From: a virus | Length of the DNA stretch: 64,000 bases | Virus record (IMG/VR): IMGVR_UViG_3300037493_004552 | Span: 1-64,000 of that record | Direction: 5' to 3' (one strand) | Shown: positions 1-64,000 of the stretch, piece after piece | Layout: every line of letters begins with the position of its first letter | Position numbering within the stretch: the stretch's first letter is position 1 | Notes under the pieces: generated by a model | Told to the model about the DNA's origin: nothing | Databases searched by the model: none | What the model saw: the letters and a program-made list of their open reading frames with translations, nothing else | Made by a program: the position numbers and the translations under genes

Positions 1-123
1 GTAGAGGAAGATAAATATAAGATAGCAAAAGATATATTGGAAGAATTCAAACAAGCAGAAATAGACTATAAACCATATACGATAACATATAACGATTGGC
101 TTGATAGCAGGATAGCAGAGTAA
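1..123 (+). CDS. 3' end of an unidentified gene
   Basis: The reading frame is open from the first base and stops at a TAA, giving the last 40 residues of a protein whose start lies outside the window. The piece is charged and probably helical (ends DWLDSRIAE). No family is recognisable from so little sequence. It lies on the same strand as the small genes that follow, with a gap of about 110 bases that holds no other gene I can see. Confidence 0.6.
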   Translation, partial: VEEDKYKIAKDILEEFKQAEIDYKPYTITYNDWLDSRIAE

Positions 124-234
124 TCCCTCTTATGGGATATATACACTAACATATTGCGAGATGATATGTCAGTAGTTTCCTAAATGGAAATAACTGGAAA
201 TTAAAAAGATTTTTAATTATATTAACTTATACTT

Positions 235-405
235 ATGAACAAACAACTCTCAGAACTTATGGAGGCAGACAAGAATATCCAGAACCATAACTTCAATATA
301 GTAGTAGCCAACAAGATAACACCAACAGAATACCAGCTAAGGATGGATAGGTTGAGTCGTTGCTACCAGAAAAGGTTATTCGATATTATGAAAGAAGAAA
401 AATAA
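235..405 (+). CDS. small unknown protein, 56 aa
   Basis: ATG to TAA with no in-frame TGA. The protein starts MNKQLSELMEADKNIQNHNF and looks helical and charged. A T-rich stretch (TTTTTAATTATATTAA) lies just upstream, as at many starts here, and there is no Shine-Dalgarno sequence. No function recognised. It is the first complete gene of the plus-strand early block. Confidence 0.55.
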   Translation: MNKQLSELMEADKNIQNHNFNIVVANKITPTEYQLRMDRLSRCYQKRLFDIMKEEK

Positions 406-430
406 TTTAACCCCTTACCATTATTAAATC

Positions 431-784
431 ATGAGAACGTTAAAGTCTATAGAGTTATGAAGCACTTGTTGCGGAGCGACAGTTTATGATCCAGGTTGAA
501 CTGGAGAATGAATATGTACTGACTGCAAAGAACATTGCTGAATAGCATATTCCAGAGAAATCTCTGTCATGGTAATGGACTTCGCCAACGGACGAGTACA
601 TCACCATGTACTTACAAACGATGAATACATAGACGAAGACGACGAAGAAGGATCACGAGTTGAGAACTGGGTTCATAATACATATTGAAACGACTGTGAA
701 TTTATGTACAGTGCTGATAAGTATCTAGAGTTTTTAGATCATAGCAATTTATCACCATGAAATTCATTGACAAAAACTGAGTAG
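431..784 (+). CDS. small Cys-rich, zinc-ribbon-like protein
   Basis: Read with TGA as Gly the gene gives 117 residues ending at TAG. The N-terminal third has clustered cysteines (STCCGA, then CTDCKEHCG), a plausible zinc-binding ribbon; the rest is acidic. Several TGA codons fall in this Cys-rich part, where glycines are expected. The TGA at 758-760 forms an ATGA overlap with the start of the next gene; if it acted as a stop the protein would have 109 residues. Function unknown. Small zinc-ribbon proteins are common in phage early regions. Confidence 0.6.
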
Positions 785-972
785 AACAGCAACGCCAAGA
801 ATGTCAGGTTTACACCAGGGTTATGGGTTATTTACGTCCCGTAAATAATTATAACATTGGTAAAAAATCTGAGTTCTATTCACGTAAATGGTTCACTGAA
901 AAGGCGACAGCTAATTCAGATTTTATTCGTAAATATTCTACACATGTGGACACGATTAAAAAACTTCCTTAA
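757..972 (+). CDS. stand-alone glycyl-radical domain of anaerobic ribonucleotide reductase (NrdD-type)
   Basis: The 71-residue protein carries the C-terminal signature of class III (anaerobic) ribonucleoside-triphosphate reductases: a Cys followed by YTRVMGYLRP (residues 19-28, radical Gly at 24), then NIGKKSEFYSRK. In NrdD this segment bears the glycyl radical that starts reduction of ribonucleotides to deoxyribonucleotides. Here it is a separate mini-protein without the large catalytic barrel. Stand-alone versions of this domain are known in bacteria, and YfiD/GrcA is an analogous spare part for pyruvate formate-lyase. It may repair or complement a host or distant phage NrdD; that role is inference. 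One TGA (residue 8) is read as Gly. Confidence 0.75.
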
Positions 973-1075
973 ACCCGACATACATATCTATCGGGTAGAC
1001 TTCTTTAATTCGTATGAACACATATCATACAAGAAAAGAGTCAAGAAGTTGTTAGATGAAAAGCCTAATAACTAA
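944..1075 (+). CDS. possible overlapping small gene, 43 aa
   Basis: An ATG inside the 3' end of the NrdD-like gene opens a different frame that runs 100 bases past it to TAA. The product is basic and aromatic (starts MWTRLKNFLKPDIHIYRVDF). The unusually protein-like composition and the lack of another gene here favour a real gene, but no homologue is recognised. A frameshifted C-terminal extension of the NrdD-like gene is an alternative. Confidence 0.4.
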   Translation: MWTRLKNFLKPDIHIYRVDFFNSYEHISYKKRVKKLLDEKPNN

Positions 1076-1083
1076 TAGTTTTT

Positions 1084-1100
1084 GATAACTAAAGGTTATC
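1084..1100. promoter_or_regulatory. inverted repeat GATAAC-N5-GTTATC upstream of the sigma gene
   Basis: A perfect 6-bp inverted repeat with a 5-base centre. The 15-mer TAACTAAAGGTTATC recurs exactly at 4884-4898. Both copies lie 44-49 bases before an ATG, which suggests a shared operator or promoter element. Confidence 0.45.
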
Positions 1101-1143
1101 GGAAAAAACATTTTACTCTTGATTAATGTATTTGTTTTGCTAT

Positions 1144-2166
1144 ATGGTAGATAATATTTATCCTAAACAAAATCTTATGCATATAGCCTTAATAGGTTTA
1201 CTTAAGAAAAAAAATGTTTATGAAGATATGATCAAAGAACTCGCTATTAAATACGGACTTGCTGATGTAGACATTCAAGAGTTCTATGAGATCTATCCAT
1301 GAAATGTTCGTTCGTTTAAAAACGACGACGAGAACAATATTAAATTACTTTTCCAGGATATTATTAAGTATCCTGTTTTGTCAGCCGAAGAAGAAAAAAA
1401 TTTAATTCTTCGTTATCAACATGGAGATAACCACGCAAAGGAATTGTTAATACTACATATGTCAGGGTATGTTGTTGCTGTAGCAAAAACATTAAACTGA
1501 CTTGGTATGTCATTCTTAGATTTAATATCAGAATGAATGCTGTGACTAGAAAGAGCAATCACTATGTATGATATCACTAAATCTAATAGATTATCTACAT
1601 ATGCTCATGGTTGGATTCATAACTATATGTTATGTGCACTATGAAGATTTAATGGTTCATTATCTCTGCCACCACATACAATAACAGAGATTAAGTTTAT
1701 CGATAATATGGAACAAAAATTATTCGAAACATATGGTAGACCACCAACACAAGATGAAATCGCTGGTGCTGTATCAGATGCAAACTATTTATGAAGAACC
1801 ATATTAAAAAGCAGAGTAATTGATTTATTACATTTAAAACAATGAACTTTAAATTTATGACATTGTAATGAAGATTCTAAAGATGACCTAGGTAGTCACC
1901 TTATAGATAATACTACATTAACTCCGATAGAAGAATGTCAGAAAAAATATATGAAATCAAATATACTATATATAATAAATAATGTTCCTATCAAAAGAGA
2001 TGAAAATATTATTAAGATGAGATATGGATTAGACTGACCAAGATATACGCTTGAACAAATTTGAAAAAGTTTGTGAATTACTAGAGAAAGGATAAGACAA
2101 ATTGAAAAAAGGTTTATAATTAAAATACAATCTTCTCCACAACTTATAAAGTTTTTATCTTCATAA
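1144..2166 (+). CDS. sigma-70 family RNA polymerase sigma factor
   Basis: A 340-residue protein with the order of sigma-70 domains. Region 2 is near residues 90-170 (LGMSFLDLISEGMLGLERA, then a WIHNYM segment). Region 4 is at 292-321 (RYGLDG, TLEQIGKSLGITRERIRQIE). The G of RYGLDG, EQIGKSLG and SEGMLG are TGA codons and match family-conserved glycines, which strongly supports TGA=Gly. It probably redirects host RNA polymerase to phage promoters; the TTTTTAT-like element before many starts is a candidate target (inference). It follows the inverted repeat at 1084, which may control it. Confidence 0.92.
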
Positions 2167-2177
2167 TATATATTCCT

Positions 2178-2549
2178 ATGAAAATTAAAGAAAAATCAAC
2201 AGGTGAAAACCCAGGATTTATTTTAAATGTTTCTTTCAATGGTAAAGATTGATCTACTTCATTCATGTCTAAAGACATGTCAAAAGATGCAATCTCTTTT
2301 CTTATTGGAATAAATATTGCAAACTTTTTAAAACATTCTACAACAAACAAAGATGAATATGTTTCTGCTTTAGATAAAGTTTTGGTAGGTATAGAAAAAA
2401 TTACCGAAGAATTTATTGGACCATCTTTTGTTGAAGAGAAAAAGGCTGCAACAAAAAAATTAGTAGAACAAATCAAAAAAGATGTGCTTGAAAGAGCTTG
2501 ACAAAAACATAAAGTATCCAAAAAAACAATAGTTAAAAAGAAAAAATAA
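2178..2549 (+). CDS. unknown helical protein with Lys-rich tail, 123 aa
   Basis: It starts 11 bases after the sigma gene (MKIKEKSTGENPGFILNVSF) and ends in a strongly basic tail (KKTIVKKKK). The middle is amphipathic and helical. Two TGA codons are read as Gly. The basic tail suggests nucleic-acid contact. No family recognised; co-transcription with the sigma factor is likely from the spacing. Confidence 0.65.
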
Positions 2550-2661
2550 ATATAATAGGTGCGAATACTTTGCTTACTTGTGCCTATTCTATATAATGTT
2601 ATTTCGTTAACTAGTCTTTTTGTCTTTTATGTGTACTAGCACTTCATATTTATTTATTGTT

Positions 2662-3816
2662 ATGACTGGATTAATTTTGCAGGTTCTATGACTTTTATCG
2701 ACCTGATTAATTTACCCTATTTATCAATGACCAATCGAAGTTATCTCTACTAATGTAGAGATCCAAGCATTATTCGTAGCACAACAAGAAGAAGAACGCA
2801 AAGTTTTACAAGACGAGCGTGAACGTAATTATCAAGAAGAACAGAAACAAATAATCATTGAAGATTATTTCACATTCGCTAAGAAGATCGGTAAGATAAA
2901 TTATGCAAGAGGTTGTGCAGGTGGCTATGAGATAGCAACTAAAACAGCTGACTGAACTTATCACAACTGCGGAAAGAAATCTTTCGATTGCTGATGAGCA
3001 ATGAAAGCGTACCTTGTAGCAAAAGGCATCACCGACTCATATGGTATCGCGTGACTTAATTCTTCAGCACTTTACGATCTAGGGATCCCTAAAGACCCGA
3101 GAGCGGCAGACCGCGGTGATTTCATGTACTGGAAATGATTCGGCGCAGCATCATCATGAAACAGTTCAACACATTTCTCTGTAGTATCAAGACCATATGA
3201 CTGACATAGTATGTGGATCTTCGATAATGTCGTACCTTGAGGAGCAGACAGATATAATGAAAGAGAAATCTTTCTATCATGTAATGAATATTCATGTACA
3301 CATCTAGGTAAATATAAGATATATATATCAAGTAATGGTGCTTACGAGATGGCTAGTACAGCTGGAACAGAAGTATTACCACGAGTAGACACAACCCCTG
3401 ATGTGACAGGAGCGACATTAATGTCGATAGTTAATCCAAATAATCCTAAAGGTTATTACATAACTATCACAGGTTATCCATATGATAGCGAAGCAAACCG
3501 TATAGCTAATCGATGGTATATAAGGAACAAAGATAAAGATATGATATGAACATATCTTTGTGAAAACTGAGGATTTAACCCGAGTTCCGTATCACATACA
3601 AACGATTACTGACTTTGTCAGTTGTCATATAGATACAATAAACAACTGATTGATAACCCATTACGAGAGACATTCGATTTCCAGAAGCAAGCTTGTCTTG
3701 ATAAATGGAATAATGTAGCAAACAAAAATCTACGAGTTTGTTATGCTAAACGCGCATCATATAAAACTAAAATAGTGGATATGACATGAGCGTTCCGAAC
3801 AGTAGATAGTCTTTAA
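2662..3816 (+). CDS. two-domain endolysin: NlpC/P60-like peptidase plus lytic-transglycosylase-like domain
   Basis: The 384-residue protein begins with a hydrophobic segment (residues 1-20) that could be an export or signal-arrest sequence, then a charged helix. Residues about 85-200 look like an NlpC/P60 or CHAP amidase: FDCGGAMKAYL (nucleophile Cys110; the usual DCSG is DCGG) and THFSVV with His171. Residues about 295-345 look like an SLT lysozyme: E301 in CENGGFNPSSVSHTNDYGL. Both glycines after Cys110, and the first one after E301-N302, are TGA. It would cut peptide stems and glycan strands of peptidoglycan. A possible holin follows 15 bases later. A second lysis enzyme lies at 23832-24290. 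Confidence 0.8.
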
Positions 3817-3831
3817 TATTAATATTATCGC

Positions 3832-4140
3832 ATGAAACTATCCCCAGTTTTAGTAGTAATTATTGGTTTTATCTTACCGTTCATATATGGGATAATGCTA
3901 TTATTTGCTGCTATTTTTAATACTACAAAAACAAACGGTTGTATTCATACACTCCTAGTTGGTGAGTGATGAATATCAAAAGCAGTCTGTGTAGATTTTA
4001 ATTCATTTAAAATGAAAACTCATGAGAGTAATATTAGTTCCACTTGAAGACAATTATGAAACTATTCAAGTTCGTACAACAGAGCTGGAGTCCTTCCATA
4101 CTTGCGCATTCAAACACAAGTTTGCCAAGAATGACTTTAG
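3832..4140 (+). CDS. small membrane protein, possible holin
   Basis: Directly after the endolysin. Residues 5-30 form a clear membrane segment (SPVLVVIIGFILPFIYGIML), followed by a polar stretch with two Cys. Under code 25 the frame runs to TAG at 4138, overlapping the next gene by 119 bases with a composition unlike a normal protein. A TGA at 4045-4047 would end it at 71 residues with an overlap of 26 bases. The position beside an endolysin suggests a holin or spanin-type role, but one membrane segment is not diagnostic. Confidence 0.5.
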
Positions 4141-4780
4141 TAATAATGATGCATTATTATTTGGATCATTAACACATGCTGTTCTTCAAGCTTACTTCTT
4201 CAAGCCAGAGGCTTGATATGATACACTCGACATCTTATGTCGTGGTTATGCTGATCGATGTAAAAACATTAGAGACTATATTGTTCTTACAGACGCCAAT
4301 AGATTAAGAGAACAGTATTCACTCATCTGTTCTGAATATCAAGTTGTCGTAGAAATAGAGATGTGAACACATCTGGTCATCTTATCGGGGACGATAGATG
4401 CGATTTCGAAGGCACCAGACAACGGACCATACACGCTTATAGATTTCAAAACATCTAAAGCAGAATGGAAACCAGAACAATTCGAAGCCAAGATGCAGAA
4501 GTTTATCTACCCACGATTATTATCAAAGCTTGTGTGAGAGGAGATGGTTAAAGGTTTCGACTATATTATCTATACCAAACATGTTACTCCTAGACTCCAG
4601 GTACTTAAGTATGAATGTAACTGGACAGAGATCGAGGAGTTAATCAAAACTATACTTACCGATTACACACATGCATTGAAAACGAATATGTGGAATCCTA
4701 AGATATGTACATCTTGTTTCTTTTGTCCTTTAAACAAGACATGTCCGCTTAAACAACTAGGGACGTTTGATGAGTTTTAA
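4022..4780 (+). CDS. Cas4/RecB-like PD-(D/E)XK nuclease with Fe-S cysteines
   Basis: A 252-residue protein with the RecB-family layout: an N-terminal Cys in ELESFHTCAFKHKF (Cys28), GSLTHAVLQAY, then LSGTIDAI and LIDFKTSK (the D...DxK active site), and a C-terminal cluster C232-x2-C235-x5-C241. One early Cys plus CxxCx5C is the 4Fe-4S pattern of Cas4 and AddB nucleases. Such enzymes resect DNA ends during recombination. It lies next to the Sak4-like ATPase and helicase, so a role in phage recombination or replication fits. No other cas gene is present. Confidence 0.78.
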
Positions 4781-4811
4781 TATGTATGTAACCATATGAT
4801 AAATAATAACA

Positions 4812-4877
4812 TAAGGGGGCAGGGCTGACTCCGTTAAGGATGCCGAGGTGAACCCAGTGAAAAGCTGGGCCCCCTTG
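4812..4877 (+). ncRNA. compact structured RNA of unknown class
   Basis: A GC-rich island in AT-rich DNA between two genes. An outer stem pairs AAGGGGGC (4813-4820) with GCCCCCTT (4869-4876); inside it CCCAG pairs with CTGGG across a GTGAAAAG loop (4853-4869). About 30 further bases could form a third arm or pseudoknot. It lacks a T-tract, so it is not a simple terminator. I could not match it to a riboswitch or ribozyme consensus I know. It sits 7 bases before the repeated regulatory element at 4884. Confidence 0.55.
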
Positions 4878-4883
4878 ATTTGC

Positions 4884-4898
4884 TAACTAAAGGTTATC
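4884..4898. promoter_or_regulatory. second copy of TAACTAAAGGTTATC
   Basis: Exact 15-base match to 1086-1100. It lies 49 bases before the ATG at 4947, close to the spacing of the first copy before the sigma gene, and directly after the structured RNA. Confidence 0.45.
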
Positions 4899-4946
4899 AC
4901 AAAATTCATATACTATCTTGTATTTTTAATCGCTTACAACATACTT

Positions 4947-5135
4947 ATGCCAACTAATCCGTTTGAAGACATCCTTATAAAGATGGCTGAAGAAATTGTG
5001 GACATCGGTCCTAACATGACAGAAGATCAAGTATTATTTATTTTACGTAGTAACTTGAATCCGTTTCCGCCACAGGTTCAAGATAAGTTCCAATCACAGT
5101 TTAGCGTAAAGAATCTTTTAAATCCTAAAATTTAA
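4947..5135 (+). CDS. small acidic protein, 62 aa
   Basis: Short gene (MPTNPFEDILIKMAEEIVDI...) with no TGA and no recognisable domain; helical with a PFPP turn. It ends 2 bases before the Sak4-like gene, so the two are probably co-transcribed. It may be a recombination accessory protein, judged only from position. Confidence 0.6.
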   Translation: MPTNPFEDILIKMAEEIVDIGPNMTEDQVLFILRSNLNPFPPQVQDKFQSQFSVKNLLNPKI

Positions 5136-5137
5136 TT

Positions 5138-6019
5138 ATGACTATTCAAATTAAAAAGTATTCGCCTACCGAACACAGACTCAAAGCTTTAATTTATTGA
5201 AACGCTAAAACATGAAAGACAACTTTCGCAGGGACGGCACCAAGACCGCTGTTTATTTGTGCAGAGAATTGACTCCTTTCAATAGCCAGCAAAGCACCTG
5301 ACTTTGTAGAGGTGAAAACGCTCCAGGAATTGAAGGACTTATACAGATGGTTAAGAGACACCAAACCAGATTACGATACAATCGTGATTGACTCACTATC
5401 TGAAATATCAAAGATTATAAAGGACAACCTTACCAATCAAGGGTCAAAGCAAATGATATTGAGAGACTGGTGAATCTTCAGCGAGGAAATGATGCAAGCT
5501 GTAAGACAAATTGTCAATCTTCCATATCATGTAATTTGTATAGTGCATACCAAAGAAGTATTAGATGAAGCAGGCGCTATAGCCTTCTATGAATTATCTA
5601 TTGAGACTAAAGCAAAAAACGAAGTGACTAGATATTTTGATGTTATTGGATTCTCATCTATAAATAAAGAAGGCGAATATAATATATCAATCAAAGGCTC
5701 ATCAAAGACTCTCTGTGGTGATAGGAGCAATACTATCGACAAGGAGAATACGCCTCTCGATGTACAAGAATGGATTACATCAATCGCAAAATTATCTACA
5801 ACAACACAAACAGTAGTTAAAGAAATTGAATCTGAAATTGTTAATGAAGAGTTTGTTCCTTTAGATACTCTTGCTGTTCAATATGACAAGATTAATATTT
5901 CATTGGATAAGGATAATTCGCCTGCTAATAAAAATATTTTGAAAGTAAATATAAGTAAAGCAAAAAATCTAGATGACGCCCAGAAGGCTAATCTTATAGC
6001 ATATATTGAATCTAAATAA
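5138..6019 (+). CDS. Sak4-like RecA-fold ATPase (phage single-strand annealing/recombination)
   Basis: The 293-residue protein has a P-loop GNAKTGKT (residues 21-28) in which both glycines are TGA codons, and a Walker B strand YDTIVIDS ending at D85. The start (KALIYGNAKTGKTTFA) and overall length resemble the phage nucleotide-binding AAA_24/Sak4 family, small RecA-like recombinases that act with SSB. The C-terminal third is Lys-rich and probably helical. The neighbouring Cas4-like nuclease and helicase support a recombination role. Confidence 0.8.
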
Positions 6020-6042
6020 TTTTAAGTACTTATCTTCCCCCG

Positions 6043-7377
6043 ATGCCTCAGCAACTCGATGAGTATGGTCGTGCTTATACTACCGATATGATTACTGCTA
6101 TGCAGTATCGTATCGAAGATAGGCAGATAAATTATCATGCAATGCAAAATTGATATGTTCCTCCAAAGAAATATATTAATTTTTATACATATGATAAAGT
6201 TACAAGAACATATCGATTGCCTCCATCATGTTGAGTCGGGCACAAAAAATGAACCGATATCAATACCCCAGGAGAATTATCGTTATTTGGATATCAACAA
6301 GAAGTAGTACAATATTGTGTAGATTTATACAATACCAACAAAAAATCATGTATGATTATATCATGAACTGCTACGGGTAAAAGCCATATGGTTATGGGTA
6401 TTATCTATGCTATTCATCATAAAACAGTTATAGTAGTTCCAAACACACTTATCGGTAAATGATTACAAGATAAGTTGGGTTGATTACTTGATGCAAGATT
6501 CTTAATTGCTTCACAAGTAAGAAAACTTACAACACAACCAGATGTACTTATTGTGACAGGAGCATCGTTCAATAATCTTTTTAGTTGGATTAATGATAAT
6601 TATGACACCATTATCTGCGATGAGTGACACCATCTTTCTACAAACAGGAAAGATCAACTCAACATGTGGAAAGGGGACTTCATTTGCATGCTCACTGCAA
6701 CACCCGAAAGAAAAGAATATGGTCTTGAAGGGTTTGAAATGTATCTCTGAAATATACATGATACTGAAAGACAAGCCTTACCAGTTAAGGTATACACCTA
6801 CGAATATGATTATGATTACACGATAGACGAAGTGATCAAAGCCCAAAGTGGCTTAAGTCCCGAGTCGCCTGAATTATATCGTAGATTATATTGTTATAAT
6901 CCTCATCGTATTGGACATTTAGAACAAATTATATTGTATCTTAAAACACAATGATTTAGAAAAATAATTGTATTTACAGATAGAACCGCACATATAGACT
7001 TAATACAAAACATTATCCCTGACACTATCAGACTCACGGGATCAGAAGACAAGACAAAATTCTTGGCGGATATAGCAGACAAAGAGGATTATACAATCAT
7101 CGCTATGTCTCAGTGTGCAGGGGAGTGATTCGATTTACCAGCATTAGAGTGTTGAATATTATTTATGTCAACATCTTGGAATAATACAATTGATCAAACG
7201 GCTGGTAGAATTAGAAGATTCTCTTGAGATAAACAAGTAGCTTATTATATAGACTTCATCGACATTTTAAGAATAATGTGATGAAAAAAAAAGAAGTTAT
7301 GACGATACGAAAGATCTCGTATATACAAGAACAAAGGACGAGACGTCGTCCCGTTCGAAAATCTTTTATCTTTTTAA
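6043..7377 (+). CDS. superfamily 2 DNA helicase
   Basis: A 444-residue protein with SF2 motifs: motif I SGTATGKSH (residues 107-115), motif II DEGHH (193-197), motif III-like LTATPER, and motif VI QTAGRIRR (385-392), preceded by GEGFDLPALE. TGA codons supply G108 of motif I and the Gly of DEGHH, where Trp or a stop would not fit. The layout resembles UvsW/RAD25-type helicases of phages, which unwind branched DNA in recombination-dependent replication. It ends 9 bases before the next gene. Confidence 0.9.
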
Positions 7378-7386
7378 TACAATCAC

Positions 7387-7707
7387 ATGGTACCAGAAGA
7401 AACATGTTGCGGACAATGACAAACCTGTTCCGAAAAAAAACCAACCCTTACTGACGCAGTCTTAGGTAAGCTTGATACACTTATCATGCAATCACAAGGT
7501 TTTGCTAATCTCATACACAAAGTAAGAGATGTTCTTGGAATTTATAATCCATCTGCTTGAATAAGTAATTCACTTAATAGAGCTGAAGAGTCTACGCCAA
7601 CACCATCTGAACCTACTATCTCAGATGCTGCTCGTAGAATGACTAGACTTATTCAATCAAATGAAGAAGCAATTATGGACTTCGAAAATTTATTAAAGAA
7701 TTTATAG
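7387..7707 (+). CDS. unknown protein with N-terminal Cys cluster, 106 aa
   Basis: Starts MVPEETCCGQGQTCSEKK, a short Cys-rich head that may bind a metal, then a helical region with a Pro/Thr/Ser linker (STPTPSEP). One base separates it from the next gene, so they form a transcription unit with the helicase. Function not recognised. Confidence 0.6.
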
Positions 7708-7708
7708 T

Positions 7709-8224
7709 ATGTTCAGACTTGCTCTTCATCTTATTGGGGAAGTGAAAAATTTATTGAAAAAAAAACCAAAAAATAAACATCCAGTTCCCCATAAGACCAA
7801 ATGGCGTAAACGTATGAAGCAGTACAAAAAATTACTTGTACATACACTTACAGCCTGATGGAATGTAGATCGTAAAAACGAATATGTACCATTGAGAAAG
7901 ATCAAAACCATTGATCCTAATGTTGCTTCCGCTATTGCTAAACTCTACAACGAGCAGGAAGCGGCGAAGAAATATAAACAAAAAAAAGAATCAAAAATTG
8001 CGATGACTAATCACGCAATGTTTAGATTTCAAGAGCGTTTTAATTCCTGTTGATATTCATTAGATGAATTGAAAGCAGATATTATAAAATGATGCAAAGC
8101 AATTAAACTAGTTAATAACAATAAATACCTAGTAAAAGGTATGTTATGAAAATACATTATATCTAAAGATCTTTATATCATAACTATGTTTCCATACAGA
8201 TGGCAATCATGAAAGAAGTTGTAA
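7709..8224 (+). CDS. basic unknown protein, 171 aa
   Basis: Very Lys/Arg-rich at the N-terminus (KNLLKKKPKNKHPVPHKTKW), with a C-terminal part containing NHAMFRFQERF and several TGA-encoded glycines. The HAMxRxxER type of motif resembles small RNase or toxin-like folds, but this is weak. Nucleic-acid binding is plausible from the charge. Overlaps the following gene by 25 bases. Confidence 0.6.
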
Positions 8225-8691
8225 ACTTAAATTGTGAATACCTACCAACACATTTTAAAATGTTTGGTACCTGCAATCAACTTGGCATCAAAGTTAAAGT
8301 GTATGCTAAAAATTTTGATGATACATTGATATTCGATAATCTCAGAGAGATGTACGAAAATCAAGGTATGGACGATTATAAAGCTGCGATCAGAGCGAGA
8401 GCGGTGATCAAAGATTTCTTTACGATATGTAATTTAATGTCCAATAAACATGTCTTGCCTTTTAAGGCAGTCATACAAGTTTTAGATTTTTCCCAAAATA
8501 ATCATGGCAAACAAGTACATCTACAATGACATCGTCCTAACGAAGGACAACTACAACAGTGAAACAAAAAAGTACAAGTGATCAGTGAAGACAACATTCT
8601 TCTGAACGATTGACTTTGAACTAGTCAGGTTTGATCAAGTAAAAGAAACAGCAGGAGGAGCAAGAATAGTGTGAGAGATATTACTGGGTAA
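8200..8691 (+). CDS. unknown protein, 109-163 aa
   Basis: The first 109 residues look like a genuine helical protein (DYKAAIRARAVIKDFFTICN). A TGA at 8527-8529 follows; as Gly it lets the frame run to TAA at 8689, overlapping the next gene by 188 bases with low-quality Asn/Ser/Arg-rich sequence. If TGA stopped here the overlap would be 26 bases. An alternative ATG lies at 8209. Function unknown. Confidence 0.55.
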
Positions 8692-8917
8692 CGGAGATAA
8701 AAAAGGTATCTTCGAAAACGAACGTAATTGACAAAAAACCTATGGTGCTACCCTCGCTCCAAAGCCTAACCCATTATATCTTAATCTCAAGCCGTTACTT
8801 ACCGCTGGACCAATCAAAGAATATAAAGTATCCTTTGTTGAGATGCAAGATACTGATGCTGAAGCTATCAGAATTGCTACTGAAAAACAACGTGCTGAAA
8901 TGGAAGTAGAATTTTAA
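8504..8917 (+). CDS. unknown beta-rich protein, 137 aa
   Basis: MANKYIYNDIVLTKDNYNS, then alternating hydrophobic strands and an acidic tail (RAEMEVEF). Four TGA codons are read as Gly. Size, beta content, acidic C-terminus and position just before the primase-helicase resemble a single-stranded DNA-binding protein, but no specific OB-fold motif is visible, so this is only a suggestion. Confidence 0.6.
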
Positions 8918-8936
8918 TTTATAATCTTTTAATATC

Positions 8937-11636
8937 ATGATATCAACACAAGACTTCTTAAGAAGATTTGGAAGCCCTCTTGTGATATCTCTTACTGATA
9001 TTAAAGGTGTCAATAGTTTTGAGGGGTGGCATAAACATCATAATACAGCTGTATTATCAAAAATTAATAAAGATGAGACCACTCCCTATTGATTATTCTT
9101 TACTCCCAATGGGAACTACTGATCTATTCAACAGGAATGACAAAAGATAAGTAGGTCTAAAGAGACTCCTGGGCCCGCACCATATTATAATGCGCTTATA
9201 GTAGATATAGATATAAAAGATATCAAAAATAAATATCCCACTATGGAAGAACTCAGACTTCATATTGATGAAGTACTTAGTAAAATTACTATTCATCCAA
9301 CCGCTATTGTAGAATCATGATGAGGTTTCCATCTCTATCGAATGCTTAAAGAAGAGGATAGACAAGCGATTCATGATATATATGGTAATAAAATATTTGC
9401 TATCTCAAGATTTATGGCTACATTATTTGATTGATGAGATACAAATTCTAGTGTAGTAAGATGAGATATCAATGGCGTAATAAGACTTCCATGATCTAAC
9501 CATTGGAAAACAGGGAAACCTATCCCTGTTAAAATTGTATGGTATAGTGAAGAAAATTTCATTGATCTACAATGTATCGAAGATAGTCTTAAACAAATAG
9601 GCGAAGTAACTAAGACTATATCTGTTGCTAAAGACGCAGCTATATCAGTTGGAACAACGAAGTATTACGAAACTAGCCAAGTAAAAATTGCAGAAATAAT
9701 ATATAAATTATGAGCTTATCCTAGACTATATAAAGGTGAGGAACAAACATTCAGACTTGAATGAACTCATATATGTATAGTAGATAAAGATTGAAATGTT
9801 GATAGAACTGATTCATATAGGACTTGGCCTGCAAAAAATTGTGTACATTGCTTTTTGAAAGACAAATACACAATTGAAGAAAGACCTAGATGAGAACCTC
9901 GATCATTTGCATATCATTATTTTCATAAGAATAGCCAACAAACTAGAGCATTCTTTACGAAAGAGTTTAATATTGAATTCGAAAAATACAAAAAAGACGA
10001 AGTAGAAACTGTTATTCAAACCTTTGCTGGCAGAGATTATTTTGTAGAGCTTACTGACAGAAGAGTCATTATGCATAAGCAAATTAAATCTTGAAAAAAA
10101 ATGATTGATACAAATACCGATATATTTAGAAAACCTATCAAGATCATAGGTAAGTCCTGGACCAAATTTCATGCCAATGGTACGGAATGTGAGGACGAAC
10201 AAATGGTCTATGTGATGGAACTCGAGATTGATGGTAAAATAGTTAACAAGTTACTCTACCGTCTTCCGAGTAAAAAAAGATTCAATGAAAAATATGCGTG
10301 ATCTATATTTTATTATGGAGAAGATAATGACTTATGAATGTGGTATGAAGCTATGGATATCAGCGATTTACCAACAGTTCAAGTAACTGTACTTAGTGGT
10401 CTTTATAAAAATAGTGACTGAAGTTGAACAGTAATACTATGAGGAAAGGTTATTTATTGAAATCCAGGATTAAGATACTTTACTCCAGCATTCGAATTAA
10501 AAACTAAAATATCTGAAGAGATTTCATTGAAAGAATTCTATAGAAAATTCAACGAAATCTATGATGCTGAAGTTGCTGTTCCATTATTCCTTCAATTCAT
10601 TGCATTATGTGGAATGAATATTTGGGAGGGGACGACGGTCTATCCAGGTATGCTAGTATCTTGAAAGACTTGATGTTGAAAATCATCTATTGCAGAGATA
10701 CTAAAAAATATGGCTGGATATACAGCTTCTGACAGGAAAGTCGCCCTTCCGCAAATCACACCACAACCTTTGAAGATTATGTTTACTGACAATTCTATAT
10801 TATTCCCTGATGAACTAACATTAAATGTTGGTGAAAAGGCTGAAGAATCATGTAGAAATGGAATCAACAGAGATAAAGGTGCAAGAGGTATAGGTTGAGA
10901 TAACGCATACTATAACTTCAGAGCACCATTATTCTTTACATGAGAAAGAACATTTAAAGATGAATCGTTAAACAATAGACTTGCTGTTATTATTCTTTCT
11001 GAAAAATATTGGAAGAAAGATGGTAAAGATAAAGTAATTGATATTAAAAATTATTCCTGTATCAAAAATATATATGATTGATACTTTGGATATAAAAGAA
11101 ATATCAATGAATTACAAGCAGAGAAGGTATCAATGCTTGTAAAGGCAGGAATCAAGCCAAGAAACGCCGATGTCCGAGCTTATATCTTTACAGTTAATGA
11201 AGTCTTTCAATTCTGATTCGAAGAAGATGAACTCATAAAGATAGTTAAAACACATTTACAAAAAATGTGATTCGGAGGAGACGACGATATCACTGATGAA
11301 TGAGAATTACAAATGTATCTTTCAAAAATATTATTTGCTAGACAAGCACAATGTGTTAAAGAACAATATAAAAACAAATCATTATATAGATTTATGTTTA
11401 TGGACGACACAGCTTATGAAAAAGCTAGGTGATCACTAACAACATTAGTTAATAGTATTAATGCTTACTGAGAAAGAATTCATGTTTCAAAAAACTGAAT
11501 TACAATAGTAGTTAAAGAACTTAATAGTATTGTTGTAGATCAAGTACTTGAAAAAATAATGGAATTTGTTTTATCATGTAACAGCAAAGTGATACAATAT
11601 GTTAACAGAGACTCTGAAGAATGACCTTATAACTAA
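8937..11636 (+). CDS. primase-helicase: AEP (PrimPol) domain plus P-loop ATPase
   Basis: A 899-residue replication protein. The N-terminal archaeo-eukaryotic primase signature is VDIDIKD (D90 and D92, metal ligands) and ESGGGFHLY (S127...H132, two glycines from TGA TGA). A helicase domain has the P-loop SGKTGCGKSS near residues 575-584, where all three glycines are TGA codons, followed by a Walker B-like IMFTD segment. The order primase then SF3/D5-type ATPase is typical of phage and plasmid replication proteins that prime and unwind the origin. The far C-terminus overlaps the next gene by 38 bases. Confidence 0.88.
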
Positions 11637-12231
11637 CATAAGGAACTTCTTATATAATGGAGCACAGAGAGTGTGCTACAATAGACCAGTTAGTACATTC
11701 ATTGAAACTCAATTTAAGAAAAAGTTTTATGAATGTAATCTATATAATCCATTACTGTATTATCTTGAGAAAGAATGAATTTCTTTTACATGATATGGTA
11801 AGATATCTATGACAAATCATAAAGTAACAGAGAGATGAATTATGAGACCATTTAAATCAAATATTAAATTCTATTTATACACTAATAATACTATTGATGC
11901 TCAGAATTATAATGTAGAATTCTATTATACAGATATGGTATCGTTACTTTTTAGTTCTTGATTATTAGAATATGTTATTAAAGAACGAGTCGCAAGCGAC
12001 GACCTCATATCTAAACTCTCGGAGAAATGAGCAATGACAAAACGGCTGGGCTTACAAGATACCAGACGTGTGAAGGGGATTAAAGCCCTTTGATGTGATA
12101 GGAGTGATGTGTGACAGACTAGGAAATCTGACAACCTTCGTACGGGAGTTCAAATACATAACGACCAAGAAGATTGATTACAAGATGGTATATGCCCATC
12201 TGGAACCACATCAGATAACAAACCTATTTAA
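11599..12231 (+). CDS. unknown protein overlapping two neighbours, 143-210 aa
   Basis: The first 143 residues look genuine (YNRPVSTFIETQFKKKFY..., with TGA-encoded glycines). A TGA at 12028-12030 then leads, as Gly, into a segment that overlaps the PD-(D/E)XK gene in another frame for 260 bases and reads like noise. If TGA ended the gene, the overlap would be 59 bases. Position after the primase-helicase suggests a replication or recombination accessory role. Confidence 0.5.
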
Positions 12232-12355
12232 ACTTTCTCAAATGGGAGCGGACGCTCAAGTGATCGCTTACCATAAAGAAACTCAACAATATTATTTTTA
12301 TCCCTTTAGACTTCTTAATGGACAAGAAAGCGAAGCGTGAGCGCCAGAGAGTTAA
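11972..12355 (+). CDS. PD-(D/E)XK nuclease, Holliday-junction-resolvase-like
   Basis: Small 127-residue protein with the core KPFDVIGV (D41) followed by FVREFKY (E59-x-K61), the PD-(D/E)XK catalytic pattern, after an N-terminal GWAYKIPDVG segment seen in resolvase-like members of this fold. The C-terminal half is aromatic (QQYYFYPFR). It would cut branched or end DNA during recombination or packaging. Two internal TGA codons (GQNGW and PDVG) are read as Gly. Confidence 0.72.
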
Positions 12356-12500
12356 AAGAAAAAAACATTTATCTTTAATGAAAAATCATGAAGCTATAAG
12401 AATGGAAGCCGAAGATGCTTTCAATCTAGCGAATTATAAAATCCATTTACATTCTAACCCTGATCAGCATGCCCAAATGAAAGAAGAAAGTGATAGCTAA
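12318..12500 (+). CDS. small basic protein, 60 aa
   Basis: Starts inside the nuclease gene (38-base overlap). The first 20 residues are almost all Lys/Arg (DKKAKRERQRVKRKKH), the rest helical and acidic. Such charge-split small proteins often bind nucleic acid. No family recognised. Confidence 0.55.
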   Translation: MDKKAKRERQRVKRKKHLSLMKNHEAIRMEAEDAFNLANYKIHLHSNPDQHAQMKEESDS

Positions 12501-12960
12501 TATCACTGAAGTTAAAGCTTTGGATACGGAAATACTACAAGTAACTCCTACTGAAGCAATTTCTGATAACCAAAAGTTATCAGCAAAAGAACCATCAGCT
12601 CTTGAAAAAGCTATGGAAATACTTATGTTGAGTCAAGCTAACACTAATCAAGTTCTGAATAAAATCTCAGAAACTATGACTAATGTAGCAGAGGGTATTC
12701 AAAAAATCAACGATACAGCAAAGGCGACCGTTGATCATCAAATTGATTTGGATCAGATGAACAAATCCAAACCATTTAAAATCCAAATGATTTATCAATT
12801 AGATCAAAAAACTATTGATCTTTGAGATGGTATATTTGAATACGAAAGTACTTGAAAAGTATTCAAGACTAAACAAGAAGCTGTTGATTTCGGAGCTAAA
12901 CAATTCTGACCATATGGATACAGAATAGTTGAGGTCGAACAACCAGTATCACAACTCTAG
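12469..12960 (+). CDS. unknown protein, 163 aa
   Basis: I place the start at ATG 12469 (MPKGKKKVIANITEV), where the fourth codon is TGA; a standard-code reading would wrongly begin at the GTG at 12490. A helical middle (KAMEILMLSQANTNQVLNKI) is followed by a compact C-terminal part with aromatic residues and TGA glycines (FEYESTGKVF, KQFGPYGYR). Function unknown; it lies between recombination genes and the co-chaperonin. Confidence 0.65.
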
Positions 12961-12988
12961 GTTTTTTTATTTTTTCATTATATTACCC

Positions 12989-13366
12989 ATGACACAAAAT
13001 TACAAATTAGACAACGCTTACAGAGCAATCCAAGGCGTTACTAAAGTTACTGATATGTCAGTAGCTAACATCAAGGTCTTCACTAAATTGCTTCAAGCCC
13101 TTGAACCAGTTCTCGTTCCTTACTTTGATGAAAGAAGAGACGAAACTAAAAAATTTACTGACAAAGATGCTGAAGGTAAATTCATTATTACTGATCAGAT
13201 CGCTTTACAAGAAGTTGTAGAAGAACTTGCAAAGAAAGAAATTGAATTTACATCAGAGAAATTTAATATCACTTTGAAAAAAGGTGAGAAATGGTTCTCT
13301 ATCGAATTCAATAAAGCACTCGAAGATCTATACGGAGACAACTTTAACCTTGTCGAAGTAGAGTAA
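12989..13366 (+). CDS. unknown protein, 125 aa
   Basis: Acidic helical protein with a beta C-terminal part, no TGA codons and few glycines. The start is preceded by a T-rich stretch and CCC directly before ATG, a pattern shared with several starts here. Its TAA overlaps the ATG of the GroES-like gene (TAATG), implying translational coupling. A partner of the co-chaperonin is possible but unproven. Confidence 0.65.
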   Translation: MTQNYKLDNAYRAIQGVTKVTDMSVANIKVFTKLLQALEPVLVPYFDERRDETKKFTDKDAEGKFIITDQIALQEVVEELAKKEIEFTSEKFNITLKKGEKWFSIEFNKALEDLYGDNFNLVEVE

Positions 13367-13620
13367 TGAGAGTAATCCCAGTTGCGGGCAACATTATCAT
13401 CAAGAGGCTTCCAGTTTTGGACGCTGACGGATGAGAAATGGACGACGCTATTTCGACCTACCGCAGATGAGAAATCGCTGCGCTTTGAGATAAGGTAGAA
13501 ATACCAGTTAAAGTGGGCGATATCGTAATGATGAACAGAGGAAACTTCTTTTTGATCTTAGATGATGAAAAAAGCCTCTGCCATTACTCAGCAATATTCG
13601 GAATCGAATCAGTAGAATAA
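13366..13620 (+). CDS. GroES-like co-chaperonin
   Basis: The 84-residue protein fits the GroES fold from end to end: IIIKRLPVLDADGGE (first strands), STYRRGEIAALGD (the RGEVLAVG motif), IPVKVGDIVMMN (the DVKVGDIV motif) and an I(A)xxGI end. The glycines in RRGEIAALG are TGA. A phage co-chaperonin, as with T4 gp31, can adapt host GroEL to fold large capsid proteins. No GroEL is in the window, so host GroEL is the likely partner. It is the last gene of the plus-strand block, directly before two terminators. Confidence 0.78.
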
Positions 13621-13624
13621 TAAA

Positions 13625-13654
13625 AAAAACCCCGACCTTTAGGAAGGGGTTTTC
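13625..13654 (+). terminator. intrinsic terminator after the GroES-like gene
   Basis: AAAACCCC ... GGGGTTTT hairpin with an inner CCT/AGG pair, five bases after the TAA. It ends the plus-strand early block. Confidence 0.7.
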
Positions 13655-13656
13655 TT

Positions 13657-13680
13657 AAAACCTATTTTTTAATAGGTTTT
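13657..13680. terminator. bidirectional terminator between convergent gene blocks
   Basis: Perfect 10-bp inverted repeat AAAACCTATT / AATAGGTTTT with a TTTT loop, with A and T runs on both sides. It can end transcription from both the plus-strand block and the long minus-strand block. Confidence 0.75.
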
Positions 13681-13740
13681 TTAATAACTGGTTTTTTGCA
13701 AGCCATTATTAATATAGATTAATAAATAAAGCATACATAA

Positions 13741-13878
13741 TTATTCAGCCGCTACTTCTTCAGTTGCAACTTCTTCAGCTACTACTGTTTCTTCAGCAAC
13801 AACTTCTTCAGCTACTACAGCTGTTTCTTCTACTGCTACTTCTTCAGTAACAGCTTCAGTAAGGATTTCTTCTGTCAT
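13741..13878 (-). CDS. low-complexity Ala/Glu/Val protein, 45 aa
   Basis: MTEEILTEAVTEEVAVEETA followed by repeated AEEVVAEET-like units. The repeats make a long acidic helix. It is the last gene of the minus-strand structural block. An in-frame ATG upstream (13938) would add a hydrophobic 20-residue leader but overlaps the fibre gene. Function unknown. Confidence 0.5.
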   Translation of the reverse strand: MTEEILTEAVTEEVAVEETAVVAEEVVAEETVVAEEVATEEVAAE

Positions 13879-13912
13879 GACAAAAAGATGATGAAATAAA
13901 ACTATTAATATA

Positions 13913-15256
13913 CTAAGGTAGAGACTTTCTAATTGCATCTATTTGATCTTGTAGACTACCTAATATGATTGCTTGTGCAGCTATCTGTCAATTAAGTGTA
14001 TCTATAATAGGACAATTAGCAACGTCAGTACAATTAGCTACATCTGGTCTAGGTAATTGTTGTGAGTTATTAATATTACCATCTGATCCATGGATATTAA
14101 CTCGTACTCATGTTAAATCCCAATCAGCAATTCCAACTCCACCCGCACCTGTAACAGATAATGTATGTTCATTTACATTTCATAAATCAACAGTGAAATT
14201 AATTAATCCATCTGATCATAATATAGATAGAAGATTACCAACTAAACCTAATGTATGTTCATTTACATTAGTTAAATCAGCTTGGTCATTTAATAATCCA
14301 TCTGATCCATAAATATCTAATAAATTTCCTGATAATCATAATGTATGTTCATTAATATTAGTAAGATTTACTGTAGCATTTGCTATACCATCAGAACCTA
14401 AAATAGATAATAGATTAGGATTTACTAAATCAAGTATTAATGTATGTTCATTTACATTAGTTAAATCAACTTGGTCATTTGATATTCAATCACAACCATA
14501 TATATTAAGTAAGTTACCAACTAATCATAATGTATGTTCATTTACATTAGTTAAATCAACTGCTTGTGGAGCAGCATTTAACTGACTAATACTTAAAATA
14601 TTTCCACTCAAATCAAGGACTTGGTTATCAGTATTAATAGATGTTAAATCTACGGCATTAGTTCCAGAAAGAGAAAGGATATTTGTTGCGGTATCAAACG
14701 ATACTGTTTGAGCACAACATTGATTATTTTCTCGGTAAGCTAAATGATTAACATCGTCCCAAGTTAATACCTGCATGTGTTGTCTATTAGCAGGAAGTCC
14801 AACTGTTAAAGTATTTGCTGGAGTGATGAAAAATCTCATTCCATCAATACCTAAAATATTAATAGTATCTCAATTTCCTACATCCATCATTACTCCACCT
14901 GCGTCTGCAAAAGTATAGACTATGTTAGAAAAAATTGAACATAGATCTATTGTTGTAGTACCAACAGTAAGATCACAACCATTAATTCCTCAAAGAGAAA
15001 CTGCTATATTAGCGTTTAATCGTGCAGTACTTACTTCAATATTATGTCCAGCAATAACAATCGAACCATTACCCGATGTTAAAAGTGTTCATATGAAGTC
15101 AGGATTGTTTGTAAAACAAGCGAGTACATCATTACATGTAGTGCCTGCTGGTATCTGAACTAATGACCAATTACAACCATCAAAAAACGGAACCACGTTT
15201 ATTGGTGCTGGATTTGGACAATTTGGAATCAGATCAAATAAAGAAGTTATTGGCAT
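13913..15256 (-). CDS. tail-fibre-like protein with DLTNVNEHTL repeats
   Basis: The 447-residue protein begins with an N-terminal module shared with other fibre genes here (NCPNPAPINVVPFFDGCNW..., then an IPAGTTCNDVLAC segment). The C-terminal half has at least five copies of a roughly 31-residue unit, vDLTNVNEHTL-GLvGNLLxIyGSDG, likely a beta-solenoid or beta-helix shaft. Many unit glycines are TGA. The end (GSLQDQIDAIRKSL) is a possible coiled coil. It is probably a receptor-binding or shaft protein of the virion, inferred from repeats, length and position. Confidence 0.7.
14100..14580 (-). repeat. coding repeat array of the fibre gene
   Basis: On the plus strand the words AATGTATGTTCATTTACAT and GTTAAATCA recur every 90-100 bases. 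They encode the repeated NVNEHTL and VDLTN units. Related units occur in the next gene near 17040-17370. Confidence 0.7.
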
Positions 15257-15317
15257 AGCGACAAGTATTAAAAAATAAAGGTCATTAATAGTATAGTGAT
15301 TTTAATAAGATATACAA

Positions 15318-18300
15318 CTAAACAGGAATATAATCTATTTCATCTGATTGTTTATTATTTACTCGGTGAACAGCGAGCGTAGCTCAATCAGCCTTTCATA
15401 CTGTTCATGATCAATCAGAATTGAATCGTGATGATGGTCAGTATATAGTAACCACTCAATCATCTCTTCGATATTCTCCAAATGCACCGTCTCCGTTTCC
15501 ACCTGGATATATTAAATTCCATCCATAATTTTCTGCTCCATTAGTTCACATTCCATTTGGTGTAAAATAATGTGGAGAAACATTTGGAAGATTAGCTGGT
15601 ATCCATGGTAAAGCATTATTAGGTACATTCCATCATCATTTTGTAGCAGAGAAATTCCATGTTATTCAAGCCGATCAAAGTTGAGTATGTATTAGATTAG
15701 AATATGGTCAAGAATCTGAATATAAATCTTCTACATGATATGTATTACCATACCAAGGCATTTTATCTGGAGTATATGGAGGCCACATACCTTTTGCATT
15801 TAATTCATAGAGCACATCACAAACATCTTGATCTCCACCTGGAGTAGTAGTTGTAAAACGTTCTTGTTTTGGTCGTAGTACTCTAGGATCTATTTTTACC
15901 GCAGGGAATAATATATCTCCAGCTTGTAATAATACTATCTTAGTTCCTCATAAATTATATTCATTTGTTCTAGGTATAAGCGGATCACTTAATGATGAAC
16001 TACCACCATTACCTCATCAGAATTTACTATCAACAATTAAATCTAATTTATTTAATCCAATATTATATCTTAAACAAGCATATCTAAACGCATGTACATT
16101 ATGATCAATTTGGAATACTCATTGTAATGATATATGATAGTATCCAGTTTTAACAATAGTAATTGTTCTACATCAATATCATCAATCATTTTGACAGAAT
16201 TGACTCATAGAACTTGGACGAGGAACTCAGTTATCTAAGTTATTATCAGAAGGAGTTTGAGAATAATATGTTCAAAAGTCTTGACTGAATGTTGGTGATG
16301 AATAAAGCGCAGGTATAAATTGTTCTGTAAAATTTATTTTACATGTTCATAAAATTCATGCATCAGGTTGTATTTCATTAAGATGTTGGAATGGTAAAGA
16401 TGGATCAAGGTCTACAGTTGATATCATACTATTACCTATAGCATGCCATCATCTTGATTCATCAAAATTTGGTATAAACCATCTAGCATTTCTTGTAGAA
16501 GCATATCATCTCATTACTCCATCTTCTGGATCTACATTAGTATATAGATGATCTTTAGACCACATTACACAATTTTTACTTAATGATATTCTTGCTCGAT
16601 ATTTTTGTCTACTTGTTCGTTCAGATAATTCATTTATAGTTTTTTGAATTGTTATCATCATAGTAGCAACAAACAATCTCATATTACAAGATGATCTTGG
16701 TTCAGAAAAAAAGTTTGTCCAAGCAGCTTGTGTGTGTGGACTAGCATCAGGACCAAGTGTTGCGGGAACTCCATAATCTGCAACTCGGTCTACTAACATA
16801 TTACAAATACAGTCCTCTACATCATTACAATCAAATTTATAAAAACTAAAATCTATACATTGATTTAAGCATGTCATACATGAACCATATGTTAATGCTG
16901 ATTTTTTTACACACAATGTATAACCATCTATTGTAAGAATTTCTTCTGCAACTGATAATAAATCTTCAGTATGATTATCATCTCAATCACATCATCGTAT
17001 TTCTAAAAATGAATGACGAACTCCTCGTAAATCTATTGGATTTATTGGATCATTAAATAAATGGATTGTATGTTCGTTAATATTTTTAAGATCAGCAATA
17101 CTATTAATATGATTATCACTTCATAATAATTTTAAATGATTTCCTTGTATATCAAATGTATGTTCATTTGTATGTATTAAATCAACTGAACTATTTAATG
17201 AATGTATATCACTTCATCGAAGAGATAAAATATTTCATAATACAGTAATAGTTTCTTCATTAACATTTGTTAAATCAACAACACTATTAATTACTTTATC
17301 GCTTCATAATATATATAATAAATTATTTTGAAGATCTAAAGTATGTTCATTGACATTTATTAAATCTACACAACTATCAGGGTCGGGTATTTGAATTCCT
17401 AAGGTTCCCCCGTGTCGACGAGTCAAGCAAAGTATTTGTCCATTAGGACAATCATCAAATAGCGATAGCTTTTGATTGTCAGTATTAATATTTATTATTG
17501 GTTCTGGTGTAGGTGGTATAACTATTGAAGATGAACCATGTCATCCTCAAGTACAACTACATGTACCACAATGTGTGGAACAATTATCTCTAGAACCAGC
17601 TGATAATGTGATATTTTTACCATCATATATGACTGTTTGGAGGCAACATTGAGGTGGCATCCATTGTGCTTGGTTAGTATTACAGTCCCAAGTAAGCACT
17701 AATCGTTTATTATTAGGCATATAATCAGTAGGTTGACATGTATTTGCATCTGCTCAGTCATGCAATGCTATATATTGTCCTACTCCTGGCTCTTGTGTTC
17801 CATCTCCGTTTACTAATGCAATAGTATTAGTAGGATTAGCAAGGTTCCAAGCAATGATTATATCATTTACCGAATCACCTGCACCAAATGTTAGTGTTAT
17901 GTTCCCTGCCGATCATGCATTATCTGCTACAATCGTTATGGCAGTGGTAATACCTGCAAAGTATCAGGAATAATACGCTAGTAATGGTCCTGGTGTACAT
18001 CGTCCTGGAGTAAAATATTGATTTACAGGGGTCGGCAGCCCGATTTCGATGTTTCATCCACTTACATTGAAATGTGTTCCATCTATTCATAGATAAACAA
18101 GATTACCACGATTCAATATCTGATAATTATTTCTTCAATCAGTAATATAATAACTAGTATCTAACCATATTAATAGATCATAGATAAAATTTTGACCTAT
18201 AGTTAATACTGTACCTACTAATGTAGAGGTAATCTGTTGTATTGTTCCATTCATAACAGATAGATCATTAGTTGGACTAATAGTAATACTATGTGAGTCA

Positions 18301-18458
18301 AGACTTAGATCTTCACCTATCATACATTCAAGAACTTCTTGTGTTGTTTGATTTATTGTAGAATACTCTCGACAAGTTCCATTATAATATGGAACAGCTC
18401 AAGCTTCAGGCTTACATGCTACGAGTTCATCTATGGTTGGTGTTACGGCTGTGATCAT
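15318..18458 (-). CDS. large fibre/structural protein, 1046 aa
   Basis: An open frame of 1046 residues with dozens of TGA-encoded glycines. The N-terminus (TIDELVACKPEAGAVPYYNG) resembles the shared module of the other fibre genes. The middle contains five units related to VDLTNVNEHT-L-GNLL-I-GSD. Around residues 500-540 is a Cys-rich segment (CMTCLNQC, DCNDVEDCIC). The C-terminal third is beta-rich and Gly/Ser-rich, as in receptor-binding tips. Likely a long tail or head fibre, inferred from repeats and context. Confidence 0.7.
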
Positions 18459-18480
18459 ATGAAATATATTTCAAAATAAA

Positions 18481-18927
18481 TTACGGACAGATACATCATT
18501 GTGTTGCAGTATTCCAAGCTATTTGTGAATTTGCCATCGCTGTCATCTTAGCAAGGTAAGCTAAGTAAGTTGGCTCGGTAGAGTCGGCGACGACTTCTCC
18601 GAATGCTTGGATCGCTACCCTTCAGGCATTGCAATATAATACTATGTAATCTCATTCTGACATTCTTATTCCCTCATACTTATGAACCGACTCTCCTGGG
18701 AGATAGGCTGGGAAGTAAGCGAGACAATTCTTTTGGTCTGGTGTCTCTCAATTTTTTATGATATGTATTTTATATTTTACTCAAGCATATGTATCTCATT
18801 GATCTTGCTTTACCAAATTTGTTACGGTGATCGCAGAGATTACCCATTCTTTGTTAGCAGGTACTGTCCCCGCTGTGTAGGGTTGACTATCTGCAGGTGG
18901 AGTATATTGGAAAAGAATTTGGTTCAT
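18481..18927 (-). CDS. small virion-like protein, 148 aa
   Basis: MNQILFQYTPPADSQPYTAG, then a beta-sandwich-like sequence with conserved-looking AVTVTNLV and YLPGESVHKYEGIR parts; resembles small phage tip or decoration proteins only in general style. Five TGA codons read as Gly. Its ATG overlaps the stop of the next gene upstream by one base, so translation is probably coupled. Confidence 0.6.
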
Positions 18928-20078
18928 TAATGTTTATGGTTGGAATAAAACATTACTCAAAAAGATATTCATGGTCAAGCATATGATACCTCAGAATTGG
19001 ATTGTCCAACTCATACTGGTTGTAAATCATATACAGAACATCTAAATGATACGGTTGGTGTAACTCAATCTGTTCATCTTGAGTCTATCTTACATCCTAA
19101 AGCAATATATGTATCAGCATCTAACCATACTAATGAATGTCCATTTAATGTGACAGTCATAGATTTTAAACCATCAGCTCATGCATTAGATTGATATGGT
19201 GCATTAGCATATGATCATGCAAATGTTTCTTCTGCTCAATATTTTGCATCAATTAATATTTTAGGATTGGTAGCTTTTGGTACACAAACAAATAATCTTA
19301 TTCTTGATACTCAATTATTTATAACTGCTTCACCCTTCATTCGTATTTCATACATACCAGATTTTTCAATACGAATCATTCCATCATATGTATTAGTTCA
19401 GTTCATTCATGGGGATCATTGAAACACATCCATACTAGGGGTAAATGTAAGATTTATTCCTCCTCGTGCTGCTGAGTTAGTAAACAAAAATGATTGATAC
19501 ATATTTGTAACTAAAGATGGTTGTAGATCATTTGATGCATAACGTACCGCTCGAAGACCTTGATCACCACCATTACAATCTCGATAGGTATTTCAATTAG
19601 CATCTCATTTAAGAAATGCTCAGTTACAAGTAGGTGTACTTGGAACGATTACGACTCCTGTTGGAGGAGCGATAGCAATTTGAACTTGTTGGTTTCACAT
19701 AGATCAAATTATATTAACATTAACAACTCGTCCATTAACTGTACTACCAACTATTTTTGCTCAAAGATATCATGGGGTATCAGTAGAACTTACTCAAACT
19801 TTTTCATCAGTATCATTAATTACTAATGGTACTGCTTCGAGACAATGAGATGCATTAACTCTTAATACATATCATGCTGGTATTGTATCGATCGTGGTAT
19901 TGAAAAAATCTACAACACATTGTTTAGTTAATTGTTGTGGTATATGTAAGAGACACTCTTCAATAAGATCACATGGATTAACATATGAATGTAGTCCGTC
20001 ACAATCTACTTGGATTATTGAACCACAAGCCATAGCAGATGGATCAATATAATATATTCCGTAAAAAATTTCTGGCAT
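18927..20078 (-). CDS. structural/fibre-associated protein, 383 aa
   Basis: Starts MPEIFYGIYYIDPSAMACGS and is rich in beta-strand patterns with many TGA glycines. The C-terminal half has a jelly-roll-like pattern (SFLFTNSAARGGINLTFTP). A TAG lies just upstream of the ATG in frame, so the start is firm. Its location between fibre genes suggests a virion component; no family recognised. Confidence 0.6.
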
Positions 20079-20080
20079 AT

Positions 20081-20263
20081 CTAAATATTGAAACGGCTAA
20101 AAGATGAACCTTCAATTTGTTGTGGAGGTAATGGATATCTTATTGGTGTGGGTGTTGATGCTTCAGTAGTAGGATCTACTACAGACTTAACCTGACTGAC
20201 TACTGTCCTTCTGGTCATTGGTTGGGATACTGGAGCTTTCTGAGCTTGGAGATTGGATATCAT
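20081..20263 (-). CDS. small Pro/Thr-rich protein, 60 aa
   Basis: Ends in a low-complexity Pro/Thr linker (DPTTEASTPTPIRYPLPP). The first ATG overlaps the upstream gene by 77 bases; an internal ATG at 20218 would reduce this to 32. No TGA codon. Possibly a linker-like virion protein. Function unknown. Confidence 0.45.
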   Translation of the reverse strand: MISNLQAQKAPVSQPMTRRTVVSQVKSVVDPTTEASTPTPIRYPLPPQQIEGSSFSRFNI

Positions 20264-20738
20264 CGCTGCTCTCTTCTTTGCGCATCATGAACACATTTTC
20301 AATTTGTTTACCTAGTAAAATATCTTGGAGACAACGACCACATAATTGTGGCTCTATGCCTAGAAACATTGATAATACTTGAATCATTTGTAGGTATGCT
20401 CTTTGTTGTACATCTTCTCGACAGATAGCTGTCATAGCGTGTGCACATTCAGTTGCGAACATATAAGATGCTACCGCGTGTTTGAACGTACATCGTAAGT
20501 TTTTGTCAGACGATTCAAATGTTTCCAATAGATTTTCCATAACCATTCTACGCATAGTTATTGACTGCGATAGAATACTTTGTTGGTCCATAATTTTTTG
20601 TTGTAATTCCTTGGTTGGTTCTAGATCATAGTCACTCATAAATTCATTTATAAGTTCTTGACAATGGGAAGAGATAGCGATTTGGTTCGCTATCAATTCC
20701 ACTGCGTCAAGTACTCGTAATCTAGAAGTTTGTTGCAT
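20187..20738 (-). CDS. helical protein, 183 aa, almost glycine-free
   Basis: Long amphipathic helices (ELINEFMSDYDLEPTKELQQKIM), a short Cys pair (LCGRCLQD), and a Ser/Asp-rich tail. No TGA codon. No family recognised; helical with a disordered acidic tail, as in chaperones of fibre assembly, but that is only an analogy. Confidence 0.6.
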   Translation of the reverse strand: MQQTSRLRVLDAVELIANQIAISSHCQELINEFMSDYDLEPTKELQQKIMDQQSILSQSITMRRMVMENLLETFESSDKNLRCTFKHAVASYMFATECAHAMTAICREDVQQRAYLQMIQVLSMFLGIEPQLCGRCLQDILLGKQIENVFMMRKEESSDDIQSPSSESSSIPTNDQKDSSQSG

Positions 20739-20741
20739 ATT

Positions 20742-23189
20742 TTATAGGGAATAATTATAAACTCTTTCATAAGGTTGGATATCTTTTACGGCATATGATG
20801 GTGTTCATTGCTGTCGGTCATGACTATATTTTTTATATCTTGTATATACAATTCTATCGGTTCTTTCACCAGGATAGAATCTCAACCAGCGTGCTGTATC
20901 TATACTAGGATTTGGTTGTACAGACATTCAATCAGCTGGTATTAAACATTGATAATAGAAACCATTTCATCAATAACTTTCATCTCGTTGTACCATATCA
21001 CCTATTATATATGTTCAAAGATCTAACCATTGTTTATGTATAAATTCATATGGACTGAATGTAATATCACTTCCTTTCATTCTTACATTAGTTGTGAAGA
21101 ATCCTATTCATATAAACACATTTCATTCTGGTATAGATATATTACCAATACCATGTAAACTACTATCCCATCGACATTCACCACTTCGTTGTTCTTCACC
21201 TCGAGATCAAGCGATTTGTCGGAAGGTATTTACTCAACCGAATACTACTTGAGATTTTGTTTCTACTCCTGGAATTCAAGCAAATGATTTTATAAGATTG
21301 AAATTACAATAACATTGTCTTTCAGAAGGACAGAGAGCAAGACAATTCCAATTACAATCTTTTATAGTAAGATGTGTTTGGGCTTCATTTACTTTATCTC
21401 AATATTCTACTGGAATAGGATATGATTGATTTAATATATTTATAAAATAGAATTCATTTGGTGGTTCTGGACATGGATCTTCATATACAGTATTATATGG
21501 ACATGGTACAAATGGTAAAGTAATATCATATCTTTCTAGCCATACACTACTTGAAGCATCTATAACATTTAATATTCTAACTCTTTTATCAACTCTTTCT
21601 ATTATTCACGTACCTGGACAAAACATGCCTTGGATACGTTTGAGTTCAGATCAGATACCATCAATCATTTGTGTATCATGTATCCATACATTATTTCTTC
21701 TTCCAATAACAAATATGTTACATCGTGGTTGGAAAGCATCTAGGGTATCTTCAGAATAATCTATAATGATAGTTCAAAAAGATATATCTATAAATCTATT
21801 TTGATACATTTCTCTTTCTGCTTGGTCGCCTACTTCAAGTAAATATGTAGTAGCGGTTCCAGTTGTTCCTGGATATAATCTATTACAAGCAAATTTATAT
21901 GTTTGATTTTTAATAGTAGAACTAGTTCTGAATATTCTCGCTGCACGAGCTACATCTATTTTGATATCAATTATAGATGAAGTACCACTCATAACTTGTG
22001 GACTTATAAATGCATCTTGTGGCGTGATAGGTCATAACCATTCAAGATCTCATGTAATTATCAATTCAGTAATTGGTATTAAACCAAGCATTTGAATTGA
22101 TCAAGTTAATTGTGTTCATTTAAAGAAATGTATTCTTGCATTATCTACAGTAAGATCTTCGGTATAATGTCATGGATATACATGAACTACTTCATCTGTT
22201 GCAATAACTGATGCTGCCGCTCATATAGTAAGAAATGGACGTTCTAATCTACCAACCATACCAGTTGCGTCATCTCCATTCTTCATAACAAATGCTACTT
22301 TTTCTACAACTATAGGACATGGACAAAGTGAATCACTTGCTATACAAGAAAGATCAACTGATGTTCAACAAATAGTTAATGTATATTTTGTAATTCCTGC
22401 TTCTGTTTGCTCACATACGAATGTCATATCAGGTACAAGATCAACATTTATTTGACTGTTTAATGCATCTCGTGATGCGACAAGACAATCATTGAAATTT
22501 ATTTTTGCAACATTAGTATGTACTAATATATTATCTTGATAGATACTTAATGCGGATCCTTCTCATCCTCAACATGGACATAGCTGTTGAGCGATAATAT
22601 TTATTTGACTTTGCAATCCAGAGATTAATGGTGTCATACATTCTATAATTTGATCACAACATACATCTAATGGATTAGCTCGATAAGCGGTATTAGTTAT
22701 ACTGTTCCATGTTAATACCTGTGAATTAGTTCCACCTGTTGGAAGCCCTATTTGTAAAGTATTTATTCAAACAATAAACCTTAATCCATCTAATCATTGT
22801 ACAAAAATTTGTTCTCAATTAGTAATGAAATCCGTATGGATACCATCGTTAAATGCAAACGTGAAAAAATTTGCCAAACATGTTAGGTCAATGGTAGTAT
22901 TTCATATCGTAAATATTCCTGTTTGACAATTAATTGATGCTGTAAATAAACTTATAATATAATCAGCATCAATACTAATAGAACATCTTTGTGTATCTAC
23001 AATTAACCCAGTATTAAATCATATAATATTAAGTAATGCTTCGCAATCAATACATGATAATACATCATCACAAGTGATACCGTCTGGGATCTGTTGTAAT
23101 ATCCAATGACAACCATCATATACTATCATAGTATTTGCCTCTAATTGTTGAGGACAAGTTGATATTAAGTCTTCTAAATTTGTTCGCAT
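20742..23189 (-). CDS. fibre/receptor-binding protein, 815 aa
   Basis: Carries the shared N-terminal module in clear form: DLISTCPQQLEANTMIVYDG, CHWILQQIPDGITCDDVLSC, then a segment with VQGLDGLRFIVG and LQIGLPTGGTNSQVLTWN that also occurs in the genes ending at 13913 and 25242. The C-terminal two thirds differ, as expected for receptor specificity. Dozens of TGA glycines. The start follows an AT-rich leader with a TTTTAT element. Function is inferred from modular structure. Confidence 0.72.
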
Positions 23190-23256
23190 ATATAAAATAT
23201 TTATTTATATAAAATTATATCTACATACAGTGTATTGTTTTGTGGGAGAAAATCAA

Positions 23257-23832
23257 CTAATTTGCATAATTATCCCATTGTATTCAAAGAGAATATGTTG
23301 TCATATAAGATTTGATTGGGGCTTTATATATCTCCCAATCCGTAGGGACGTCGGGCCCTATCGAATTAAGATGGTCATAAACTTTTTTTATTGCATCTCA
23401 TCTCAAGATATAACACTCTGTTCACCATGGACCAACATCTTTACACCATCAATAGATTCATTCTATTGGTTCCATAATCATAGTGGGACGGAAGAACCAC
23501 GAGATTCTGAGCATGTCCCAGTCCTCAGGAGCTTCTAATATAAAATGATTAAAGTTTTGTTTGAAATAATTACAACAAAGAAGATCATCTTCCATCACGG
23601 TTATCTCATCATAACCTTTATCTATAGCATCTTTTAAGATTGCTATGTGTGATAGATTACATCAGACATTATGTGGATAACATCATTCACGAATAGGTTT
23701 ATCATATGTGTTTCAATCAATTCAAAAAAAGATCTCGACGTCGTCCCGTCAGATCCTTTTCATTTCATTAAGAAAATGATAAAGTCTAATTTTACCTTTA
23801 TCATTATCCATAGTTATTACATATCTATGCAT
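23257..23832 (-). CDS. glycosyltransferase family 25-like
   Basis: The 191-residue protein opens YVITMDNDKGKIRLYHFLNE, as GT25 enzymes do, then has GCNLSHIAILKDA (G57, S61, H62) and EITVMEDDL (E81-D83), the GT25 sugar-nucleotide/metal motif. GT25 enzymes transfer hexoses to lipopolysaccharide, glycans or protein. Here it lies beside fibre and lysis genes, so it may glycosylate virion fibres or alter the host surface (inference). Its ATG overlaps the TAA of the M15 peptidase gene (TAATG). Confidence 0.75.
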
Positions 23833-24290
23833 TATTTATATCAGTATTTTCTGAATGCTGTATTAACATCAGCGAGAAGTTTTTGTTCTCGAACTAACTT
23901 TGTCTTGTTCCATCTAGCAGAGTTTGTTACCATACATGAAACAATTGTCTTCCCAGTACATTCTGTGTGGCAGCTCTCTCATTTCACTCCAATGAGACCA
24001 CACATTCAAGCCACATATTGTACATAAGCGTAATCTCATTTCCAAGTAGGTTGTCAGTTTTTATTCAAGAATACTCGATCAATAGCTTTACCTGATTCAT
24101 GTTTAGATGTGCCTGGTTTAGCTACTGGTCATTTTCATTTGAGTTGTGAATACAACCGTGCTTGTCTTGGTTTTGATCTATATGTTTCAAATGGCACTAG
24201 ACCAGGATATTTTCTATTAACAATAGCTTTAAGAACTTTAGCTTTTGTTTTGCATTCTCAATATAATTTATCTAGACTATTTTCTATCAT
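23832..24290 (-). CDS. M15-family peptidase (D-Ala-D-Ala carboxypeptidase/endolysin type)
   Basis: 152 residues matching the VanY/M15 layout: FETYRSKPRQARLYSQL, then PGTSKHESGKAID (zinc ligands H64 and D71) and ESCHTEC (third ligand H108). These enzymes cut D-Ala peptide bonds of peptidoglycan. Two small membrane proteins follow upstream in the same direction, forming a lysis cluster. It would work together with the separate endolysin at 2662-3816. Confidence 0.82.
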
Positions 24291-24468
24291 TTTGTTCTAA
24301 AAGATCTAAAATATTTTCTCTTACTCTATTACTACATGTTTCAATCTCTGGACATCTAGCACAAACAGCCATCATTTCATTTGCATATTTGATAATGGTG
24401 CCAGTTTGTTTGTTAGATAGATTACCATCTGTCTGTTCAATGTAGTTATTACATTCAATAGTTTTCAT
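24277..24468 (-). CDS. small Cys-containing protein, 63 aa
   Basis: Contains EMMAVCARCPEIETC, a CxxCx6C cluster that may bind zinc or iron, in a helical protein. No TGA codon. It overlaps the M15 gene start by 14 bases. Function unknown; the lysis neighbourhood suggests a regulator. Confidence 0.55.
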   Translation of the reverse strand: MKTIECNNYIEQTDGNLSNKQTGTIIKYANEMMAVCARCPEIETCSNRVRENILDLLEQNDRK

Positions 24469-24495
24469 CTACACTATTGTAATAAGTAAAATAAA

Positions 24496-24735
24496 TTATT
24501 CTTGAATATTAGATACAGATAATGTATCAGTACAATAGAGTTTTACTGTGTGTGATAAGTTTGTTAGTATCGTAACGATAATAGGTACGAACAACACATA
24601 TTCAGCAGGGATATTAGCGTTAGATATAATAACGATAACACCTACGATAACAGAATACAACGCACCTCGTGCTAATGATTTCGCTTTCTTGATAAGTTCG
24701 ACTTTACTAATACTGAATTTTTTTGATCCTTCCAT
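24496..24735 (-). CDS. holin-like membrane protein, 79 aa
   Basis: A basic N-terminus (SISKVELIKKAKSLARG), then two membrane segments (ALYSVIVGVIVIISNA and VLFVPIIVTILTNL) and a polar tail. Size, two segments and position in the M15 cluster fit a class II holin, which forms pores letting the endolysin reach the wall. The ATG is preceded by TTTATTCCC. Confidence 0.65.
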   Translation of the reverse strand: MEGSKKFSISKVELIKKAKSLARGALYSVIVGVIVIISNANIPAEYVLFVPIIVTILTNLSHTVKLYCTDTLSVSNIQE

Positions 24736-24759
24736 GGGAATAAATAAGAGGTTAAAAAA

Positions 24760-25038
24760 TTATTTAATAACTAGATTAACTACAGCTCATAACACAGCAA
24801 TAAGAATAATACCGACGAATCATTTGACCACCCGCTCAACTCGTTTGCTAGCGAATTTTTTTTCGAGGCGGTCAATCTTACCGTTCATAACATCGGCGAA
24901 TTGCATAAGCGCATTACTGATTTTTTCGTGTGAAGAATTGTTTTCTTTAATAAAATCTTTAATGCTATCTTTTATCTCACGGATATCTTGCATAGTTTGT
25001 TTATTCTGTGTTTCTAAAACTGCGAGTCTTTCTTCCAT
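24760..25038 (-). CDS. XhlA-like coiled coil with C-terminal membrane segment, 92 aa
   Basis: A long heptad-repeat helix (MEERLAVLETQNKQTMQDIR onward) leads into a basic patch (KKFASKRVERVVK) and one membrane segment (FVGIILIAVLGAVVNLVIK). This is the layout of the XhlA hemolysin/holin-partner family. Two TGA glycines flank and split the membrane segment. It likely works with the holin 24 bases downstream. Confidence 0.65.
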
Positions 25039-25046
25039 TTATTTTA

Positions 25047-25238
25047 CTAAGATAATAAATGAGTTACTTGTTGTACCAAAATAGTATAAGTAGCATCAGT
25101 GAATTGAGCATAATATTCGATAACTTTAGCTTTAGCTTCATCTTCTGATGTTGCTTGTACTGGTCGAATGTATTCAATTGGTTCATACATTTCCGTACCA
25201 ATTACTTTAATTACTTGAACTTGGATTAGATAATTCAT
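25047..25238 (-). CDS. small protein, 63 aa
   Basis: MNYLIQVQVIKVIGTEMYEP, a short alpha/beta protein with no TGA. AACCC precedes the ATG. It sits between a fibre gene and the lysis cluster. No function recognised. Confidence 0.55.
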   Translation of the reverse strand: MNYLIQVQVIKVIGTEMYEPIEYIRPVQATSEDEAKAKVIEYYAQFTDATYTILVQQVTHLLS

Positions 25239-25241
25239 GGG

Positions 25242-27140
25242 TTATGATATATATAAATAAAAAGATTGTATTACTCATAATGGTTCAACATTCCAAACAG
25301 ATGGTGTTAAAAATTCTATTTGTAATTCATCTCAAGCATTTACTGCTAGATTGATATTATAAAGATCAATTCTTGAACCATCAGTAAATCATATTGAGCT
25401 TAATGAATAACCTGTAGTTGCAATAACTTCTGTTCCTTGCGTGAAGTTTCTAACTTTTATAGTTATAGTGTTATCAGATATTCCTCGTTGTGTAACTACT
25501 TTTGACATTATTTGTAATGATTTAACATGTCCTGTAATAGGTGTGTGTGATCTCATTGCAGGTGAATTATAGAATAATGTTTTAGCTGCTACACCAGGCG
25601 TTGTAGAGAATAAATATGTTTCATGCTGAGCAGGATTATATAATGGCGCAAAATATGTTAGCGTTGCTCAACCTCAACCACCACCAGAATGTGAAATTAT
25701 ATCTTGATAGATACAAGATAGATCTATCATTGTACCGAAAAGATTTAAAGTATAAATAGAATCTCCTGTCTCAGGATCTACTGTACAATTAAATTCAAAT
25801 TCTGAATATTTATTAACTATTGAATCATAAATACATGTCATATCAATAGTAGCTACTCGCTCTGATTCATCTCAAAGATATAATGTATATATAGGATGAC
25901 CCATCTCATCAACTGTACATTCAAATGAACCTTCTATTCTATGAAGAATTGAATCATATATACAAGATAAATCAATTTGACTATCTGCTCATGTTTCTAA
26001 TGAGAATATTGGTTTACCTGACTCATCAGTAGAACAATAGAATGACATTCCATTTGTAATAGTATTATAAATACAAGAAAGGTCTATGGTTTCTCCTCAT
26101 ATATAAAGTAAGTATTGTGGAATTTGTGATTCAGGCAATACACATTCAAAACTTACATTAAGATATGTTAGGACACTACCATAGATACAAGTCATATCTA
26201 CATCTGTTCCTCATACATGAAGTATTAAAGCATTTCATGCTTCAACACATTCGAATTGTACATCAAGGTTATCAATAATACTTGTGAAAATACAAGATAG
26301 ATCTACTTCTGTATCACAAATTTGTAATGTATATATATATCCTACTTCAGCAGGACTACATTGAAAGCTTACGGTAGGAGCGAACATTACATCTATAAAA
26401 TTATTATGCGAATCTCGTGATGCTGATAAACATGTTCCAAAATTTATGGCTGTAACATTACTACGGACTAATGATCCTCCACTATAAATAGCGAGTGATG
26501 ATCATTCACCTCCTCATGTACATGGACAAAGTTGTCATGCTATAATATTAATTTGGTTTTGTAATATATCAATATATGGTTGTACACATTTGATAACTTG
26601 ATCACAACAAATATCTAATGGATTTGCCCGATATGCTGTATTAGTTGTGCTATTCCAAGTAAGTACTTGAGAGTTAGTACCTCATGTGGGTAATCCAACT
26701 TGTAATAAATTAGGTCATACTTTAAATCTTAATCAATCTAATCCTTGAACAAAAATAAGATCTCAATTATTTACAGCATAATTATTTGTGCCATCCATAA
26801 ATGTGATATGGAACATATCTGCTATACAACTAATATTATGTGTAGTTGTTCAAATAACTAATTCTCATGAAGTACAATCAAATGTAGATATAACACTATT
26901 ATTTATAAAAATTCCATCTACTTCAATAGTACATGCTCTTGCGTTAACAATAAATCCACTAGTGAAATGTAAAATATCTAGTAGTACTTCACAGTCTATA
27001 CATGACAACATATCTTCACATGTAATACCATCGGGAATTTGTTGAAGTATCCAATGACATCAATCGAATACGATAATTGAATTAGGTTCTAATTGATTGG
27101 GACAATTATCGATTAGATCTATTAAAGATACATAAGGCAT
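25242..27140 (-). CDS. fibre protein with tandem DLSCIY repeats, 632 aa
   Basis: N-terminal shared module (DLIDNCPNQLEPNSIIVF, CHWILQQIPDGITCEDMLSC, VQGLDGLRFKVG, LQVGLPTGGTNSQVLTWN). The middle has about seven copies of a roughly 38-residue unit, IDLSCIYxSI...FxCTVDExGxPIYTLxLG. The C-terminal 140 residues (LTYFAPLYNPAQHETYLF... to PSVWNVEPLGVIQ) match the next gene's protein. It is likely a modular receptor-binding fibre made by domain shuffling. Many TGA glycines. Confidence 0.72.
25690..26340 (-). repeat. coding tandem repeat within the fibre gene
   Basis: About seven copies of a unit near 110-120 bases, seen on the plus strand as repeated ATACAAGATAGATCTAT-like words. They encode the IDLSCIY units. 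Copies are diverged, as in an old protein repeat. Confidence 0.65.
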
Positions 27141-27168
27141 TTTTTTTAAAGTAAGATATAAAAATTAA

Positions 27169-27750
27169 TTATTGTATATGAACGGTATACATTTGTATTA
27201 CATCTTCAGGATTCACAGACCAAGCAGGAGTTTTCAATCTTATAGAGATTTGGTCACCTGCATTTACTTGTAAATTTATCGGATACATATCTAATCTTGA
27301 TGTACTGATTAATGCTAAAGAATTTAATCAATATGTAGTAGTACCTGTATAATTAGTTCATTGTGTATAATTATGTACTATAATAGTTATATTTTCTGAT
27401 GTAGCGAATATTCCTGCTACTGAAGACATAACAGTAAGTGATGTTATATATCCTGTTATAGGCGATATTGTTCTTCTAGATGGTCTATCATTAGAAATAG
27501 TTAATGGCACTAATGATGATACTGGAGCAAACACATATGTTGAATTATCAGCAGGAGAAAATAATGGTGCAAAAAATGTTAGATCTGCTCATTGTCCTGT
27601 TCAACCACCTCCTGGGGGAGGTCGAGAAGTTATACAACTACCTCACAAAAAACAAAAACTTGTCCCTGTTATTACACCAGATTCGAGTCCAGCATAAACT
27701 ATACTTAATGTTGTGATAGCTCATAGAATATAAACTAATAATTTTTTCAT
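27169..27750 (-). CDS. secreted protein with fibre-type C-terminal domain, 193 aa
   Basis: Begins with a classic signal peptide (MKKLLVYILGAITTLSIVYA), then a Pro/Gly linker (RPPPGGGGTGQG) and a domain (LTFFAPLFSPADNSTYVF... NLQVNAGDQISIRLKTP) that is plainly paralogous to the C-terminus of the fibre encoded at 25242-27140. So one copy is on a fibre and one is exported. It may coat the host surface, for example blocking further phage, or form part of an extracellular adhesin. Role inferred. Confidence 0.7.
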
Positions 27751-27773
27751 GTAGATAATATTAAATTATAAAA

Positions 27774-29594
27774 CTAAGGTAGTGTAAATACTGTTGATGT
27801 TACTCGATTACCACCAGTATAAAATTGTGCTACTACTGATGATCCAGAATAAGCCATTCTAAATGGAGCAAATCAACCTGTAAGATTAAATGAAGTATCT
27901 GATTGTATTGATCATGAAACATCTAGTGAATATTGTGGATGTATTTTTAATATACCTACTTTACCAACATTAGTAACAGTCATTGCATTACCTGACATAT
28001 TAGTATTATTCCCTCATATTCCAATTTCAAAAATACTATCAGATAATCATATATTAAACACTCAAAGGGATGTAGAATATTCTCATCTAGCAGTTGTTCA
28101 AAATCAAAATGTAGTAGAATTAGATCAAATAGAATAACATTGTGCTCATGCTGAAAATGAACCATCTCATATAGCATGTGCGCCATATCATATAGCTACT
28201 GATGATGATCAAGTAGCGGTATTCCAATTTCATATAGCAACTGATTCATATGCATTAGCAGTATTATAACTACCTATAACCGTAGATCATGTTGTTGCAG
28301 TATTTGCATATCCAACTGAAAAAGTATTATATTCTGGAGTGGTTACTATTATATTTTTTGATACTGCTCATTGTATAGGAATATATCAACTCAATACTCC
28401 TCCTGTTATATATCACAATGGATTAGATGTATAGTAATTTCAACTATACATATTAAAATATGTTCCGCTATTAGCAACCAAAAGATATGGATCTAATGCT
28501 AATCATGTTAAGTATCATTGCGATGCATGATTACCTCGTCCATATGCTGTATTCCAGTTACCTGTCATAGATATATTAACTCGATTACCTGAATTATTTA
28601 AGAAATAATTTCGATTACCTGAATTAGAATTTATTGTTCACATAGCTATTGGATCTGATTCAGGATCATCTACATTCTTGATCTTGTCCCAATCAGCTGA
28701 TGTGGTTACTCAAGCAACATATTTATTACCTACCATCATATCTCCGATATTGTAATATATACTACCACCTGTTCATGCAGCAGAGATTAAATAAAAATCT
28801 CATGTACTCATTCAAGTAGGATAAGTTCCACCAGCCATTGACCATATTCCTTTATATGACATATCTGATAGGAATACTGCTAATAGATTATCTACTTGTC
28901 CAGTAGTATAATAACTTCCTGAATGATTATAAAAATATAATGCATTTCCTGATTGATTAATTACTCGATTATATGTAGTATTTCGATTACCTGTTTGTGA
29001 CAATAATACATACGAAGATAATACTGCACCAGTTATATATCATTTAGGATTATTATTATAATAAGTACCAGAATTTGTATTGAAATATACTCAACTATTA
29101 GCTGTAAATATTGGATCTAATTCTGTAAATCCTGTAAGGTATCAACTTAATGCACCTCATGTTATATAACCTAATGGATTATTAGTATAATATGTTCATG
29201 AATTAGCATTAAAGTATATTCATGAATTAGCAATAAAATAATTTCATGAGTTTGTATTAAAATATGTACCACTATTTGCATTGAAATATATTCATGAATT
29301 TGCAAGAAAATAATTTCATGAATTAGTATTAAAATATATTCATGAGTTTGTATTAAAATATGTTCATGAATTTGCAATAGTTAAATATCATGAAGTAATT
29401 AACCCACTAATACTTTTCGCAAAATCTGCTGCACTTATTTTATTTTGTGCAGTAGAATCTTGAACCATCACATAATGTGATGATGGTATGATATTTGTTA
29501 TAGTTGGAAGTCCTAATATATTAGGAGCAATGATAGCATATGTTGTTCAAAGAACAGCAGCTACTCATAAAACTCGTGACAATAATTTTTTCAT
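27774..29594 (-). CDS. secreted trimeric-adhesin-like protein with NSG repeats and YadA-type head, 606 aa
   Basis: Starts with a signal peptide (MKKLLSRVLGVAAVLGTTYA). Residues about 65-140 hold a row of NSGxYFNT/A octapeptides (NSG glycine is usually TGA). Further on comes a YadA/Hia-like left-handed beta-roll: TATGSTVIGSYNTANAYESV and related AIG.GN.ATG.SSVAIG.GA units, as in trimeric autotransporter adhesin heads. There is no visible C-terminal membrane anchor. It could be a virion fibre or a phage-encoded adhesin displayed on the host. Neighbouring gene 27169-27750 is also exported. Confidence 0.75.
29165..29395 (-). repeat. 24-base coding repeats (NSGxYFNT)
   Basis: Nine or more tandem 24-base units; on the plus strand ATTCATGAATTTGCATT-like words recur. 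They encode an eight-residue unit with Asn-Ser-Gly and an aromatic pair. The TCA within each unit is the TGA glycine codon. Confidence 0.75.
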
Positions 29595-29619
29595 AATTAC
29601 TTAGAATTAAAGTATAAAA

Positions 29620-30120
29620 CTATAATGTTGCAGATATATCGATATTATAATTTCCTAATCCATCATCAACAAGAGTTAATCTATGTCTGGTTCCATCAGT
29701 AGATTTAAGAACTATTCCTTTAGCAAGATCAGTAACTTCTATATCAGTAGATGTAGTATGTCAAATATTACATACACCTTGTAAGTCTTGCATTGCTGGC
29801 AATATACTAGATATATCTATACTTGATTCACAATCAGTTCATTGATTAGTATATAATGTATATCCATCTAATGATAATGGAACAGGATAACATGTTGGTG
29901 GTACATATAGTAGACATGAAAGGTCTACACAATTTCCACTATCTCAAGAAATACATAAATTATATGTATCACAATCCATAGTCAAATATTGTTCTCCAGT
30001 AATTATGCCCATTGGTGTCATGGTCCAGTTACAACCATTGAACACTAATACATAACTTTTGTTCCTTTCAACAGCACATCCATCTACAGGGAATCAAAAT
30101 AAGAAATCAAGAATATTCAT
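29620..30120 (-). CDS. small fibre-family protein, 166 aa
   Basis: Resembles the shared fibre N-terminal module (KSYVLVFNGCNWTMTPMG, then NCVDLSCLLY and IDISSILPAM) but has only a short beta tail (HRLTLVDDGLGNYNIDIS). It may be a shortened fibre or an adaptor. Three TGA glycines. No signal peptide. Confidence 0.6.
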
Positions 30121-30144
30121 AAGTCATATGTTATTAAGATAAAA

Positions 30145-30375
30145 TTATATTAATGCTCTTCGGGATATGTTTCATTCTTCATCATGAGATAATGTTTGAT
30201 TGGGAATTCATACATCATATCATGGTAAATCTTGTAAGTATTCTGTGAACGATTTCATTACCCATTTACATCAACAAAAAGATAACATATAACACTGATC
30301 TGTGTCGAAAGAACACATATCTTCTATACTCCATCATGCTATTTTTTCACCCCCAAAGGTCAGCGAATTAATCAT
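30145..30375 (-). CDS. small protein related to the fibre adaptor module, 76 aa
   Basis: MINSLTFGGEKIAGWSIEDM with CYMLSFCGCKWVMKSF, a match to the VFNGCNW pattern of the fibre N-terminus. Cys-rich first half. Its ATG forms an ATGA overlap with a TGA of the upstream gene. Probably a minor virion protein. Confidence 0.55.
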
Positions 30376-30569
30376 GTTTTCTTTTTAATACTAAGTAAAT
30401 GTGTGATGTTAACAAACCTGAATCTGAAGTTTGTATCGGGAGCATATGCTAGCACTCGTGTGTCTCCCTGTTTATATCCTTCTTGTAATTCTTTGAAAGA
30501 TACATCTCATAGATCGGTGATCTTCTCCGCTCCTCGAGCTCAAAGATTTGTTGCTGGTAATTGTAACAT
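30339..30569 (-). CDS. small unknown protein, 65-76 aa
   Basis: MLQLPATNLGARGAEKITDL... with a helical end. It reaches TGA (30372-30374) in an ATGA overlap; read as Gly it goes on 10 more residues to TAG. The start is preceded by ATATATCCCC, and a TTTTTAAT element lies 28 bases upstream. Function unknown. Confidence 0.5.
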
Positions 30570-30594
30570 GGGGATATATTAAAGATTAAAAACC
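30570..30594 (-). promoter_or_regulatory. promoter-like element before the gene at 30569
   Basis: Read on the minus strand: GGTTTTTAATCTTTAATA then TATCCCC-ATG. It matches the T-rich element and CCCC run seen at other starts. Confidence 0.4.
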
Positions 30595-31485
30595 TAATCA
30601 TATTCATAAATTTGTTAATGGATTAGCAATTTGTTTTACTGTAGTAGATAATGGAACCCACTCATATTTTTGTGTGGTAGGATTTATTTTCCATGACCCA
30701 GGTCCAGAAACTGTACTAGTTGGTTTAACTATATTTTTGTCTTGAATAGGATTTAATATTTTAGAACTAGAATTAGATTTTGCTGTAGATGAAGCAGCTC
30801 TAGCTAATGAATTATTATAATTTGCAGCAGCATTTTGTTCATTAATACTAGACAATGCAGTTGGTATGCCTTGCTGTAATTGTGCAGCTGTACCTAATCA
30901 TGCTTGTCTTGTAGCTTCTATATCAGCAAACTTAGGAGCGAACTGATTAGAAATTTCATTTTGTGCTTTATTAAGTTGCCCTGCTGTTGCTCACTGCATT
31001 CATGCAGTTCCTTGAGCATCACCAATTTGTATCGCTTTACTTAATGCTGTTCATGATTTTGCTGAATCAGCTGATTTATTAACAGCAGATTTTTGATCAT
31101 TTACTGCCGCCATCATTTCTGCTTTAGCATTACTGAGATTTGATATGTTATTATTTGATTCTCATATTTGTGATACTAAATCATCATATTTTTTTGACAT
31201 TGCTAATAGGTCTGGATTAAGTGCTCAAAGCTTATGATCTGTTTCAGTATATTCAGATATAGGAGTACCAATAAATCTTTGTTCTGCATCGGTTTTATTA
31301 TTTAATAAACTTTCTATTTGATTAAATAATAATGCTTTGTTTTTTCATATACGCATAACTTCATCATCGATAAGATTTTGTTGTCACAAAAAACTAGCAG
31401 AATTCCATTTAGGATTTTTCCAAGCAGCTTCTGTTGCTTCATTTCTTATGGGATTATCCCAGTCTAATGTGCTTTTACTTACCAT
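30586..31485 (-). CDS. helical structural protein, 299 aa
   Basis: Long Ala/Gln/Asn-rich helices (MVSKSTLDWDNPIRNEATEA at the start, then GAQGTAGMQGAT-like linkers and AANYNNSLARAASS) with a TGA-rich C-terminus (NLGIGLGF). Overlaps the next gene start by 11 bases. A tail or internal virion protein is likely from composition and position, but no family is visible. Confidence 0.6.
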
Positions 31486-31696
31486 CGGTACATTCACATT
31501 TATCTAAAACAATATCTCTCTCTTCAGGAGAAAGAGCTTTAAGAATATCAATTACTTTTTGAAGCTTAGGATCAATAGGTTTATCCTCACCTGTATTTAT
31601 ACTTTCATCGGTGCTGATAACTACCAACTTCTTTATATCCTCGGGAAGTTGATCTCTAATCTCTTGTAGTTTTTGTAGTAATACTTTTGGATCCAT
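31475..31696 (-). CDS. small acidic helical protein, 73 aa
   Basis: MDPKVLLQKLQEIRDQLPED... ALSPEERDIVLDKCECTDGK, a compact helical protein with a C-terminal Cys pair. No TGA codon. Function unknown; a gene in the structural block. Confidence 0.55.
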   Translation of the reverse strand: MDPKVLLQKLQEIRDQLPEDIKKLVVISTDESINTGEDKPIDPKLQKVIDILKALSPEERDIVLDKCECTDGK

Positions 31697-31703
31697 GATA
31701 TAA

Positions 31704-32132
31704 TTAAAATTGATTTAAAGCTTTTATATTATATTCTTTACTATCATTCATTCTCTTTTCCATATCTCTTGCTTGTTGAGAATCATCATGATATTGAGAT
31801 GGGTCTTTCTTATATGATCTATCAAGTTCAGTTTGTATACCATCTCAATCTGATACTGGTCTTTCTCAAGCAGGACGAACATATGGATTATATTTTTTAG
31901 GAGCAGCATATGCTTCTTTAAATTTTGTAATAGCAGATACTGCCGTCTTATGTAATGGAGATGAGGCAAGAGCCTGAGATCCATATGATCACAAAGCATT
32001 TGCTCATGCATTCGCAGCACCAGCGAGTTTAGATTTGTATCCTTGTAATACATTTGTGAATCTATCTTTGAGTTCACTTCAAACATTATTGTTCTTTATG
32101 TATTCTCAAATAGCTCTTATCTTATCTAACAT
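31704..32132 (-). CDS. unknown structural-block protein, 142 aa
   Basis: Helical N-terminus (MLDKIRAIGEYIKNNNVG), an Ala/Gly-rich middle (KLAGAANAGANALGSYGSQA) and a charged tail. Five TGA glycines. The Ala/Gly-rich pattern resembles phage membrane-penetrating or ejection proteins, but this is weak. Confidence 0.55.
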
Positions 32133-32164
32133 GAGTAAAAATATTATTTAATAAAAATTTAGAA

Positions 32165-32950
32165 TTAATCCATTGGTTGCCGTTGAGATGTCGGGCTATA
32201 TCGATTAGAATAACCTCTTCAATCTCGGTTGATTCTTTCTATAGGGTTTCATGAATTATCATATTTCATTTCTTTTATAAAAGGTGTATTATTTGGACCA
32301 CCTTTTCATTCGACCGTTCTCATACCATATCATTTCCTATATGCTGGCAGCTCATTAGCTCTTATTTTTAATCGATCTGCACCAGATGGTTTTCATACTG
32401 GTCTAGATTCAAAATTACTAGCTCTTGTAAGATTACCATTTATATCTCTATCCATATAATTTGCAACACTAGAAAATTCTCATGGTTTATCAGAAAAATT
32501 TGCTGGTAAAATTTCGCTCAATCTTTCTTTGATTTTAGATAGTGCTTTATGGTCATTTTTTGATTGTTTTAATATATTAGAAAATTTAGCCATAGCTTTA
32601 GGGCCTAACTTCTCAAAGTAGGGAACGGCTTTATTTATTATACCCATTACTCATTCTTCGATACGTCCTGCAGGTAATGCTATAGCTGCTGTCTCAACAA
32701 TATCATTAAATGCTGCGTTAGGTTCTCAATTCTTACCATATCTTTGTTTAATACTTTCTCAAACAGTTAATGGTTTGAGTGCAGGATATTTTTTGTTGAA
32801 TGCTAATTCATGTTCATATCATGTTGGTACTCACATAGCTCCAGCTCAATAACTAGCTGGTGCTCAAAAATCTACTGCTCTCTTTTCAGGAGCAATAGTT
32901 TCTTTATTAACATTCAATACTGAATTTTTTACATTATCCAATCGTCACAT
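32165..32950 (-). CDS. unknown structural-block protein, 261 aa
   Basis: Second codon is TGA (MGRLDNVKNSVLNVN). A Gly/Ala-rich segment (VDFGAPASYGAGAMGVPTGY) precedes helices (AFNDIVETAAIALPAGRIEE) and a Pro/Arg-rich end (GYSNRYSPTSQRQPMD). Possibly an internal or ejection protein, judged from composition. Fifteen or so TGA codons. Confidence 0.55.
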
Positions 32951-32959
32951 AGAATATAA

Positions 32960-33490
32960 TTAAATGTTAAATTGAGTATGGTTTTTTACAGTATGAACTG
33001 TACGAGTAATAAGATCATTCCAAAGAATATTGAAGAATTTTTTAGTAATTGTTACACCTGTATTAATTTCACTTCATACAACTCCAGTTACAATTCCTGG
33101 GATTGGTTGCTGTACCATAGTTTCTTTGTAATATGTTTTGATATTTTTTACATCAGCAACAGTTAGATCAGCTACATCAGCACTAAATTTAGTAGCGTCA
33201 AATGTAGAAGTTGATGTGTGTGTAGTAATACAAATATAGTCTTGACCATCATTACTAATCAAATCACCAGCAGTAATTAATGTTATTGCTGTCCAAGGCG
33301 TATAATCTCATGGTACATGCATAGCAGTAGTATCACTTTCAGTCATTGCTACATTATTTGAAAGAGCGGGATTGTAAAATATATCTTTGATTTGTACTCC
33401 TCAAAGAAATTTAAAGTTGAATGCTGCCTGTTCATTAGCAGTCATACCACTCCATAGAGCAGCAGGTATTCCATAAATATTAGTAGGCAT
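32960..33490 (-). CDS. unknown structural-block protein, 176 aa
   Basis: MPTNIYGIPAALWSGMTANE..., with a beta-rich middle (GDLISNDGQDYICITTHTST) and a helical end. Three TGA glycines. The style (short, beta, Thr-rich) fits a minor virion protein; no family recognised. Confidence 0.6.
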
Positions 33491-33533
33491 TTTTAAAGGT
33501 ATAAGAATATAAAAATTGTATCATGATATGATA

Positions 33534-33812
33534 CTACATGAATGATCTTGCCATGTCTTGTGCATTAAATTGATCTTCAGGAGCTGCTTCTTCTTTAGGA
33601 GCAGTTTCTTTTTTCTTAGTCTTAATAACTTTACCAATCGCTTCGTAAAGATGTTGAAGGTCTTTAGCGGGTAGGTCTAATACTGCGTCGATTACTTCTT
33701 GAATAGGAGCACCAGCAATATCTTCAGCTACATCTTCAGCTGATTCATCTGCTTTTTTTCCTTGTGCTTCTTCTACATCAGCAGGAGCACCTTTAAGTTG
33801 TTCTGGAAACAT
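33534..33812 (-). CDS. acidic helical protein, 92 aa
   Basis: MFPEQLKGAPADVEEAQGKK..., rich in Ala/Glu/Lys with an amphipathic helix (IQEVIDAVLDLPAKDLQHLY). No TGA codon. It could be a scaffold- or chaperone-like small protein. A TTTTATCTTTAATA element lies before the start. Confidence 0.55.
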   Translation of the reverse strand: MFPEQLKGAPADVEEAQGKKADESAEDVAEDIAGAPIQEVIDAVLDLPAKDLQHLYEAIGKVIKTKKKETAPKEEAAPEDQFNAQDMARSFM

Positions 33813-33837
33813 GATAATACATATTAAAGATAAAAGT

Positions 33838-36099
33838 TTATGGTGTGATACCCAAGATCTGATCTGGGTTATTGGGATTTGTCTCTGGTGTATATCCACT
33901 ATCAGTTGTTAAGTCTCATAATGTTGCTACATTTTCAAGTCTTGTTATGTCAATATCAGAGTATTGATAACCGATGAAAAATCAACCGAATTCTATCTTA
34001 TTATTTCATCTTGCTACTATTTCGAATGAGAAAACTTCTCATCGTACCCCAAGAGGAATCTTAACTACACCCATTTTTGCCAGACACATTGTGGTTTCTT
34101 CGTTTCAATCAGATGATATCGAACGATCGACACCATAATTTATATATGAATTGAATTCATTATATGTTGTGAACTTCTGTATTCATGCACGAGTTCATAA
34201 ACAGTTATCTATCTCTATTCAAACAGGATAATCCATTATTTCTGCTAACGCTTGGTTATCCAAATCGGGCGTGATCTTTGTTCTCATTAGATTAGCAACA
34301 TAATCTGTTCTTCATAGATCGCCATATACTGTTTGGTATCATCGTCAACCATCTATAACAGTTGAAGTGAATCCTGATAGATGAGATTCAATATAACTAT
34401 TAAACCCAATAGGAAGTTTAACAAACTCAATTTTCTTATTAGCTGTATGTCCCTGATCTCACCATGTCATAGTCACGATCTGCGTGATAGGATTACCGTT
34501 ATCGGTAGTTCCTGTGTTAGAAAAGACTCAACGTCACAAGAATATTCCATCACACATTCTTTCCATATCACATCATTGTATATATCGTTTATGTCGTAGA
34601 TTATAGTATCTATCAAAGATAAGTAACTTAGTATTTCAAGATCCATTATTAATAAATACTCGAAACTTATTATATTGTACATCTAAATTAACTTCATCTA
34701 TTCATCTTATCAACATTCATAAATCAGTATTAAGAAAATTATTCATATATGTAAAATACCACACGGGGATTGAATTACTATATGATGATTGTATTCCCAT
34801 CTGATAAAAGTCATGTGACTTTCTTACAATAAAAAAGTTTTCATCAGAGGTATTGATAGCTCATTGTGATCGATATCAGTTTGAGTCTGTAATCGCTCAC
34901 ATTTTTGTCACTCAAGTTGTCCAATCTCTTGTAAAGTATCACATATTATCTGGTCCTATAAGAATCAGATATCACATATACTCTATTAATCTTGTATATA
35001 ATCAATTAGTAACTACATTTAATGATGGTGTGAAATTAAATTTCTCCCAACCCATTCATCCATTTCATAATACTCAGGTTCTACCATCAAGATACGAAAA
35101 AGAATCTCATCGTGCTAACATACAATAGATTGTTTTAGGATTTTTTGTGGTATTGAAATTTGTATTGAAATATGTGTCACCTGCATATGTATACTCACAT
35201 GTTACGGCTGTATCATTGTCGTAATTTCGATGGAAGATACCATCTGATGTTACTCGATGTAATGTAAGTCAATAATCTTTATATACCGTATATGATACTT
35301 TATCTAATGTAACATCAGTTAATGGTGTACCATCAACAGCAGACATATTAATTCATGGAACCCGTGTACCATTAATCATTAAAGCATTTGGGGCGATAGT
35401 CATATCACCTGTTGGTAAATCTGCTGCTATTCATCAGACCTTAACAACATATCATGTTATTCATGAACCATCAGTAATATAGATATAGTCTCAAGCGGCC
35501 GCATTTATTGTTGATCAATCTTCATTAACTAATGAAGAGAAATATTCATCACCTACTTTATTTACTCTCGCTACTCATGCAGTTCATGAAGATACTTTCT
35601 TTCATTTAACATGAGTGGTTAATACAAATCTATCATAGAGACAATCTTTAAATGGGAAATATGATTTTCAATTATATGAAGTAATATTTTCTATTCTTCA
35701 TTCTTCTATATCATTTAAACAACTATTATCACATGGTGATATATCATTGACTGCTACTTGTTTATATAATCTCATCTTTGTCTTAGCATCATTAAGCACA
35801 AAGAAATATCTCTTACCATCAACAACTTTCATATCTGTGACATGTGGATTATTCCAATCAGATGTATTATCTGTTAATGATGTCATAGATAATTTTTTGA
35901 ATCATGCTCTTTTATTTACAAAAAATTGTGTCTTGTCTCCTTTATCAAAAGGTGACTGAGCAAAAAGAGTTCTGAAGGAGTCGTTAAAATATGGCGGCTT
36001 TAAAAGCTGACAATTAATAATGTTTTGATAGACTAGATTCCCTTCATTCGTGACGAATCTTCAATCATAATACTGTATGTCTTGTCATTGAGATGCCAT
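33838..36099 (-). CDS. large structural protein, 753 aa
   Basis: Open from ATG to TAA for 754 codons with many TGA glycines (starts MASQGQDIQYYDGRFVTNEG). Repeated beta patterns such as DGKRYFFVLND and YTVYKDYGLTLH. Length, beta content and location between portal/capsid genes and fibre genes fit a tail, tube or stopper protein. No family motif recognised. Confidence 0.65.
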
Positions 36100-36106
36100 A
36101 AATTAT

Positions 36107-36850
36107 TTATTTTAGATAAAGTTTTTTACCATTAAGATATTTAGAATATATTTTATTCATATTAATTAAGAACTGTGCTTCAGTAACTTTTCAAACCATA
36201 AGTGGTTTAACTACTGTAGTAGTTTTTACTGGAATAGTTTTTTTAATCGTGATTGTAGAAGGAATAGAATCAACTCATTCAATTAAACATTCAGGTCTTC
36301 TATTTTCAAATCTATATTCAGCTGTATTTTCTTTAATAGCTCGATCACATTGTTCATATGAAGATATCATTTGTAATTTTTGGTTTAATCATACCATCAT
36401 TACCCGATATCAAGATCGATATCCATATCAAACTTCATTATAGTTTGTAGATCTTAATAATAATTCATGTCATGGAGAAGATATCCATCATTTAAATATC
36501 TCTTCTGGTTGTGTACTAGTAAAAAAATTGTGTGCAATATTTTCTCAGATTTCTATAGATTTATATCATCATATAGATGCTCTATTAGCAGGATTTGTTC
36601 AATCAACTTCTGTATGCGAAAAGAATTTATTCTCTGCCATCTCTTTTGCGTATGCCTCAGCAATGTCTTCTAGTTTTTCACTTGCTTCATAGCGTGGTAA
36701 TTTTAATCATAATCTGTAATTAGTTACAAGATCACTTAATATAGCTTCATATGCACCACCCTCATTTCTTAATGATGCAGTATCAGCATTAGTTATTCAA
36801 GTTATCAAAGCCGCAGCAAAGATAACTAGTAATCGTTTAGTGTTTTTCAT
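36107..36850 (-). CDS. secreted CAP (SCP/YkwD-like) domain protein
   Basis: A 247-residue protein with signal peptide MKNTKRLLVIFAAALITGIT. Residues about 40-170 match the CAP domain: LEDIAEAYAKEMAENKFFSH, DGTNPANRASIGGYKSIEIG then ENIAHNF, GWISSPGHELLL and NEVGYGYRSGY. The conserved H of FSH, E of GENIA and H of SPGH are present. TGA supplies the Gly of DG, GGY, GEN, GW, SPG and GYGY. CAP proteins are extracellular and include wall- or lipid-interacting and toxin-like members. Why a phage exports one is unknown. Confidence 0.82.
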
Positions 36851-36877
36851 GGGGATATATGGTTAAACAATAAAACT
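36851..36877 (-). promoter_or_regulatory. promoter-like element before the CAP gene
   Basis: Minus strand reads GTTTTATTGTTTAACCATAT then ATCCCC-ATG, matching the T-rich element 20-30 bases upstream and the CCCC run found at other starts. Confidence 0.4.
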
Positions 36878-36878
36878 A

Positions 36879-37577
36879 CTAAGGTAATATGTATTGTCAC
36901 ATACCAACTGGATTAGGTTGTGCTTTCGCGATAGCTGGATATGATGGATCAAACCTTACTGAATCTGGGAATACATTATCTGCCATCTTCATAAAGTCTA
37001 ATTCTTTTCTGGCAAGTGATCGATAGTTTAGATCTTGTTGTGCCATCATGATACCATAAAGTGGTACAACAATAGCGGCTATAACAAATCATAAGATGTG
37101 CATATAACTATCTGGGATCGGAACTATATCATCTCGAGTCTGTATATGTTTAGGTCCACGATAATATGTAACAAATAATGAATTAAGATTAGTAACATCT
37201 GCAAGATTAACTTTGATTATTCTTCAGTCTAATCCTCACATTCATTTTATTTCTGATCAACTTACTTGATATTCATTTTCACATAATACATTCTGTGGTA
37301 ATACTCTGCGCATCTTTATAGGCTGACACTCTGGTCAGTTACATGGAATGTCGCATGGACATGTATATATATCATCTGGGAGATCGTCTACACAATCACA
37401 TGGTCTGATTGTACCATCAACATCTATCCATTGTGCTGTGTAAAATTTATCTACAGTAGCGACAGGTCGTCTTGTAATAAGTTTCATATGCTTTTTACCA
37501 GTGATAGTAAAAGCATCTTTAGTATGTTGCCATGACCATATATATCAGTTATAACTATATATAAAGTTGATTGCCAT
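36879..37577 (-). CDS. membrane-anchored Cys-rich protein, at least 232 aa
   Basis: From the first ATG the protein has a Cys-rich middle (PCDCVDDLPDDIYTCPCDIP), then strands, and a membrane segment near the end (HILGFVIAAIVVPLYGIM). The frame is open 147 bases further upstream to 37724 without ATG, and that part (ARDALKFAYPLLSQHGATRA) looks coding, so translation may start at a non-ATG codon. It lies between the capsid genes and the CAP gene. Function unknown. Confidence 0.6.
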
Positions 37578-37792
37578 ATTAAGCAAATAGAAAAAACTGT
37601 TACCTCAAATTGCACGGGTTGCACCATGCTGACTGAGTAACGGGTATGCAAATTTTAGAGCATCGCGAGCAGTGTAGCTAATTTTGATGGGGTTAGTAAA
37701 TAAATTATTTCTTTTTATGATGATTTAAAAGTAGGTTCTTTTGTTGAGGATGACAATCAGCTTTTACTGGGAGCTACCCAAACCAAATTAAA
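37578..37792. other. gap with possible upstream extension of the previous gene
   Basis: 215 bases without an ATG-started gene. The left two thirds continue the frame of the gene at 36879-37577; the rest is AT-rich with no clear hairpin. No separate gene seen. Confidence 0.5.
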
Positions 37793-37945
37793 TTATTTAC
37801 TTCTAGATCTAGCCATAGCTTTTAACTTTTGTGCTAATGCTCTACGTTTTGGTGTACATGTAGATTTAGTTTCAGGTGTGCAGTAACCCTTATGTGCTGG
37901 GTTAATTGCCTTTTGAATCCATCTACTAGTTTTTTTTTCTGCCAT
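37793..37945 (-). CDS. small basic phage protein with CTP-CTPKRRALA motif, 50 aa
   Basis: MAEKKTSRWIQKAINPAHKG then CTPETKSTCTPKRRALAQKL. The pattern CTPxTKxTCTPKRxALA occurs, as I recall, in small proteins of other tailed phages, often near capsid genes; their function is not known to me. Strongly basic, no TGA. Overlaps the neighbouring gene by one base (TAATG). Confidence 0.65.
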   Translation of the reverse strand: MAEKKTSRWIQKAINPAHKGYCTPETKSTCTPKRRALAQKLKAMARSRSK

Positions 37946-38421
37946 TATTTTTTAATAGGAGATAAAGGTTTTCATTCTTCTTTTTTAGGAATAGACATTT
38001 CTATCTTCCATCTGAATGTTCATACAGCATCTGCAAAATTAATCATTTGATTTTGTGTAACTAGATCTCATTTATCACCAGTAGTATTAATACCTGCAGA
38101 TAAAAAATCTTCTATAGTCCTAAGATCAGATGCTACTATTTCTAATAATCACATCATTTGTGGTACTGATTCTAATTCTTGTATGTCTGTAAGTTGAGAC
38201 AATTCAAAAATAGAAGCAGGTGTATTACCTCATAAAATTCTAACTCTTTCTTTTATTCGATCAATATTATCATCTCCAAAGAATTGATATATATCATTCA
38301 TTAATAAATGCATTGGCATAAAGATAGGTGAATGAGCCATATCTGTATGGATGTGATGAAACTTATATTGTAAATAAACAAAGTTTGCTAAAAGCTTTGA
38401 AAGATAAGCTATACAATCCAT
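37945..38421 (-). CDS. Dps-like ferritin protein
   Basis: The 158-residue helical protein matches the Dps layout: LLANFVYLQYKFHHIHTDMA then HSPIFMPMHLLMNDIYQFF, then DNIDRIKERVRILGG and PASIFELSQLTDIQE. These line up with the yHWnvkG...lHe.fe..y..lD.iAERi..lGg pattern that holds the ferroxidase site; not every ligand is conserved. Dps proteins bind iron and protect DNA from peroxide. As the gene just downstream of the capsid terminator, it may be a virion or cytoplasmic protector of phage DNA. Confidence 0.65.
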
Positions 38422-38515
38422 GAGAAAATAATTAGAATATAAACTAAGATTAGTATATTGATTACAATTGATTTTGCAACTCTATGTATGCATATTATGA
38501 TAACCTTTATATATC

Positions 38516-38548
38516 AAAAAAACTAAAGGTTTGACCCTTTAGTTTTTT
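38516..38548. terminator. strong terminator after the major capsid gene
   Basis: Perfect 13-bp inverted repeat AAAAAACTAAAGG / CCTTTAGTTTTTT with a 6-base loop. On the minus strand it ends the capsid transcript; the flanking A and T runs make it usable both ways. Confidence 0.8.
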
Positions 38549-38616
38549 GAAGTGCTATCCCCAACACTTAATACTTAGTGTATTGATTAGCTGGGAAAAG
38601 GCAACTTATTTTTTAT

Positions 38617-40299
38617 TTAGATTCTGAAACCTTCGATGATAGCATGTGCTCCTGAATCGATACCTCCGATGATCAAAGCCATTTCTGTCCACACGTCGTA
38701 GTTTCTACATTCATGTTGACCTGGTAATGTAACATCTTCAATATTGAATCCTTGAGTTGATTTCAAGATTGTTCCAGATTGCAAGTCTAATCTAGCGTTT
38801 GGTCTTGTTCTCAAACCTACAAGTGGTTTAGCGATGAACAAAATTGAACCAGCATTTCTTGTAATCTTAGTCCACTCTGAACATGTCATGATCTCAGTCT
38901 TTCCATTTGGAGTTTGGATTACTGGGATTGTAAAGTCCTTAGTAACATTATCTGTTCTAGTAACCATAAATCCTGTAAATTTATTCCAAGCGTTATTGAG
39001 TTTCATGAATGCTGCCATAGCAGTATTATCCATAACCATTGTAGTTATAGATCCTCTTGGTACCATACCTGAGTTTTGACAAGCAAGGATAACATCCAAG
39101 ATAAGTCTTACTCTATCTTCGTCAGTCAATAGACCAGCAGCAGATCTGATAAGTCTTAGTTGTGGTTTTAATGCATGAGCATTTCTCAAAGCTGGAATCA
39201 ATCCGAGAGTTTCTCCAGGTAGATTTCCTGTGTTGATTGGATTTCTATTTCTTCCCATATAGAACATTCTAGCTGCAGATCTAACCATATTCAAGTTAGC
39301 TCCCCAAATCTTCTGTCTCAAATAATCCATTACTCCGTCTTTAGTGTCGTAAGATCTATTGAGCTCATTCTTATTCATAGAGAATTTATACCCTAAGTGT
39401 TGAATGAAAGATTGCTTCATGTTGTATCCTTGAAGTTGGAATGTGTTTGTAATAGGGTCACAATCATTTCTTGAATGGAATAGTTTCAAGATTTTATCAC
39501 CAGGATAAGTTCCTTGATACCATTGATTAGGGTCATTTAAGAATGTATTGATTGCGTTAGGTGCAACATTTCTTCCTTTGTAAGTTACCAATGGAAGTTC
39601 ACCAGGATTACCATTACCTTCTAGAGTCAATCTTGTATAAGTTTGACCATTGAATACATGAGTATCAATAGCAGTAATAGTTCTGATGATTTGTGTTGAA
39701 CAACAATCAATGTCAGAAATTCCATCAGTAGGATCATTTCTATAAACAAGGATTGTATCATTTACTTCAACTAGTTTGTTTGTTCCAGGAGCATTCAAGT
39801 TGATAGGGTTACCATCTTTGTTTGCTATAAGAACTTGATTAGTTGGAGCAGCTTCATCTTGTACGATGAAAATTTCTTCCTCTTCATATTTCCACTCTGA
39901 CCAAATATATCTAGTACCATCAACTGGTTCGATAAGTTCAATGTTAGGAAATGATTTGAAAGTAAGAGCTGCTAATGGTGCATTCTGCATATTAGTAGGA
40001 TCTAATATTTCGTCGTAATTGAAAAGCAATTGTGCAATTGTAGGGAATTGCGTCATGTATGCTTTAAACAAAGGAATTTTTTGTGTTTGAAGAATTGACA
40101 AAGCATCACCAACATAATATTTTCCGTTAGGAAAATTATATTGTTGAGTATATGCTCCTGGTTCTCCAACATTGAGTCCAGTATTTACAACACCATTTAA
40201 TCCATGCCATGTATATGACTGGGTTTGTGATGGGGTGACATCGCAAGGTGTAGTATCTGGAGCACACGGATTACACCCAGGTGATTTTGGATCGTACAT
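38617..40299 (-). CDS. major capsid protein (probable), no TGA codons
   Basis: A 560-residue protein directly downstream of a scaffold-like gene and portal, isolated by a strong terminator, which is the usual place for the major capsid protein. It contains long beta stretches and a helix-rich middle (MDYLRQKIWGANLNMVRSAA). Despite about 40 glycines it has not a single TGA; all are GGN. This contrasts with its neighbours and suggests selection for fast, accurate translation of a very abundant protein. No HK97 motif is certain by eye. A TTTTTATT element lies about 28 bases before the ATG. Confidence 0.72.
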   Translation of the reverse strand: MYDPKSPGCNPCAPDTTPCDVTPSQTQSYTWHGLNGVVNTGLNVGEPGAYTQQYNFPNGKYYVGDALSILQTQKIPLFKAYMTQFPTIAQLLFNYDEILDPTNMQNAPLAALTFKSFPNIELIEPVDGTRYIWSEWKYEEEEIFIVQDEAAPTNQVLIANKDGNPINLNAPGTNKLVEVNDTILVYRNDPTDGISDIDCCSTQIIRTITAIDTHVFNGQTYTRLTLEGNGNPGELPLVTYKGRNVAPNAINTFLNDPNQWYQGTYPGDKILKLFHSRNDCDPITNTFQLQGYNMKQSFIQHLGYKFSMNKNELNRSYDTKDGVMDYLRQKIWGANLNMVRSAARMFYMGRNRNPINTGNLPGETLGLIPALRNAHALKPQLRLIRSAAGLLTDEDRVRLILDVILACQNSGMVPRGSITTMVMDNTAMAAFMKLNNAWNKFTGFMVTRTDNVTKDFTIPVIQTPNGKTEIMTCSEWTKITRNAGSILFIAKPLVGLRTRPNARLDLQSGTILKSTQGFNIEDVTLPGQHECRNYDVWTEMALIIGGIDSGAHAIIEGFRI

Positions 40300-40362
40300 G
40301 TGAGAATACTATAAAGTAATAAAAAGAATTGTTACAATATAGTTATCCAACTATACTGTAAA

Positions 40363-41187
40363 CTAAAATTGCATGACATTATATCAATCATCTTTCTTTG
40401 GTTCTGCCTTAGGCATGTCCATCGACGCACCTCAAGTTTCAGAATTAAAGTATGATCCTGATTTAAGCCAATCCAATAGATATGGATCCATTGGTTTTTC
40501 TGTAATCTGTTCGATAATCTTTGAAGCTTCTCAAACTAAATTACGTTTATTATATAAGGTATTGTTATCCTTATTGAGTTTGTAATAGTCTATTAACGTT
40601 TGGAGCTCGTCTGGAAGTTGCACGGACTTACTTTTTTTCATCTCTCGCTCAAGTTCTTTTAACTTGTCGAAGACTTCGTTATTTTTTGCTCTTTCCTTTT
40701 CTAGCATCTGTTCTAACTGACCCTTCTCTACGGACTCACGTTTCTTGTCAAACTCTAAGTTTGCAAGTTGATCTTCTAGGTCATATATATAATTAGTGAT
40801 TTCCTCCTTTTCGTCAACTGATAACTGTTGGTTATCATCTCTTTCTAGAATTTTAGGAACCTTAACTGATTTTTTATCAGGCTTTACATTGACATCATCT
40901 TTAATTTCCTGTTTTGTTTCAGGAGTTTTTTTAACTAATTCAAGGAGATCATCAATCTCTTTATCAAGATTGTATGGTTCAGTTTGATTGTTTACTGGCT
41001 CAACAACAGGCTGTGGTTGTTGTTCTGGTTGTTGTGGTTGAGACTCAGACTGCACAGGTTGTTGTTGAATTGGTTCCTGTGTCTGTTTAAATTCTTCTGG
41101 ATTAGGTTGTTGATCTGCTCTAGTATCACGAGGTTGCAGTCTTTCGATAACTGCATCCATCGGATCTACAAATTGTTCTCCACTCAT
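40363..41187 (-). CDS. scaffold-like protein, 274 aa
   Basis: N-terminal Gln/Pro-rich disordered part (QQQPVQSESQPQQPEQQPQP), then charged coiled coils (DLEDQLANLEFDKKRESVEK and KLKELEREMKKSK) and a short C-terminal helix. This layout, between portal and capsid genes, is typical of capsid-assembly scaffolds. No protease domain was seen. Few glycines; TGA occurs only near the C-terminus. The start has TATCCCC directly before ATG. Confidence 0.68.
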
Positions 41188-41214
41188 GGGGATAATAATT
41201 TAAAAGATAAAAAG
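41188..41214 (-). promoter_or_regulatory. promoter-like element before the scaffold gene
   Basis: Minus strand reads CTTTTTATCTTTTAAATTAT then TATCCCC-ATG. This is among the best examples of the element shared by many genes in the window. Confidence 0.45.
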
Positions 41215-41216
41215 AA

Positions 41217-41327
41217 TTATTTGCAACATGTTGCTGATTTACAATCACATTTACCACAACATTTTTTTCCGAAAACTAATCTACATAATCGGCATCGGAA
41301 TTTTTTACATGGACATTTTTTACACAT
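41217..41327 (-). CDS. tiny Cys/Lys-rich protein, 36 aa
   Basis: MCKKCPCKKFRCRLCRLVFG then KKCCGKCDCKSATCCK: eleven or so cysteines spaced as CxxC and CxC pairs in a basic peptide. It resembles a compact metal-binding knuckle or metallothionein-like peptide. Its own TTTTATCTTTATTA element lies just upstream, which supports it being a real gene. Function unknown. Confidence 0.6.
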   Translation of the reverse strand: MCKKCPCKKFRCRLCRLVFGKKCCGKCDCKSATCCK

Positions 41328-41355
41328 AGGAATAATATAATAAAGATAAAAGGAA

Positions 41356-43458
41356 TTACTCTGCTGCTGCTTTCATTACTTCAGCGATGTTCATAGGCGG
41401 AGCTACTTCTCATGGAGCAGTAGCAGCACCTACTTCGCTAGTTCATCATGTTGGCCCAGACTCTTCTGGTTGTTTAGGTATATATGGATATACTCATCCT
41501 CATTGTTGATATCCTCATCACTGTGGTGAGTTCTGGAATTGTCATTGGCCTCATCCCATCTGTGGTTCTTGAGGTAATAATTTCTTAGCTTCAGTTGTAT
41601 AAAGCATCAACTGAACTTCCATATCGATAGCTTTCTGTTTAGCATCTTGTACCATCTTATAGTATTCATCTTCTCATAATACCATGTTAGGATCTTGCCC
41701 AAAGAGATTCAATCAGTTCTTAAGAAGATCACTGTTTTTAACTTGTCGTCTTTGTGTAACTGGGTCTTGACCTAGAGTCTTAACAGCATTCACTATCTCT
41801 GTGAATTGCGATCTCTCGACAATCTTGTTGATATCTTTGATAGATTCAAATTCAAATTCGTAAATGTATCTACCCTCTAAGTCTTTTTGTTTGATAGTCT
41901 TTCGTTCACTTACCGAACCATCATCACCAAACACTGGGACTTCAAATTCTTCTGGCATATATTCTTTCATGTATTCAATCCAATCTTCAGCAGTATCTGT
42001 AAGCATCTCATTCATAGAACCAATGAGTGGCTTAAGAGCATCACTCAATCATTCATATCTCAGATTCGAGTCTGTCGCCGACCTCGCTACTCCTTGGAGT
42101 TGATTGTAGTTCGACGGGCTCACAGTGAAGTTCGCCATGTCTAAGATATTTGTCATTGATGTAATTACACCAGGATCTACTGAAGGCATTTCGAGTGTCT
42201 CAATCTTTCATGGTCATCTAATTTGTTTGAATGTAAATGGTTCGTAATTCAAAATCTTTTCACTTCATTCAATGAACTGTCCTGGTTGTAGTAAGAACAT
42301 AGGACCAGCTTTGAACTTGATCAAATCAAATGACAAATTATATAATGCATCATATAGTTTTTGCTGACCTGCTAACATAGTTCAAACTCAGTCAGCTACT
42401 CGTACTCATGGCGATCTAGTGTATCCACATTTTTTAAATGGATGTACTTTATGTGTTACATCTTTTAATGGATTAACTCCATCATAAACTATATATCCAT
42501 TAAGGAATAATACTAAGTTGTCTTCTGTCCATCGTTCACAATATTCTGAATGATTATTATCTAGAGTAAGTTGGAATAGATTATCAACTTGGAAATTCAA
42601 AGTATTAAGTGCATAATCTTCATAGTATTTAATAAGTCTAATCTTATCATAGTTCTTAAGTGAGAATGGTTTAGGATTTTTAACAATAAATTCTAAATGT
42701 TCTTTACTAAGCGATCAACTTAATGCAGCAATTTTTTTGATGATAGCATTTATAGGTAATACTTTTCTATAAATCATATCCCTTTGATCTTCATACGGAA
42801 CAAAAGGCTCACCAAACAAATTAAATTCAGAAACCCAATCAAAGATAGCATAATGATTTTGGATTCATCGAATATTTTTTATAGTTGGATCTTTAATTTC
42901 TTTCACCTTTTCTTCACTTGGCATGAATCAACACCTAGCAAACCCTGGTCAAATATTGATAGCTGTTGTTCACATATCAACCAAAGACTTTCTAGCCTTT
43001 GATGAAGAGAAACAGTATTCAATAGCTGCTTGAACCGTATCAGCTTTCTTTTTATTCTGTTTTGCAACAGGATAAACTTTAATAGCAAAGTTTGCACCAA
43101 ACATTGCTGACACCAATCTATCAACATAAGTTCTAATGATAGGTTGTTTCTCATTTGTAAGAAAATGTAATCACTTTGCTTTCAATTCAAGTGCCCTATC
43201 TATCGTACACAACGTATAATCTTTTATTTCCTGTACTCGTTTTGGAAAAAAGGTTTGTTCATAGATAGAAACCCTCTTGATAATATCAGCTCTGAATTTA
43301 TTTTCAAGAGTAACTTGTCAAGTTTTATTAGTCTTAACTCAGTTCGTAGCATAGAAATCGAACTCAGTTGGGATCTGATGTTGTTGAAACATATCCATCT
43401 TCTCAGACACAGTAGGTGTCTGTTCAGATAGAATGTGTGTTGCGGTTTGATCTACCAT
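41356..43458 (-). CDS. portal protein
   Basis: A 700-residue protein in the portal position between terminase and scaffold/capsid. Features typical of portals: a long alpha/beta domain, a helical stem region (QKLYDALYNLSFDLIKFKAG), a mixed region with NYNQLQGVARSATDSNLRYE that fits the portal helix-loop, and a Gly/Gln-rich C-terminal tail. It would form the dodecameric DNA gate of the capsid. Several TGA glycines, including GPG and GVG turns. Assignment rests on position plus these patterns. Confidence 0.7.
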
Positions 43459-43471
43459 AGATAATTGTTAA

Positions 43472-43972
43472 TTAATAAAGTTGTCATGGATTAGCGAATG
43501 CGTTAAGTACATTGATAACTGTATCGCTCTTATAGTATTTCTTAAGCTTAAGATACTTATCTACTAGTTTTATTATACTTGGCCGATCCCTTAGCATTGC
43601 TCCCTTTGGGCCTTGAAACACGGCGCTTTCTATTCCCTCCTTGATAACTCACATTATATAGTCATCATCCAAGCCCGCTTTTTCTAGTGCCGCTATTATC
43701 GTACCTAATTGCTTTTCTGCTAAGCTTTCTTTTCATGGTATTAACAATTGTGAAGTCGATTGGTTTGTCAGGGTCCTCACGTTTTGTGAATCATCTTGCT
43801 GATCCTCACTTCTGACTAGGTGTTCTTCCACTTGGAGGAACTTCGGTTGGAATTCATTTACTAAAATCTGAGATTCTAGCAACTCAGGTTCCGACTCACT
43901 TTCCGTATTCAACGAGATAATCTCGTTCTTTGGAAGAATAATACTTTCATCAATAGGATTTGCTTGTTCCAT
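43472..43972 (-). CDS. unknown protein upstream of portal, 166 aa
   Basis: Acidic N-terminus (SESEPELLESQILVNEF), then a basic helical C-terminal half (IIKLVDKYLKLKKYYKSD). Only a few TGA glycines. It lies between portal and the giant protein. A virion-assembly or head-completion role is possible; no family recognised. Confidence 0.55.
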
Positions 43973-44024
43973 AAGATTTATAAGGAGAAAATAAATAGGA
44001 TAGGTTTCTCATTTGTAAAGAGGT

Positions 44025-47000
44025 ATTAGAATATATTGGATATTCTTTACTATTATAATAATTTGAATTACCAAACGATGTTCAAAATTCATCTTTAAAA
44101 TATTGTTGTGCTCATTTTTCTTTTGCTAATTCTACTGTACCATCTACAGTACCATGAAGAAAACGCATAGTCTCCATAAATTCATCTTTATATTTAGATG
44201 TAGACATAGTAGGAGCGATAACAGATAACTTATTATATAATCATATAAACATTCATTTCTTCATCTCTATCTTAGCTTCTTCAGAAAGATGTGATGTAGT
44301 TATATAGTTTAATGTATTGTTTAATCACTTTAACATAAGTCAGTTATATTCAATGCTTGCATTGTCTGAACCTTTAGGCATCCATAATGTTGCAAAAGCA
44401 TTGCTTATTTTATATCCATCTGGATTTCAATTAGCCATTTGGATTTTAGCCATAAGATCCATAGCATATACTTGATTCATTACTGAGTTCTTATATGGTT
44501 TCTCTTCACCAGTATCTGTCTTCTCGTATGTAAAATTGATATCTTTAGATGGTCTACCTGCTTTATCATACGGATCTGATAAACTACTTTGTAATTCAGG
44601 ATGTGCTTCTCTAGCGTAGAATAACGACATGTTCTTCCATCACATTGGCTTATCAGTAATATACATTAAGTCACCATACATTTCTCAAAGATATGATTCT
44701 ACTTGTTTACTTATAGTTGGATCTGGTTTTCCATTAACCCAAGCACCATCTATATCACCCATTATTGTTCACCATTCTGATGAAACAACATTAGCTAACA
44801 TCTCTTTTCCAGCACCAGGAGTATTAGCTTCAGCAAATGCTAACATCTGCACTGCTCATTTCTGATTTCATTTTACTGATTCATTAAATAATTTTAATCG
44901 TTGTGTCCAGTCTCATTCTTGCATAGAGTCTTTCATTAGACCAACAAACAAATCTTCTTGATTCTGTCTAGCTGGCCACGTTCTTTCTGTACCAGTACTA
45001 TCAATAAAATTAAAATTCTTTCTCATATCATCAAACCAAGCTTGTGGATTAACCTTAGATCAATAGGATCACATATTAGTTAGTTGATAATATGCATATT
45101 GTTTTCCATCATTACTTATTGCGTTCCAATCTATTTCTCATTTCAATATATGGTTTTGAAAGAAATCATCTTGTCATAATATTCATACTACCTTAGAATT
45201 TATTTCTTCATCTTGAAACTGTCATAACTTTCGATCTTTAATAAATGGTAAATTATATAATATTCGATTACCAAGATAATTTTTTGGATCAGCTATTAGT
45301 TTTTGCATAGCTACATTACCACTCATCTTTCTATATTCTGCAATGAATGGGTCTTGATATGGCATTAACTCTTGTAGATATGCTTTATTAGTAAGCGGTG
45401 TATATAAATCAAAACTATTACTAGTTACTTCTTGAGATGAATAATACAAATATCATCCAGTTGCTTTTCTAAATGAAAGAAAAATATTTGGTAATAAATT
45501 CATAACATCTTTATCTCTTACAGTTTCTGATACTCAACCTATGGCTGCTTTAGCTAACGTTGCTCTCCTGAAGAAATCATTAATAATTTGTTTAGCAGTA
45601 TCCAATCATGCCTTTTTAAAATCTGAACCTGTAAAATTTATTCTTCAATCATTATCTACATCTCATAGTATTCAATATATAAATGCTAATGCAGCTCTAC
45701 CAAACGGATTAGATTCAAATGCTTGAATAGGAAACGAATAATTTTTTCCTAACTCATATCATTCTCTTAATGTAGTTACAAAATCTTTTTGTCAATCGTT
45801 ATCTGATATTAATCTATCTTGTTTGAATCACATACCTATAGCAAGATTCATTTTTTCTATAAGATGAGCAAAGTCATCACTCTTTGAAACATAATCTAAA
45901 GCTCGTTTATCAGCTTCTATCTTTCATAATGTTTCTAGTTTATCTAAGTATATTTTTCAATATGTTCATCTTATTAATTTAGAACCAATAGCTTGTCATA
46001 TAGTTTCTAAACTAGACTTCATCATACCCATACCCCACGATCCCATCAGTGAATATGTTCGGTATAATGCTTGTTTTAATTCAGGAAGTGTATTATCGAA
46101 TGTTACTTTACCTTTCCAAAATTGTGTATATTGCCCAGTTCTTTTGTTAAGAATTTCTTCAGATCTTTCTTGTAAAGATTTAAGAATACTCATTCTTTCA
46201 GATTCAGAAACACTCTGAAGATATATATCTAATTGTTTGGCGGCATCGGGTCATGCAAACTGAGGAAGAAATTCTTCGATAGCTTGTCACAATGATTGGT
46301 TTCTTATAGACTTACTATAGAATATATCTGCTGCATTATAAAATCATGATTTATATAAATCAGATGCTTTCATTGTAATTGCATCAACTGTATGTGCTAA
46401 TCAATCAGCATCAACACCCATCATTTCTTTAGCTACTCGTTGTTCATATTCACTTGTTGTATATAAAACATTATACTTTTGTCTAAAATCATATAACTCT
46501 TCGTTAGTAAAATGTTTAATATTATATTTTCTCATAGTTTCAGTAAGCCATGCCATAGAGTTCATCACTAACATCTTAGGCATACCTCAAACATTTAATA
46601 CTGTTTGTCATATTCTATATACATCAGCACCTAAGAATGTTTGGAAAAATTGTGCGATTCTTGATTCGTTATGATCATTACCAATATATTTCCATAGTGT
46701 ACGATATCTATTCCAATCTATATCTGGAAAATCTATCTTAAAAAAATCTTTAAACTTATCCATATTATCTCTAAGTTCTATGAATCAATCTCTATCAAAA
46801 AATTTCATGAACTCTCATAGACCTCAATCTCATGCAAGTCTAGATAAAGCAGCAACTTCGTTTCCTGTTCTTCTATCTAATCATAATGCAGATAATGTTT
46901 TATTAATAATTCATTTTCATTCTCCTGGTGTATATTTTAATGATCTTAATTTTGTTTCTATCTTTCCTTTAAGTTCTGGATATTGTGGAAAAAATTTATC

Positions 47001-50000
47001 AGCAGTATCGTTAGCAAACCTTCTAACTTCTTCCATAAGTTCATCGCTAATTTCTAACCCTGTATCAAATGTTTTTTTTGCTGCTATAGAAAGAGCTTTC
47101 CATAATGATAACCCATTAGATTTATATAATGGTTTTGTTAATTCAAATCAGTCATTATCTATGTTGGATCTTTTTAATGCATCATTAAGATTAGAAAATG
47201 TGAAAAGCTTATTAGCTGTTTGTCATTTAGCTAATTGCACGCTTGTCATACTTGATATCTTTTTTTGTGTAAGAATATTCTCGGTAGTATCTATTCAGTT
47301 AGCAGTAAGAATAGGAATATTTTTTCATGGTAGTTCTTCATTTTTAACTATTTTATCTATGGCATTAATTTGTTTTCATACTTTATCGGTAATTAATGTT
47401 CACCAATATTGTCATGGCTCATTGGGATCTCTTAAATCTTTAAAGAATGTGAGCATTCTTTCTTTATCTGATATAGGTTTTCCTGATGAATCAGCAACAT
47501 ATCTAAATCATGTCTTAGGATCTATCTGAATACTTTCCCCTGCAGCTTCATCAAATAATAAATATCTTGTTGTCTGATATTTACCTTCAGATTTTATAGA
47601 CTTAGTAGTAAGTGATTTAAATTCTTCTCATTTTTTAGGTTGAAGATTTTGAGATGTTCTTTCATATGTGTATTCTACTCCATCTAAAACTATTTTTCAA
47701 CGTTGTCAAAAAGTATGATCGACATTCTCTATCATATTTAACAACATCTTAGATGGCTCCTTAGAATATTTACCTTCTGCTATATAATCACTAATGAGAT
47801 CTTTAGCAATAGTCTGTCTAGTGGTTTGTCTTCTACCTCTAGTAGCTCATACTATTTCATTATCAGATAATTTTTTAATCATATTAATATTATCTACTTC
47901 ACTTTTTCAATGCTTGAGTATATTATCTATCTCTGTATCAGTAATATAACTAGGTACAAGATTATTTGCCCTTATAAAATCTTTAGTAAGTTCGAATGTA
48001 TCTCATATTCATGCAGCAATAGCTTTAGATTTTTTAATAATCTTATCTATTGGCATTCTTTTATACATATCTATTTTTGCTTGAACATATTGTTTAAGTT
48101 TTACAGCATCATATTTACCCATAGCATTATTATACTTCTGCATATACTTATCTGTCATCTCATTGAAGATAGATTGATCATCTACAGACAATGTCATCCA
48201 TTTTTTTTCTGGTATATCTCGAAGTTTCTTAGATAATCATTCAGTAAATAATTGATTATACTTTATTGAGTCGGGTCCATAATGTTTTAACACTCTACTA
48301 ACATCTACTATCGCATCAATAGCAGTAAATACTGTGTCTGTTCGGAAATTACTAGTGGTATATGCTTTTGGATTATGTCATTGTAACGCACCAGCCATAA
48401 TATAATTATTTATCAATAACTTAGCAGGCTCTAATAAAAGTTTTTGTGTTACATAACTATCTTTGCTTACCATATTGATAGCATCAAGAGGAGTCTTGCC
48501 TCATTTAATGAGTTCAAGATATTCTGGTAATACTTTTCATAGTAATTTATTTAATGGTGATCCTGCTGTCTCAGCAACTTCAGCAATATTTCTTCCAGAC
48601 TTAACAAGCTTCGCTGTTTCTGCAGCTAATTGTCATGCCTTTGCTAGTCTTGTTGCCTCAATACCTTTCTCTAATGTTGCAATTTCTCATGCTCATACTA
48701 GAAATGGTGCAATCTGAGCAACAAGTTCAGGTCACATTTGTATTCATCTTCTAGTAAAGTTCTGAAATCACTCCCAAGTTTTCTTTGTCCATCATTGTGG
48801 TGGTGCTATTTTTGAATCAATATTAGCAAGTGATTCCATATCCATACGCCCAAGAACTCATGCTGGTCAACCTAGATATATAAATCATTTCATAGTATTA
48901 AGTAAATTTTCTGCTTTAGAAAAACCTATACCAACTCATTCTAGAATTTTTTGTCATACATTTCCTGATCTAAATTTCATTTCATTTATATTTTGTTGTG
49001 CAACATCTCATCTATTAAGTTTTAATGAGTCAATTGCTTTATTTAATGATTCTTGTGGTCATCATGCTACATTATCCACGATTCATTTTAATGCTAATCC
49101 TGGCGCTAAAGCAATTCAAGAAGTAATAGTATTACCTAAATCTTTTTCTCACATAATATCTTGTATGTTTTGATTAGTTTCTTTTAAATATGAATCTGTT
49201 AACTCATGAATACTATTTCATTTCAATCATAAGTTTACAATCATATATCTAACATAAGGAATTACATTCTCTTCATTATTCTTAATCATACTATTTGCTT
49301 CATCTATTTTTTTTTGATAATATTTCTTATCAGCATCAGTTTTAGATGTAGTTAATAATTCTTCAGCCATTTGTTTTTGTATATATGGCTTAGAAAGCAC
49401 ATGATCTACATTACTATCCGTTATAAATTTATCAGCAATAGGATATATATCAGTTCATTCAAGTTTTTTTCATCTATAATTTCTTCACTGTAATATTGTA
49501 TTAGTAAAAGGAGCAACAATATAATTATAATTTGTCTGTTGAATATTTTGTAATGTTTTTTTATCCTTAATCTCTGTATCACTAGGTCATATAACATCTT
49601 CTTCTCGCATTTTTTCTACTTCTCATTTATGAGTTGTATATTTTTTAGCTAGATTTTCCAATGTATTTGCTGATGGGACATCTTTTAATACTCCGTGTGA
49701 CATCTCAAACGCTTGCGAAAAAATCTGATCTTGTAAAGCGTTAACCTCTGGAGCTTTTTGTTCAGTAGAAATATTAGGATTGTTAAGTATAGCATTCTTT
49801 TGTTGATAAAGTTGTGCTATATTATCCAAATAATTGAAATCACTCTTACCACCAGCTGTTTTATATGGGCTAAATTTCTTAGGAAGGTCTACTTCGTTCT
49901 GTTTATAGAACTCATACTCTTTATTATTTTGTTTTTGTGGTTCAATAAACAATGGTTTAGCAATATCTTCAATAGCAAAATGTCCTATCCTTCAGATAGT

Positions 50001-50435
50001 GCTTCATATCTTACCTCGATTACTAGCATCTTCTGGCATTGGCTCATTCGTTTGATATCATTTAGTAACTCATCACATAATTTGAGGTATAACTGGTGCA
50101 GTATTTGGTACTCATCATCTATACGATAATCATTTGATCATTTCGCTTTGTGCTTTGGCAGCATCAGCTTTTTTCTGTGCTGCTTCTATATCTGCATCTT
50201 GTTTATCTTTTTCCTGCTGTGTTTTTGGTTGGAAAATATTTATCCAAGGTGTGGTTGGACGAAATGGTACATTAACTATTGGCTGTGTTTGTGGTATTTG
50301 TGTCTGTATTTGTGCTTGTGGCTGTTGTATTTGTTGTTGTGACACTTGTTGTGTGGGTACAGGTGTGTTATTATCACCATCAAACAAATCTACGGCTCTA
50401 TCGTACAGACTTTTTAATGTACCTAAAATATTCAT
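44025..50435 (-). CDS. giant virion-associated protein, 2136 aa
   Basis: One uninterrupted frame of 2137 codons once TGA is read as Gly; I checked every codon of it for TAA/TAG and found none before the TAA at 44025. The N-terminus is Gln/Pro-rich and disordered (VSQQQIQQPQAQIQTQIPQT). Hydrophobic Gly/Ala segments occur near residue 560 (MGPELVAQIAPFLVGAGEIA); otherwise it is mostly helical with many Asn/Lys. Location between large terminase and portal and the size suggest an ejected internal virion protein or a tape-measure-like protein. No catalytic motif recognised with confidence. Confidence 0.75.
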
Positions 50436-50443
50436 ATATATAA

Positions 50444-52741
50444 TTAGTAAATAAACTTCTGGAAATATTTAACATTATCTACTGCGGTCTTCTCGTTTGT
50501 AATTTTATCCTGTTTTTCTTTCTTTCGTTTTCTTAAATCCTCTTTAGTTACCGTTTGTGCTGGTGCATCGCTCAATGATGCCTTTGGAACTAGTGTATAT
50601 TTGAGTCCAAGAGTCTCATAATAGTAATACAATGCTACAAGTAAAGCGTTTACATGGTCATCATTCGCTCATACTCACGAATATGTAGTCTTTCCTGTGG
50701 CATCATCATAGATTTCATAGAATGCATCCATCTCTTTCTGTAATTGTGTCATACTATTTGACATTAATATCTTATCATGATCGAATAATATCTTTGCGAT
50801 ATTGATTAAGTGTGATTTTGGTACTCTCATCTCGTTCCATACATTACCTTTTGTTATATTGATTCCAGCATGATAAGCAATACGAAGATTAACTACAATT
50901 CATTTTAATTCCATGACTTCTGCAGTTGCTTTCTGTGTTCAATCCATAACAAAGTAGATATCACCAGGGTTATTTATGTACTGTTCAGCAGATTTCTTAT
51001 GTACTTTTATCTGATCTGCCTGTACTCAGTAGTTAGTTTGGTCAACTTTATTCAAATGGGCTTCTTCCATTATAGCGATCTTATTCAAATGTTCATTATA
51101 TCCCGTCGTAATCAATGGTGATTTGTCTTGAGATAGTGCAGGATCATATCATTGTACTATGTATTTATAATTATTAACCAACAATGTCGTCGGATCTCTC
51201 AGAGTTGGTTCATATTTAAATATCTTTCCTTCATCTGGGAACCTAGAATACAGTTCCGCTAGGTATTTCGCTGGGTCAGCACTATATTGTTTCTTGATTG
51301 CAATCTTTTCTATATCAGGAAGGAACTCATTATCATCAATTGTGTAGCGGAGTCATGCATAATGTGTCATTGGTGTCATGGTTGATCGATTATCTTTAAT
51401 AATTTGATCGATATCCTGCATAACCATCGACTGTTTCTCGTATTCAGTCAGCATTTCATAGAACCGTCACTTCTTTATATGCTTATACATCGTGGATGCA
51501 GCAACAAGCGTCGCTCCCTCATGGGTAATCATCGGTTCGATTCCATCATACACATCTCTTGCGATAAGGTGAGCCTCATCGATGAAAATATCGTCAGCAA
51601 AGAACCCGATTCATGGATTACGTCACTCCTGTGAGATGAACGTGATGGTTCCGAGTACCCTCTTTCATTCCTTGAAGGAAAGGATTCAATACTTCGAATC
51701 GTATCTGAACATCTGCTCTCCCGCTTCACCGAATGCTTGTGTCATCTTGGTGATGTAATGTAATACTGGCATCAGGGCTTTCTCCGTTAGTCCTATGTAC
51801 AGGACGGACGTTGGTCTGAATTGCGCTTTCGGATTGTGTTTCATAACAGCACGGAGAGCTAGGAAGACCATCAGGAGCGTCTTACCTTGCCTACGGGGGC
51901 AGGCAAATAGGGTTCTCTTTCCCATTCTTTTGATCACGTCGTACTGTCGTCGTTGGAGGAGCGGCCTCAATTTCTTTTCTGGGTCGATGTCACGTCATTT
52001 GGCGTTGGCAGCGTCAGAGAAGATGGCGTATCTCAGTCAGGCAGTATAGTTGTCTTCAATATGGACATCAAGAACTGGGTTAGAAATAGTAAAGTCGTAG
52101 TTTTTCTTGATCGGGAAATCCATATTCTCTTTGGATAAGTTGGATTTGATCGACAGTTTGTAATCGATCTCCATCTTATACCCGTCTAAATACTCTTTCA
52201 TGAGGATCAGTGCTGTCTGTTCGATCGCTTCTTCTTCCGTGATATTCTGTCTCGCTTTCGCGATATCAGTTGTAGTTTTATTTAACGAGAAAAATATAGG
52301 CACATTATTGATCAGTGTGATATTATGTGTCTTAATCAGTGATTGTCGTACACCGAGAACGTTATCGGATAGCATCTTTCGCTTCGCTTTCTGAACGATG
52401 TAGTCATAGAAAGCTGCTGTTATGTTGGTGTCGGGGATATCTTGATTTGGGAATAGCTCTTCTGGACGGTCGGCGTGTGGTGTCCATAACGGCAGTTTGT
52501 GTATGATCTTCTTACCATACACCTCGATCGTCGTGTCTTGCCACGCGATATTACTGTTCTCTTTCGTGAGTTGGTTGACCTGGTCCCATCGTGTAACCGC
52601 CTGTAACGACGAGAATGTCTGGTCCGAGTCTTTGATTCTGCCTTCGTATACTAACCCGTATTTCAGCGCACGAGAAACCCGTCCGTATTCTACGGGTTTC
52701 TGGTTGGGATATATTGTTTGGGTTATAACACTATCGGTCAT
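50444..52741 (-). CDS. terL: terminase large subunit
   Basis: A 765-residue packaging motor. Walker A is CPRRQGKTLL (K287), the terminase-style RRxGKT. Walker B and catalytic Glu are DIFIDEAHLI (D388, E389). The C-terminal nuclease part has YDPALSQDKSP and FVMDGTQKA with likely metal-binding Asp residues, and ANDDHVNALLVAL near the end. It cuts concatemers and drives DNA into the portal. Its ATG forms an ATGA overlap with the upstream gene. The N-terminal 240 residues are longer than in many terminases. Confidence 0.9.
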
Positions 52742-53373
52742 TCATCTTTAACTGTTAAAGGTGATATATCATCATCTATCTTTTCTGTGATAGGAGCCGT
52801 CTCCTCTGGGATCACAGCGATTATATTGTCTTTCCCCTCATCCACAGTATTCACTACCGCGTTCACTACCGCGTCCACATCATCAACCTGTGTGGTCTTG
52901 TATGCGATATCTTCGATTGTCTGTTGACTTTTGATTATCGCCTTGAGTTCTTTGATCTCCTCTCTGAGATCATTGATATCATCTCATGATGATTTCGGTT
53001 TGCTGGATAGCTGTATTGATGATTGATTGGGTTGGGTTGGTAACTGAATGATATCGTCGATGATCGATCTGAGTATTTCGTCGCTCACCTCTCTGTCATC
53101 GATTATCGCTTTACCGTCCCGCGTGATCGGGATGCGTATCTCGTTAGTCGGGTTATTCAGTAATAGGTAGTCAGGCGTCTTTCATTCCTTCTGTCGCTTC
53201 CACTGTTGGAACTGTTGTGGATACTTGCTCTGGAGGATATCATGTACTTGTGGCGCGTTCTGTTGCGCTAGATCATGGATGAACATCTTCAGTTCATGAG
53301 TCAGAAGATTTCACATCATCTTGTAATTTAGTTCCTGATAATACTTGTTGTCGTGTTTTAAAAACATTGGCAT
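52723..53373 (-). CDS. unknown protein directly before terminase, 211-216 aa
   Basis: Starts MPMFLKHDNKYYQELNYKMM; a helical N-terminal half, an Asn/Gln/Ser linker and an acidic coiled coil (DDINDLREEIKELKAIIKSQ). A small terminase subunit is possible from position and coiled coil. At its end TGA (52738-52740) overlaps the terminase ATG as ATGA; read as Gly the frame ends five codons later at TAA. Confidence 0.6.
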
Positions 53374-53548
53374 ATTCTTTAGAATGTAAAATGGTACCTG
53401 TCAGTTCCCGTCAGGCGAAGGTTGTTAGATAGTGGACAGCCGTTTTGGCTTGAGCAGGCAATGCATTGTATATGGTTTTCTTACCAATAAATTGTGCTAA
53501 GTCTATTTGACCATCTCTTTTTACTTGTTCGAGATCGATTTTGTGCAT
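53153..53548 (-). CDS. unknown protein overlapping the next gene, 84-131 aa
   Basis: The first 80 residues look genuine (MHKIDLEQVKRDGQIDLAQF, one TGA glycine in FAGREL). Then TGA at 53294-53296 leads, as Gly, into 47 residues of Thr/Ser/Pro-rich sequence overlapping the next gene for 221 bases; as a stop the overlap would be 80 bases. Function unknown. Confidence 0.5.
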
Positions 53549-53551
53549 GAA

Positions 53552-53962
53552 TTATTTTTTTTTCTTTGGTAAAGGAGCATTGTGTTTTCTAACTAAATCT
53601 TCTTTTGGCTGTTTCTTTTTTGCCATAGATACTGTTGATTTATTAGTGATTTTGTTTTGTTTCTTCACAATAAGCTTGATTGAGTCCTTTACTATTTTTT
53701 CCATAAGCAAAGGAATTTCATTAGCAAGATTGAATTTGTTGAGACTGGTAATCTCGTCTGCTACTAATCGACCAATATTGTGGACGATGGTTTCGTAGTG
53801 GGCAGGAAGGAGATCGGGTTGTTTTGGGTGCATAAGTCCTTGTTCAAATAGACTAAGTCATGTCACAACAATCTCGTTGTAGATATATCTAGCCTGTTTG
53901 TCCCGCTTCTTTCGTTGCTTATGGGCCTTTGAAGAAGCATGAAATTTCATTTTATTATCCAT
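53552..53962 (-). CDS. basic protein, 136 aa
   Basis: Lys/Arg-rich head (MDNKMKFHASSKAHKQRKKR), a helical core and a Lys-rich tail (APLPKKKK). The true start at 53962 is visible only if a TGA (in VVTGLSLF) is Gly. Could bind DNA during packaging, judged from charge and position near terminase. Confidence 0.6.
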
Positions 53963-53973
53963 GTGATAGGAGA

Positions 53974-54351
53974 TTATATAAATAAAAACTTTGTAATATT
54001 ATGATATGCTTCTAGGGCATGTTTATAAATTAATGCCTCGGGAGTTTTGGTCGTAAGTCTTGTAATCCTATCTCTGATTGATGTAACAGCTCAATCTAAT
54101 TGTGATACAAGCTCTCTTTTTTTATCATCCATTGTATCATTCATAAGATCATCCTCCGCGGTAGCTAAACTTCTAAGCATATCATTCAATTCTGCTTGAG
54201 AAAATTGAAGCACTATTCGTTCTTTAATTGCTTCATTTGACTCAATAAAATCAGTTGCAACCCTAACTTTTAAGTTGTCTTTGCTTGCTTTGAGATTATC
54301 CACTGTTTTTTCTAAGTGGTTAATTCTTAATTGTGCTGTGTTTAAATCCAT
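53974..54351 (-). CDS. coiled-coil protein, 125 aa
   Basis: MDLNTAQLRINHLEKTVDNL continues as a heptad-rich coiled coil, with a helical C-terminus (DRITRLTTKTPEALIYKH). One TGA glycine. Upstream gene in the terminase operon; a small-terminase-like or assembly role is possible but unproven. Confidence 0.55.
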
Positions 54352-54477
54352 GATTATAGGGAAAAGGATAAAAGGTTATCTATGATATAAAGTTATGGTT
54401 GAGAAAGTCAACTGAATCTTTCAACTATCTTTATAATCCTGTGATAGGACTGTCCGCCGTCTCCGTCCCAGATGGTA

Positions 54478-55020
54478 TTAGTCTGTAGCATATTCTCGTT
54501 TAAATCAACCAGCGGTGTTGAAGTTCGGTTTCTTTCTGAGGCAATTAGATATCTGTGGGGCAGCAATTCATAATTCCCTTACAACATCTGATGTACTAGA
54601 TCGTATCTTCATAACCTCACTAGTATGTTTGTTTATCTGTTTTATGGGTATTGATTGTGGATGTTTAGCTCAGAATTTTCATTTGAATTGCAATCAGAAT
54701 CATTTTCATAGCACCTCTCTACCATGGATTAGATTGTCTCTGTGGTCTATCCACTCTAAATTATCTATACAATTATCTGTCTTATCTCCATTCTTATGAT
54801 TAATTTCTAATTTATTATCGGGATTGGGGATAAATGCATAAGCTACTAATCTATGGACCCTACACTTCTTTTTTTTTCAGTGACCATTACTTAAGCCGAC
54901 CTTGAGATATCATTTCTCGTTTGGTTGAGGTTTAAGTAGATTAAGTCATCTAACTTTTCATGTGTTACTTACTTCGTATTTCCCCTCAAAACCATAGATG
55001 TCCTTTCGGATTTCTTCCAT
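54478..55020 (-). CDS. HNH homing endonuclease with NUMOD4-like domain
   Basis: Residues 8-30 match NUMOD4 (DIYGFEGKYEVSNTGKVRGL), then CRVHRLVAYAFIPNPDNK and INHKNGDKTDNCIDNLEW form the HNH core, followed by a DNA-binding NUMOD-like helix-turn-helix (TSDVVRELGIAAPQISNCLR). TGA glycines fit NTGKVRG, KVGLSNGHGK and ELGIAAP. Such free-standing endonucleases cut related phage genomes and spread by repair. It is the first gene of the minus-strand block, next to the terminase operon, a common homing site. Confidence 0.85.
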
Positions 55021-55234
55021 TTTTTAATAGATTAAAGATTAAAAGTTTATTATATTATAATGAAAGTAATTATTAATGCAAGTGATTATTATATAAAAGA
55101 CGCGGGTATTATTTATTGAGATTTCCCCGCTCACTACTATCTATTCTTTATATTTTATATTATACTGGGGGGTCTTACTATCTTGCTATCTCTCTTATTA
55201 TTATTATTATTATTATATTTAATTATTATTTAGT

Positions 55235-55560
55235 CTTAGGTTCCTCGCTTCGCTCGGGGACAAGAGCATTCGCTCTTGACTCGGGTCGGCTGTTAATACA
55301 TGTATGGTCTACGATCATATCATTAGAGGAACCATCCAAGGAAGAGTCGTATCATAGCGAAGCTATGGTACAAGTAGGAAGACCAGCAGAGCTGGTCGAC
55401 TATCTACATTGCGAGACACCCGTCTCGCTTAACCTATGCCCCGTCCCCGGGACGCGGGCCCGTGTTCACTAGGTCGAGTCCGCACCCGCCGTCCCGCTAT
55501 CCCTTAAGTGGACGGTCGGCAGACCATTCATATGTCGGCTGTCCACTTCTCCGCTCTTGT
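55235..55560. ncRNA. cluster of GC-rich hairpins, candidate large structured RNA
   Basis: Within about 330 bases I see at least six stems: CAAGAGC/GCTCTTG, CATAGC/GCTATG, GACCAGC/GCTGGTC, GCGAGAC/GTCTCGC, CGTCCC/GGGACG and GTGGAC...GTCCAC. Several have 3-4-base loops. No open frame runs through with protein-like composition. Such density in AT-rich DNA suggests an RNA with tertiary structure or a DNA origin. Strand of transcription not known. Confidence 0.5.
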
Positions 55561-55702
55561 CAACATCATCTCTTATAATTCCAAATATGTCTAGTTTTAT
55601 TTTTTTCATTATGTCTTTATTATTATTCTTTATTCCTTTATATGTCAATCACTATTATTATTTTTCCCCCATATGTTTATATCTTTTTTGTTTTTTTCCC
55701 CC

Positions 55703-55880
<178 letters not shown>

Positions 55881-55926
55881 TGCGGAGAAACTATGCGGAA
55901 ACGCTGGACGGCAGTCGATTCTGTAT

Positions 55927-55947
55927 ATATAATCACAGTGATTATAT
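55927..55947. promoter_or_regulatory. perfect palindrome ATATAATCAC-A-GTGATTATAT
   Basis: 21-base palindrome with a single central base, typical of a dimeric repressor or activator site. Confidence 0.45.
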
Positions 55948-55994
55948 CACACTTCTGAAAATGGCTAGTGATTATGACACAATAACAACACAAA

Positions 55995-56009
55995 TGTCAA
56001 GACTTGACA
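55995..56009. promoter_or_regulatory. perfect palindrome TGTCAAG-A-CTTGACA
   Basis: 15-base operator-like inverted repeat, 47 bases after the previous palindrome. TTGACA also resembles a -35 box. Confidence 0.45.
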
Positions 56010-56344
56010 TCACCTTCTGATTTACTTTTTTTACTTGCACTATTCTAGAAATCATACAGAGATTCATAGTGAACATATAGATATCTATCTATACGTCTAT
56101 AACATAGTATACATACCTATCACATAATGTCCATAGGGTCAAGCTACTCTACTCTACTCTACTCTCCTCTCCGCTCTCACGTCTCACTACAGACAACGTT
56201 CTGTTCGGAGCGGGGACGACGGACGGCAGACAGAGATATACGAAGTGGGATAAACAATCCCACATCTATTATCCGTCCTAGGCAGGACGGCGGGAGCGAT
56301 GTTAATATAGAGACCACAATCCGTGTTGACTACCAATGTTCAGT

Positions 56345-56466
56345 CGTTTGCTATGCGCATCCAAAGGATACGCAAACGACTCGGCTGTTCCAGCCGATCT
56401 CCTTACTCGGAGAGAACATTGAGAAAGGAATCACCTTCGCTCCCTCAGCCTTACGGCGGAGCGAAG
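56345..56466 (+). ncRNA. three consecutive stem-loops, structured RNA candidate
   Basis: Stems: CGTTTGC/GCAAACG (56345-56378, with an inner ATCC/GGAT), TCGGCTG/CAGCCGA (56381-56397) and CTTCGCTCC/GGAGCGAAG (56435-56466). They follow one another with short linkers. No T-tract follows, so they are not ordinary terminators. Confidence 0.45.
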
Positions 56467-56595
56467 AGAATGGATATGCTACGAGTCAGGACGGCTTTCC
56501 ATATCACGGAGATTGAAACAGCGTATGTATATATATATATGCTGTTCAATTCTAACTATTGAAAAGTTGGTTACAAGACCACATTATACACTCAT

Positions 56596-56638
56596 CTGTA
56601 GGGACGGCAGACATAGGTCTGCCATATTGTCCCAACAG
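56596..56638 (+). ncRNA. nested hairpin GGGAC-GGCAGAC...GTCTGCC-GTCCC
   Basis: CTGT/ACAG and GGGAC/GTCCC outer pairs with an inner 7-bp stem GGCAGAC/GTCTGCC and a 4-base loop. It lies 150 bases before the first gene of the plus-strand block and could be a leader element. Confidence 0.45.
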
Positions 56639-56788
56639 ATGGTGTCAATGAATCTTGCAACCACCATACTATATATATGCCTGCGGCGCAAAGGTATTAC
56701 TTTTGCAATAGTTAAATTGAAAGCAATATTTTGATATCTCTTCATTGAGATTTTATCAAGATATTTTTTATTCTTTTATACTATCATT

Positions 56789-57622
56789 ATGAAAAACTCT
56801 ACACCTACTACCCAGCCAATGAGCAATGAACTCATTAGCAATCCATCCTTAGCTACATTGCTAAGACAACAACTATCTCAGGAAGATTTGATAGACCTTG
56901 GTCTTATAAGGAATCCAATCTACGATAACCACGAAGTGGTTAAACAAATCAAAGATGAGTTGTCTCACTATCAAGACGACCAATCAGAACGAGGAATTGA
57001 ATACGCTGGCTCTCTCTCTGCTCAAGAGGAAGTGTCCAACGATGAACTCGCCAGGGCCCTTGATCCATCAGACCTGCTCACCCTAAGGGAGCAAGACACA
57101 CCAGCTTTAAAGCGTAACAACTTCTGGTATGTGGACAAGAAACGCAACGACAAGGATTGATACACACGCTATCTCTTAGCCAACGGTAACGAGCGCATCG
57201 TCACCGACGACGAGATGCAATCCAATCCGTGGTTCGCTTACCAGAGAAACCTATCCGATGCACGGGAGGACGGAGATATGGATGAGTACAATCAACTCAA
57301 ACAAGAGTGGAAACAATCTCACGATTCTCTTCATCTTAATGAGTCCAATGCGGACACATCAGAGCAATGCTTCCTTAAGATGTGAACAAAACTTTATTGA
57401 GATGCAATTACTTTACCAAGTAATCTATTGAAGTTAATAAAAGAACATAGACATCTTAATAAAAAGAATTGAATGTCAATGTCTACGGCACGACGACCTA
57501 AGGAACAATACAAACTTATATCTTATTTGGATATGTTTCAGTCACCTATAAAACAACTACTAAAACTACAAACAAAAATCAAACTTGTAAACATAAACAA
57601 TAAAACAATTGCTATCTTATAG
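56789..57622 (+). CDS. unknown acidic protein, 277 aa
   Basis: First gene after the control region. The N-terminal half is acidic and helical (SLATLLRQQLSQEDLIDLGL), the C-terminal part basic (KLLKLQTKIKLVN). In the middle ALKRNNFWYVDKKR has an aromatic core. Four TGA glycines. It may be a regulator made early, from position; no domain recognised. A TTTTTATTCTTTTATA element precedes the ATG. Confidence 0.6.
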
Positions 57623-57701
57623 TTCAAATGTAATTGATTCAAAACAATTACAATAAACTATAAACAATTAAAAGTTTCTTTTATTCTTTTCTTAAATTAA
57701 A

Positions 57702-57968
57702 ATGTACAAACTTACAGACAACAACAATCAACTCTTCGTTACCGTAACATCAACCTTCACTGACAAAGATACAGGTGATGTAAAAGAATTCAACAACAAG
57801 TACAAAGTTGCAACTGGCGTTACGAGAGAGACCATCACTGAATGGCTCGACAATCAGAACCCAGACTTCCTAAACAAAAACATCAAAGACTACTTGCTTC
57901 CCGCTTGAATCGTTACTGAATCAGGGAACAAAAAATTGATTGGAGATATGCTAAACCAAATAGCATAG
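57702..57968 (+). CDS. small protein, 88 aa
   Basis: MYKLTDNNNQLFVTVTSTFT, a beta-rich protein with a helical end (TEWLDNQNPDFLNKNIKDYL); the tail after one TGA glycine ends KKLIGDMLNQIA. Followed by a strong terminator, so it ends its transcription unit. Function unknown. Confidence 0.6.
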
Positions 57969-57986
57969 TCTACTAACCTACTACCA

Positions 57987-58022
57987 GAGGGACGGGCGAC
58001 CAGCTCGTCTCTCTTTTTTTTT
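57987..58022 (+). terminator. intrinsic terminator with nine T
   Basis: Stem GAGGGACGGGC / GCTCGTCTCTC with loop GACCA, followed by a run of T residues. Ends transcription of the two genes before it. Confidence 0.85.
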
Positions 58023-58140
58023 ATATCTTTCCAATCTCATCTATGTCAATAGTAATACTCTTGTGTATAATAGTTTGACTTATAAACTATCGTATAATGT
58101 TCTTGCAATACAAACAACATTGCTTACAACAAGCGAGAAG

Positions 58141-58352
58141 TAACTATCTACGGGACGCGTGAAAAAAAATAATTAAAGATACGAAGCGACAAGAAGAATG
58201 TCGCAACTATCTTATCCCTTATGTGTCGGGTCCCACAACCCAACACATACAATAACATAAAGAACTCTTTGTGTGATAGGAGCGACATCGTCACACCCCG
58301 CATATTTATTTATCTTATCCGCTTGTGTCACTGCGACGATGTCCTGTCACAC
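58141..58352 (+). ncRNA. structured leader or ncRNA region
   Basis: Part of the gene-free stretch 57969-58401. Stems: GCGACA/TGTCGC (58186-58204), ATGTGT-GGGT/ACCC-ACACAT (58221-58248), and a long-range stem GTGTGA + GACATCGTC (58271-58292) with GACGATGTC + TCACAC (58335-58352). The last could enclose a regulated loop. It lies 50 bases before the membrane-protein gene at 58402. Confidence 0.5.
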
Positions 58353-58374
58353 ATGAAACATCTAAGATCTAAGT

Positions 58375-58401
58375 AGTTTTTATTTTCATTATCATTTCCC
58401 C
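58375..58401 (+). promoter_or_regulatory. promoter-like element before 58402
   Basis: GTTTTTATTTTCATTATCAT then TTCCCC-ATG. It matches the T-rich element and CCCC run at other starts. Confidence 0.4.
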
Positions 58402-58836
58402 ATGTGAATCTTCACCTGACAAATCAATGTTAATGAGGCGTTGTCCTACATTAATACAGAGTTCTTATCTAAGATCAAAGAGGGCATGGTCATCACCAAG
58501 GACTACGCCCTAGACCTGGGAGCGAGATACTCACAGTATGCTATAACAATAGATGTAGTCATGGCAATAGTACGATGAACTCTTTTTCTTACAGCACTTT
58601 TGCTATTGAAGAAAATGTTTAGACGATGCAAGCATATCAATTCAAAAGCAGATTATGAAAACGAATGAGTTGCATATGTTATGTTCGTAGTTCAATTCGT
58701 TGCTATGATTTGATTCTTTGTATGAGCCATTACTAATGTAATGGATCTAGTCAAACGAAAGTTCGTACCTGAAGTTCAGATGTACCAAGTAATCATGGAC
58801 ATCAAGAATGGTAACACAACTAGCAATGATAGATAA
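58402..58836 (+). CDS. membrane protein with two segments, 144 aa
   Basis: Second codon is TGA (MGIFTGQINVNEAL). Two membrane segments are visible (VVMAIVRGTLFLTALLLLKK and YVMFVVQFVAMIGFFVGAIT) with a basic cytoplasmic loop between (KMFRRCKHINSK). Possibly superinfection exclusion or host-membrane interaction; no family recognised. Overlaps the next gene by 29 bases. Confidence 0.6.
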
Positions 58837-59413
58837 TCTATCTCTCATCAAACCACTACTCAAGTGGGACGGGCCCGAGCAGTTCTACTTCATACAGATC
58901 ATCGTACGCAAGAAAGATATAGCTGGTATGCAAAGTAACAACAGGGTTATCAAAGATTACTATGTATACTCAGAAGAATACTTAGACAAAGTATATCCAG
59001 AGATACAGAAACTATGTAAGCTCTTTGATGCACGTGCATACATCAGACTATCAAGACGCGACGCGGCTGAGATAGCTAAGGATCTTATTGTTCTGGTAGG
59101 CGAAGCCTTCAGGAACAACAGCTTCCAGCATCTACGCAAGATCTATTCAACTGCAGTTGGACAGAACCTTGGGTTAGATAAGCTATGGATCATTGACCTG
59201 GACTGAACAGACACATCGTCGGCAGCTAGGATCACTGAAGCAATCAATGTCTTACAACCGACAGGCATAACCAATAAAGTTGTGACTACTATACCAACTA
59301 AGAATGGTATACATCTAATCACAACTCCGTTTGATTTGATGAGGTTCCAAGACAATGGCTTCCATAAAATAGATGTACACAAAAACAATCCAACACTTTT
59401 ATATTGTATGTAA
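58808..59413 (+). CDS. possible AEP primase-like protein, 201 aa
   Basis: Has LWIIDLDGTDT (a DxD-like motif, with one TGA glycine), then IPTKNGIHLITTPFDLMRF, reminiscent of the sGxH motif II of archaeo-eukaryotic primases. ARAYIRLSRRDAAEIAKDLI precedes it. Small stand-alone proteins of this type occur in phages, but the spacing of motifs is not fully convincing and a second primase is at 8937. Confidence 0.45.
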
Positions 59414-59418
59414 CAACT

Positions 59419-60039
59419 ATGCTATGATACATAGTAAAGATACTCGATTGTCCTAAGGTATCTAGTCCAAGTGGACGGCCGCATTGAGTAGGCGACTACG
59501 GACAAGTAACTAAGACATCACCACTATCGGTAGAGGTGAAGACAGCAGATGGTGCATGCATCCGATATCTCAAATGAGAAGTCGAAGTCTACTCACGCAC
59601 GCCTATTGATCTTATCCTGATTGGTGGTAAGTCTTTGCCAGTCAAGCAAGCAGAGCTTGATGATTTTTATTCTCTTAATAAATTATCCACCATGGAAACA
59701 CAATCACTAGAGCAACTTAAGTTCAACAAGTATGTTGAAGAAAACGAATGAGACATCGTCGACTTGAGTGAATCAATCGATGCTAAGCTCGAAGATCTTA
59801 ATGACTTAGGCCACACATGCGGTGACCTATACATCACAGTTAAGACGCAGTCGGCAGCTATGTCCAATGCATTCAAAGAATGCAACAAAGAACGCTTGAT
59901 CAAACATCAAAACATTCTTAAAGTTTACGATGATCTATTCGCATCAAAGGAATACGCAGCGTTAGTTGAAGCAACTAAAGCATTGGATAGAAAGATAGTT
60001 ATCGATAGTTATCTTATTGAGTTGTGATTTATATTCTAA
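59419..60039 (+). CDS. unknown protein, 206 aa
   Basis: Opens MLGYIVKILDCPKVSSPSGR, then a beta-rich part (PLSVEVKTADGACIRYLKGE) and a helical C-terminal half (NAFKECNKERLIKHQNILKV). An internal ATG at 59692 with a strong context could start a second, shorter product. Three TGA glycines before the TAA. Function unknown; it precedes the ubiquitin-like cassette. Confidence 0.55.
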
Positions 60040-60050
60040 TAACTATCATC

Positions 60051-60410
60051 ATGAACAAGACAATCATTAAAGAGATCAAGTTTATCTTGGACAAACTAAT
60101 GGACGACGGGGACGACGACCGCTTAGGCGGAGCATCCCGAACTCTAGTCTATAACCTAGACAAATTAGTTTGGAACTACCACAAAGATAAAGCGATAGCA
60201 TTATGAATGACGACAAGTAAAGCTTGACGATTCATGGAACTATCAAGACAAGAACCTCTTGTTCAATACACAAGAGACGCAGTCGAGATCCTGGTTGATG
60301 TAGCATCACATGCTAACAACCCAACTATCTTCGCAGCCACAGCCTTATGTGATATCTATACTAAGGCATTGGATAAATTCTACGACGAGATAGTACAAGC
60401 AAGTGCGTAA
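60051..60410 (+). CDS. unknown helical protein, 119 aa
   Basis: MNKTIIKEIKFILDKLMDDG then an all-helical chain (TRDAVEILVDVASHANNPTI). Two TGA glycines. The last gene before the ubiquitin-like cassette, separated from it by a hairpin. No family recognised. Confidence 0.55.
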
Positions 60411-60422
60411 TAGTATTATATA

Positions 60423-60449
60423 GAATGGACTGTATGAGACAGTCCATTC
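60423..60449 (+). promoter_or_regulatory. perfect 11-bp hairpin before the ubiquitin-like cassette
   Basis: GAATGGACTGT / ACAGTCCATTC with loop ATGAG. No T-run follows, so it may be an attenuator, RNA-stabilising or protein-binding element rather than a terminator. It lies 53 bases before the ATG of the ubiquitin-like gene. Confidence 0.5.
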
Positions 60450-60472
60450 AGTTATCATGCTAGCACGTGATA

Positions 60473-60501
60473 AATATTTTATTTTATTATTTATTATTCC
60501 C
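60473..60501 (+). promoter_or_regulatory. promoter-like element before the ubiquitin-like gene
   Basis: AATATTTTATTTTATTATTT then ATTATTCCC-ATG, in line with the shared T-rich element and CCC run. Confidence 0.4.
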
Positions 60502-61035
60502 ATGGAAACAAATCTAATGAAAGTCTCTATTGCAAAACTCTGAACTTCAATACAAGAAGTTGAGATAGCAGTATGAGCGACAGCAATGGACGCTCTAAGA
60601 AAAGCAGGATTCAATCTTGATTGAATAGTTTCAATTAAAAGAAACTGAACAGTCATCGCTCTTGATGCAGCTTTAACAGCAGAAGATGTCTTGCTTGTAT
60701 CAATAACTAAGGTGAAAGGTTGACTCGATGAGCCAACTGCAACCGAAACTCCAGTCAATGTATTGAAGTTATCTTTCCACATCGTGAAAGAAAATCAACC
60801 AGAAGTTAATGGACAAGTAGCATTCACAGACGACATGTCTACGTTCGACATCATCAAACAAGTCATGAATTCTAAAGGAGTTTCATTAAACGACTTCAAA
60901 GAAATCAAAGATGCAGAAGGTAACGCAGTTACATTCTCAGACAAACTTGTTGACGGTGGTTCATACAAAATCGTTATCTCTGATACTCCAGCAGGATCAG
61001 AAGACGAAGACGATTATGAAGAAGACGATTCTTAA
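60502..61035 (+). CDS. ubiquitin-like protein with two beta-grasp domains and internal Gly-Gly
   Basis: The 177-residue protein has two beta-grasp (ThiS/MoaD/ubiquitin) units. The first (residues about 6-74) reads VSIAKLGTSIQEVEIAVGAT ... ALRKAGF...VSIKRNGTVI...LVSITKVKGG and ends in Gly-Gly at 73-74. The second Gly (60721-60723) is a TGA codon, so standard translation would truncate just before it. A linker (LDEPTATETPVN) leads to the second unit (about 88-165) and an acidic tail (GSEDEDDYEEDDS). The Gly-Gly end is what E1 enzymes activate and JAB proteases release. It is the first gene of the cassette; processing after residue 74 is inferred. Confidence 0.78.
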
Positions 61036-61098
61036 TAAGCTTTTCTCTAGGTTTTACTTCCCCGAAAATCTAGCGTGTGGTTGTACATGCAACTCGAT

Positions 61099-61130
61099 AA
61101 CCCTGGTACGATAAGCCAGGGGTTTTCTTT
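61099..61130 (+). terminator. hairpin/terminator after the ubiquitin-like gene
   Basis: AACCCTGG / CCAGGGGTT stem with a T-rich tail (TTTTCTTTT). It could let the ubiquitin-like gene be expressed more than the three downstream genes. Confidence 0.7.
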
Positions 61131-61150
61131 TACTTTAATTTTAATAGTAG

Positions 61151-62653
61151 ATGTTCATACATGAAGACTTCAAAGAAGATCTCAAAACATTAAGGGCTGA
61201 CTTACAAACTAAGTTCGCTTTCCCAGCGGACGGAGTCGACAGTCTACCTAATGAGAAGATCATCGAAAAACTTAGAGAGATATTCTCAGGTGAACGTAAC
61301 CTACATAATCACAGGTTAGTCTCTGATACCTGACAAGATTATTATATTAATTTAATTCTAGATAATGTTGTATCAATAGATGATTCATTCATTCGACTAA
61401 AGGATTGACTGTTCAGACGAACTGGTCTAACGGATTTAATTAATACAATAGAACAGGAATCAACTGAAGCTGAACTCTTCAAACCTAATAAGGTATGCCG
61501 CGTTTGTTCATCAGACAAACTCAGAACATTAAGTCTCACAACAATGAGAGATTATATCTGAAGGCATTACAAAGTAATTACCTATCATAAAGACGAGCTC
61601 CCTGAGTGAGTATTAGATAGTATGATTCATATCTATACATCCAGACAACGCAGACTTGTATACGTACAAGATGCATACGAAAACTGGTATTCAATACCAC
61701 AATGTACATTAGTTCCTACATCAATCAAAGACCTTGTCGCTCATGAAAGAAAGATCATGCTAGAGAAAATCATTTATGATTTACAAGACAATGCTAAATT
61801 CAAACTCGAAGAGTTGTCTAATGAATACTCTGAGAAACTCAGAGAGTTTATGGAGGCAAGCAAAAAGCTTGAACAGAATATGACATCAGACTACACACAA
61901 GAAGCGGAACGCATCTTGGAGATCCAACTCAATGTTAAATCTATTCTTGAAAAGAATGAACAGATAACTGATGTTAAATATATTATGGGTAAAGAACTCA
62001 TAATCGAAACTGTTCCTCTATTCTGTGGTGATACTAAGCTACCAATAGGTAGATATAGAATCACAATACCATTGAAGGAATGGAACCCTAAAGCAATTAA
62101 TATGGATATAGGTAAAGATAATGGTTACCAACATCCACATATACAATCCAACTGATCATGTTGTCTTGGTGAATACATATCACCTATGAGAACATCATTC
62201 AGCAAACAAGATTATATTACTCTTGCTGGATTCTTTATCGAGTTTCTCGAATCGTTAAACGAAAATAGTGTATATCAATCAATGGAGAACTGGCAACAAA
62301 ATAATTACAAGAGATTCATTCCTTATCTTGATAAGCAACCTAAGGTAGCGAAGCAAGTTAATGGTGAAGCACCAAGCATCATCATCATAGATGATCCAGA
62401 AACCACATCTGAATCAGAACCTGAACCTGAATTACGCGTATCATATAACTGACCATTGGATGAAGCAATTGCTGTTGCTAATGAAGAAACAGCATCATTA
62501 CAATCTGCTCTTGCTCAAAAAGAATTGCAAGAAAGAATTGCACAAGCAGACTCAGATCGCATCGATAGAGAGCAAGACGAACAGATGCAAGCTGAAGAGC
62601 ATCCAGAAAACGACGATGCTTATACTGAAGCAAATACACCAGCAACATTTTAA
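61151..62653 (+). CDS. E2-like (ubiquitin-conjugating-type) protein, 500 aa
   Basis: One frame of 501 codons with TGA as Gly. The N-terminal part has KVCRVCSSDKL (possible zinc pair) and a compact alpha/beta region. A long coiled coil (residues about 205-275) leads to an E2/UBC-type core: LPIGRYRITIPLKEW, then HPHI (328-331) and NGSCCLGEY (334-342). HPxI...G.xCLG is the UBC active-site signature with catalytic Cys at 337 or 338; the Gly before SCC is TGA. The C-terminus is acidic and disordered. It should carry the ubiquitin-like protein from E1 to targets. It sits between the ubiquitin-like and JAB genes. Confidence 0.72.
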
Positions 62654-62668
62654 TTCTTTTATATACTC

Positions 62669-63664
62669 ATGGCTAGACCTAAATTAAAAGTTGCTGTACT
62701 TATCTCAGGATATGTAGCTCAACTTATTGACAGACTCCACGAGGAGTATCCTAATACAGAGCGAAGCGGGATTGCTAGGATAGAGAAACGTGAAGGTCAT
62801 TACTTAGTAACTGACATTCGTTTCCCTAATCAATCAAACACCTGAGGGAACACCGAGATCAAGGACGGTTGATTAGAATCTTTGCTAGAAGATATCTTCA
62901 CCAACAATCCTGAACAACTCCACGAACGAAAGGTTCGAGTTCACTCTCATCATTCAATGTGAGTCTTCCGATCAGGTACAGATGCTTCAGCAAAAGCATC
63001 ATTCAATGATGGTAACATGGATTACCGATGGTCAATTGTTACAGCTTACAAAGCTAACTCCATCACATATAAGTGTGCATTGAACGTATTCAAACCAGCC
63101 AATATAGAATTCGATGTACCAATCAAAGCAGAAGAATTCAATCTTGAAGAATACTTATCGCTTACTATGCCTGACTATCTCACATATAAAAAGGCATACG
63201 ATAATCTCACCGCTCAGAAAGACGCGGCGATGGAAGAATATAATCAGCCTTATGTGCCAACAGAAGCTGATGTAATTACACTTATAAATATCTTCAACGT
63301 CGAAGACAACGAAGACAACCGCGCATCTTGTCTTGAGATTCTTGAAAAGAATTCCAAAGGACAAAAGAAAGCGTGAGCACATCGTATCATTGAGACATAC
63401 AATGATGAATGTGAAGAATTATTAGACTTCTTTGGTTGAGATATATTCGCAGACAAACTCATAGAGTTGGCTGATTCAATAGAAGCTACTAGAATATATC
63501 CAGTATATAACCCACATCAAAAAACATCGTTTGGTACTGATGGTTATCCTGATCCATTGCCTGGACAAAGATGATTGTTCGATCCAGAACAATCTAAACC
63601 AGACAGACCAGGATCAAACTCAGCAATTTTAAATCATTACTGATATCCCGATGACCGAGACTAA
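62669..63664 (+). CDS. JAB/JAMM metalloprotease (deubiquitinase-like)
   Basis: 331 residues. The JAMM zinc site is complete: H92-x-H94-x7-S102-x2-D105 in VHSHHSMGVFRSGTDAS, with the supporting Glu likely in TERSGIARI. TGA encodes the Gly in MGVF. Beyond the JAB domain is a helical region and a Pro/Asp-rich tail (PDPLPGQRGLFDPEQSKPDR). JAB proteases trim ubiquitin-like precursors after Gly-Gly or remove them from targets. It starts 16 bases after the E2-like gene and overlaps the E1-like gene by 14 bases, so the three are co-transcribed. Confidence 0.85.
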
Positions 63665-64000
63665 TAAGGAAAGATATCATAACCAGCTAGATATAATCAA
63701 TCCGCTCTTCGAGCAGACTAAGGTCGTTGTGATAGGAGCGGGTTGAATTGGTTCCACTACTATCATGTGCCTAGCACAGATGTGAATCAAAGACATCACA
63801 GTAATAGACTTCGACACAGTCGAAGATCATAACCTCGCGTCTCAATTATATAAGGAGACTGATGTTAATAAAGTTAAAGTGCTTGCACTCCAAGAGAATG
63901 TATTAGCATTCACTGGGATAACTATTCAAACCATCAGTTCAAAGTTCAGACCAGAGATGGTCAAAGACGCAGACATCGTTATCATTGGTGTAGACAACAT
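63651..64000 (+). CDS. E1/ThiF-like ubiquitin-activating enzyme (5' part)
   Basis: First 116 codons of a gene that runs off the window. RYHNQLDIINPLFEQ leads into a Rossmann loop VVVIGAGGIGS (G29-A-G-G-I-G; the fourth residue G32 is TGA) and VIDFDTVEDHNLASQLY, the DxD...N..SQ pattern that binds ATP-Mg in ThiF, MoeB and E1 enzymes. ...DVNKVKVLALQENV continues the fold. It would adenylate the Gly-Gly end of the ubiquitin-like protein and pass it to the E2-like Cys. The catalytic Cys of E1 lies beyond the window. Confidence 0.88.

Follow-up and report, generated by a model that had tools for sequence, protein, structure and literature searches.

Operons that combine ubiquitin-like (UBL), E2, JAB and E1 genes are known in bacteria notably from anti-phage defence. 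Bacterial UBL pathways have been described as defence systems (PMC10097602, PMC11153139), among them BilABCD, an ISG15-like anti-phage operon in which the tandem UBL BilA is processed by the JAB protein BilC (summarised in PMC11354881). BilD consists of an inactive and an active adenylation domain together with a Cys domain, and BilB carries a CEHH motif (PMC11354881). In the PRTRC systems, or class 6d of Iyer et al. (2006), the E2 lacks the upstream His and has a downstream His instead, and the class also carries an alpha-helical protein and a JAB-N domain (PMC1779556). The lambda tail assembly proteins I and K are a phage UBL and a phage JAB (PMC1779556). We found no description of a phage UBL cassette in the open literature, a search that reached few subscription papers and preprints.

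The stretch of DNA analysed here (the window, 64,000 nt) is the first part of a 66.2 kb phage record written in code 25, in which one stop codon, TGA, is sense. Four ORFs, all open under code 25, lie on the + strand in the order UBL-E2-JAB-E1 (Table 1), as the initial annotation had proposed, and the identification of a UBL-E2-JAB-E1 cassette is supported. The UBL and E2 genes are separated by 115 bp, and the last three genes are as tightly packed as had been claimed, with a gap of 15 bp between E2 and JAB and an overlap of 14 bp between JAB and E1. The E1 gene, of which only the start had been seen at the window edge, proved complete; its stop codon and C173 lie past that edge and were read from the full record.

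Table 1. Features of the cassette and of the neighbouring module in the phage record.
Feature	Position	Strand	Remarks
UBL gene	60502..61035	+	177 aa; translation, profile, structure model
TGA codon of Gly74	60721..60723	+	invariant UBL glycine, Gly in 36/36 homologues
E2-like gene	61151..62653	+	500 aa; UBC-like core (about 219-370) between an N-terminal region (1-215) and an acidic/helical C-terminus
E2 active-site motif HPHIQSNGSCCLG	62132..62170	+	aa 328-340
JAB/JAMM metalloprotease gene	62669..63664	+	331 aa; E31, H92-S-H94-x7-S102-G-T-D105
E1/ThiF-like adenylating enzyme	63651..64310 (63651..64000 in window)	+	219 aa
PD-(D/E)XK exonuclease	4022..4780	+	downstream of cassette across closed junction
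Sak4-like ssDNA annealing ATPase	5138..6019	+	phrog_124 1.4e-50
DNA helicase	6043..7377	+	same module as exonuclease and Sak4
Probable DNA polymerase/primase	8937..11636	+	phrog_2478 3e-6

Each of the four frames contains 3-7 TGA codons, and they might in principle be open merely through TGA readthrough. The probability of such a coding artefact is practically negligible, and we rejected it because it is contradicted by the code-11 phage homologues, which keep the genes without TGA and have Gly where the window has TGA. At the conserved TGA columns, Gly is found in all code-11 homologues for UBL G74 (Table 1) and in 34/36 for JAB G98, which supports the reading of TGA as Gly in this phage. ORF coverage of the cassette region also speaks against an artefact, being 0.76 under code 25 vs 0.28 under code 11.

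The E1/ThiF identity is, from its sequence, beyond doubt. The protein matches Pfam ThiF at 8.7e-28 (97.5 bits, cut-off 28.1) and the structure of E. coli ThiF at 1.9e-10, with C173 within the aligned stretch. It carries the motif GxGGxGS, and G29, G31, S35, D53, N61, K76, D115, R120, C173 and K176 are invariant (C173 in 23 sequences). The JAB protein has the HxH-x7-SxxD site noted earlier; H92, H94, S102 and D105 are invariant, and E31 nearly so, in 37 JAB homologues. The JAB profile finds the window JAB in the record at 2.5e-44 and, among PDB entries, the deubiquitinases Rpn11 (1.5e-5) and CSN5 (3.2e-4), while its relatives score 5e-5 to 1e-3 against Pfam JAB/Prok-JAB, at or below the cut-off.

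The UBL had been read as a double beta-grasp protein with an internal Gly-Gly. Its first domain (aa 1-70) stands: it is a ThiS/SAMP2-like beta-grasp that leads into a KVKGG end at Gly74, and it is modelled at a pLDDT of about 90 with strands and helix in beta-grasp order. The 103-aa tail (75-177), which has an acidic C-terminus, probably contains the second beta-grasp, a part of the structure model with low confidence (pLDDT about 40-75). In Foldseek, the whole AlphaFold model matches linear (di-)ubiquitin/ISG15 (E 5.9e-6, prob 1.00), which gives a ubiquitin fold; by profile against the PDB, the nearest solved UBL is SAMP2 (5lda, 2.9e-4), with ThiS/MoaD weaker. Homologous loci mostly have single-domain UBLs, unlike the tandem-like model of the window. 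The internal Gly-Gly also held up, as Gly74 of VKGG is the sole invariant column in an alignment of 37 UBLs. Since Gly74 is internal in the window UBL, its exposure would need cleavage, and it is predicted to be the point of both JAB cleavage and E1 adenylation. A small ORF ending in [GS]G plus 0-6 residues precedes E2 in 58/107 listed loci, compared with 9/509 size-matched control ORFs; residues extend beyond that glycine in 43 of these 58 ORFs, indicating that trimming would be required ahead of E1 action.

For the E2-like protein, the active-site residues H328, P329, H330, C338 and G340 are invariant in 26 sequences, in agreement with the motif reported before. The His-Cys spacing of 10 in this motif is that of eukaryotic UBC proteins (UBE2D compared). 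The core is predicted to comprise a helix, four strands, the active site and helices. UBC/UEV folds dominate the best PDB matches of the model, weakly (E at least 0.18, prob at most 0.3), including UBE2W (E=0.22) and, repeatedly, the TSG101 UEV, and the fold search is thus only suggestive of a UBC fold. A PADLOC E1-E2 model matches aa 258-386 at 1.4e-4 and PADLOC E2 models match at 1.4e-4 to 2e-3; the E2 alignment matched no Pfam E2 model and, by sequence, no PDB entry. The E2 gene is very divergent, and a strict regular expression for its active site was matched in only 59/91 listed loci with a long enough upstream gene.

The nearest families of the UBL (ThiS/MoaD/SAMP2) and of the E1 (ThiF/MoeB), as well as the single-domain, ThiF-like E1, would also fit a sulfur-carrier system, in which a ThiS/MoaD-like UBL is activated by ThiF and freed by the JAB, as in CysO/Mec+ and thioquinolobactin, to yield a thiolated nucleotide, tRNA or metabolite. 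SAMP2 and Urm1 function in both sulfur transfer and conjugation. We consider this reading unlikely and rejected a sulfur-carrier operon, because the conserved E2-like gene in the middle of the cassette, with its invariant Cys and HPx, has no role in sulfur transfer, and because no rhodanese, sulfurtransferase or thiolation enzyme, nor a sulfur donor gene such as a cysteine desulfurase partner, was found among the conserved neighbours examined. In addition, C40 and C173 are the sole Cys residues of the window E1, which so lacks CxxC zinc pairs.

Relatives were gathered with a DNA pattern of the JAB motif over viral contigs, which gave at least 119 stretches. UBL-E2-JAB-E1 pieces in the same order occur in at least about 120 JAB-motif contigs of viruses, and likewise in sequenced Crassvirales, in Dulem virus 41 and in Flavobacterium phage Fpv1. 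Most of these viruses are unstudied, and the annotation of the cassette is fragmentary, with single genes called 'thiamine biosynthesis protein', 'metalloprotease domain' or 'hypothetical'. E1 is downstream of JAB in 107/111 listed loci, within 120 bp in 85. The glycine and catalytic residues, whose absence from homologues would have spoken against the initial annotation, are conserved in the code-11 homologues, the catalytic residues being kept at about 10-30% identity. The suggestion of a UBL cassette in a code-25 phage is correct as to its presence, but the cassette is widespread in code-11 phages and not peculiar to code 25. The shared gene order, which the initial annotation suggested looking for in related phages, exists in code-11 phages, and a TGA-specific version of the JAB-motif pattern found no code-25 relative. 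Protein scans of viral contigs with the window E2 or JAB, and tblastn of both against phages, gave no match because the sequences are too divergent. No match was obtained by tblastn of the relatives' E2 and JAB against INPHARED and PLSDB, and a JAB-motif search of genome contigs found two MAG contigs only.

As roles, the initial annotation had suggested modification of virion or host proteins or counter-defence; the genome context points instead toward a replication/recombination module. A terminal repeat of 109 bp closes the record on itself, and thus the window cassette runs toward the exonuclease, Sak4, helicase and primase/polymerase genes on the same strand. In the window, Sak4 and E1 are not neighbours but lie about 7 kb apart; in most homologous loci the Sak4 family directly follows E1, and Sak4 is at most 1.5 kb past E1 in 36/41 listed loci of the HPH clade and 24/26 of the HPY clade. 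In Crassvirales and Fpv1, the cassette is bordered by genes for primase and/or uracil-DNA glycosylase. Replication/recombination genes adjoin the cassette in three divergent clades. Shared ancestry accounts for part of the neighbour conservation inside a clade.

Overall, the cassette is probably a reversible system for ubiquitin-like conjugation, encoded by the phage and complete in itself, that lies in or beside the replication/recombination module. The analysis established which genes are present and in what order, that their catalytic residues are conserved, how the UBL folds and which module surrounds them, while chemistry, direction of flow and targets we infer. The JAB would cut the precursor of the UBL behind VKGG (Gly74), so that the C-terminal extension is lost, and the E1 would adenylate the freed glycine with ATP and then hold it as a thioester on C173. 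The UBL would be passed to C338 of the E2, where H328 and H330 may shape the active site, attached by the E2 to lysines of target proteins and later removed again by the JAB. Given the position in or beside this module, the most plausible targets would be its proteins (the Sak4 annealing protein, helicase/primase or an ssDNA-binding-like protein) or proteins of the host that are present where replication takes place.

The same chemistry might instead be directed at the host, tagging or inactivating host proteins or jamming UBL-based defences such as Bil and CBASS Cap2/Cap3. Modification of host proteins is common among phages, and a phage UBL/JAB set could interfere with bacterial UBL defences. 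We find this use of the cassette doubtful, as it lies in a conserved replication/recombination module in three divergent clades and not among variable accessory genes, and a full E1-E2-UBL set exceeds what a counter-defence JAB alone would need.

Beyond conjugation as such, we tentatively raise the possibility of a distinct and as yet undescribed class of virus-encoded ubiquitin-like pathway, present in at least four divergent tailed-phage lineages (two metagenomic clades, Crassvirales/Fpv and the code-25 phage of the window), that would reversibly tag replication/recombination proteins during infection, a functional parallel to the way in which SUMO/ubiquitin governs PCNA and recombination in eukaryotes. 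Complete cassettes in viruses, linked to replication genes in divergent clades, reverse the defence picture and suggest that phages employ ubiquitin-like tagging in their own cycle. This renames the genes that crAss-like gut phages and cultured Flavobacterium phages carry under the label 'thiamine biosynthesis protein'; their function is directly testable in existing isolates, and the cassettes bear on the origin of eukaryote-like E1-E2-UBL cascades.

Compared with known systems, the likeness to PRTRC and Bil cassettes drawn in the initial annotation is right as to kind, but not as to membership. PRTRC/6d, which is found on mobile elements, resembles the phage cassette in that a JAB, E1-like and E2-like proteins and a small UBL that has a C-terminal Gly are each encoded by a gene of their own, and the PRTRC ThiF model matches the window E1 at 2.3e-14, which is below its cut-off. 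With Bil the phage cassette shares the four components UBL, E2, JAB and E1; the window UBL may be a tandem UBL like BilA and ISG15, its second domain being modelled with low confidence. A phage-captured copy of PRTRC/class 6d, Bil or CBASS Cap2-Cap3 is nevertheless very improbable. None of the NCBIfam PRTRC models scored above its cut-off, and the scores are far under (PRTRC_ThiF 53 vs 145 bits, PRTRC_A 14 vs 102). HPx stands upstream of the E2 Cys, unlike in class 6d (PMC1779556) and in the CEHH of BilB (PMC11354881), and the phage order UBL-E2-JAB-E1 and the replication-gene neighbours differ from PRTRC/6d as well. The phage E1 is a 219-aa, single adenylation (ThiF) domain without the paired adenylation and Cys domains of BilD; the conserved glycine of the phage UBL follows the first, not the last, domain, and the carrier is a virus and not its host. 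The phage has E1 and E2 on two genes, whereas classes 6a-6c fuse them, and the best PADLOC matches are generic E1-E2 models. Membership in PRTRC or Bil was rejected on the E2 motif, the E1 domains and the PRTRC model scores. CBASS Cap2/Cap3 likewise has E1, E2 and JAB enzymes (PMC10097602, PMC11153139), but Cap2 is an E2-E1 fusion without a dedicated UBL gene, whereas in the phage none of these genes are fused and a UBL gene is present.

The archaeal SAMP/UbaA/HvJAMM1 system is alike in its SAMP2-like UBL with GG, its single-domain ThiF/MoeB-type E1 and its JAMM protease; it is not known to have an E2, whereas the phage cassette has an E2-like gene. The Crassvirales 'ThiF' and 'metalloprotease' and the Fpv1 'thiamine biosynthesis protein ThiF' are homologous to the E1 and JAB of the window, and immediately upstream of them lie genes for an E2-like protein (HSH...CLG) and a UBL (K-x-K-S-G followed by an extension); unlike the window, these phages use code 11, belong to another clade and are annotated piecemeal. 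Lambda I and K, in contrast, come without E1 or E2, with the JAB fused to NlpC/P60 and in the tail module, whereas the phage cassette encodes the full cascade near replication genes.

Translating the cassette region with code 25, and reading beyond the window end into the full virus record (66,234 bp, of which the window is bases 1-64000), recovered all four genes that the initial annotation had described, namely UBL, E2-like, JAB and E1. The tight packing it reported was also borne out, with a gap of 15 bp between E2 and JAB and an overlap of 14 bp between JAB and E1. The E1, previously seen only at its start, is complete at 219 aa and includes the conserved Cys173.

Coordinates of the cassette and other features of the phage genome
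Feature	Position	Strand	Remark
UBL gene	60502-61035	+	code-25 translation
E2-like gene	61151-62653	+	code-25 translation
JAB gene	62669-63664	+	code-25 translation
E1 gene	63651-64310	+	code-25 translation, past window end
Sigma factor	1126	same as cassette	beyond closed junction
Exonuclease	4022	same as cassette	beyond closed junction
Sak4	5138	same as cassette	beyond closed junction
Helicase	6043	same as cassette	beyond closed junction
Polymerase/primase	8937	same as cassette	beyond closed junction
Large ORFs (13913, 15318, 18927, 20742, 25242)	13913-27140	-	related N-terminus
560-aa ORF	38617-40299	-	no in-frame TGA
2292-aa ORF	43557-50435	-	106 in-frame TGA, no PHROG match
201-aa protein	58808-59413	+	phrog_14949, unknown function

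With code 11 only 28% of the region falls within long ORFs, versus 76% with code 25. Alignment indicates that TGA is glycine in this phage, because code-11 homologues carry Gly at the conserved TGA columns of UBL (G14, 34/36; G74, 36/36), JAB (G98, 34/36), E1 (G45, 21/22; G32, 17/22) and E2 (G335, 18/25). UBL Gly74, on which the pathway proposed below would depend, is thus encoded by a reassigned stop codon. Code 25 is used by the majority of phages whose predicted hosts are Absconditabacteria (PMC10746230), so the host is likely to belong to Absconditabacteria or Gracilibacteria. A TGA-specific JAB pattern found no code-25 relative in viral contigs. Elsewhere in the genome, the TGA-free 560-aa ORF, whose long neighbours hold many such codons, may be a strongly expressed capsid gene that avoids the recoded stop. 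The large ORFs sharing an NCP...L..N.IIVFDGCHWILQQIPDGITC-type N-terminus are probably paralogous virion or receptor-binding proteins, and the phrog_14949 protein also occurs in Cellulophaga phi17:2, Lak megaphages and crAss-like phages (28-42% identity).

The E1 matched Pfam ThiF (8.7e-28) and the E. coli ThiF structure (1.9e-10), and GxGGxGS, D53, N61, K76, D115, R120 and C173 are invariant over 23 homologues. The single JAB protein matched none of the family models, and the JAB family profile matched the deubiquitinase Rpn11 (1.5e-5) and also CSN5; the JAMM site first read from one sequence (H92/H94/S102/D105) is kept, with E31, across 37. The E2-like active-site motif, HPHIQSNGSCCLG, spaces its His and Cys as eukaryotic UBC enzymes such as UBE2D do, and H328, P329, H330, C338 and G340 are the sole invariant residues among 26 sequences. 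In its predicted core a long helix is followed by four strands, the active site and two helices, as in UBC proteins, and UBC/UEV proteins dominate the best PDB matches of the model, yet none is significant, so a UBC fold is probable rather than proven. Of the double beta-grasp proposed for UBL, domain 1 was confidently predicted, whereas the second domain reached only low confidence; the profile search found SAMP2, and the model matched linear di-ubiquitin and ISG15.

A DNA pattern for HSHHxMGxFxSGxD, searched in viral contigs, recovered at least 119 stretches, a census biased to JABs with this type of motif because it alone seeded the collection. Among the matches listed, JAB is followed by E1 in 107 of 111 loci, and in 85 of them the two are no more than 120 bp apart. 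Of the 91 loci whose contig holds a long enough gene upstream of JAB, 59 have an E2-type active site in that gene (HPH...C 41, HP[YF]...C 14, HSH...C 4). Upstream of the E2-type gene, a small ORF ends in [GS]G plus 0-6 residues in 58 of 107 listed loci, compared with 9 of 509 other small ORFs, and 43 of the 58 have residues beyond the glycine, as in ubiquitin-like precursors. All four genes occur together in at least 44 loci. Among named phages, the set is carried by Crassvirales cr128_1, Dulem virus 41 and Flavobacterium phage Fpv1, whose existing annotations for the pieces read 'thiamine biosynthesis protein', 'ThiF family protein', 'metalloprotease domain' or hypothetical. On these sequence comparisons, the UBL-E2-JAB-E1 set is a widespread phage cassette. 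The E1 tree has three main clades, with the window on a separate long branch of unsure position. In one subclade (19 loci, e.g., L100:4789-5226 on a collected stretch) an extra gene of ~145 aa, a candidate accessory factor, lies between JAB and E1. The JAB motif was also seen on two contigs, L127 and L128, binned with a Thermodesulfobacterium MAG and Candidatus Izimaplasma HR2, which are possibly phage contigs or prophages.

Window bases 1-109 are repeated exactly and directly at record positions 66126-66234, so the record forms a closed circle of 66,125 bp and is probably a complete genome, and the cassette continues into the sigma factor-to-polymerase/primase genes. In other phages, a Sak4-like ssDNA-annealing ATPase follows E1 within 1.5 kb in 36/41 loci of the HPH clade and 24/26 of the HPY clade (named by E2 motif), although neighbours common within a clade partly reflect shared descent. 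Next come a conserved protein of ~202 aa (L015:10935-11543 on another collected stretch, and relatives; 75 loci) and a DnaB-like primase-helicase. The 202-aa protein, without a match in PHROG or Pfam, may bind ssDNA and is one candidate target of the cassette. In cr128_1 and Dulem 41 the cassette is placed between primase and uracil-DNA glycosylase, and in Fpv1 uracil-DNA glycosylase precedes it.

The four genes, their catalytic residues and the precursor-like tails of the UBLs are established here. We infer that JAB would trim UBL after Gly74, E1 would activate the exposed glycine, E2 would carry UBL on C338 and transfer it to lysines, and JAB would undo the attachment. A purely sulfur-carrier system is unlikely because the E2 is conserved. 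Replication and recombination proteins are the first place to look for targets since a replication context recurs around the cassette; use of the cassette against the host is a live alternative.

We found no description of a full UBL cassette in phages in the open literature (subscription papers and preprints being mostly beyond reach), and ThiF, JAB and ubiquitin go unmentioned in the crAss-like phage papers searched. The suggested likeness to PRTRC and Bil systems holds in kind, but the features compared place the cassette in neither. PRTRC models did not reach their cut-offs with the cassette proteins, and the upstream His, invariant in the E2 sequences compared here, is missing from the PRTRC/6d E2 (PMC1779556). 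Bil is described with a two-domain E1 and a CEHH E2 (PMC11354881), both absent from the window cassette. With lambda I/K the cassette has UBL and JAB in common, but it possesses in addition the E1 and E2 that lambda I/K lacks (PMC1779556).
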